The notes beneath the pieces were generated by a model. The model was not told the origin of the DNA. It saw only the letters and a list, made by a program, of their open reading frames with translations, and searched no databases. From Pseudomonadota bacterium (lineage in GTDB: Bacteria; Pseudomonadota; Gammaproteobacteria; Burkholderiales; Thiobacillaceae): 36,012 bases of DNA. The stretch's first letter is position 1. The number at the start of each line of letters is the position of its first letter. Made by a program: the position numbers and the translations under genes. The stretch is taken from positions 1 through 36,012 of the forward strand of contig JAJXUA010000011.1 in the NCBI GenBank assembly GCA_021783275.1, read 5' to 3'. Below are positions 1 to 36,012 of the stretch, in pieces.

Positions 1-2
1 CC

Positions 3-647
3 TGTGCCTGCGTATTCCTGCTCGCTGCCTGCGGCAGCGGCGGCCCGCCTCCGCCCGACTGGAAAACCGATGCCGCCGACTTGATCACGCGCTATCAGAA
101 ACACGCGCTGCTCGGCGAAAACACCCTGGCTGAACGTTATTTCCAGCAGGCACTGGTCGCCACCGGCGGTGCAGGTCAACTCGAGGAAACCGCGCGACTG
201 TGGCTGGTGCGCTGCGCCACCCGGCGCGCCATGCTGATCCAGGATAGCTGCGACGATTACCGTACCCTGGTTGAAGCCGGGGCACGCAACGACGACCTGG
301 CGTATTACCAGTGGATCACCCTGCAATGGCAGACCCTGAACCCCGCGCACTTGCCCGCGCACTACGCCCGCCTGCTGGGGGCAGAGCCCGGCCAGCGGAG
401 TGCGCAGCTCGCCGCGATGACCGACCCGCTGTCCCGCCTACTCGCTGCCAGCCTGCTCATCCAGCAGAACCCGGACGATGCGCCTGCGTTAGCCAGCGCC
501 ATCGATACCGCCTCGGCGCAAGGCTGGCGACAGCCTCTACTCACCTTGTTAAAATTGCGACTGACCCGGCCCGCAGACCCCGAGACCTTGCGCAAGACGC
601 AACTGCAATTACAACTGGTGGAAACGGCCTTGATGCCCGCAAAATGA
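3..647 (+). CDS. Lipoprotein, helical, N-terminus cut by window edge
   Basis: The open frame runs in from the window edge; 214 residues are visible. It begins with a hydrophobic stretch ending in a clear lipobox, LAAC followed by GS, with the lipidated Cys codon at 30-32. Only the first residues of the signal peptide are missing. The TTG at 81 is not a credible start because the lipobox lies upstream in the same frame. After a Pro-rich linker (PPPP) the mature part is Ala/Leu/Gln-rich and looks all-helical, with a TPR-like stretch around LLGENTLAERYFQQAL. I do not recognise a named family. It lies 54 bases upstream of the YeeE/YedE pair on the same strand and may be co-transcribed with it. 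An outer-membrane or periplasmic lipoprotein is the likely location; the function is unknown. Confidence 0.75.
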   Translation, partial: CACVFLLAACGSGGPPPPDWKTDAADLITRYQKHALLGENTLAERYFQQALVATGGAGQLEETARLWLVRCATRRAMLIQDSCDDYRTLVEAGARNDDLAYYQWITLQWQTLNPAHLPAHYARLLGAEPGQRSAQLAAMTDPLSRLLAASLLIQQNPDDAPALASAIDTASAQGWRQPLLTLLKLRLTRPADPETLRKTQLQLQLVETALMPAK

Positions 648-701
648 CTTACCGGGGCATTTGAACCCGCAAATAACGATACGTTGTAGGAGATTTACCC
701 G

Positions 702-1274
702 ATGGACCCCCTGCTAGCCTGGCTACATTCCCCCTGGCCCTGGTATGTGGCCGGGCCGCTCATCGGCTTGATGGTGCCACTGATGCTGCTGATCGGTAAC
801 CGCTCATTCGGCCTGTCATCGAACCTGCGTCATCTGTGCGCCATCGCCCAGCCCAGAGCCTTCAGCGTCGATTTCTTTGATTACAACTGGCGGGAATATC
901 GCTGGAGCCTGGTGTTCGCCCTGGGCACCGTACTCGGCGGTTTTCTCGCAGGCGTAGTGTTTGCCAATCCGCATCCGATCAATCTGTCAGCCGGGGCGCT
1001 TGCCCTGTTCGCCCAGTGGAACGTGCCGATCGCCGAAGGCTATCTTCCCCCAGTGCTGTTCGGTTTCCAGCTGGACAGCCTCGCAGTCATGTTTATTGGC
1101 GGGCTGCTGGTTGGATTCGGCACCCGCTATGCGTCGGGCTGTACGTCGGGGCACGCCATTACGGGCTTGTCCACCCTGCAACTGCCTTCGCTGATCGCCG
1201 TCCTGGGGATATTTGCTGGCGGCTTGCTCGCAGCGCACACCCTCACTCCACACGTTCTGGCCTGGTTGCAATAA
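702..1274 (+). CDS. YeeE/YedE family membrane protein, first half
   Basis: A 190-residue integral membrane protein with about four or five hydrophobic segments (near residues 15-35, 67-90, 120-145 and 160-185). The signature ASGCTSGHAITGLS near residue 147 carries the conserved Cys of the sulfur-transport domain (PF04143). Full-length members such as TsuA move thiosulfate or other sulfur species through a Cys-lined path. Here the family is split into two short polypeptides, this gene and the next, which start 3 bases apart and probably form a heterodimer. A good Shine-Dalgarno (AGGAG) sits 9 bases before the ATG. Substrate is inferred, not shown; selenium or other sulfur compounds are possible. 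Confidence 0.85.
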   Translation: MDPLLAWLHSPWPWYVAGPLIGLMVPLMLLIGNRSFGLSSNLRHLCAIAQPRAFSVDFFDYNWREYRWSLVFALGTVLGGFLAGVVFANPHPINLSAGALALFAQWNVPIAEGYLPPVLFGFQLDSLAVMFIGGLLVGFGTRYASGCTSGHAITGLSTLQLPSLIAVLGIFAGGLLAAHTLTPHVLAWLQ

Positions 1275-1277
1275 GTC

Positions 1278-1694
1278 ATGCGCTATCTTCCCTATCTGCT
1301 CGCCGGACTGGCATTTGGTTTCGTGATGGTGAAATCCGAAGCCGCGTCCTGGTATCGCATCATGGAGATGTTTCATTTCCAGTCGTTTCACATGTACGGC
1401 ATCCTGTTCAGTGCCATCGCCACCGGCATCACCGGGGTATGGCTGCTGAAACGGCATGGCCACGCGATTTCCCTGGATGGCCAGCCCATCGTCATCCCGC
1501 ACAAAGACCCCGGCTGGATCAGCTATTTCTGGGGCAGCGTGATCTTCGGACTGGGCTGGGGGGTGATTGGCCTGTGCCCCGGCCCGATCTTCGCCCTGGT
1601 GGGGATGGGCGCGTTCGGCGCCGTCGCTGCACTGGCAGGCGCACTGCTGGGAACGTGGTTTTATGGCTGTGTCAAAAAGCGCCTGCCGCATTGA
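1278..1694 (+). CDS. YeeE/YedE family membrane protein, second half
   Basis: A 138-residue membrane protein with about four hydrophobic segments. The motif GWGVIGLCPGPIFALVG near residue 95 carries the single conserved Cys (GLCPGP) typical of the second partner of split YeeE/YedE systems (DUF6691-like). It starts 3 bases after the stop of the first half, so the two are surely co-translated. Together the two proteins supply the two Cys-containing pseudo-repeats found in one chain in full-length homologues. A sulfur-compound channel or transporter role in the inner membrane is the family expectation; the substrate cannot be read from the sequence. Confidence 0.85.
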   Translation: MRYLPYLLAGLAFGFVMVKSEAASWYRIMEMFHFQSFHMYGILFSAIATGITGVWLLKRHGHAISLDGQPIVIPHKDPGWISYFWGSVIFGLGWGVIGLCPGPIFALVGMGAFGAVAALAGALLGTWFYGCVKKRLPH

Positions 1695-1787
1695 CAAGCA
1701 GCCCGGGCATGTTTACCGTGCAGCCTCGAAGAGTCGCTTCTTCGTTCGATCACAAGATGTTATCCAATTATTTAGGAGGAGTTACCC

Positions 1788-2309
1788 ATGAAATGCACCG
1801 CTATTGCGCTGGCTGCGCTGGCTGTTGTTGCTTCCAGTGCGCAGGCTGCGCCCGCCCTGATGTCGGCCGAATGGACTGCCCAGGCCTGTGAGTACTGGAA
1901 CACGAATCCACTGCTGACCACCACCCTGTATGAAAAGGAATGGATCAAGAATGATCTGGGTCGGGGCTACAAGATTGTTCACATGTACCGTACCGACTGC
2001 GGTGCGGCAACGATGACTGAAATGAAAATCGTCTCCAAGGATCAGAAAGCCATCTGTGTTTATGGTGGTGCCGTGCAGCACCCGAAAATGGAACACGCTG
2101 CGGACTACACCATGCATGCCAAAACAGCCAAATGGGTGGAATGGGGCGCAGGCAAGCCCAGCACCTTTCTTCCCATGAAAGCCATGATGACGGCTGCACT
2201 CAAGTTTCAGGGCCCCAAGCCGGAAGCGATGACCGTGATGGAACCGTTTGCAGAGTTCCTGATCCTGCCGGGCAAGATTCCTTACGACAAGGCCTGTCCC
2301 GCCAAGTAA
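1788..2309 (+). CDS. Small exported protein downstream of YeeE/YedE pair
   Basis: The 173-residue product starts with a textbook Sec signal peptide (MKCTAIALAALAVVASSAQA, cleavage near residue 20). It is preceded by a very strong Shine-Dalgarno (AGGAGGAG) 7 bases before the ATG, suggesting high expression. The mature domain has four Cys (in ACEYW, TDCG, AICVYGG and the C-terminal DKACPAK), probably two disulfides, and a run of Met and Lys. The segment FQGPKPEAMTVMEPFAEFL resembles the core of SCP2-like sterol or lipid-binding folds, but this is a weak impression. Its position suggests a periplasmic partner of the transporter. A 93-base gap separates it from the membrane pair, and it is closed by a strong terminator. 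Confidence 0.75.
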   Translation: MKCTAIALAALAVVASSAQAAPALMSAEWTAQACEYWNTNPLLTTTLYEKEWIKNDLGRGYKIVHMYRTDCGAATMTEMKIVSKDQKAICVYGGAVQHPKMEHAADYTMHAKTAKWVEWGAGKPSTFLPMKAMMTAALKFQGPKPEAMTVMEPFAEFLILPGKIPYDKACPAK

Positions 2310-2325
2310 GCGGTTCATGCACAAC

Positions 2326-2354
2326 AAAAAGCCGGGGAAACCCGGCTTTTTTTT
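2326..2354. terminator. Bidirectional intrinsic terminator
   Basis: Stem GCCGGG/CCCGGC with a GAAA tetraloop (2337-2340), extended by five A-T pairs and flanked by an A-run on the left and eight T on the right. It lies between convergent genes (stop at 2309 on +, stop at 2374 on -) and can serve both. Confidence 0.9.
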
Positions 2355-2373
2355 GCGCCTGCCCCGACCCCAT

Positions 2374-2859
2374 TCAATGCAGGGTGCCGGTTTTAACCTC
2401 AAGCGGCCGGCCATGACGGATTTCATCCGGCGTGGCATTGCGGATGTCGATCACGTTCAGCAGACACGTCACGCTTTCGCCAGACAGTGCCGGATTGCCA
2501 TCCAGCGTGACCTGGCCATTTTTGATCGCTGTCACGTAAAACGCCTTGGTTTCGCCCGACGCATTGTCGAACATGACTTTGGCACCCACCCGCCGGTATT
2601 CAGGCGGAACATTCTTGATGTCATCGATAAAGATCAGGTTCTCGTCGCGCAGGCCAAACACTTCCTCGGCAGACAGCGCAATCTCGATCTGGTCGCCGAT
2701 CGCGTGCCCCATCACGGCGGACTCGATCACCGGCAGAATGCCGCTGTTGGCGCCCTGTACATAGCCGACCGGCTGGTCGTGCAGTTCGACGACCGCGCCT
2801 CGCGCGTCGAGCAGGGAATAGGTAATGTAGACAAGTGAATGTCTGGACACAGTGGTCAT
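2374..2859 (-). CDS. FKBP-type peptidyl-prolyl isomerase, SlyD-like
   Basis: About 161 residues with the SlyD/SlpA layout. The FKBP halves (VYITYSLLDARGAVVE at the start; GQVTLDGNPALSGESV and LNVIDIRNATPDEIRHG at the end) are interrupted by an insert-in-flap region (EEVFGLRDENLIFIDDI). The family catalyses prolyl cis-trans isomerisation and acts as a cytosolic folding chaperone. There is no signal peptide and no His/Cys-rich metal-binding tail as in E. coli SlyD. Two in-frame ATGs exist. The inner one (2859) has AGGA about 9 bases upstream, while the outer one (2868) has AGG directly abutting it, so I chose the inner. It is divergent from pgi. Confidence 0.85.
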   Translation of the reverse strand: MTTVSRHSLVYITYSLLDARGAVVELHDQPVGYVQGANSGILPVIESAVMGHAIGDQIEIALSAEEVFGLRDENLIFIDDIKNVPPEYRRVGAKVMFDNASGETKAFYVTAIKNGQVTLDGNPALSGESVTCLLNVIDIRNATPDEIRHGRPLEVKTGTLH

Positions 2860-2963
2860 GCGGGTCATCCTGAATCTTGGGTCATCAAAACGTGTCCATT
2901 CCGGGCGGCAGACACGCGTGCCGCTTATGATACCTTCGAAGTTCTGACCCGGTTGCCCTGCCC

Positions 2964-4607
2964 ATGAAAGCCCTCAAACAACTCCCCGCCTGGAACGTCC
3001 TCGAACAACACTACCGCGCGATGCGGCGCTTCGACATGCGCGATGCGTTCCGTGACGATCCGCGCCGGTTTGAACGCCTGTCCCTGCGCCTGGGGAGTGT
3101 GCTGCTCGACTATTCCAAGAATCGCATCACGCCGGATACGCTCACGCATCTGATGCAACTGGCCCGCGAGAGCGCGCTGGAGTCGCAGCGCGAGGCCATG
3201 TTCAGCGGGGCGCACATCAACTTCACCGAGCAGCGCGCGGTGCTGCACACCGCCCTGCGTGCGCCCGCACACCCGCCCCTGACAGTCGATGGTGTCGAAA
3301 TTCGCCAGGACATTGCCGACGCCCTGGCGCACATGCGGCAGTTTGTCGATGCCCTGCATCAGGGCACCTGGCGCGGTCACACCGGCAAGCCGATACGCCA
3401 TGTGGTGAATATCGGCATAGGTGGCTCGGACCTTGGACCGGCGATGGTGTGTGACGCGCTGGCGCAATACGCGGTGGACTCGGTCCGGCTGCACTTTGTC
3501 TCCAACCTCGATCCGGCTCACCTGTCCGCCACGCTGGCCGGGCTCGACCCTGAAACCACGCTGTTCATCATTGCCTCCAAAACCTTCACGACGCTGGAAA
3601 CACTGGCCAATGCCCATTCAGCGAAAGCCTGGTTGCTGTCGGCCCTGCACGATCCTGCCGCGGTCTCCCGCCATTTTGTCGCGCTATCGACCAACACGCA
3701 GGCAGTGCGAGCGTTTGGCATCGACCCCGCCAACATGTTCATATTCTGGGACTGGGTCGGTGGACGGTATTCGCTGTGGTCGGCCATCGGCCTGTCAATT
3801 GCCCTGGCCCTGGGCTGGACGCATTTCCAGGCATTGCTGGACGGTGCGCATGCGATGGACCAGCACTTTCGCAACGCGCCGCTGGAAGCGAACCTGCCAG
3901 TCGTGCTGGGGATGCTGGGAATCTGGTATGCCAATTTCTGGGGCACCGACACGCACGGTATCTTTCCCTACGACCAGCGGCTGCGGCTGCTGGTGCCTTT
4001 CCTGCAACAGCTCGACATGGAATCGAACGGCAAGAATGTCAGCCATGCCAACCGGCGCGTCAACTACAACACCGGCCCCATCATCTGGGGCGCACCCGGC
4101 ACCAATGGCCAGCACGCTTTTTTCGAGCTGGTGCATCAGGGCACGCGGCTGATCCCTACCGATTTCCTGGTTGCCGCCATCAACCCCACGCCACTGGCGG
4201 ATCAGCACGAATGGCTGCTGGCCAACTGTCTGGCACAAACCGAAGCCCTGCTCAAAGGCAAGTCACGCGCCGTGGTTGAAGCCGAACTCGTGGCTCAGGG
4301 CATGCCGCGCCGCGACGCCCGGGCACTGGCGCCGCACAAGGTGTTTCCAGGCAACCGCCCGAGCAACACCCTGCTCTACCAGACGCTCGATCCGCATACG
4401 CTGGGCATGCTGATTGCGCTGTACGAACACAAGGTTTTTGTGCAGGGCGTGATCTGGCAAATCAACAGTTTTGACCAGTGGGGCGTCGAACTCGGCAAGC
4501 AGCTCGCGCCGCCCATACGCCATGCGCTCGACCCGGACCAGCCTGCGGGCGAGCACGATGGTTCCACGCTGGGCCTGATCGCGGATATCCGCCAGCGCCG
4601 CGCCTGA
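2964..4607 (+). CDS. pgi: Glucose-6-phosphate isomerase
   Basis: 547 residues, the usual length of the long bacterial PGI. It interconverts glucose 6-phosphate and fructose 6-phosphate in the cytosol. Both family signatures are present: [13 protein letters not shown] around residue 267 and [17 protein letters not shown] ending at residue 512. The catalytic residues can be placed: Glu353 in MESNGK, His384 in GQHAFF and Lys512 in ELGK. The phosphate-binding GIGGSDLGP is also present. The ATG has no clear Shine-Dalgarno. It converges on the DUF4139 gene with only 28 bases between stops and no obvious terminator. In an autotroph or facultative chemolithotroph it would serve gluconeogenesis and sugar-nucleotide supply. 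Confidence 0.97.
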
Positions 4608-4635
4608 ATCAATCAGGCACAGCATCTGCAACGGA

Positions 4636-6075
4636 TCAATAGCGGACGCGTACCCGATACGTCAGCGTCGTCTTGCCGTTGGCCGGAATGTTGATGTTCC
4701 ATTCAGCCGTACCTGACGCCGCTTGGGTGTGGGGATGCGACTCGCTCACCATGGCCCAGTCGCCCGGCATGGGTTCGCGCACCGTCACGGTGACGGCTTC
4801 GGCCTTGGCGTTTTTCAACACCACTTCGTAGGCAGATTCATACACGTAGTTGTAGCGGCTGGTGCCTGCCAGTTTCTGGAATGCGGTCTGTTTCCTGTCC
4901 GCCGTCACATCAAAAGCATCGCCCAGCTTCATGCGCACGGTTTCGTTCTTGGGCGTGTGATCAATGCTGTCTTCGCCGACGAACTGGGCGTTGCCCTGAC
5001 TGTCTTTCTTGTAGACCCGGATCACGCCCTTGGGCAGAGGTATACCCAGCCCGTCCCCCTTGTTGCTGAATTCGACGAACACACCGACCTTGATTTTCTG
5101 TCCGATTTCGCCGTGCTGAGCCGAATAGTAGTAATCCGAACCAGCCAGCAAAAACTCCTTCTTGACCGGCACTTTCGTGGCAGACATCAGGGCCACCTGC
5201 TTGGTCTGGTTTTCGGCCAGCGTCGTCGGCCGTTGCAGGGTATACAGATGATATTCAAACAGCGACTCCTGCTGCATGTCAGCCTCGGCGGCCTTCGAGG
5301 CCATCGCCATCAATTCCCTGCCTGACGGCCGGGTCTCGCGTACACGGTTGAGATCGCCGGCCACCAGTTGCAGCCTGGCATTGGGATAGGCCGCGCCACT
5401 CTGGTTGGTCAGCGTCACCCAGCCATTCAGGTCCAGCAGACTGTCATTGGCATTGATCTCGGCCACATAGTCCGCGCGCCAGCCCAGCCCGCCGGTCAGG
5501 TAGGACAATTCCAGATTCTGTGATCCGGCAGTCTGGCTCAGCAAGGAAATCACCAGCGTCGGCTGATCACGCAGCGTGTCGGGCACACCCGGAAACGCCA
5601 GGCGTCCGGGCACCCCCGTTTCAATGCGGTCGGCAAACTTGAGCACCACCCCGTTCTGTGTGGATAGCACCGTGGCGGATTCCCGTGTTTCAGCGCCCGT
5701 GGCCGGGTTCACCCGAGTGACGGCAACTTCACGGCCCACATATTTTTCCAGCAGTTTCTGTGGTGTCAGCAGGTCAAAGTCAAAATTCTGTTCCAGCAGG
5801 CGCAGGCCACCGGGGCTCGACACATTGCGCAATTGCGCAGTTTCCGGACGCATCTGCGCGGACACTTCACGCCAGGCGAGATGATTGAGCTCGCGTCCCA
5901 GATTGACCCGGCGCGCATCCTTGATCAGCGCGAGATTGTCGTTGTAGATCGTCACCGCCATGCCCTGCTGATCCGCCACCGTACTGACAGTTTCATCGCG
6001 CGGCGCCGCACCGCTGCCCTGCGCGGCCAGTAACAGACTGGTCAAAAGAAAATTGCGTACCGGCTGTTGTGTCAT
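4636..6075 (-). CDS. DUF4139-domain exported protein
   Basis: 479 residues with an N-terminal signal peptide (hydrophobic core LLTSLLLAAQGSGA, cleavage near residue 23). The rest matches the DUF4140/DUF4139 arrangement: an early VTIYNDNLALIKDARRVNL strand region, then LELSYLTGGLGWRADYVAEI and a C-terminal beta-rich part ending in TLTYRVRVRY. Members are periplasmic or cell-surface proteins of unknown biochemical function, often annotated as mucoidy-inhibitor or hypothetical. The ATG is preceded by GGAG 8 bases upstream. It ends close to pgi (convergent) and is divergent from the HDOD gene. No function is assigned. Confidence 0.85.
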   Translation of the reverse strand: MTQQPVRNFLLTSLLLAAQGSGAAPRDETVSTVADQQGMAVTIYNDNLALIKDARRVNLGRELNHLAWREVSAQMRPETAQLRNVSSPGGLRLLEQNFDFDLLTPQKLLEKYVGREVAVTRVNPATGAETRESATVLSTQNGVVLKFADRIETGVPGRLAFPGVPDTLRDQPTLVISLLSQTAGSQNLELSYLTGGLGWRADYVAEINANDSLLDLNGWVTLTNQSGAAYPNARLQLVAGDLNRVRETRPSGRELMAMASKAAEADMQQESLFEYHLYTLQRPTTLAENQTKQVALMSATKVPVKKEFLLAGSDYYYSAQHGEIGQKIKVGVFVEFSNKGDGLGIPLPKGVIRVYKKDSQGNAQFVGEDSIDHTPKNETVRMKLGDAFDVTADRKQTAFQKLAGTSRYNYVYESAYEVVLKNAKAEAVTVTVREPMPGDWAMVSESHPHTQAASGTAEWNINIPANGKTTLTYRVRVRY

Positions 6076-6175
6076 CGTGTCTCTCCAGACTGTGCAGGGA
6101 TCGTCGCAGTTGACCGATATACGCGAAAAGGGTTCATGACGCTAGAATGCGCTAAAACAAGATGACGTGAACGCT

Positions 6176-7474
6176 ATGACAACGGACGAAGACGACGCGA
6201 TTCCGGCCCGGATAGTGGGAGGCGGAATCAACACAGGCGAATCCTCCTCGCCATTTGCGGTCACGCAGATACTCGGGATCGACAACAACACCCCGGTGCG
6301 GGAAGAAGTGCTGCGTGCACGCTTTCTGTCATTCGATCCGGTATTCGACGGCGCCACCGAACTGGTCGCACATCAACTGGTGCTGCGCGGCAATATCGCT
6401 GCGGCCGATGCCCCGCCCGAACTCCAGCAGATGGACGAAGACATGCTGCTGACCGGCCTGTATTCACTGGCGCAGGACGGCCTGACCGGCAAGCTGCCGC
6501 TGCTGGTTCGGATCAGCACCAGTTTGTTGTTCAGCGACATCCCGCAGCAACTCAACCGGCGGCAGATCGTCTGGTGTATCGATATCCAGAACGAGCAGCA
6601 TCTGGGACGTGCACTGACACTTCAAGAAGCCGGTCTGACATTTTGCCCCCGGCTCGATCCCCACAATGCCGTCGTACGCGACAGCGCATCGGTCTGGCGC
6701 TATCTGAGCTGGAACGGTAATGACACCCCGCCCGCCGTGCCCGCGCAATTGATCGTTGAAGGCGGCCGGCCCGCCAGCGGAAAAATACACTGGCCCGCCA
6801 ACACCTGGTTCAGAAGCAGTTATTTTTCCGAAGACACCCACGCTGCCGACAGCGCACACATCCATGCCCTGCAGATTGATCTGCTCACTTTGGCGCTGCG
6901 CCCGTCGGTCGATACCCTGATCCAGTTTTTCCGGCTTAATCCCCATATGGCACCGCGTCTGCTGGCGATTGCCAATTCGCAGGTTGGTGGCCTGAGCCGC
7001 CCGGCAGAGTCCGCTGCCCATGCGCTGGTCATGCTGGGCCCGCAGCGTGCCAGTCGCGTCGCCGCCCTGCTGGCCCTCGCCGGTACACGCCCGTCTGAAA
7101 CCACCCGGCATTACGCCGTCACCGCTCTGACGCGCGCCCTGTTCATGGGCAAAATCACCCGTCTGGGCGCACCGGCTGAAAGCGCCGCCGCCGCATTCGA
7201 AATCGGCCTGCTCTCGATTGCACCGCATCTGCTGGAACTGCCGGTCGATACGCTGATCCGCAAACTGGGCCTGTCGGAAACCACTGCTAACGCCCTGCGT
7301 GGCCAGCCCACCGCCGAAACTGCGATCCTGCAACTGGCGCATGCCTGCGAAAACAACGATGCCGACGCACTGGCCGATTACGCCCAGCGGGTCGATATCC
7401 CCCTGCACCAGCTGTCGGTTTCCTATCTGGACTCGCTGATTGCCGCTTCGGCGCTCGATGCCGCACTGCATTGA
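6176..7474 (+). CDS. EAL-HDOD-type signalling protein with degenerate EAL half
   Basis: 432 residues if started at the ATG; an in-frame GTG lies 9 bases upstream, and neither has a strong Shine-Dalgarno. The N-terminal half resembles the EAL fold: ARFLSFDPVFDGATELVAHQ corresponds to the ARQPIFD...YELLFR element of YuxH-like proteins. The catalytic EAL triad and metal ligands are not visible, so it probably cannot hydrolyse c-di-GMP. The C-terminal half, with VDTLIQFFRLNPHMAPRLLAIANS and ALTRALFMGKI, fits a HDOD helical domain. Such proteins act as regulatory scaffolds. Assignment rests on pattern and layout only and is moderately sure. Confidence 0.65.
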   Translation: MTTDEDDAIPARIVGGGINTGESSSPFAVTQILGIDNNTPVREEVLRARFLSFDPVFDGATELVAHQLVLRGNIAAADAPPELQQMDEDMLLTGLYSLAQDGLTGKLPLLVRISTSLLFSDIPQQLNRRQIVWCIDIQNEQHLGRALTLQEAGLTFCPRLDPHNAVVRDSASVWRYLSWNGNDTPPAVPAQLIVEGGRPASGKIHWPANTWFRSSYFSEDTHAADSAHIHALQIDLLTLALRPSVDTLIQFFRLNPHMAPRLLAIANSQVGGLSRPAESAAHALVMLGPQRASRVAALLALAGTRPSETTRHYAVTALTRALFMGKITRLGAPAESAAAAFEIGLLSIAPHLLELPVDTLIRKLGLSETTANALRGQPTAETAILQLAHACENNDADALADYAQRVDIPLHQLSVSYLDSLIAASALDAALH

Positions 7475-7487
7475 ATTAACCCTGGCG

Positions 7488-7493
7488 TAAAAT
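7488..7493 (+). promoter_or_regulatory. Candidate -10 box TAAAAT before exonuclease gene
   Basis: TAAAAT, part of TAAAATGGCGG, lies 25 bases before the preferred ATG at 7519. The identical 11-mer recurs before prfC at 23359. No convincing -35 at 17 bases. Likely a -10 element by analogy with similar motifs in Betaproteobacteria. Confidence 0.4.
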
Positions 7494-7518
7494 GGCGGTT
7501 TTTCCGCCTGCGATCGCC

Positions 7519-8325
7519 ATGCATCCGACTCTGGTTTTCGACATTGAAACCATCCCCGACCTGGACGGGTTTGCCGCGATCAACAACATCGATGCGGGCA
7601 GCCTGCCACTGGCCGAGCTTACTGAAATGGCGCTGCTCGCACGCCGGCAAAAATCCGGCAGCGAATTCATGCCGCATCACCTGCATCGCATCGTTGCCAT
7701 TTCGTGCACGCTCCGCCACGCCGATAAAGGCCGCTCTGATCAAAACGGCGCCGACCAGCTCAAGGTCTGGTCGCTGGGCGAGCCCGGCAGCAGCGAAGCC
7801 GAACTGATCCAGCGTTTTTTCGACGGCATCGAGCGCTACTCGCCACAACTCGTGTCGTGGAACGGCGGCGGCTTCGATCTGCCGGTGCTGCATTACCGCG
7901 CGCTCATCCACGGCGTGACCGCCGCGCGCTACTGGGACTGGGGCGACGACGACAAGGATTTCAAGTGGAATAACTACCTGAGCCGCTATCACACCCGCCA
8001 TCTCGACCTGATGGACGTGCTCGCGATGTTCACCGGACGCGCCAACGCGCCACTCGACCAGATGGCCAAACTGTGCGGCTTCCCCGGCAAGCTGGGGATG
8101 GACGGATCGAAGGTGCTGGAGGCGTATCAGGCAGGCGAAATCGACGCCATCCGCAATTACTGCGAAACCGACGTGATGAATACCTGGCTGGTCTATCTGC
8201 GTTTCCTGAAAATGCGCGGCACGCTCAGCGAAGCGGCCTATGCCAGCGAAATCGAACTGGCGCGCAGCACCGTCGCCAGCCACACCGCCCCACACTGGCA
8301 GGAATTTCTGGCGGCTTGGGGGTAG
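7519..8325 (+). CDS. Predicted DEDDy 3'-5' exonuclease, PolB-exonuclease-like
   Basis: 268 residues. All exonuclease motifs of the DEDDy type are visible: ExoI FDIETIPD near the N-terminus, ExoII SWNGGGFDLPVL, and ExoIII YCETDVMNT with the Tyr and Asp in Y-x3-D spacing. This matches the stand-alone exonuclease family related to the proofreading domain of family B DNA polymerases (PF10108). It would be a cytosolic DNA 3'-5' exonuclease; the physiological role is uncertain. An in-frame ATG at 7492 overlaps the TAAAAT box, so the start at 7519, immediately before the conserved core, is preferred. The gene follows the HDOD gene closely on the same strand. Confidence 0.85.
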   Translation: MHPTLVFDIETIPDLDGFAAINNIDAGSLPLAELTEMALLARRQKSGSEFMPHHLHRIVAISCTLRHADKGRSDQNGADQLKVWSLGEPGSSEAELIQRFFDGIERYSPQLVSWNGGGFDLPVLHYRALIHGVTAARYWDWGDDDKDFKWNNYLSRYHTRHLDLMDVLAMFTGRANAPLDQMAKLCGFPGKLGMDGSKVLEAYQAGEIDAIRNYCETDVMNTWLVYLRFLKMRGTLSEAAYASEIELARSTVASHTAPHWQEFLAAWG

Positions 8326-8336
8326 ACCTTCTCACC

Positions 8337-8392
8337 ACAGAGACACCGAGGCACGGAGAATAATCCGCGGACTCTGTGCCCTGTGCCTCTGT
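8337..8392. repeat. Imperfect inverted repeat, REP/MITE-like
   Basis: Left arm 8337-8358 and right arm 8372-8392 are imperfect reverse complements (about 20 of 22 positions pair, with one bulge) around a 13-base loop. It fills the gap between the exonuclease and rlmD and could form a long hairpin. Similar CACCACAGAGACAC-type sequences occur between genes in other environmental bacteria, from memory. It has no long T-run, so it is not a classical terminator. Confidence 0.6.
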
Positions 8393-8406
8393 AAAACGCA
8401 CTGAAC

Positions 8407-9753
8407 ATGAATCCCATCGTAGACATCCTCTCCCTCGACCATGAGGGGCACGGCATCGCGCGCATCGACAGCAAGGTGACCTTTGTCGATGGCGCGCTGG
8501 CGGGCGAGCAGGCGGAAATCAATATTTACCGCAAGCACGCCAAATACAACTCGGCCCACGCCATCACCATCCTCAAGCCCAGCGCGCAGCGCACCGACCC
8601 GCGCTGCACCTATTTTGGCCGCTGCGGCGGCTGTTCGATGCAGCATCTGGAACCCGGCGCGCAGGTCGCCGCCAAGCAGCGCGTGCTGGAAGAAAACCTC
8701 GCGCGCATCGGCAAGGTTACGCCCGGCATCATCCTGCCCGCGCTGCACGGCCCGAGCTGGCGCTACCGCACCCGCGCGCGGCTGTCGGCGCGCTGGGTGG
8801 ATAAAAAAGGCGGCGGTCTGGTGGGCTTTCGTGAACGTCGCTCCAGCTTCATCACCGACATGTCGAGTTGCGAAGTACTGACCGCCGATGTCTCCGCCCT
8901 GATCCAGCCTTTGCGCGAACTGATCGGTGAATTGTCCAATGCCGGGCGCATACCGCAAGTCGAAGTCGCGGTCGGTGAACACATCACCGTGCTGGTGTTT
9001 CGTCTGCTCGAACCCTGGAATGACGCGGATGCAGCGAAGGTGCGACGCTTTGCCGAGCAGCATGGCATCCAGATATGGGAACAAAGCAAGGGCCCGGACA
9101 CGGTGCGGCCGTTCTGGCCGCTGACCGCGCCTGAGCTCAGCTACAGCCTGCCTGAATTCGATCTGGTGATGCCGTTTTCGCCGACCGAATTCACCCAGGT
9201 GAATACCGGCATCAACCGCGCGCTGGTGAGCCGTGCCATGCGCTTGCTGAACCCGCAGCCGGGCGAACGCATCGCCGACCTGTTTTGCGGTCTCGGCAAT
9301 TTCACCCTGCCGATTGCCCGCAGCGGAGCCGATGTGATCGGCATCGAGGGCAGCGCCGAACTGGTCGCGCGCGCACGCGCCAATGCGCTGCGCAATCATC
9401 TGCCCAATGCACGCTTCGCCGTCAGCAACCTGTTCGAGATCACACCGGAATCCTTCGCCGCGCTGGGCCCGTTTGACAAGCTGCTGATCGACCCGCCGCG
9501 CTCGGGCGCAATCGAGCTGGTCAAATCGCTGCCCGACGCTACTAAATTTGGATCAGCTGAACCGGGAACAGCTGAATCTGGCACAGGCAGCGCGCCGCAG
9601 CGCATCGTCTACGTCTCGTGCGACCCGGCCACGCTGGCACGCGATGCCGAAGTGCTGGTCCACGTCAAAGGCTACCGGCTCGAAGCCGCCGGGGTCGCCA
9701 ACATGTTTCCGCACACCGCGCATGTCGAATCCATCGCGCTTTTCGAGCGCTAA
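8407..9753 (+). CDS. rlmD: 23S rRNA (uracil-5-)-methyltransferase RlmD
   Basis: 448 residues. An N-terminal TRAM domain (about 5-58) is followed by the four Cys of the [4Fe-4S] site: C67, C73, C76 ([10 protein letters not shown]) and C155 (MSSCEVL). The SAM-binding motif [12 protein letters not shown], the IDPPRSGA motif and the catalytic-Cys motif [11 protein letters not shown] (C405) follow in order. The enzyme methylates U1939 of 23S rRNA using SAM. Odd feature: between IDPPRSGA and VSCDP there is a Gly/Ser/Thr/Ala/Glu insert encoded by a 15-base tandem repeat (9550-9594) whose base use is AT-richer than the rest of the gene. The catalytic motifs are intact, so it is probably active. An inverted repeat lies just upstream. 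Confidence 0.95.
9550..9594 (+). repeat. In-frame 15-bp minisatellite inside rlmD
   Basis: Three tandem units of 15 bases: 9550-9564, 9565-9579 and a more diverged 9580-9594. The first two share GGAWCAGCTGAA. They encode [10 protein letters not shown] and GTGSA. The number of units is in frame, so copy-number change would not break rlmD. Confidence 0.7.
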
Positions 9754-9758
9754 TCCCT

Positions 9759-9764
9759 TAAAAT
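9759..9764 (+). promoter_or_regulatory. Candidate -10 box TAAAAT before lysC
   Basis: TAAAAT lies 35 bases before the lysC ATG, a few bases after the rlmD stop. A -35 is not obvious. The short leader leaves no room for a lysine riboswitch. Confidence 0.35.
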
Positions 9765-9799
9765 CCCGCTTTTACGCTATTTCCCTCACACCCCCACCC

Positions 9800-11029
9800 A
9801 TGGCTCTCATCGTACAAAAATACGGCGGCACCTCGGTCGCCAACGTCGAGCGCATCCGCGCCGTCGCCGAACGCGTTGCCAAATTCAAAATGCTCGGCCA
9901 CCAGGTCGTCGTGGTGCTCTCGGCCATGTCGGGCGAGACCAACCGCCTGATCGGCCTGGCCAAACAGATCCAGGCCACGCCCGATCCGCGCGAGCTTGAC
10001 ATGATGGTGTCCACCGGCGAGCAGGTGACGATTGCGCTGCTGGCGATGGCGCTGAAAGACCTGGGGCTCAAAGCCAGAAGCTACACCGGCGCGCAGGTGC
10101 GCATCCTCACCGACGACGCCCACACCAAGGCGCGCATTCTCAGCATCGACGAAGCGCCCATGCGCGCCGACCTCGAGTCCGGCCATGTCGTCGTCGTCGC
10201 CGGGTTTCAGGGCGTCGACGAAAAAGGCAATATCACCACGCTCGGGCGCGGCGGCTCCGACACCACCGGCGTTGCGCTGGCCGCCGCGCTGAAGGCCGAC
10301 GAATGCCAGATCTACACCGACGTGGACGGCGTCTACACCACCGACCCGCGCATCGTGCCCGAAGCGCGTCGGCTGAAAACCGTCACTTTCGAGGAAATGC
10401 TCGAAATGGCGAGCCTCGGCTCCAAGGTGCTGCAAATCCGCTCGGTCGAATTCGCCGGCAAGTACAAAGTCAAACTGCGCGTGCTGTCCAGCTTTCAGGA
10501 CGAAGGCGACGGCACGCTCATCACCTTCGAGGAAAACGACAGCATGGAACAACCCGTCATCTCCGGCATTGCCTTCAACCGTGACGAAGCGAAAATCACC
10601 GTCGTCGGTGTACCCGATCATCCCGGCATCGCCTACAAAATTCTCGGCCCGGTCGCCGACGCCAACATCGATGTGGACATGATCGTGCAGAACGTCGGCC
10701 ACGCGAACACCACCGACTTCACCTTCACCGTGCACCGCAACGATTTCGCCAAAGCCATGGACATCGTCCGCGCCACTGCCACCGCCATCGGCGCGGCCGA
10801 AGTCAGCGGCGACGACAAGATCGCCAAGGTCTCGATCGTCGGTGTCGGCATGCGTTCGCACGTCGGCGTCGCCCGCACCATGTTCGAAACGCTGTCGAAG
10901 GAAAACATCAACCTGCAGATGATTTCCACCTCGGAAATCAAGATCTCGGTGGTGGTCGATGACAAGTACATGGAACTCGCCGTGCGCGCGCTGCACGCGG
11001 CATTCGAACTCGACAAGGCCAGCGCCTGA
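9800..11029 (+). CDS. lysC: Aspartate kinase
   Basis: 409 residues, the standard length for betaproteobacterial aspartokinase. It phosphorylates L-aspartate, the first step to lysine, threonine, methionine and diaminopimelate. It starts MALIVQKYGGTSV with the KYGGTS signature. STGEQVTIALLAMAL and TLGRGGSDTTGVALA are kinase-domain motifs. Two ACT domains follow (about 265-335 and 345-409: ITVVGVPDHPGIAYKILGPV; VSIVGVGMRSHVGVARTMFE), the regulatory part that usually binds lysine and threonine. The frame is open upstream into rlmD, but the ATG at 9800 begins exactly at the conserved N-terminus. There is no strong Shine-Dalgarno and no leader long enough for a riboswitch. Confidence 0.97.
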   Translation: MALIVQKYGGTSVANVERIRAVAERVAKFKMLGHQVVVVLSAMSGETNRLIGLAKQIQATPDPRELDMMVSTGEQVTIALLAMALKDLGLKARSYTGAQVRILTDDAHTKARILSIDEAPMRADLESGHVVVVAGFQGVDEKGNITTLGRGGSDTTGVALAAALKADECQIYTDVDGVYTTDPRIVPEARRLKTVTFEEMLEMASLGSKVLQIRSVEFAGKYKVKLRVLSSFQDEGDGTLITFEENDSMEQPVISGIAFNRDEAKITVVGVPDHPGIAYKILGPVADANIDVDMIVQNVGHANTTDFTFTVHRNDFAKAMDIVRATATAIGAAEVSGDDKIAKVSIVGVGMRSHVGVARTMFETLSKENINLQMISTSEIKISVVVDDKYMELAVRALHAAFELDKASA

Positions 11030-11090
11030 GCATCCGGGCAGTGCCCCTCCGGCATCGCCTGCCTGTTGACCCGGCACGAATTGACCGTGA

Positions 11091-11164
11091 GTCCGTTCGC
11101 CCTGAGCCTGTCGAAGGGCCTGTACTTCGATCATTTGACAAGCTCACGATCAGCACGAACGGGC
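11091..11164. repeat. REP-like inverted repeat (CCTGAGCCTGTCGAAGG type)
   Basis: Left arm from 11091 contains GTTCGCCCTGAGCCTGTCGA; right arm 11134-11164 contains TTTGACAAGCTCA and CACGAACGGGC, an imperfect reverse complement. The CCTGAGC-YTGTCGAAGG core is a widespread intergenic palindrome in Proteobacteria (established pattern, from memory). It occupies the lysC-ybaN gap of 175 bases, where I see nothing else. Confidence 0.7.
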
Positions 11165-11204
11165 GCACGGATAAACCAGGCCGGATCAATAGCCGGAAAC
11201 CCGC

Positions 11205-11570
11205 ATGCGACACGCGTATTTCCTGATCGCATGGCTGTTTTTTGCGCTTGGCGCAATCGGTATGGTCGTACCCGGCCTGCCGACCGTGCCCTTCATGCTG
11301 CTTGCCCTGTGGGCATTTTCCAAGTCCTCGAAACGCTTTCACGACTGGCTGTATGCGCACCGCATTTTTGGCCCGCCCCTGCAGCAATGGCACATGCACC
11401 GCGTCATCCCGCTCAAGGCCAAGATCGTCTCGCTGCTGAGCATGGCGCTCAGCCTCACCTACCTGATCCTGCGAGGCAACACACCGGGCTGGCTGCTGGG
11501 GATCACGGCAGTGCTGATGGCCTATGGGGCATGGTTCATCCTCAGCCATCCTTCGCGGCCCAGAGCCTGA
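11205..11570 (+). CDS. YbaN-like (DUF454) inner-membrane protein
   Basis: 121 residues with an N-terminal hydrophobic segment (YFLIAWLFFALGAIGMVVPG), a conserved GLPTVPFMLLALWAFSKSS and two further C-terminal hydrophobic segments (about 70-85 and 92-112). This is the layout and signature of the DUF454/YbaN family of small inner-membrane proteins with no known biochemical function. It is downstream of lysC beyond a REP-like repeat, so co-transcription is uncertain. Only a weak purine stretch precedes the ATG. Confidence 0.85.
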   Translation: MRHAYFLIAWLFFALGAIGMVVPGLPTVPFMLLALWAFSKSSKRFHDWLYAHRIFGPPLQQWHMHRVIPLKAKIVSLLSMALSLTYLILRGNTPGWLLGITAVLMAYGAWFILSHPSRPRA

Positions 11571-11617
11571 TCCGGGTGGCGTCGGGGCCATGCTTCCGCT
11601 ACAATGCGCGGCGGTTC

Positions 11618-11711
11618 GGAGACATGGCCGAGTGGTTGAAGGTACTCCCCTGCTAAGGGAGCATGCGGGCTTAAACCTGCATCGAGGGTTCGAATCCCTC
11701 TGTCTCCGCCA
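11618..11711 (+). tRNA. tRNA-Ser (anticodon GCU)
   Basis: Acceptor arms GGAGACA (11618-11624) and TGTCTCC (11701-11707), G discriminator and encoded CCA (11709-11711). The anticodon stem is CTCCC/GGGAG with GCT at 11652-11654. A long variable arm identifies the serine type, and the T-arm contains GGTTCGAATCC. A TACAAT box at 11600-11605 may be its -10. Confidence 0.97.
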
Positions 11712-11750
11712 AACCCATACCCTGCGGATGGCAGATCGCAAGAATTTGCG

Positions 11751-11756
11751 TATAAT
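11751..11756 (+). promoter_or_regulatory. Consensus -10 TATAAT before tRNA-Arg
   Basis: Perfect TATAAT ending 14 bases before the tRNA-Arg 5' end. The -35 region is poor. It lies in the 59-base gap after tRNA-Ser, so tRNA-Arg probably has its own promoter. Confidence 0.6.
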
Positions 11757-11770
11757 CCGCAGCCTTCAAT

Positions 11771-11847
11771 GCGCCGGTAGCTCAGCTGGATAGAGTACTT
11801 GGCTACGAACCAAGGGGTCAGGAGTTCGAATCTCTTCCGGCGCACCA
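11771..11847 (+). tRNA. tRNA-Arg (anticodon ACG)
   Basis: Acceptor arms GCGCCGG and CCGGCGC, A discriminator and encoded CCA (11845-11847). Anticodon stem CTTGG/CCAAG with ACG at 11805-11807; the A would be edited to inosine by TadA. T-arm contains AGTTCGAATCT. 77 bases, class I. Confidence 0.97.
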
Positions 11848-11852
11848 CACTC

Positions 11853-11885
11853 AAAATGCCTGGTCATCTGACCAGGCATTTTTTT
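11853..11885 (+). terminator. Intrinsic terminator of the tRNA unit
   Basis: A near-perfect stem AAAATGCCTGGTCA / TGACCAGGCATTTT (11853-11866 and 11869-11882) with a minimal loop is followed by further T (TTTTTTT overall). It sits 6 bases after tRNA-Arg. Confidence 0.9.
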
Positions 11886-12094
11886 ATGCCGTGCGGACGC
11901 AGCGCGTCCTGGCATCGCCCCTTTACTGTCCCAAAATACGCTGGGAATCGACTCGCCCTTGTCGAAATCACGGCGAACTGCAATGGTTCCGCCACGGCAT
12001 CTCAACGTCCGGCTCACGACTCCCCCACAGGAAAATCGCGCCCTGCATGACCGATTCGTGTCAAAAAACCACAAAAAATCAGGTTTTCTGCATG

Positions 12095-12110
12095 TGGCAC
12101 GCAGTTTGCT
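12095..12110 (+). promoter_or_regulatory. Sigma-54 (RpoN) -24/-12 promoter
   Basis: TGGCAC (12095-12100), five bases, TTGCT (12106-12110): a complete match to the core TGGCAC-N5-TTGCW with correct GG-to-GC spacing. Transcription should start near 12121, giving a leader of about 46 bases to the GTG at 12167. AT-rich sequence lies upstream (12061-12090). An imperfect dyad at 11971-11993 (GGCGAAC...GTTCCGCC) is a conceivable enhancer-protein site, not more. The rest of the 281-base gap (11886-12166) shows no gene. The promoter faces the five-gene exported-protein cluster. Confidence 0.8.
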
Positions 12111-12166
12111 ATTAACTATGTTAATAACACGCCGTAACTAAAAACAAATAAAAGTGCGGAGTAACT

Positions 12167-13165
12167 GTGAGAAAAACGATACGGGCCTCGGGATGGGGGG
12201 TCCTGATGCTGGCTGTGATTTCGTCCGGTGCGCATGCAGGCACCGCGGCCGGCACGTCGATTTCCAATACGGCCACGGTCAGCTACAGCGTATTCAGCAT
12301 CCCCGCAGCCGATATCGTCTCCGCCCCGGCCAGCTTCACCGTCGATGAAATCATCTCGCTCACGCTGGCCTGGCAGGACGGCGCACCGGTCAGTACCAGC
12401 ACGCCCGATGCCGACACGCCGCTGCGTTTCACGCTGACCAACACCGGCAACGGCAGCGAGAGCTTCACCCTCACCCGCAACAACGCCCTGGTCGGTGACC
12501 AGTACGACCCGGTCAGCAGTGGGGTGTCGATTTACGTTGAGAGCAACGGCACCCCCGGCCTGCAAACCGGCGGCGGGGGCGACACGCCTTACGCCGGCAG
12601 CGTGACGCTGGCACCCAATTCGGCCTCGGTCGATGTCTACATCGTGTCCGACACCCCCGCCAGTCTCACCAACGGCGACTTCGGCGATGTGCGCCTCAGT
12701 GCCGCCTCAGCCACGCCCGGGGCTTCGGGCGCCGCCTTCGGCACAGTGCTGGGTGGCGCAGGCGACAGCGGCACCGACGCCGTGGTCGGCACGCCGCTGG
12801 CACAGGCCGACGACACCGGCCGCTACCTCGTCAGCGGCCTCGCGGTCACGGTCAACAAAACCCGCATCAGCCCGGTGAACCCGGCCGACCTCACGCCCGG
12901 CGCGGTCGTGACCTATCGCATCGTGGTGACGCTCTCTGGCAGCGGCACGGCGGTCGGTCTCGTGCTCGACGACCCCATCCCCACGGGTCTCGCTTACTTG
13001 TCTGGCAGCACCACGCTGTCCGGCAGCGCCAGCTGCTCACCCTGCACCGACGGCGTCGACGGCGACCCCGTCAGCTTCAGTGCCAATACCGTTTCGGCGA
13101 CGCTCGGCGATGTGGCCGCGCCCGCCAGTTTCACCCTCGAGTTTCAAGCTCAACTTCCCAACTGA
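12167..13165 (+). CDS. Exported DUF11-like surface protein, cluster gene 1
   Basis: 332 residues from a GTG start with GGAG 6 bases upstream. Signal peptide to about residue 24 (VLMLAVISSGAHA). The mature N-terminus has GTSISNTATVSYSV, a motif repeated in genes 3 and 4 of the cluster. The middle parallels gene 3 throughout (LTNTGNGSESFT; VDVYIVSDTPASLTNGDFGD; VSGLAVTVNK). The C-terminal 100 residues look like a DUF11 beta-sandwich (GAVVTYRIVVTLSGSGTAVG) and end on a beta-strand (ASFTLEFQAQLPN) with no anchor. It is the first gene after the sigma-54 promoter and 16 bases from gene 2. Rich in Gly/Ser/Thr and poor in Lys, as secreted structural proteins often are. Function is unknown. Confidence 0.8.
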   Translation: MRKTIRASGWGVLMLAVISSGAHAGTAAGTSISNTATVSYSVFSIPAADIVSAPASFTVDEIISLTLAWQDGAPVSTSTPDADTPLRFTLTNTGNGSESFTLTRNNALVGDQYDPVSSGVSIYVESNGTPGLQTGGGGDTPYAGSVTLAPNSASVDVYIVSDTPASLTNGDFGDVRLSAASATPGASGAAFGTVLGGAGDSGTDAVVGTPLAQADDTGRYLVSGLAVTVNKTRISPVNPADLTPGAVVTYRIVVTLSGSGTAVGLVLDDPIPTGLAYLSGSTTLSGSASCSPCTDGVDGDPVSFSANTVSATLGDVAAPASFTLEFQAQLPN

Positions 13166-13181
13166 CCAGAAAGGATTTGCC

Positions 13182-13664
13182 ATGCGTTCGTTCACCTGTC
13201 TTGCCGCCCTGCTGTTTGCCGTGTCCCTGCCGCTCCACGCCGCCCCCGGCGCGGTCGAAGTCAAGAGCGTCGCCGAGATGGACGTGGTCGTCGTCAACGC
13301 CAAAGGCGTCAAGGAAACGAAACGCCAGCCGGTGGAAAAAGCCGTGCCCGGCGACGTGGTGATCTACACCACCACGTACAAAAACCTGATCGCCAAGCCG
13401 GTCGGCAATATCGCCATCACCAACCCGGTACCCAGCGAAACCACCTATCAGGGCGGCAGTGCCAGCGGTGCGAATACCGACATCGCGTTTTCCGTCGATG
13501 GTGGCAAAACCTGGGGCACCCCCGACACACTCCGGATCACCGGCAAGGACGGCAAGGAACGCGCCGCCCTGCCCGCCGAATACACCCATATCCGCTGGAC
13601 CTATCGCGGCGAACTGCCCGCAGGCAAAAGCGGCAGCGTCAGTTTCCGGGCCATGATCAAGTAA
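13182..13664 (+). CDS. Small exported DUF11-like protein, cluster gene 2
   Basis: 160 residues with signal peptide (MRSFTCLAALLFAVSLPLHA) and AAGGA 8 bases before the ATG; longer open reading upstream overlaps gene 1 and is not needed. The mature protein is one beta-sandwich-like domain: PGDVVIYTTTYKNLIAKPVG, then NPVPSETTYQGG, then FSVDGGKTW, THIRWTYRGELPAGKSGSVS and a terminal strand SFRAMIK. The FSVDG...THIR pattern recurs at the C-terminus of gene 5, so this may be a free-standing copy of that module. No anchor is visible. It could be a subunit, a cap or a periplasmic chaperone-like partner; none of these is shown. Confidence 0.8.
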   Translation: MRSFTCLAALLFAVSLPLHAAPGAVEVKSVAEMDVVVVNAKGVKETKRQPVEKAVPGDVVIYTTTYKNLIAKPVGNIAITNPVPSETTYQGGSASGANTDIAFSVDGGKTWGTPDTLRITGKDGKERAALPAEYTHIRWTYRGELPAGKSGSVSFRAMIK

Positions 13665-13696
13665 GCATGGCGACCCGCATCCACCCCCTCCCCACG

Positions 13697-13717
13697 CCGC
13701 CGATCCTGCATCGGCGG
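13697..13717 (+). other. Hairpin in gap between cluster genes 2 and 3
   Basis: CCGCCGAT (13697-13704) and ATCGGCGG (13710-13717) form a perfect 8-bp stem with a 5-base loop, followed by TTTGTGCTT. It might partly terminate or stabilise the upstream mRNA. The rest of the 193-base gap shows only the ribosome site of gene 3. Confidence 0.5.
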
Positions 13718-13857
13718 TTTGTGCTTGCCGAGCCCATGACTGACCCGCCGCGATGGCGACAGGTCAGCGCGGGCACTGGCCCGCCAGCGGGACATGACCC
13801 ACCCCACACGCTTCATCTGCAACACCGTGTATTTCAATTTTTGACAAGGAGAACATC

Positions 13858-15108
13858 ATGAAACTCAACACTCGACGCGCACCCCCTGTTGCACGTCTGG
13901 CAGCCACAATCGCTGCCGGGCTTGCGCTCGGCGCGGCGCAGCAGGCCGCAGCATTAGGTACCGCTGCCAATACCACCATCAGCAACATTGCCACGATGAG
14001 TTATTCGGTGGGCGGTGTTGCTCAACCCAACATCGGTTCCACAGCCACCGGCAATACCAGTGGCGCAGGTGCCGCCACCACGTTCGTGGTTGACCGCAAG
14101 GTCGATCTCATCATCGCGAAGCAGGGAGGGTCGGCAACCTCGGTCACCCCGGGTCAGCTGCTCGCCGTATCAACCTTCCTGCTCACCAACCTGGGTAACG
14201 ATGTTCAGGACTTTTCCATCGGCGGTGTCAACGTGGCAACCGGTACGGTTGACCCCTTCGGCTCGACTGAAACGGACAACTTCGATGCCTCTTCCTGTAC
14301 CGTGCGCGTCGATGGTAACGCCAACGGCACTTACGAAGCTGTAAGCGACACCGCAACTTACGTCGATGAACTGGCACGCGACGGCACACGCACCGTATTT
14401 GTCCTGTGCGACATCCCGGCCACACAGGTCAATGGCGATTTTGCCGTGGGCGCGGTAACGGCGACCACACTGGTCGGCGGCAGTCCCGGGGCACCAGGCG
14501 CGGCCATCACGGAAACTGTGGGTGCGAATACCGCAGGCGTCGATACGGTGTTTGCCGATGGGAGTGGTACGGAAAGCACTGATCTGGCACGCGATGGCAC
14601 CTACACCGACCGCAACGCCTTCCTGGTGTCGTCGGCGACCTTGTCCATCAGCAAATCGGCTCAGCTGATCTGTGATCCGTTCAACAGCACGACCAACCCG
14701 AAGAACATCCCGGGAGCCATTGTGCGCTGGACGATCACCATCACCAACGCCGCCGGAGCGGGCAGTTCCGCCTCGCTGTTGCAGGTCACCGACGCGCTCA
14801 ACGCCAACACCACCTTCGATAACAACCTGGTGACAGGTGCGGGTGGCGCGGCCGGATGCGTGAGTGCGACCGGCACCCCGGAAGATGCGGCAGGCAACGG
14901 CTTCAAGCTGGATGTCACAGGCGATACCCGCCCCGGCACCTATCCGAAGTTCTTGACGACCTCAGCCAATGCCGACGGCGGTACCCACGCGGCAGGCACG
15001 GTAACCATCGACTACAGCCAGGCATTGCCGGTTGAAGCGGGGTACACCGCGGGCGAGCTGAAGGCCGGCGAGTCAGTAGTGGTGTACTTCAACGTGACCG
15101 TCAACTAA
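13858..15108 (+). CDS. Exported DUF11-like surface protein, cluster gene 3 (paralogue of gene 1)
   Basis: 416 residues; AAGGAGA 7 bases before the ATG. Signal peptide to about residue 32 (LAATIAAGLALGAAQQAAA). The mature N-terminus NTTISNIATMSYSVGGV matches gene 1, followed by TFVVDRKVDLIIAKQGG. Further shared blocks are LLTNLGNDVQDFS, TVFVLCDIPATQVNGDFAVG and FLVSSATLSISKS. The C-terminal domain NPKNIPGAIVRWTITITNAAG is DUF11-like and closely parallels a segment of gene 5 (NPKYIPGAEALYTLTVTNSG). It ends on a strand, ESVVVYFNVTVN, without anchor. Cys residues are few (about four). It lies 7 bases upstream of the large barrel gene. A structural cell-surface or filament subunit is the inference. 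Confidence 0.8.
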   Translation: MKLNTRRAPPVARLAATIAAGLALGAAQQAAALGTAANTTISNIATMSYSVGGVAQPNIGSTATGNTSGAGAATTFVVDRKVDLIIAKQGGSATSVTPGQLLAVSTFLLTNLGNDVQDFSIGGVNVATGTVDPFGSTETDNFDASSCTVRVDGNANGTYEAVSDTATYVDELARDGTRTVFVLCDIPATQVNGDFAVGAVTATTLVGGSPGAPGAAITETVGANTAGVDTVFADGSGTESTDLARDGTYTDRNAFLVSSATLSISKSAQLICDPFNSTTNPKNIPGAIVRWTITITNAAGAGSSASLLQVTDALNANTTFDNNLVTGAGGAAGCVSATGTPEDAAGNGFKLDVTGDTRPGTYPKFLTTSANADGGTHAAGTVTIDYSQALPVEAGYTAGELKAGESVVVYFNVTVN

Positions 15109-15115
15109 CAACCCC

Positions 15116-18100
15116 ATGTTGTCTGTTGGCTTCATCACCCGCCACCTCACGGTTCGCCGTGCGGGGGCGGGTTTGCGTGCGCTGGCCTTGCGGCCAGCCC
15201 GCTTTGTTGCGGGGGTGCTGCGCCTCCGCAACAAAGCGCTGCTGTGCAGTGTTGTCCTGGCCGCGTCGGCGCAGGCCGCGTTGCCGCCGAATACCAATGT
15301 CGTCAATACCGCCACCGCGAGTTACCAGGTGCTGGGCGTGCCGGTCACCACCAGTGGCAGCGTCACCTTCACCACCCCGGCGCGTGCGCCGTCGAGCATC
15401 GAGTTCCTGCAATACGTGCCGGGCGGCAGTGCCGGAACACTGGAACAGGTCAACACGCCAGAGTGCGGGGGCAACCTGCGGGCCACGCCCACTTTCCTCG
15501 GCCCACCCGCCAGCCCCCTGGTGTTGCCGGGCGTGCTGCGGCTGGCCCCCGCGACTTTATACAGTGCGGGCGATCCGGTGTTTATCCGCGTCACCGATAT
15601 CGACCAGAACCTCGATGCAGCGGCGCTCGATACGCTGACCATCAGCATCAGCACCGGCAACGGCGACAGCGAGACCGTGACGCTGAGTGAGACCGGCAAT
15701 GCCACCGGTGTGTTCATCGGCTATCTGCCGTCGTCCAGCGCGGCGACCACCCCCAGCAACTGTGCACTCGACATTCCGTCCAGCCAGTCGCTGACCGCAA
15801 AATACACCGACGACTTCGACACCAGCGATGAAGTCACTGCCGCAGCACTGGTCGATCCCTTCGGCGTGCTGTTCGATTCCGCAACCGGCGCGCCGGTGGA
15901 CGGTGCCATCGTCACCCTCATCGACACCAACAGCAATCTGCCCGCCGCCGTGTTCTGCGGCGACGGCGTCACCGTGTTGCCGCAGCCCGTGACCTCCGGC
16001 AGTACCACCGTCTGCGACCCGGTGATGACGCCTGGCGGCTACCGCTTCCCGCGCGTCGCGCCCGGCACCTACCGGCTGGCGATCACGCCGCCCGCCGGTT
16101 ACGCCTTCCCGTCGGTGGTCGCGCCGGGCGCACTGCCGCCCGGTTTCGTGATCGTCGGCGTGCCCGGCAGCGGTGCCTCATACGGCGGCACCTTCCCGCT
16201 CAATCCCGGCCCGGCGCTGCAGATCGACGTACCGCTCGATGCGTCGGCCACTGGCGACCTGCAGATCACCAAAACCGTGGCCAAATCGGTCGTCGGTGAA
16301 GGCGAATTTGTTCCCTATACGCTCAACATACGCAACGCCACCGGCGCGGTCGCCAATGCGGTGCAGATCGCCGACCGCCTGCCTGCCGGCTTCCGTTATC
16401 AATCCGGATCGGCCCGCCGCGACGGGGCTGTGCTGCCCGACCCGGCGATCACCCCGGACGGGCGCGGCCTGACCTTTAATATCGGCAACGTCGCCGCCGG
16501 GGCTTCGGTCACGCTGCTATATGCCGCCGAAGTGACCGTCGCCGCGCGCCCCGGCAAGGCCGAAAACGTCGCTTTCGCCACCGGCGGGCACACGTCCAAC
16601 ACCGCCCGCGCCAGTGTCATCGTGCGCGAAGACCTGCTGCGCTCACGCGCCATTCTGATGGGTCGCGTCATCGTCGGGGCGTGTGACGACAGCGTCTCCA
16701 ACGACGAAAATGGTCTGGCGCAGGTGCGCATCGTGCTCGAAGACGGCACGGCCATCCTCACCGACGAGCACGGCCGCTGGCACGCCGACAATATCCGTCC
16801 CGGCACGCATGTGGTGCAGCTCGACCTCGATTCGCTGCCGCCGGATTACGAAATTCAGCAGTGCGAAAAAAACAGCCGCTTCGCCGGTCGCAGCTATTCG
16901 CAGTTTGTGAATGTGCGTGGCGGCAGCCTGTGGCGCGCAGATTTCCATGTGCAGAAAAAAGCCCCGGTGGTGTATCAGCTCACCCAGCAACTCAGCGCCA
17001 CGCGCAGCGGCGGCGCGGCAGTGGCCACGCTCACGCTGAGTGGCGAGGCTGCGGTGCACAGCGTGTCAGCAACGCTGCTGCTGCCCGCGGGCAGCACGGT
17101 CGTGGCGGGCAGCGCCCGTCTGGATGGGCAGCCGACCGACGCGCTGGAACTGTCCGACGGCGTGGCAGTGCTGCGGCTCGGCGCACAGACCGGCCGCTGG
17201 ACCCACACGCTAATGCTGAACCTCGACACCCCGGCCGAGGCGGGCGCGCTGGTCAGCATGGTGCGCTTTGTGCCGCCCGGCCAGCAGGGCATCAACCTGC
17301 CCAAGGTCACTGCCGCCTGGGATGCACCGACCACGCAGACCCAGGCCGTGATTCCGCCAGCGATTCTGCACAGCGAAGCCGCTGATGCCCCCGGCACGCT
17401 GGATCGCGGACGCCGCGATGTGGCCATCCGGCCGGATGCGGTGCCACAAGTGCCGGGCAGCGACAATCGCCTGCAACTCGTTGAACAGCTGCCCTACGAC
17501 GCCGACTGGCTCGCAGCGGCGCAACCGGGCGTTGAATGGCTGCATCCGCAAACCGGCTTCCAGCCCGCGCTGCCTGCGATCAAGCTGGCGGTGAAACACG
17601 CGCCGGGCCAGCGCATCGAATTCACGGTCAACGGCACGCCGGTCGATCCCGTCAAATTTGACGGGATGGAACAGAACGCAGCGCGCACGGTGGGCCTGTC
17701 CACCTGGCGCGGCGTAGGCCTGGCCGAAGGCCGTAATGACCTGACTCTGGTGATCCGTGACGCCAGCGGTGCCGAAGTGCTGCGCGAAAGCCGCAGCGTG
17801 CATTATTCCGGCGGCCCCGACCGCGCCGAATTCGTTAGCGCGCATTCGCGTCTGCTGGCCGACGGCAAGACCCGCCCGGTCATCGCCGTACGCTTCCTCG
17901 ATCGCGATGGCCAGCCGGTGCGACGCGGTGTCAACGGCAGCTTCCAGCTCAACGCGCCGTATCAGTCGGCAAACCAGCTCGAAGCCATTCAGCGCGACCC
18001 GCTGGCCGGCAAGATCGACAACGCGCCGCGTTACGAGATTGGCCGCGACGGCATCGCGCTGATTGAACTGGCCCCGACCACGCAATCCGGCGAAGCCATT

Positions 18101-20665
18101 CTTAATTTCGATTTCGCCACGCCGACCCGTTACGGCGAGGAAGACCGTTTCGTCCGCACGCACAAAAACGAAATCCGCGTCTGGCTCGAACCCGGCCAGC
18201 GCGACTGGATCCTGGTGGGCTTTGCCGAAGGCACGGTGGGCCACAAAACCCTGTCGGGCAACGTCGCCGCCGCCAAAGCCAACGGCGATGACGAGCGCCT
18301 GTTCGACGGCAACCGCGTCGCGTTCTACGCCAAAGGCACGGTGCGCGGCGACACGCTGCTGACCGTGGCCTACGACACTGCCAAGCAGCGCGGCGACGCC
18401 GGTGCTTTTGCCAATCTCAAGCAGTTGGTCGATCCCAACCGCTTCTACACCCTGTACGGCGATTCGACCCAGCCGACCTTCGACGCGGCGAGCGCGCGCA
18501 AGCTCTACCTCAAGATCGAACGCCGCCAGTTCTATGCGCTCTTCGGCGATTACGACACGGGCCTCACCGTCGCGGAATTCGCGCGCTACAGCCGCACCGT
18601 CAACGGCCTGAAATCCGAATACCAAGGCGAAAAATTCAGTTACAACGCCTTTGCCACGATGACCGCGCAAGCCTTCGTCAAGGACGAACTGCGCGGCAAC
18701 GGCACCTCGGGCCTGTATCGCCTGACGCGCTCGGACATCATCGAAAACAGCGACACGATCCGCATCGAAACCCGCGACCGCTTCCAGTCGCAGAACATTC
18801 TCAGCAGCAAGACGCTCACCCGCTTCCTCGATTACGACATTGATTATTTAGCCGGTACCGTGTTTTTCAAATCGCCCGTACCCGAGCGCGACGCGATGTT
18901 CAACCCGGTTTACATCGTCGCCGAATACGAATCCGCCAGCAGCCAGGACGAAAAACTCACCGCCGGTGGCCGCCTCGCGTTCAAGCCCAACGCCAAAACC
19001 GAAATCGGCGCAAGCCTGGTGCGCGAAGGCAATGTCGGGGCCAGCGGCAATCTCGGCGGCGTCGATCTCACCTATCTGATGAGCGAGGCCACCCGGGTGC
19101 AGGCCGAGTTCGCCCAGAGCCAGCGCGATCTGGCTGGCATTGAATTCGAAGGTGCGGCCTGGAAAGTCGAAGCCCTGCATCACAACGAGAAACTCGACGC
19201 CAAGGCTTACATCCGCAAGCAGGAAAGCGGCTTTGGCCTGGGCCAGCAGGCGGGCAGCGAAAACGGCACGCGCAAATTCGGCGCCGAGGCGCGGCTGAAA
19301 CTGTCCGAAACGCTGCAACTCGAAGGCCAGGCCTACCGCCAGGACACGCTCTCCACCGGCGCACAGCGCGACGTGATCGAAGGCCGCGCCGACCACAAGC
19401 TCGGCACCAGCCTCACCGGGTATTACGGCGCGCGCTTCGCCCGCGATGAAGACGGCGCAGGCGTCACCCGCGACAGCAAACAGGCACTCGCCGGGGCCGC
19501 CTACGAACTGCTCGACCGCAAGCTGGTGTTGCGCGCCGCTGCCGAAATCGGCTTCGGCGAAGCCGACAGCCTCGACTTCCCGGATCGGCTGATCATCGGT
19601 GCCGACTACAAGCTGACCGAGCAGACCGTGCTGTTTGCCGAACAGGAATTCGCGCGTGGCGAGGATATTTCGGCCAACCTCACTCGCGTCGGTCTGCGCG
19701 TGGCACCGTGGACCGGCGGCGAACTCGCCGCGTCGCTGGGCAACCAGGCCAGCCTCGACAGCGGCCGCATGCACGCCGATCTGGGACTGGTGCAGAAATG
19801 GCAGATCAATGAATTCTGGCAAACCGATTTCGCTGTCACCCGGTCGCAGACTCTGCGTGCCACCGGCGTGCCGCTCAATCTCAACGTACCGCTGGCATCC
19901 GGCACCGTCGCCAACGGTGACTACACTGCATTCAGCGTCGGCGCGGCCTACAACAACACAATCTGGGGCGCCAACACCCGACTCGAATGGCGCGAAGGCG
20001 ATCTCGACGACAAGATCAATTTCATCGTCGGCATGCAGCGCACGCTCGACGCTGGCCGCGTACTGGCCGGCGGTTTCAGCTATATCGAAGACGAATCGCT
20101 GCTGCGCCGCTCGCGCAAGTTCGACGCCCGCGTCTCCTACGCCACCCGCCCGTGGGACAGCGAATGGATCTGGCTCAACCGTGTGGACTACATCGACGAA
20201 CTGACCGAAGACGCCACCCTGACGTCGCGCGCGCAAAAACTCGTCAACAACAGCAACTGGAACTGGATGCCCAACCGCCGTACCCAGGTGGCCCTGCAGT
20301 TCGGCGCGAAGTACGTGCTCGACGACCTCAACGGCGGCGAGTACAGCGGCTTCACCAGCCTCGTCGGCACCGAAATCCGCCGCGACATCACCCAGACCTG
20401 GGATGTCGGCGCACACGTCTCACGGCTCGATTCCTGGAACAGCGAAATCAGCCAGACCGGCTTTGGCGTCTCGGTCGGCCACAGCCTGATGGAAAATCTG
20501 TGGGTCGCCGTCGGCTACAATTTTGCCGGCTTCGACGACGCCGATTTCAGCGGCGCCGACACCCGCACCCAGGGCCCTTATTTCAGCGTCCGACTCAAAG
20601 TCGATCAGGACACGCTGGGATTGAACAACCGGATGAACGGCGTGTTTGGCGATACGCGACCATGA
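15116..20665 (+). CDS. Large DUF11/beta-barrel outer-membrane protein, cluster gene 4
   Basis: 1849 residues from the ATG at 15116. An N-terminal signal (core ALLCSVVLAASAQA) is followed by PNTNVVNTATASYQVLGVP, the motif of genes 1 and 3. Then come beta-rich modules, a DUF11 domain (about 380-495: VPYTLNIRNATGAVANAVQI), a carboxypeptidase-regulatory-like domain (about 511-578: TAILTDEHGRWHADNIRPG) and an Ig/invasin-like region (about 800-1000). A conserved zone with RFYTLYGDST and RRQFYALFGDYDTG lies near 1110-1145. From about 1280 to the end, alternating polar/hydrophobic strands with many Tyr/Trp/Phe suggest an outer-membrane beta-barrel (penultimate strand GPYFSVRLKVD). The start is uncertain: no Shine-Dalgarno, three hairpins inside the first 120 bases, and a GTG at 15215 would give an ordinary signal peptide. 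Function is unknown; it may display or export its neighbours. Confidence 0.8.
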   Translation: MLSVGFITRHLTVRRAGAGLRALALRPARFVAGVLRLRNKALLCSVVLAASAQAALPPNTNVVNTATASYQVLGVPVTTSGSVTFTTPARAPSSIEFLQYVPGGSAGTLEQVNTPECGGNLRATPTFLGPPASPLVLPGVLRLAPATLYSAGDPVFIRVTDIDQNLDAAALDTLTISISTGNGDSETVTLSETGNATGVFIGYLPSSSAATTPSNCALDIPSSQSLTAKYTDDFDTSDEVTAAALVDPFGVLFDSATGAPVDGAIVTLIDTNSNLPAAVFCGDGVTVLPQPVTSGSTTVCDPVMTPGGYRFPRVAPGTYRLAITPPAGYAFPSVVAPGALPPGFVIVGVPGSGASYGGTFPLNPGPALQIDVPLDASATGDLQITKTVAKSVVGEGEFVPYTLNIRNATGAVANAVQIADRLPAGFRYQSGSARRDGAVLPDPAITPDGRGLTFNIGNVAAGASVTLLYAAEVTVAARPGKAENVAFATGGHTSNTARASVIVREDLLRSRAILMGRVIVGACDDSVSNDENGLAQVRIVLEDGTAILTDEHGRWHADNIRPGTHVVQLDLDSLPPDYEIQQCEKNSRFAGRSYSQFVNVRGGSLWRADFHVQKKAPVVYQLTQQLSATRSGGAAVATLTLSGEAAVHSVSATLLLPAGSTVVAGSARLDGQPTDALELSDGVAVLRLGAQTGRWTHTLMLNLDTPAEAGALVSMVRFVPPGQQGINLPKVTAAWDAPTTQTQAVIPPAILHSEAADAPGTLDRGRRDVAIRPDAVPQVPGSDNRLQLVEQLPYDADWLAAAQPGVEWLHPQTGFQPALPAIKLAVKHAPGQRIEFTVNGTPVDPVKFDGMEQNAARTVGLSTWRGVGLAEGRNDLTLVIRDASGAEVLRESRSVHYSGGPDRAEFVSAHSRLLADGKTRPVIAVRFLDRDGQPVRRGVNGSFQLNAPYQSANQLEAIQRDPLAGKIDNAPRYEIGRDGIALIELAPTTQSGEAILNFDFATPTRYGEEDRFVRTHKNEIRVWLEPGQRDWILVGFAEGTVGHKTLSGNVAAAKANGDDERLFDGNRVAFYAKGTVRGDTLLTVAYDTAKQRGDAGAFANLKQLVDPNRFYTLYGDSTQPTFDAASARKLYLKIERRQFYALFGDYDTGLTVAEFARYSRTVNGLKSEYQGEKFSYNAFATMTAQAFVKDELRGNGTSGLYRLTRSDIIENSDTIRIETRDRFQSQNILSSKTLTRFLDYDIDYLAGTVFFKSPVPERDAMFNPVYIVAEYESASSQDEKLTAGGRLAFKPNAKTEIGASLVREGNVGASGNLGGVDLTYLMSEATRVQAEFAQSQRDLAGIEFEGAAWKVEALHHNEKLDAKAYIRKQESGFGLGQQAGSENGTRKFGAEARLKLSETLQLEGQAYRQDTLSTGAQRDVIEGRADHKLGTSLTGYYGARFARDEDGAGVTRDSKQALAGAAYELLDRKLVLRAAAEIGFGEADSLDFPDRLIIGADYKLTEQTVLFAEQEFARGEDISANLTRVGLRVAPWTGGELAASLGNQASLDSGRMHADLGLVQKWQINEFWQTDFAVTRSQTLRATGVPLNLNVPLASGTVANGDYTAFSVGAAYNNTIWGANTRLEWREGDLDDKINFIVGMQRTLDAGRVLAGGFSYIEDESLLRRSRKFDARVSYATRPWDSEWIWLNRVDYIDELTEDATLTSRAQKLVNNSNWNWMPNRRTQVALQFGAKYVLDDLNGGEYSGFTSLVGTEIRRDITQTWDVGAHVSRLDSWNSEISQTGFGVSVGHSLMENLWVAVGYNFAGFDDADFSGADTRTQGPYFSVRLKVDQDTLGLNNRMNGVFGDTRP
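15138..15237 (+). repeat. Three consecutive strong hairpins at the 5' end of cluster gene 4
   Basis: Hairpin A (15138-15171): CACGG-TTCG-CCGTG topped by a UUCG loop, with outer CCCGCC/GGCGGG. Hairpin B (15181-15198): GCTGGCC/GGCCAGC with a 4-base loop. Hairpin C (15201-15237): GCTTTGTTGCGG / CCGCAACAAAGC, 12 perfect pairs. No T-run follows. They may control translation or mRNA processing, or be a REP-like insertion that was read into the gene. Confidence 0.65.
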
Positions 20666-23319
20666 TGGAATTCACGATGAACAGATATTTGCTAACTTTG
20701 CCCAGCGTCCGGAGGTTGACACGGGCCGACAGACTGCTGTCCTGCCATCCTGCCCCCGGTCTGCGCCGCCTGGCCTGCGCGTGGCTCATGGCGACGTTGG
20801 CAGCGCCAGCCTGGGCACTGACCGTTCCGGCCACCCAGGATTTGAGCTGTGCGCTGGCGCGTCAATCACCGTTGAACTGTACCGCCAATGATTTCACGGT
20901 AGGCGCCACTTTCAGCGCGGCGCCGGGGACCGCGCCATTTTGTGTCGCCGGGCAATCGTTTTCGTTCGAAGTAGACCTGAATCTCACCAGCAATAGTCCC
21001 GACCGTTACGACGTTGGCTTTTTTGTCGGCCAAAACGGGAACAACCCGCAAACCGATGCTTCACCCACCGGCTGTTCGGTCGGCACGGTGCCAACCACTG
21101 CGATTCCTGCTCCCCCGCCGACCTTGACCCAGCCATGGTTCAAGGCTGCAGGCAACGCGGGCAACCTGTGCAGCGATTTTCTGGGTAACGGCGCAAGCAC
21201 GACCATTACCTTTAACCAGATCAAGGTGCAGTGTCAGGGCGATAGTACGGGTGCCCTGACGATTCCCTATTTGCTGGCGTATTCACAGTCTTCTGGCGAC
21301 GCATGCACCGGACCCGGAGACGTCAAGCCCGGTTCAGGGTCTAAATGCCAGGTCAATACCGCGGCCCCCGTGTCGGGGCTCGTTGCCGTGTTTGCAGGTG
21401 GCTACGTTGACGTCACCAAGCAAACCACGCCCGACGGCGACAACCAGCCGTTTATCTTTACCGCGACCGGTCCATTGGGCGCCAAGGTCATTGCCCTGAC
21501 CGGTGCAGTGCTGACACCGACTTCGGCAACCGGCGGCACCTATTCGCCCTCCAGTATCGCAACGGCGACCAACACCGCCAGCGCAACCCTGCGCGACGGC
21601 GAGACGGTTCGCTTCTACATGAACGTCCTCCCTATCGTTCGCACCCTGACCATTACCGAGACAGCGGCATCCAATTGGGAAAGCACGGCGGCGATCAGTT
21701 GCGCAGCGGTGACGGGTTCACCCCTTCTGATCACCAACAACGCCACCCGCACCCTAACGGCGGGACTCAGCACGACCAACATTGCCGCCGCATGCACCGT
21801 CACTAACACCAAACGTCCGCGCATCACGCTGGCCAAGAGTGTCGGTGGGCGGGTCAGCGTCAGCGACCAGTTCACGGTCAGTGCCAGTGGCGGCGGCACC
21901 CTGACCGGCAGCACATCGGCAACCACCTCAGGCACCGCTAGCACCGCCAGCACCCTCTTTTACAGCACACCCTCTACAGCGCTGACGATTGCCGATTCCA
22001 AGGCCGCTGGCCCCACGCCACTGTCCGAATACGACAGCCGCCTGACCTGCAGCAACGCGTTCACCGGCCCGGGTGCGACGCCCGGCGCCAGTCTGCCCAG
22101 CAATGTGGCGACGACCAGCGCGAGCCTCACCCCCGCACCGGGTGATGACCTCGTCTGTACCTTCACCAACACGCCGCGACCGCGCATCACCCTGCAGAAA
22201 ATAATCGATCCGGCCGGCGGCGGACGTGTCGCCGTCACCGACCAGTTCACCCTGGCGGTGACGGGTGCTACACCGGTGATTACCACCGGAATCGGAAACA
22301 GCATCACCTCTGCCGGGGTGTCGCTGGTGACCACAGCCGGCGTGGCGCTGACCCTGTCGGAAAGCGCCGCCGGTACCACCGACTTGGCGAATTACGCAGC
22401 CGCCTACAGCTGCACCAACAGCGGCAGCGGGGGAACGACCGTCCCGCCCGGCAGCGGCACCAGCTTTGTCGTCGCGCCCGTCAATAACGATGTCATCGCC
22501 TGCAACTTCACCAACACGCGCCGCTCGGCCGAACTCACGCTAGCCAAGCGCTGGACCAATGCCACCCTGAACAACGCCGTCATCATCTCGGCTATTGGAC
22601 TCAACAGCCGCAACTTCGCTGCCACCGCCAACACCCGCAATGAAACCGATACCGACACCGGCACGATGACGATCTATGCCGGCGAAACGGTCGCCCTCGC
22701 GGAAGCCTTCACCACCGGGCTACCCCTTGACTATGCGAAATCGCTGACCTGCACCGGCAACAACGGCGCGCTCAGCCATATACCGGACAGCCTCACAGGC
22801 ACGCTCGCAATCAACGGCGCGGATACCCAGATCACCTGTACCTTCAGCAACGACAAGCTGATGCCTTCACTCACCTTCCTGAAGAGCGTCCAGGTCACGT
22901 CCGATCCCGTCAATCTGGCGCTCAACCCCAAATACATTCCGGGCGCGGAAGCGCTTTATACGCTGACGGTCACCAACTCGGGGCCTGGCGCGGTCGACAA
23001 CACCTCGCTCATCATCGTCGATCCGGTTCCGGTCAACACCGTCCTGTTCACCGGCAACCTGGGCGGCGGCGCGCCTTTCAATTTCAGCAACGGCACGCTC
23101 CCCAGTGGCGTCGTGTGCAACTTCAACACGCTGGGCGATTTCACCGACTGCGTGGACTTTTCAGTGGATGGCGTCAACTGGACCTATGTGCCCAACGGCA
23201 GTTTCGACCCGGCCGTCACCCATATCCGTTTTACCCCGGTCGGAGCCATGAATGCTGATGCGATAGCCGGCAATCCTTCGCCCAGTTTCAGCCTGCAATT
23301 CAGGGTACGCGTGAAGTAA
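20662..23319 (+). CDS. Exported multi-module beta protein with Cys pairs, cluster gene 5
   Basis: 885 residues from the ATG that overlaps the stop of gene 4 (ATGA), implying translational coupling; an ATG at 20677 is an alternative. The signal peptide has a long basic N-region before the core LMATLAAPAWA. After a Cys-containing N-terminal domain come three or four tandem prealbumin/SpaA-like modules. Each opens with ITLAK, ITLQK or LTLAK and closes with C-T/N-F-T/S-N (VCTFTNTPRP, ACNFTNTRRS, TCTFSNDK), with a second Cys in LTCSN, YSCTN or LTCTG; disulfides are likely. The C-terminal DUF11-like domain begins NPKYIPGAEALYTLTVTNSG and ends FSVDGVNW...THIRF...FSLQFRVRVK. No anchor is seen. Probably a surface stalk or adhesin-like protein; function unknown. 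Confidence 0.8.
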   Translation: MMEFTMNRYLLTLPSVRRLTRADRLLSCHPAPGLRRLACAWLMATLAAPAWALTVPATQDLSCALARQSPLNCTANDFTVGATFSAAPGTAPFCVAGQSFSFEVDLNLTSNSPDRYDVGFFVGQNGNNPQTDASPTGCSVGTVPTTAIPAPPPTLTQPWFKAAGNAGNLCSDFLGNGASTTITFNQIKVQCQGDSTGALTIPYLLAYSQSSGDACTGPGDVKPGSGSKCQVNTAAPVSGLVAVFAGGYVDVTKQTTPDGDNQPFIFTATGPLGAKVIALTGAVLTPTSATGGTYSPSSIATATNTASATLRDGETVRFYMNVLPIVRTLTITETAASNWESTAAISCAAVTGSPLLITNNATRTLTAGLSTTNIAAACTVTNTKRPRITLAKSVGGRVSVSDQFTVSASGGGTLTGSTSATTSGTASTASTLFYSTPSTALTIADSKAAGPTPLSEYDSRLTCSNAFTGPGATPGASLPSNVATTSASLTPAPGDDLVCTFTNTPRPRITLQKIIDPAGGGRVAVTDQFTLAVTGATPVITTGIGNSITSAGVSLVTTAGVALTLSESAAGTTDLANYAAAYSCTNSGSGGTTVPPGSGTSFVVAPVNNDVIACNFTNTRRSAELTLAKRWTNATLNNAVIISAIGLNSRNFAATANTRNETDTDTGTMTIYAGETVALAEAFTTGLPLDYAKSLTCTGNNGALSHIPDSLTGTLAINGADTQITCTFSNDKLMPSLTFLKSVQVTSDPVNLALNPKYIPGAEALYTLTVTNSGPGAVDNTSLIIVDPVPVNTVLFTGNLGGGAPFNFSNGTLPSGVVCNFNTLGDFTDCVDFSVDGVNWTYVPNGSFDPAVTHIRFTPVGAMNADAIAGNPSPSFSLQFRVRVK

Positions 23320-23358
23320 TCCCTGCCCAACAACGCCTCGTTGCGAGGCTGTCTCCTG

Positions 23359-23364
23359 TAAAAT
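23359..23364 (+). promoter_or_regulatory. Candidate -10 box TAAAAT before prfC
   Basis: TAAAAT in the 11-mer TAAAATGGCGG, 30 bases before the prfC ATG. A small hairpin GCCTCG-TTG-CGAGGC (23335-23349) lies just upstream and lacks a T-run, so it is not a proper terminator for the preceding cluster. Confidence 0.4.
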
Positions 23365-23394
23365 GGCGGCCTGCCTGTTACTGCTACTCCCCGC

Positions 23395-25026
23395 ATGAAT
23401 CCAGCCGCAACCGCACCGGCCCAAACCGGCGCATCGCCTTTGGCGCGCGACGTCAAAAAACGCCGCACCTTCGCGATCATCTCCCACCCCGACGCCGGTA
23501 AAACCACACTCACCGAAAAGCTGCTGCTGTTCGGCGGCGCCATTCAAATGGCGGGCACGGTCAAGGCCAAAAAAAGCGGCAAATTCGCCACTTCGGACTG
23601 GATGGCAGTGGAGCAGGAACGCGGCATTTCGGTCGCCTCCTCCGTGATGCAGTTTTCCTACGGCGACTGCGTGTTCAACCTGCTGGACACCCCCGGCCAC
23701 AAGGATTTTTCGGAAGACACCTACCGCGTGCTCACCGCCGTGGACGCGGCGATCATGGTGGTAGACGCGGCCAAGGGTGTGGAAGAACAGACGATCAAAT
23801 TGCTCGAAGTGTGCCGGATGCGGGCGACGCCGATCATCACCTTCATCAACAAGCTCGACCGCGAAGTGCGCGAGCCGCTCGAATTGCTCGACGAGATCGA
23901 ATCCATCCTGAAAATCCACTGCGCGCCGGTGACCTGGCCGATCGGCATGGGCAAGCGTTTTCAGGGTGTGTACCACCTCGACCGCGAGGAAATCCTGCGC
24001 TTCAAGGCCGGCGAGGAAAACGCCGGGCAAACGTTTGAATCGCTGCAAGGCTTGGGCGAAGCGGGCTTGCGCGAACTGTTTCCGCTGGAGGCCGACGCGC
24101 TGCTCGGCGAAATCGAATTGGTGCGCGGCGCGGGCGTGGGCTTCTCGCTGGATGAATTTCTGGCGGGCAAGCAAACGCCCGTATTCTTCGGTTCCGGGAT
24201 CAACAATTTCGGCGTGCGCGAAGTGCTGGCCGCGCTGGCCGACTGGGCGCCCGCGCCGCTGTCGCGCGAAGCGGTCGAGCGCGTGGTCGAACCCACCGAA
24301 GCCAAATTCACCGGCTTCGTGTTCAAGATCCAGGCCAACATGGACCCGAATCACCGCGACCGGATTGCCTTCTTCCGCGTCTGCTCCGGCCGCTACAGTC
24401 CCGGCATGAAAGTGCGCCACCGCCGCACCGGCAAGGACATGAAAATCGCCAACGCTGTCGTCTTCATGGCCAACGAGCGCACGCGCATGGAAGACGCGGT
24501 GGCGGGCGACATCATCGGCATCCACAACCACGGCCAGTTGCACATCGGCGACACCCTCACCGAAGGCGAGGCGCTGCAATACAAGGGCATCCCCTACTTC
24601 GCCCCCGAACTGTTTTCCAAACCGCGCCTGCGCGACCCGCTACGCGCCAAACAGCTGAACAAGGGCTTGCTCGAACTCGGCGAAGAAGGCGCAGTGCAGG
24701 TGTTCGAACCCTTCGCCGACAACGTGCTGCTGATCGGTGCCGTCGGCCCGCTGCAATTCGAGATCGTCGCCCACCGCCTGCGCACCGAATACGGCGTCGA
24801 TGCCAGCTTCGAAACCGCCGGCATCCATACCGCGCGCTGGGTCACCTGCCCCGACGCCCCGCATCTCGCCGAATTCACCAAAGCGAATTCGCTACGATTG
24901 GCGAAGGACGTCGATGGCAATCTGGTGTATCTGGCGGATACGCGGGTGAATTTGCAGTTGGCGCAGGAACGCTGGCCCAAGGTCGCGTTCCATGACACGC
25001 GGGAACATGGGCAGGTGATGGGTTGA
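23395..25026 (+). CDS. prfC: Peptide chain release factor 3
   Basis: 543 residues, slightly longer than E. coli RF3 (529) through an Ala/Pro/Thr-rich N-terminal tail. The GTPase motifs are all present: G1 SHPDAGKTT (30-38), the switch I motif [12 protein letters not shown]3 [14 protein letters not shown] and G4 NKLDRE. The RF3-specific domains II-III follow ([33 protein letters not shown]). It recycles RF1 and RF2 from the ribosome after peptide release, using GTP in the cytosol. It is distinguished from EF-G by length and by these C-terminal motifs. The brnT promoter follows its stop directly. Confidence 0.97.
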
Positions 25027-25041
25027 GGATAGACTCAAAGT

Positions 25042-25060
25042 GTATATTGCTCTAATATAC
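25042..25060. promoter_or_regulatory. Palindromic operator/promoter of brnT-brnA
   Basis: GTATAT-TGCTCTA-ATATAC is a perfect 6-bp inverted repeat centred at 25051, five bases before the brnT ATG. It overlaps a possible -10 (TAATAT at 25053, with TAGACT at 25030 as a -35 at 17-base spacing). This is the expected layout for autorepression by the antitoxin or the complex. Confidence 0.65.
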
Positions 25061-25064
25061 AGCT

Positions 25065-25367
25065 ATGATTGATTTCTCGACGGTCACAGGGTTCGACTGG
25101 GACGCGGGCAATGAACGCAAGAATGCCGACGCGCACGGGGTCAGCCAGACCGAAGCGGAGCAGGTTTTCTTCAACCAGCCTTTGATCGTGACACCGGATG
25201 AGCAACACAGTGCGCGCGAGTTACGCATTCGCGCACTGGGCATCACCAACGCAGGCCGGCTTCTGGCCCTCTTTTTCACGATGCGGGCCGACGGCAGCCT
25301 GATACGGGTGATCTCGGCACGCGACATGCACAGAAAGGAGCGCAAGGAGTATGAGCAAACGACTTAA
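25065..25367 (+). CDS. brnT: BrnT-family toxin of type II toxin-antitoxin system
   Basis: 100 residues. It matches the BrnT layout: early F-x-WD (TGFDWDAGNERKNADAHGVS), then EAEQVFFNQPL, an ALGITNAGRLLALFFT strand pair and a final IRVISARDMHRKERKEYE. The family toxin is a ribonuclease of RelE-like fold that inhibits translation. The ATG has no Shine-Dalgarno and lies just after the operator palindrome, so a nearly leaderless transcript is likely. It overlaps brnA by 17 bases. Toxin first, antitoxin second is the normal BrnTA order. Confidence 0.9.
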   Translation: MIDFSTVTGFDWDAGNERKNADAHGVSQTEAEQVFFNQPLIVTPDEQHSARELRIRALGITNAGRLLALFFTMRADGSLIRVISARDMHRKERKEYEQTT

Positions 25368-25662
25368 GCCCCTGCCCCGCTTCGCCAGCGAGGCGGAAGA
25401 ACGGGCATTCTGGGAAGCGCCCGGCAATGACAGCACCGCTTATTTCGATGCGTCAAAATCGGTGCGCGTCGTATTTCCCAACCTCAAGGCAACGACGACT
25501 TCGATTTCCTTGCGCCTGCCCGACGCCCTGCTAACGCACATCAAGGCGATGGCGAACAGGCTGGATGTGCCCTACCAGTCGTTGATGAAACTCTGGCTGG
25601 CCGAGAAACTGGTCGAAGCCGAGAAACAAACCGCTGCCGCCAAAAGACTGGCGACGCGCTGA
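25351..25662 (+). CDS. brnA: BrnA-like / CopG-family antitoxin
   Basis: 103 residues. The N-terminal region with FASEAEERAFWEAPGNDSTA is typical of antitoxins that wrap the BrnT toxin (CopG_antitoxin, PF12441). A C-terminal ribbon-helix-helix DNA-binding part follows (about 49-90: TTSISLRLPDALLTHIKAMA, then YQSLMKLWLAEKL). AAAGGAG lies about 10 bases before the ATG, inside the toxin gene. It neutralises BrnT and should repress the pair at the palindrome upstream. Confidence 0.88.
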   Translation: MSKRLKPLPRFASEAEERAFWEAPGNDSTAYFDASKSVRVVFPNLKATTTSISLRLPDALLTHIKAMANRLDVPYQSLMKLWLAEKLVEAEKQTAAAKRLATR

Positions 25663-25734
25663 GGCGTTATAGAGGCCACGACAATCACGAAGCGGCCGCC
25701 GCCGGAACAGCCGCCTCACCCGCCGCCTCAATCC

Positions 25735-25770
25735 AAACCGAAACGGCGACCGCAGTCGCCGTTTTGGTTT
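25735..25770 (+). terminator. Terminator-like hairpin after brnA
   Basis: A 16-bp stem AAACCGAAACGGCGAC / GTCGCCGTTTTGGTTT (one G-T pair) with a CGCA loop. The T-rich right arm supplies the only U-tract. It could act on both strands, for brnA and for the minus-strand gene ending at 25836. The remaining gap sequence shows nothing else. Confidence 0.65.
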
Positions 25771-25835
25771 GATGCCGGGTGTGCTATCAAGCCGCCTGCC
25801 TGCCGGGTTTTTGCGGCTACCCCTCAGGATACAAT

Positions 25836-26534
25836 CTAGCTACCAATAGCTTTACTGGCTTGCTTTACTAGGTGCTCACGCAACTGCGTAAGCTCCTCGA
25901 TACCAAGAACCGCCCTTACTCTTGTTTTCAGAGCATCTACCAGAGATTTTTCTTCAATGCCTTCCTGACTCTTGAGCCCAAGAATTCGCCCAAACAATTC
26001 AAAATTACTGTTGATGCGCAATGATCTCTCGTCGGAATAGGCTCCATGGCCGGTGGTCGATATTATGAAATGTGCATCAGCACCAAGTCTTCGCAATGTT
26101 GATTCGAACTCATCTAGATCCGTATCAATTTTTTCGGTTAGCCACATTGCGTAGTCCTGCCGAAGCTTGTACAGCTGAGCCGCATGTTTCAGCGCGTCCG
26201 GTGTGTCGCCTTCTCGAAACAGCGTATGCACTGTTTTGTTAAGTTCACTCATATATTTCTCACCAAACTCAGCATGCTTATCAAATGCGGCATTAGCCAT
26301 ATGTGATGCCGCACCAAGTGTGAACTGAAAATCTCTTCGCTGGGTCTCCAAGCGTTTCTGATAATCAGATTCGTCACGAGCTAGCTGAAATAACGCGCCG
26401 AATAGTGCTGTCACGCCAGGCGCGGCAACAAAACCTGCCCATGCATTGTGGCTGTCGGCGATTAGAAAATAGGCGCTAATTGAAAGCAGAAAGACAACAG
26501 CAAGTACGAAGTAGGCCGTCCAATTGAGCTTCAT
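25836..26534 (-). CDS. Orphan membrane protein, two N-terminal TM segments
   Basis: 232 residues from the ATG at 26534, which has AGGA 9-10 bases upstream; a TTG 39 bases further upstream is less likely. Two hydrophobic segments (about 6-26: WTAYFVLAVVFLLSISAYFL; about 32-50: AWAGFVAAPGVTALFGALF) are followed by a cytosolic helical region rich in Glu, Lys, Asp and His. The end is coiled-coil-like (VLGIEELTQLREHLVKQASK). I do not recognise a family. Base composition is distinctly AT-richer than all neighbours, and codons such as AAT, GAT, AAA and TCA are frequent. It sits between a toxin-antitoxin pair and the end of the radA operon, suggesting horizontal acquisition. Confidence 0.75.
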   Translation of the reverse strand: MKLNWTAYFVLAVVFLLSISAYFLIADSHNAWAGFVAAPGVTALFGALFQLARDESDYQKRLETQRRDFQFTLGAASHMANAAFDKHAEFGEKYMSELNKTVHTLFREGDTPDALKHAAQLYKLRQDYAMWLTEKIDTDLDEFESTLRRLGADAHFIISTTGHGAYSDERSLRINSNFELFGRILGLKSQEGIEEKSLVDALKTRVRAVLGIEELTQLREHLVKQASKAIGS

Positions 26535-26597
26535 GTTTGATGTCCTAAATTCGCGGAAAATGTGCAGGCTCAAGCAAGTACCTCACCTTCTGTAAAT

Positions 26598-27953
26598 TCA
26601 GGCGTCCCGGAACAACTGAATCGCCTCGTCCAGCCGCTGCACTGCATGCACCTTCATGCCGGCGATCTTTTGCTTGGGCTGGTTGGCGGCCGGGACGATG
26701 GCCTGGGTGAAGCCGAGCTTGGCGGCTTCTTTCAATCGCTCCTGACCTCGCTGCACCGGACGGATTTCGCCCGCCAAACCCACTTCGCCGAACATCACCA
26801 GCTTGTCGGGTAGCGGCTGACTTCTGAGCGACGAAACAATCGCGGCAAGCACAGCGAGGTCGGCGGCAGGCTCGCTGATTTTCACACCGCCGACGGCGTT
26901 GACGAATACATCCTGATCGAAGCAGGCGATACCGGCGTGGCGGTGCAGCACGGCGAGCAGCATGGCGAGGCGGTTCTGCTCCAGTCCCACTGAAAGCCGG
27001 CGCGGATTCGGCGCGTGACTGGAATCGACCAGCGCCTGGATTTCCACCAGCAAGGGCCGCGTGCCTTCCTGCGTGACCAGTACGCAGGAGCCGGGCACCG
27101 GCTCGCCGTGGCGCGACAGGAAAATCGCCGACGGATTGGCCACGCCCTTCAAGCCCTTTTCGGTCATGGCGAAGACGCCGATCTCGTTGACCGCGCCGAA
27201 GCGGTTCTTGAACGCGCGCACCAGGCGAAAACTCGACCCGGTGTCGCCCTCGAAATACAGCACGGTGTCCACAATATGTTCGAGCACGCGCGGGCCGGCG
27301 ATGGCGCCTTCCTTGGTGACGTGGCCGACGAGGATGATCGCGGTGCCGGTCTGCTTGGCGTGGCGCGTGAGCTGCGCGGCGCACTCGCGCACCTGCGCGA
27401 CCGAGCCGGGGGCCGAGGTCAGCGCTTCGGAATACACGGTCTGGATCGAGTCGATGACCGCGACCTCGGGCTTGAGATCGGCGAGCTGCGCAAGAATGGC
27501 TTCGAGGCGGATTTCCGGTAGCACCGGCAGATTCGTTTCCGGCAGACTCAGCCGCCGCGCGCGCAACGCCACCTGGCGCGCCGATTCCTCGCCGCTGACG
27601 TAGAGCGTGTTCATGCGCCCGGACAGCCCCGCCAGCGCCTGCAACAGCAGCGTCGATTTGCCGATGCCAGGGTCGCCGCCGATCAGCACCACCCCGCCCG
27701 GCACCAGACCGCCGCCGAGCACGCGGTCGAGTTCGCCGATGTCGGTGGCGATGCGGCTTTCTTCCGACGCTTCGACATCGTGCAGCAGTTGCACCGTGCT
27801 CGTCGCGGTCAGTCCTGCAAAACGCGGCTTGGTCGATTCGGCGACGGTTTCAACCAGGGTGTTCCAGGCGTTGCAGGCCGGGCACTGACCCTGCCACTTG
27901 GGCGACTGGCCGCCGCATTCGGTGCAGGTGTAGATGGTTTTTGATTTAGCCAA
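26598..27953 (-). CDS. radA: DNA repair protein RadA
   Basis: 451 residues. N-terminal C4 zinc finger (C10, C13, C24, C27: YTCTECGGQSPKW...CPAC), Walker A GGDPGIGKSTLLLQ, and the RadA-specific KNRFGAVNEIGVF. The C-terminal Lon-like domain has ALVDSSHAPNPRRLSVGLEQ. It is a RecA-paralogous ATPase that promotes branch migration during recombinational repair. The start codon is TTG (reads MAKSKT), supported by conservation of that N-terminus. It is the last gene of the minus-strand operon, 6 bases after cysM. Confidence 0.96.
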   Translation of the reverse strand: MAKSKTIYTCTECGGQSPKWQGQCPACNAWNTLVETVAESTKPRFAGLTATSTVQLLHDVEASEESRIATDIGELDRVLGGGLVPGGVVLIGGDPGIGKSTLLLQALAGLSGRMNTLYVSGEESARQVALRARRLSLPETNLPVLPEIRLEAILAQLADLKPEVAVIDSIQTVYSEALTSAPGSVAQVRECAAQLTRHAKQTGTAIILVGHVTKEGAIAGPRVLEHIVDTVLYFEGDTGSSFRLVRAFKNRFGAVNEIGVFAMTEKGLKGVANPSAIFLSRHGEPVPGSCVLVTQEGTRPLLVEIQALVDSSHAPNPRRLSVGLEQNRLAMLLAVLHRHAGIACFDQDVFVNAVGGVKISEPAADLAVLAAIVSSLRSQPLPDKLVMFGEVGLAGEIRPVQRGQERLKEAAKLGFTQAIVPAANQPKQKIAGMKVHAVQRLDEAIQLFRDA

Positions 27954-27959
27954 GACGGC

Positions 27960-28853
27960 TTACGCGGGGAACACGCCGGTGGAGAGATAGCGGTCGCCGC
28001 GGTCACAGATGATCGAGACGATCACAGCGTTCTCAACTTCTTTCGACAGTTGCAGCGCCGCCCACAACGCGCCGCCGGACGAAATACCGGCGAAGATGCC
28101 TTCCTCACGCGCGAGCTGGCGCGTGGTTTCTTCGGCGTTCCACTGACCGACATAGATCATGTGATCGACCCGGTCGTAATCGCAGATGGCGGGCACGTAT
28201 TCGTCCGGCCATTTGCGGATGCCGGGGATCTGCGCGCCTTCCACCGGCTGCACACCGACGATCTGGATCGCCGGGTTTTTTTCCTTGAGGTAACGTGAGC
28301 AGCCCATGATCGTGCCGGTGGTCCCCATGCTCGATACGAAATGGGTGATCTTGCCGCGCGTATCGCGCCAGATTTCGGGGCCAGTGGTGCGGTAATGCGC
28401 GTCGGGGTTGTCGGGGTTGGAAAACTGGTCGAGGATTTTGCCGATGCCCTGTTTTTCCATGGCGATGGCCAGGTCACGCGCGCCTTCCATACCGGCTTCC
28501 TTGCTCACCAGTTGCAGTTCGGCGCCGAACGCACGCATGGTTTGCCGCCGCTCGATCGACAGATGCTCGGGCATGATCAGGATCATGCGGTAGCCGCGCA
28601 TCGCCGCCGCCATCGCCAGCGCAATCCCGGTATTGCCGCTGGTCGCTTCGATCAGCGTGTCGCCCGGCTTGATTTCGCCGCGTGCCTGCGCCGCGTCGAT
28701 CATCGACAATGCCGGCCGGTCTTTCACCGAACCCGCCGGATTATTACCTTCGAGCTTGACCAGCACGGTATTGCTGGTGACGCCGGGCAGCCGCTTGAGC
28801 CGCACCAGCGGCGTGTTGCCAACGGTGTCTTCGATGGATTTGTAGTCGCTCAT
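27960..28853 (-). CDS. cysM: Cysteine synthase B (O-acetylserine sulfhydrylase)
   Basis: 297 residues. PLP-binding Lys44 lies in [32 protein letters not shown] is the substrate loop, [19 protein letters not shown] the phosphate-binding loop and [12 protein letters not shown] the C-terminal motif. The [10 protein letters not shown] sequence and length (about 300) favour CysM over CysK. It makes cysteine from O-acetylserine and sulfide or thiosulfate. The start overlaps the hldD stop by 4 bases, so the two are translationally coupled. Thiosulfate use would fit the split YeeE/YedE pair at the other end of the window; that link is inference. Confidence 0.95.
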
Positions 28854-29848
28854 GACCCCAGGAGCTGGCTGACGTAACGCGTCGTGCCGGCCTCCACACT
28901 CAGAAACGGCGCATCATACCCCGCTGCCCGCAGGGCGGAAATATCCGCTTCGGTATAGCTCTGGTATTTGCCCTTGAGCGCTTCCGGGAAGTCGATATAG
29001 CTGACGATGCCCTGCGCCTGCATCTCGGCCAGCGTGAGTGCGGCTTCACCCGATGCCGCACGGCAGGCATTGACGGCCGCCACCGCCACATCGTTGAAAC
29101 TCTGGCAGCGCCCCGTGCCCACGTTGAAAATGCCGGACACGTCAGGATGATCGAGAAACCACAGGTTGACCGCAATTACATCGTCCACCGAGACGAAATC
29201 GCGGCGCTGTTCGCCATTCGGGTAATCATCGCACCCCTCGAACAGCTTCACCCGGCCGTCGGCACGATACTGATTGAAGAAATGAAACGCCACCGACGCC
29301 ATGCGGCCCTTGTGCTGCTCGCGCGGGCCGTAGACGTTGAAATAACGGAAGCCGGCGATCTGTGCCGTGCGCTCGGACCCTAGCCGACGCACGCTCTGGT
29401 CGAACAGGAATTTGGAATAGCCGTACACATTCAGCGGGGACTCGAATTCGCGCGATTCGGAAAACGTGCGACCGCCGCCGTAGACGCTGGCCGACGAGGC
29501 ATACAGAAACTGCGCACCTTCGTCCTGACAGAATTTGAGCAGCGCACCGGAATAGCGGTAGTTGTTCTCCATCATGTAGCGGCCGTCGGTTTCCATGGTG
29601 TCGGAACACGCACCTTCGTGAAAGATCGCGGAGACGCTGCCATCGAGCACGCCCTGCTCGATCAGATCGAGAAACTCCGCCTTGTCGAGATAGTCGGCGA
29701 TCTCGCAGTCGGTCAGGTTTTTGAATTTGTCGGCGCGGGTGAGGTTGTCCACTGCGAGGATATTGGTTTCGCCACGCGCGTTGAGCGCCTTGACGATATT
29801 CGCCCCGATGAACCCGGCAGCGCCGGTGACGACGGTGTATTGACTCAT
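28850..29848 (-). CDS. hldD: ADP-L-glycero-D-manno-heptose 6-epimerase
   Basis: 332 residues, an extended short-chain dehydrogenase/reductase. The NADP-binding GAAGFIG is at residues 9-15 and the catalytic Y142-x3-K146 in [10 protein letters not shown], with [11 protein letters not shown] before it. [19 protein letters not shown] is diagnostic of HldD. It makes ADP-L-glycero-D-manno-heptose for the LPS inner core. GGAG precedes the ATG by about 8 bases. Its start overlaps the end of hldA by 4 bases. Confidence 0.96.
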
Positions 29849-30780
29849 GCGGTTTCTCCAAACACTTCGTCGGCCCGCGCAACTGCCGTGCCAAATTTGC
29901 CCACCACCACACCCGCCGCGCGATTCGCCAGCTGCATCGCTTCAATGCCGCTTGCCCCGGCTGCAAGGGAAACCGCCATTGCCGCGATCACGGTATCACC
30001 CGCGCCAGACACGTCGAAAATCTCGCGCGCCTGCGTCGCCTCGTGATGTGCACCTTGCGCATCAAAGAGGCTCATGCCTTCTTCACTGCGTGTTACCAGC
30101 AGCGCATCGAGCGCAAAGCGCGCACGCACGGCAGTGGCTTTGTCTGCCAGCTCGGATTCCGAGGCCCAGCTTCCTGCCACATCGCGAAATTCGGTGCGAT
30201 TGGGCGTGATCAGCGTGGCACCTGTATAACGCTCCCAGTCATCACCCTTGGGATCCACCAGGATGGGTTTGCCTGCTTCTCGGGCAGCCGCAATCATGCG
30301 CGTCACATGGGTGAGTCCACCCTTGCCATAATCCGAAAGAATCACCGCATCGCATTCAGCCAGCAGACTCTCATAGGCTTCCAGCTTGGCTGCCAGCACT
30401 TCGTGCCCGGGCTGGGTTTCAAAGTCAACGCGCAACAATTGCTGCTGGCGGCCAATGACCCGCAATTTCGTAATGGTGGAAAAAGCAGCGTCTTCATAAA
30501 GATGCACCTGGAATGATTCTGCATCCAGCAGGGTGCGTAACGCCTGCCCGGCTTCGTCATGCCCGACTACCGATAGCAGTACCACCTGCGCACCCAGCGC
30601 TGCGGCGTTGCGCGCCACATTCCCTGCTCCGCCCACCCGGTCCTCCGTGCGTGTGACGTGCACCACCGGAACCGGCGCTTCGGGCGAGATGCGCGATACG
30701 TCACCAAACCAGTACCGGTCGAGCATCACATCCCCTGCCACCAGGATACGAACCCGGCCGATTGCTTCACGCAAGGACAT
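29845..30780 (-). CDS. hldA: D-glycero-beta-D-manno-heptose-7-phosphate kinase
   Basis: 311 residues, a PfkB/ribokinase-family kinase. [20 protein letters not shown] at the N-terminus and the catalytic [14 protein letters not shown] at the C-terminus are the family signatures, with [15 protein letters not shown] between them. It phosphorylates heptose 7-phosphate to the 1,7-bisphosphate for LPS core synthesis. Only the kinase half is present; the adenylyltransferase half of E. coli HldE (HldC) is absent from this chain and from the window, so it must be encoded elsewhere. Its start overlaps the ugd stop (TAATG). Confidence 0.94.
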
Positions 30781-32102
30781 TACTGCCGCCCGATCGGGAA
30801 ATACTCAAAGCCCATGTCGCGCATCGCCTGGGGTTCATAGAGATTGCGGCCATCGAACACCAGCGGGGTTTTCAGCAGGGCTTTCAGGGTGTCGAAATTG
30901 GGGCTGCGGAAGACTTTCCATTCGGTCACGATCAGCAGCGCATCCGCATCCTTCAGGGCGGCTGTCGGGTCGCTGGCCAGGATCAGGTCGGGGCGGTCGC
31001 CGTAAATGCGATGGGTTTCTTCCATCGCCGCCGGGTCGTACGCCGCCACACTTGCGCCCATGGCCCACAGAGCTTCGAGCATGGCGCGGCTGGGGGCGGC
31101 ACGCATATCGTCGGTATTGGGCTTGAACGCCAGCCCCCACATGGCGAAACGCTTGCCTTTCAGGTTCGTTCCCAGGCGCGCCGTCAGTTTGCTGACGAGT
31201 ATCTGTTTCTGCGCATCGTTGGCGGCCTCGACTGCGCCCAGTACACGCAGCGGAATGCCATTTTCCTGTCCGGTGCGCTGCAAGGCCTGCACGTCCTTGG
31301 GAAAACACGAGCCACCGTAGCCGCATCCGGCATACAGAAAGTGATAGCCGATGCGTGGATCGGAGCCAATGCCATGCCGCACCTGTTCGATGTCGGCACC
31401 GAGTTTTTCCGCCAGCACGGCCAGTTCATTCATGAACGATATACGTGTCGCCAGCATGGCATTGGCGGCGTATTTGGTGAGCTCGGCGCTTTTCACATCC
31501 ATCACCCTGAGGCGGTCGTGATTGCGCTGGAACGGCGCATAAAGCTGGCGCAGCAAGGCTGTTGCGTGTTCGCTGTCGGTGCCGATGACGATGCGGTCGG
31601 GCTTCATGAAGTCATCAACCGCCGCGCCTTCCTTGAGGAACTCGGGGTTGGAGGCAACGTTGAATTCCAGCGTCACGCCACGCTTTGCCAGTTCTTCTTC
31701 CAGCGCGGCTTTGACCTTGTCTGCGGTACCGACCGGCACGGTGGATTTATCGACCACCAGTTTGTAGTCCGTCATGTGACGGCCTATATTGCGCGCGGCC
31801 GCGACAACATATTGCAAATCGGCCGAGCCGTCTTCGTCGGGCGGCGTGCCGACAGCAATGAACTGGATCTGGCCGAACGCGACCGAGGCTTCGACATCGG
31901 TCGTGAAATGCAGGCGACCGGCGGCGACGTTACGGCGCACCATGTCTTCGAGTCCCGGCTCATAGATGGGAATACCGCCGGCCTTCAGCGTCGCGATTTT
32001 TTTCGGATCGACATCGAGGCACAGGACTTCATTGCCGACTTCGGCCAGACAGGTGCCTGTGACCAGACCCACATAGCCTGTACCGATTACTGTAATTTTC
32101 AT
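30780..32102 (-). CDS. ugd: UDP-glucose 6-dehydrogenase
   Basis: 440 residues. NAD-binding [18 protein letters not shown] at the N-terminus, [20 protein letters not shown] in the middle, and the catalytic Cys266 in [31 protein letters not shown] begins the C-terminal UDP-binding domain. It oxidises UDP-glucose twice to UDP-glucuronate, a precursor for exopolysaccharide or modified LPS. AGGA lies 8 bases before the ATG, inside the 3' end of pyrF (3-base gap). Placed with hldA and hldD, it supports envelope polysaccharide synthesis. Confidence 0.96.
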
Positions 32103-32105
32103 GGT

Positions 32106-32810
32106 TTATTCCTGAGCATTTTGAATATCGAAATGGATCTGTTGCAGGGCGATCAGCGGATCGTCCGCTGCAGTAATCGGGCGGCCGATCACCAGATCAG
32201 TCGCCCCGGCATGAAGCGCCTGAACCGGGGTCATCACCCGTCGCTGGTCGGCTGCATCAGCCCCGGGCGGGCGGATGCCCGGAGTGACCAGACGGAAATC
32301 GCTCCCCAGGCTGGCACGCAGCGCGGTGGCTTCGTGCGCCGAGCACACCACACCATCGAGCTGGCACGCTTGGGCCAGCCGTGCCAGTCGCAGCACCTGA
32401 TCGGCGGGCAGCGCTGGCACACCCGTTTCTTCCAGGTCTTCCTTCGCCATGCTGGTCAGCACGGTGACGGCGATCAACAAAGGCGGATGCGGCAAGTCTG
32501 CCAGGGCGGCACTGGCGGCTTCCATCATGCGGCGTCCACCTGCGGCGTGCACATTCAGCATCCACACGCCCAAGCCTGCCGCTGCGCGGCAGGCGGCGGC
32601 CACGGTATGGGGAATGTCATGAAATTTCAGATCCAGGAATACGTCGAAACCCCGCGCCACCAGCGCGCGCACCAGCTCGGGACCGGCTGCGGTAAACAGC
32701 TCCTTACCGACCTTGATGCGGCACAACGCCGGATCCAGTCGCGTCACCAGTGCCAGCGCTGACGCGGCATCGGGATAATCCAGCGCGACGATGATCCGGG
32801 TCGAATTCAT
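32106..32810 (-). CDS. pyrF: Orotidine 5'-phosphate decarboxylase
   Basis: 234 residues, group I PyrF. The active-site D60-x-K62-x2-D65 lies in [13 protein letters not shown], with an N-terminal [14 protein letters not shown] and a C-terminal phosphate-gripper [18 protein letters not shown]. It converts OMP to UMP in the cytosol. It is 36 bases downstream of lapB and 3 bases upstream of ugd. Association with lapB is conserved across many Gram-negatives. Confidence 0.96.
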
Positions 32811-32846
32811 CTGCCCGCCTGCAGCCTGTAATCCGAAACGCGCATC

Positions 32847-34013
32847 TCAGTTTTCTCCCTCGTGCCGCTCGGGATCGAAGCTGTCCCAGCGTCCACACGC
32901 CGGGCAGCGCCAGAAAAACTGTTTGGCCTTAAAGCCGCAGGTGGCGCACTGGTAGCGCATCATGCGCTGGCTGTGGCTGGCAACGAGCCCTTTTTCCACT
33001 TGCAGCAATTCACGCTCCGCAGCGTCTGCATCGACCAGCTGGGCTTCGAGCAAACGATCCAGCGTGCGCAGGCTCGGATTGCGGCGCAGCTCTTCGCGCG
33101 CCAGCTGTTTTGCCGCGTCCGCACCTTCCGTTTCGAAGACTGCCAGGTACAGGGCACTGAATACATCCTGCGAGGGCTGCCGGGCATACAGTGCGCGCAG
33201 CCACAGCACGCCCTCGCCGCTTCGTCCCAGCTGGCGATAGCTGCCGAGCACACGCTCAACCACCAGCGCCATGTGGGGCGCACTCTGCGTTTCCACCAGT
33301 CGCCAGTCCGCAATCGCGGCCTCGTGACGGCCTGCTGCCGCATCCAGATCGCCTGCCATCAAATTGGCGCGCACCGACTGGCGGTTGACCCCGAGTGCCG
33401 CGTCCAGATGCGCAGCGGCGGCATCGGGATTGCCTTTTGCCGCTTCCAGCAGAGCAAGCTCGCAATGGAAATGCGCAATCTCGGTATTAAGCGGCTTGCT
33501 GGTGTCTTTTTCCAGCGTGTGTGCGGCATCGATGGCCTTGTGCCAGTCTTTTTCCTGGACGAAAATTTCCAGCAGGTGGGTGCGTGCGAGGCCATGCTGC
33601 GGCGTATCCAGCAGCCGCGTAAACACCTGCTCCGCGCGGTCGAGCAAGCCGGCTTTCAGGTAGTCCTGACCCAGTTCACTCATCGCGCGCAGGCGCTGCT
33701 CTTCCACCAGACCTTCGCGTTCCAGCAGATTTTCGTGCATGCGGATCGCGCGATCAAACTCGCCGCGCCGGCGAAACAGCCCGCCCAGGGCAAAGTGCAG
33801 ATCGATGGTTTCCGGTTCGAGCTTGACGACTTCAAGAAACGCTTCAATCGCCTTGTCGGGTTGCTCATTGAGCAGGAAATTCAAGCCCCGGAAATAGGAA
33901 TTGGGCAGCGCACGCGATTCCGTGATGACTTGCCGGATATCGACCCGGGCCGCCAGCCATCCCAGCACGAAGAACAGCGGAAACGCCAGCAGCCACCAGA
34001 ATTCGAATTCCAT
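32847..34013 (-). CDS. lapB: LPS assembly regulator LapB (YciM)
   Basis: 388 residues. One N-terminal TM helix (FWWLLAFPLFFVLGWLAARV) anchors a cytosolic TPR array (about 40-330; for example KAIEAFLEVVKLEPETIDLH and RAIRMHENLLEREG). It ends in a rubredoxin-like C4 metal site (C356, C359, C370, C373: YQCATCGFKAKQFFWRCPAC). In E. coli LapB directs FtsH to degrade LpxC, balancing LPS with phospholipid. It is 3 bases from lapA. Its place at the head of an operon with heptose genes fits LPS control. Confidence 0.95.
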   Translation of the reverse strand: MEFEFWWLLAFPLFFVLGWLAARVDIRQVITESRALPNSYFRGLNFLLNEQPDKAIEAFLEVVKLEPETIDLHFALGGLFRRRGEFDRAIRMHENLLEREGLVEEQRLRAMSELGQDYLKAGLLDRAEQVFTRLLDTPQHGLARTHLLEIFVQEKDWHKAIDAAHTLEKDTSKPLNTEIAHFHCELALLEAAKGNPDAAAAHLDAALGVNRQSVRANLMAGDLDAAAGRHEAAIADWRLVETQSAPHMALVVERVLGSYRQLGRSGEGVLWLRALYARQPSQDVFSALYLAVFETEGADAAKQLAREELRRNPSLRTLDRLLEAQLVDADAAERELLQVEKGLVASHSQRMMRYQCATCGFKAKQFFWRCPACGRWDSFDPERHEGEN

Positions 34014-34016
34014 AGT

Positions 34017-34304
34017 TCAGACGATGGGCAGATCCGTGCGCGTCACGGTATCCAGTGCAACGGGAGGCGGGACGCGGCTGGCTTCACGACGCAGGCGAAA
34101 CAGGGTGGGCAGCAGCGCCAGTGCGCCGATCAGGGCACCCAGCACAAACACCAGTCCCAGCATCACGATCAGCGGCGCCTGCCAGATGTAGCCCAGATAG
34201 GAATAGAACACCACGCTGTGGCTGTTTTTCAGGGCAAAGCCCAGCACCAGCAGAAACACCAGGAGCTTTGCTGCCAATCCCAGATAGCGCGTGATATTTT
34301 TCAT
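34017..34304 (-). CDS. lapA: LapA-domain inner-membrane protein
   Basis: 95 residues from the ATG at 34304 (MKNITRYLGLAAKLL). The frame is open further upstream to 34370 but that part lacks conservation and would overlap the terminator and promoter. Two TM helices (about 8-27 and 39-65) with the LapA-type FALKNSHSVVFYSYLGYIWQ between them. It partners LapB in LPS assembly control. Only a weak purine-rich element precedes the start. Confidence 0.88.
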   Translation of the reverse strand: MKNITRYLGLAAKLLVFLLVLGFALKNSHSVVFYSYLGYIWQAPLIVMLGLVFVLGALIGALALLPTLFRLRREASRVPPPVALDTVTRTDLPIV

Positions 34305-34329
34305 GGAATGCCGTTTCGGTTTGGCGAAC

Positions 34330-34335
34330 ATTCTA
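34330..34335 (-). promoter_or_regulatory. Candidate -10 TAGAAT for the lapA operon
   Basis: On the minus strand TAGAAT lies 25 bases before the lapA ATG and downstream of the ihfB terminator. The T-rich stretch about 16-17 bases further upstream (CTTTTTGTCG) is a weak -35. Confidence 0.4.
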
Positions 34336-34368
34336 CCTTTGCAGGCGCACGACAAAAAGCGTGGCGGC

Positions 34369-34401
34369 AAAAGAAAACGGCGTAATCCACGCCGTTTTCT
34401 T
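34369..34401 (-). terminator. Intrinsic terminator after ihfB
   Basis: A perfect 13-bp stem AAGAAAACGGCGT / ACGCCGTTTTCTT (34371-34383, 34389-34401) with a 5-base loop. On the minus strand it is followed by a short T-run (TTTTCTTTT). It separates rpsA-ihfB from lapA and the genes after it. Confidence 0.85.
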
Positions 34402-34437
34402 CACTGCCTCCACTCCACCCCCGGAAGGGCAAGCGGC

Positions 34438-34722
34438 TCACAACGGAAAGTCCACCCGGTCACGCAATTCCTTGCCTGCCTTGAAGTGCGGCACATGCTT
34501 GGCCGGAACCTGGACTTTCTCACCCGACTTGGGATTGCGCCCCAGTCGGGCAGGCCTGAAGCTGAGACTGAAACTGCCGAAGCCGCGAATTTCGATACGC
34601 TCGCCGCGCGACAGATTTCTTGCCAGCGCATCGAGTATCGTTTTCACCGCCATTTCGATATCCGCGACTGAAAAATGCGGATGCCGGGTCGCCAGTTGGG
34701 CAATCAGCTCGGACTTGGTCAT
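34438..34722 (-). CDS. ihfB: Integration host factor subunit beta
   Basis: 94 residues with [15 protein letters not shown] at the N-terminus and the HU/IHF signature [20 protein letters not shown], then [21 protein letters not shown]. The [13 protein letters not shown] end marks the beta subunit. It forms the DNA-bending IHF heterodimer with IhfA, which is encoded elsewhere. IHF is a usual helper at sigma-54 promoters such as the one at 12095. It is 3 bases downstream of rpsA. Confidence 0.97.
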
Positions 34723-34725
34723 GGA

Positions 34726-36012
34726 TTACTGCTCGGCGTTCTTGTTGTCGAGTTTGGCCTTGAGCAGTGCGCCCAGATTGGTCGAGCCGGTGGCGGCCGC
34801 AGCCGAATCAGCGGCAAATTTCTTCATCGCCGTATCCTGGTCAGTCATGTCCTTGGCCTTGATCGACAGGTTGATCACGCGATTCTTGCGATCCACGTTG
34901 ATGATCATCGCTTCGATCTCGTCGCCATCCTTGTAGTGGGTGCGCATGTCTTCGACACGGTCACGCGACACTTCCGAAGCGCGCAGATAGCCTTCCATGT
35001 CGGAATCCAGTTTCACGGTTGCGCCCTTGGCTTCAACGGAAATGATCGTTCCCTTGACGATGCTGCCCTTGTCGTGACCCGAGGCGTAGCTGGTCAGCGG
35101 ATCGCCGTCGATCTGCTTGATGCCCAGCGAAATGCGCTCGCGTTCGAGGTCGATGCCCAGCACCACGGCTTCCACGTCCTGACCCTTGCGGAAATTGCGC
35201 ACGGCTTCTTCGCCCGGCAGGCTCCACGACAGGTCGGACAGGTGCACCAGACCATCGATGCCGCCGGCCAGACCGATGAACACGCCGAAGTCGGTGATCG
35301 ACTTGATCGCACCGGCAACCTTGTCGCCCTTCTTGAAGTTCATCGAGAAGTCTTCCCACGGGTTCGACTTGCACTGCTTCATGCCGAGCGAGATACGACG
35401 CTTGTCTTCATCGATGTCGAGCACCATGACTTCGACTTCGTCACCCAGCGCCACAATCTTGGACGGGCTGACGTTCTTGTTGGTCCAGTCCATTTCGGAG
35501 ACGTGCACCAGGCCTTCGATACCTTCTTCGATTTCAACGAACGCGCCGTAGTCGGTGAGGTTCGCGACCTTGCCGAACATGCGTGTGCCCTGCGGGTAGC
35601 GGCGGGCGATGCCGACCCACGGGTCGTCGCCGAGCTGCTTGATGCCGAGCGAGACGCGGTTCTTTTCGGTGTCGTAGCGCAGGATCTTGGCTTCGAGTTC
35701 CATACCGACGGTGACGACTTCAGACGGATGCTTGACGCGGCGCCAGGCCATGTCGGTGATGTGCAGCAGACCATCGATACCGCCCAGATCGACGAACGCG
35801 CCGTAGTCGGTGATATTCTTGACCACGCCCTTGACGATGGAGCCTTCTTTCAGGTTTTCCATCATTGCTTCGCGGTCGGCTCCCATGGTCTCTTCCAGCA
35901 CGGCACGGCGTGACACCACGACGTTGTTGCGCTTGCGGTCGAGCTTGATGACCTTGAATTCCATTTCCTTGTATTCGAACGGCGTGGTGTCCTTGACCGG
36001 GCGCATGTCCAC
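34726..36012 (-). CDS. rpsA: 30S ribosomal protein S1, N-terminus beyond window
   Basis: 428 residues of the C-terminal part are visible; the gene continues past the right edge, about 130-140 residues short of the usual 550-570. The end of S1 domain 2 is followed by four complete S1 repeats, each with a G-x-V-x-x(I/L)TD(Y/F)GAF-like core ([60 protein letters not shown]) and a more diverged last one ([20 protein letters not shown]). S1 binds mRNA on the 30S subunit, important where Shine-Dalgarno sites are weak, as for several genes here. The in-frame codon at the window edge (GTG) is internal, not a start. Confidence 0.97.

Follow-up and report, generated by a model that had tools for sequence, protein, structure and literature searches.

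A five-gene cluster of exported DUF11 proteins that may encode a donor-strand fibre with its own outer-membrane barrel

Genes and Domains of the Cluster

The stretch of DNA analysed here (the window; 36,012 nucleotides) comes from a Thiobacillaceae genome and carries, at positions 12167-23319, five consecutive + strand genes, designated g1-g5. Their products are beta-rich and exported-looking, and a by-eye reading found signal-peptide-like starts in all five. An earlier note on this DNA had claimed five adjacent + strand genes with exported beta-rich products, and both the gene coordinates and the protein starts bear this out. The cluster ends with g5; the next gene, at 23395, presumably encodes peptide chain release factor 3, to judge by its sequence.

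Genes g1 (12167-13165, + strand; 332 aa, GTG start) and g3 (13858-15108, + strand; 416 aa) are paralogues, as had been claimed before, with 31% identity in alignment. Each product looks like a subunit in which a candidate donor strand is combined with a candidate C-terminal acceptor; that of g1 is exported-looking. The g1 donor, GTSISNTATVSYSV with Asn34 (12242-12292, + strand), opens what appears to be the mature protein, and its putative acceptor (12839-13162, + strand) is a DUF11 domain minus the last strand, with Lys231 and Asp269 kept; the Pfam DUF11 match covers positions 8-83 of 114 and ends at residue 329 of 332. The corresponding g3 features are the donor NTTISNIATMSYSV with Asn43 (13960-14010, + strand) and a putative DUF11 acceptor domain at 14641-15105 (+ strand). 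Neither protein has a Cys at its apparent signal cleavage site. Gene g2 (13182-13664, + strand; 160 aa) encodes an exported-looking single acceptor module, and the free module of the earlier note is recovered as a single DUF11-like module (TIGR01451). It starts with the ATG at 13182, the longer ORF from 13080 being a mechanical extension; it carries no donor, and the position of the catalytic Asp is occupied by Asn. No LPXTG-type sorting signal was seen at the C-termini of g1, g2, g3 and g5, where a beta-strand-like stretch runs to the last residues.

Both PF01345 and TIGR01451 scored above cut-off for g1 and g4, and TIGR01451 only for g2. The g3 protein gave no match to PF01345 at E 0.5 and was matched by a local DUF11 profile at 4e-8; TIGR04226 matched g1 and g3 below the cut-off of that model. 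The AlphaFold model of g1 is poor for residues 1-224 and fair for the C-terminal domain alone (block means 56-84, with 40 at 291-300), and the N-terminal strand is unplaced in it (pLDDT about 30). Such a model is compatible with strand pairing and with its absence, and neither shows nor excludes it. When it was used as a Foldseek query, RrgB, RrgA Jo.In and CLIPPER 9ifr were all found at probability 1.0, while the two best E-values belonged to the collagen adhesin CNA (probability 0.84 and 0.72). The same list also contains unrelated aminopeptidases.

The g4 gene (15116-20665, + strand; 1849 aa) encodes a putative outer-membrane anchor with a candidate donor strand, Ig-like/DUF11 domains and a predicted C-terminal barrel. 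Its donor, LPPNTNVVNTATASYQV with Asn64 (15278-15340, + strand), was detected at E 4.8e-9 by a donor profile whose training set came from other genes; an internal DUF11 (CLIPPER) domain (16256-16585, + strand; residues 381-490) matches PF01345 at E 1.4e-14, and the domain of the conserved barrel family lies at 18260-20650 (+ strand).

The start codon of g5 (20662-23319, + strand; 885 aa) overlaps the stop codon of g4 (ATGA). Its product, a putative tip adhesin, contains SpaA_3/SpaA_4 prealbumin-like modules and 20 Cys residues, in agreement with the earlier description of a Cys-rich multi-module protein coupled to the barrel gene. The C-terminal domain (22870-23316, + strand) is a probable acceptor by its likeness to tip-type domains, being 45% identical to that of locus L099, whose profile match ends at position 92. 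Since the DUF11 profile match of g5 itself leaves the last 61 residues uncovered (its TIGR01451 score is below cut-off), the acceptor role rests on this likeness to other tip domains, and g5 is probably acceptor only.

The same genome encodes one other strong DUF11 protein, on contig C11. It was considered as an orphan cargo and rejected, and it is not counted as cargo because its C-terminus consists of what we take to be RTX-like repeats. A viral collection scanned with A2 and with g2 yielded no relative.

Apparently Split DUF11 Domains in Related Loci

The earlier note, whose reading did not include split domains, had proposed a search for co-occurrence in the same order elsewhere; the families and their order do recur around the barrel in other genomes. 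Relatives came from 60 sources, two of which (L034 and L107) were dropped, having no barrel by profile and gene caller. Genes in the relatives were called by a simple script and not by a gene finder, barrels split between frames (L027, L099 and L101) were kept as they stand, and signal cleavage was assigned by a crude rule that is wrong in some rows, e.g., for the g3-like protein of L079. A locus was designated class II, and set apart, when one of the two genes nearest upstream encodes a protein of >1100 aa with at least three DUF11 matches (23 of 58). In a tree, L028 and L087 group with class I-type loci, and class II is joined by L082-L084, L102 and L106, which by the rule belong to the other 35. 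A small DUF11 module stands upstream of the barrel in 26 of the 35 class I-type loci, and DUF11 was found in 2 of 302 other genes.

The case for a single assembled structure rests mainly on a split-domain logic, in which the C-terminal strand is absent and a matching strand occurs at the N-terminus. Judged by the local DUF11 profile (115 positions, built from class II giants), the C-terminal DUF11 domain is one strand short in 52 of 83 complete partner proteins: the match lies no more than three residues from the end and stops at profile position 90-96 in all 52 (90-94 in 51), counts that, like those below, derive from related genes and are not independent. Internal DUF11 domains end at the same positions in 0 of 212 cases in class II giants, the source of the profile, and in 10 of 143 cases in class I; one of 25 class II partners has the C-terminal pattern. 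Pfam DUF11 likewise stops at 84 of 114, one residue from the C-terminus, in six of seven tip-type proteins scanned. Of the other 31 complete partners, 8 give no match at E 1e-3; in 23 the sequence continues further past the match. Among the 23 are the small modules of L023-L027, L084 and L085, in which the match extends to position 95-105 and is followed by 4-23 residues; these longer modules speak against the simple picture.

The mature forms of g1, g3 and the barrel protein begin with the absent strand and its Asn. From this placement, g1 and g3 would be both donor and acceptor, g4 would offer just a donor, and g2, probably with g5, just an acceptor. From mid-size subunits we built a donor profile, which at E <= 1e-3 recognised 17 of the 35 barrels in class I and none of the 23 in class II. 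It recognised no small module (0 of 26) and no downstream protein (0 of 24); among 411 other genes it found two, which lie within such clusters. At E 0.05 there was still no match in 14 of the 35 class I barrels, a cut or split N-terminus accounting for some of these. The donor Asn is present in 30 of 30 cases at profile position 104, its presence being largely a matter of construction because the donor regular expression contains Asn, which does not apply to the position.

When the mature N-terminus was joined behind the C-terminal domain, the result beat 50 of 50 shuffles in 16 of 26 donor-positive and 0 of 26 other proteins (50 shuffles per protein, superseding a 20-shuffle version). For g3 of the window, the joined score gain was 0.2 bits, below the best shuffle in the 20-shuffle version. 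The joined match reached position 108 or beyond in 25 of 26 donor-positive proteins and 3 of 26 others, a weak measure because in the donor-positive set the same was true of 487 of 1300 shuffled tails.

Residue patterns follow the same division. Acceptors of the fibre or tip type have the catalytic Asp of the isopeptide bond in 36 of 37 cases, small modules in 1 of 15. The Lys motif is also kept in 36 of the 37, the domain ending before the Asn, and Lys, Asp and Asn were not found together in one domain among these C-terminal domains. Genome G123 encodes seven acceptor-only proteins, none of them on the contig that carries its barrel locus. Among nine genomes without a barrel match, none of 24 DUF11 proteins had a 90-96-type end or a donor, and where a C-terminal DUF11 lay within 20 aa of the end, it was complete (109-112) in four of four.

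The Putative Barrel Family

The conserved C-terminal region of g4, of about 800 residues, belongs to a widespread family without a name, found in 56 of the 370 genomes that were sampled from the class, class II loci included. Annotated plasmids of Acinetobacter, a cyanobacterium and alphaproteobacteria carry the barrel with recurring gene families and gene order, and their records describe it as hypothetical, DUF11, OmpA family or TonB-dependent receptor. OmpA domains directly precede the barrel in many relatives, OMP_b-brl (Pfam) matched one of three relatives scanned (L031), and the barrel profile matched solved OmpT porins weakly (E 2e-4 to 3e-4). The earlier claim of an outer-membrane barrel has this homology and context behind it, along with a structure model that is poor: for residues 790-1849 of g4, with five sequences, AlphaFold gave about 30 antiparallel strands at low confidence (pLDDT 47, pTM 0.28). 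It is on homology, together with this poor model, that we infer the barrel identity of the C-terminus. Counting strands by hydrophobic alternation gave 53 peaks against a shuffled-column mean of 42 (maximum 50) and was discarded as not discriminating.

The closest relatives of the g4 barrel, those of L021 and L022, have a degraded donor motif without Asn; an OmpA gene lies directly behind the barrel in both loci and is absent beside g4. Three weak OmpA matches occur in the genome of the window, away from g4.

At E <= 0.5, g4 matched only DUF11, DUF7927, SdrD_B, SpaA and fn3_3 in Pfam; no usher (FimD family) was found in Pfam at this threshold, and no autotransporter or TpsB/POTRA domain in Pfam and NCBIfam. 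The five cluster proteins gave no match to usher, chaperone or sortase families, including PapD-type chaperones in Pfam/NCBIfam, and none to the type IX C-terminal signal domain in NCBIfam (E <= 0.5).

A Proposed Fibre Model and Its Alternatives

We regard it as the probable explanation that the five genes encode a donor-strand fibre of split DUF11 (CLIPPER) domains, probably sealed by isopeptide bonds and provided with its own outer-membrane barrel. In g1 and g3, the donor directly behind the signal peptide would be the last DUF11 strand and the C-terminal DUF11 domain without that strand the acceptor, so that subunits with a donor front and an acceptor end could join head to tail. With a donor only, g4 would form the basal cap, with its barrel sitting in the outer membrane. 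The acceptor-only g5 would be the distal tip adhesin, comparable to FimH in chaperone-usher pili, and tips would be variable. Since the fibre and tip acceptors keep Lys and the catalytic Asp while the Asn stands on the donor, the joint would probably be sealed by a spontaneous interchain Lys-Asn isopeptide bond. The small acceptor g2, which has lost the Asp, may hold a donor reversibly until a covalent partner comes. The earlier note had spoken of one machine or surface layer; one conserved multi-gene surface system is retained from this, but a fibre fits better than a layer.

More tentatively, and as something possible rather than probable, the cluster might stand for a new class of Gram-negative fibre without usher, chaperone or sortase families, in which natural split isopeptide domains polymerise through donor strands and close their joints covalently, a catalytically dead g2-type module keeps donors open, unlinked tips dock by the same acceptor, and a large, peptidoglycan-linked barrel anchors or passes the fibre.

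Alternatively, the truncated C-terminal DUF11 could be a sorting tag read by the barrel as a secretion pore serving several cargo proteins, with the N-terminal motif being a strand of the next Ig-like domain. Such a tag would suit variable cargo with one common C-terminus, the unlinked cargo of G123 and a dedicated barrel preceded by OmpA domains in many relatives. However, it leaves unexplained why an Asn-bearing strand stands at the mature N-termini of subunits and many barrels, and why Lys and Asp are retained in fibre and tip acceptors while Asp is lost in the small module; we therefore consider it unlikely.

Still less likely, in our opinion, is closure in one chain, by which g1 and g3, each holding both halves, would be circularly permuted DUF11 proteins that stand separately on the surface and do not polymerise. 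Donor barrels have no acceptor, and the small, tip-type and unlinked G123 proteins are acceptor only, so these could not close within one chain and at least they would need a partner. The unplaced N-terminal strand of the g1 model argues in the same direction, weakly, because that half of the model is poor. Finally, it seems very improbable that these are ordinary DUF11 fibrillar adhesins, loosely grouped and with domain ends that are start/stop artefacts of the model: DUF11 arrays are common in surface proteins according to PMC12617251, but the crystal structure described there has the Lys and Asn strands within one domain, and the C-terminal DUF11 is complete in genomes without a barrel match.

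If the donor-strand fibre is real, it would explain the purpose of many DUF11 proteins of unknown function, supply a natural counterpart of SpyTag/SpyCatcher and offer a covalent Gram-negative pilus directly testable with small soluble proteins. Within the class, roughly one sampled genome in seven carries the barrel family, a count that includes class II loci, which are without the donor. A C-terminal ending at 90-94 would also make unlinked adhesins easy to pick out of a genome by a simple rule.

Comparison with Known Systems

The earlier note knew of no named system with this composition, and among the matches listed in the open-access literature, we likewise found no characterised system with the same gene set. 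Chaperone-usher pili (type 1, P) are built of Ig-like subunits lacking a strand, with an N-terminal donor, an acceptor-only tip and an outer-membrane barrel. By our reading, the cluster would resemble them in its Ig-like subunits that lack a strand, its N-terminal donor, its probable acceptor-only tip, its predicted barrel and its polarity. It differs in that no usher or PapD-type match was found in the five proteins, the DUF11 fold is CnaA-like, the joint is probably covalent and the barrel belongs to an unnamed family.

Donor strand complementation is described in PMC9715654, which reports it, with an N-terminal donor, for the Sulfolobus threads (Saci_0406) together with a proposed intermolecular isopeptide bond. 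The bond is presented there as non-canonical, linking the N-terminal Asp with an Asn of the next subunit but one (PMC9715654). The combination of a donor strand and an interchain isopeptide is what our reading of g1-g5 shares with these threads; unlike g1-g5, they are archaeal and consist of one subunit, with no Pfam domain and no barrel.

Sortase-assembled Gram-positive pili (RrgB) also have Ig-like subunits with isopeptide bonds, and g1 matches RrgB by fold; however, the cluster has no sorting signal, and its joint is proposed to form spontaneously. The precursors of type V (Bacteroidales) pili are lipoproteins that are cleaved at a Cys, whereas g1 and g3 have no such Cys.

The CLIPPER (DUF11) fibrillar adhesins, e.g., Acinetobacter B9T28_05395, belong to the domain family seen in the cluster and have a Lys-Asn bond, a catalytic Asp and OmpA-like anchoring (PMC12617251; PDB 9ifr); in the crystal structure, the bond joins Lys715 and Asn806, with Asp748 (PMC12617251). 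In those adhesins, which are single long proteins, the domain is complete and the bond is intramolecular, whereas here the domain appears to be split between proteins. In SpyTag/SpyCatcher and other tag/catcher pairs, a split isopeptide domain closes covalently when the strand meets the body. Those pairs are laboratory constructs; g1-g5 would be a natural CnaA-type version that serves assembly.

Gene Cluster and Its Surroundings

The draft genome measures 2.53 Mb, and the window is one entire contig of 36,012 bases. The earlier note had described five neighbouring, exported-looking genes on the + strand (12167-23319), an observation borne out by the gene calls and by Pfam and NCBIfam domains. 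All five products look exported: g1 (332 aa), g2 (160 aa), g3 (416 aa), g4 (1849 aa) and g5 (885 aa), the last starting within the stop codon of g4. By Pfam, g1 and g4 contain DUF11, the CLIPPER domain, and g5 contains prealbumin-like SpaA_3/SpaA_4 modules; DUF11-type repeats score above the NCBIfam cut-off in g1, g2 and g4. A partial NCBIfam match of g4 residues 139-274 (window 15530-15937) to the anammox S-layer glycoprotein Kustd1514 (E 6e-8) lies far below the cut-off.

Immediately upstream of g1, two tRNA genes, tRNA-Ser and tRNA-Arg (11618-11847), precede the cluster; tRNA genes are a common site of acquired islands. The scanned neighbours look unrelated to g1-g5: upstream lie genes for phosphoglucose isomerase, an exonuclease and an RNA methyltransferase, and downstream come those for a BrnT/CopG pair, sugar-nucleotide enzymes and a TPR protein that bears a LapB-type zinc ribbon. 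The BrnT toxin and CopG-type antitoxin genes (25065-25662) come right after the gene next to the cluster.

Barrel Family and Recurring Gene Sets

A search with g4, the putative outer-membrane anchor, gave matches in 12 of 60 genomes, its own included; two full-length relatives from Sideroxydans MAGs share 53-54% identity over the best segment. Neither Pfam nor NCBIfam gave the C-terminal barrel part a family name. With a profile built on its C-terminal 800 residues, 56 of 370 genomes of the class gave a match (E <= 1e-10), and queries with single barrels reached plasmids from, among other sources, Acinetobacter, a cyanobacterium and alphaproteobacteria, where the annotations were hypothetical, OmpA family, DUF11 protein or TonB-dependent receptor. 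Since barrels occur on plasmids (loci L105, L108, L109 and L106, from Acinetobacter haemolyticus, a Sinorhizobium meliloti conjugative plasmid, Pacificitalea and Picosynechococcus), the barrel can be mobile. Two viral-collection contigs with a barrel gene (L110, L111) may stem from a host and not from a phage. In genome G155 (contig C2, 461443-463992), a barrel match lies inside an open frame 11,777 residues long.

By a local profile, many barrel members have up to three OmpA domains, and at least one, inserted behind the N-terminal domains and ahead of the barrel, as Pfam also shows in the three members scanned, and in L021, L022, L025, L074, L086, L087 and L105 an OmpA-match gene follows at most two genes behind the barrel. 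Peptidoglycan is the ligand of OmpA domains, so the segment right ahead of the barrel should be periplasmic. AlphaFold modelled g4 790-1849, with low confidence, as some 30 antiparallel strands, and this model carries no weight in our conclusions; the barrel fold and an anchor or pore role are the least secure parts of our reading.

Barrel neighbourhoods were examined in 58 of 60 sources, the remaining two having yielded no barrel. Class II (23 of the 58, leaving 35 others) comprises the loci in which at least one of the two closest genes upstream encodes a giant DUF11 protein, longer than 1100 aa and with at least three matches. The families that had been proposed to belong together do co-occur: 26 of these 35 loci have a small one-domain DUF11 protein at most five genes upstream of the barrel, and the order g1-like, g2-like, g3-like, barrel is common to the window, L021, L066 and L068. 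DUF11 was found in only 2 of 302 other genes of barrel loci. In a number of class II loci (L030, L031, L065, L077, L089-L094 and others), the giant stands directly upstream of an OmpA-barrel protein, and about 235-240 residues, often including CCYxLxIExExFWRRG, follow its last DUF11 match. Part of this C-terminus aligns with g4 246-580, and the pair thus looks like a split g4.

The tree of 58 barrels had three main groups, with the window inside a well supported group of 19. Within its own genus the distribution is patchy: of the 36 same-genus genomes listed, six (counting its own) have a match within the barrel region, and a seventh has one in a short N-terminal stretch alone. Same-genus barrels are scattered over different groups of the tree. 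The genome of the window also encodes a second DUF11 protein (contig C11, L122, 5913-9707), which, given the RTX-like glycine-rich repeats at its C-terminus, probably exits by another route.

A Truncated Domain and Its Missing Strand

Our DUF11 profile of 115 positions rests on 212 internal domains, all taken from class II giants; an internal g4 domain was the seed query and was left out of the alignment, as were all class I proteins. The consensus has Lys at position 5, Asp at 39 and Asn at 104, residues present in 108, 121 and 122, respectively, of the 130 giant domains aligned at all three. In a solved CLIPPER domain, Lys715 is bonded to Asn806 with Asp748 as the presumed catalyst, so that the Asn strand is part of the same domain (PMC12617251).

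In 52 of the 83 class I partner proteins that are complete, a match (E <= 1e-3) reaches to at most three residues from the C-terminus, and in all 52 it ends at profile positions 90-96 (92 in 25, 93 in 17), ahead of the Asn strand. The other 31 have a longer tail (23) or no such match (8); some of them show the same terminal strand pattern in a divergent domain (g5 and the L022 and L068 tips), and others are giants or barrels split between frames. In L023-L027, L084 and L085, small modules extend to positions 95-105 plus extra residues. Endings at 90-96 occur in none of the 212 internal giant domains and in 10 of 143 from class I. Pfam's independent DUF11 model likewise ends near the C-terminus at 83 or 84 of 114 in g1 and in six of seven tip-type proteins scanned, the seventh having no Pfam DUF11 match. 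A looser pattern of the same terminal strand was found in 60/83 class I partners, 1/25 class II partners and 22/377 other genes. Nine control genomes outside the 56 with a barrel match yielded 24 complete DUF11 proteins (two further ones yielded none); no truncated ending or donor was seen in these 24, and the four with DUF11 at most 20 residues from the C-terminus end it at 109-112. In the window, a DUF4139 protein (4636-6075, - strand, L118) has a DUF11-like C-terminal stretch (profile 20-92, E 4e-4), which stops, like an acceptor end, two residues before the C-terminus (...TLTYRVRVRY).

AlphaFold folds the C-terminal domain of g1 (225-332) as seven strands, the last stopping three residues before the C-terminus, with block means of 56-84 (40 at 291-300); residues 1-60 have no structure (pLDDT about 30). 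Foldseek matches to this model include, with probability 1.0 and weak E-values (2e-3 to 7e-3), RrgB, RrgA Jo.In and 9ifr, the crystal structure of CLIPPER; the two best E-values belonged to the collagen adhesin CNA.

The strand missing from such acceptors appears at N-termini as a putative donor. The consensus at positions 99-110 is GTTVSNTATVSS, and the apparent mature N-termini are GTAAGTSISNTATVSYSV in g1, GTAANTTISNIATMSYSV in g3 and LPPNTNVVNTATASYQV in g4; 1 of 410 other genes has the motif within its first 150 residues. Trained on 30 mid-size subunits, a donor profile detected (E <= 1e-3) 33 of 40 subunits of this kind, seeds included, together with 17/35 class I barrels, 0/23 class II barrels, 1/23 class II giants, 0/26 small modules, 0/24 downstream proteins and 2/411 other genes, both members of such clusters (L106, L099). 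Relaxing the threshold to 0.05 gave 21 class I barrels, four small modules, one downstream protein and 15 other genes. When the mature N-terminus was joined behind the protein's own C-terminal domain, the score was higher than for any of 50 shuffles in 16 of the 26 proteins positive for a donor and in none of 26 others; the gain was 13.2 bits for g1 and only 0.2 bits for g3.

Roles, Tips and Chemistry

By these signatures, g1 and g3 are donor and acceptor, g2 is an acceptor, g4 a donor barrel and g5, by the looser rule, an acceptor. Across 36 class I loci, we counted a donor-plus-acceptor subunit in 25, a small acceptor in 17, a large acceptor-only protein in 14 and a donor-bearing barrel in 18. 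Halves without a counterpart in the same chain speak, at the level of sequence, for pairing between proteins.

Genome G123 has seven proteins with the same truncated C-terminal domain (90-93) and without a donor, spread over four contigs, none of which carries the barrel locus; the fronts of the five scanned contain GEVED (one), SdrD_B (three) or DUF5979 (one). Elsewhere, tip-type proteins vary in front as well (fn3 in L070, DUF7933 in L022, P-domain in L080), and the C-terminal domain of g5 is common to L099, L022, L070, L068 and L081. Varied fronts on a shared C-terminal domain are what would be expected of tip adhesins that all dock through a single domain.

Of 37 fibre or tip acceptors, 36 have Asp in column 39 and one has Glu; among 15 small modules, one has Asp there and 10 have Asn. 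The Lys motif, by the same loose pattern, is found in 36/37 and 13/15, respectively. As the Asn is carried either by a different polypeptide or by the opposite end of the same chain, an isopeptide bond, if formed, would link two halves. The loss of Asp in g2-like modules suggests reversible binding, and such a module might tentatively be seen as a placeholder or cap.

Comparison with Known Systems

Overall, the split-domain logic leads us to favour, with somewhat better than even confidence, a donor-strand, probably covalent, surface fibre as the best explanation of the five genes. None of the known systems tested for membership fully matches g1-g5. In the open-access literature searched, "donor strand" and "DUF11" occurred together in a single paper, on Bacillus spore fibres, and no such system was among the matches listed either for DUF11 in connection with isopeptides, OmpA, the surface or the outer membrane, or for donor strand or intermolecular isopeptide. 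Donor-strand assembly is used by chaperone-usher pili, type V pili and archaea, and TasA reportedly assembles in this way (PMC9674648). In Sulfolobus threads, donor strands are combined with a proposed intermolecular isopeptide (PMC9715654).
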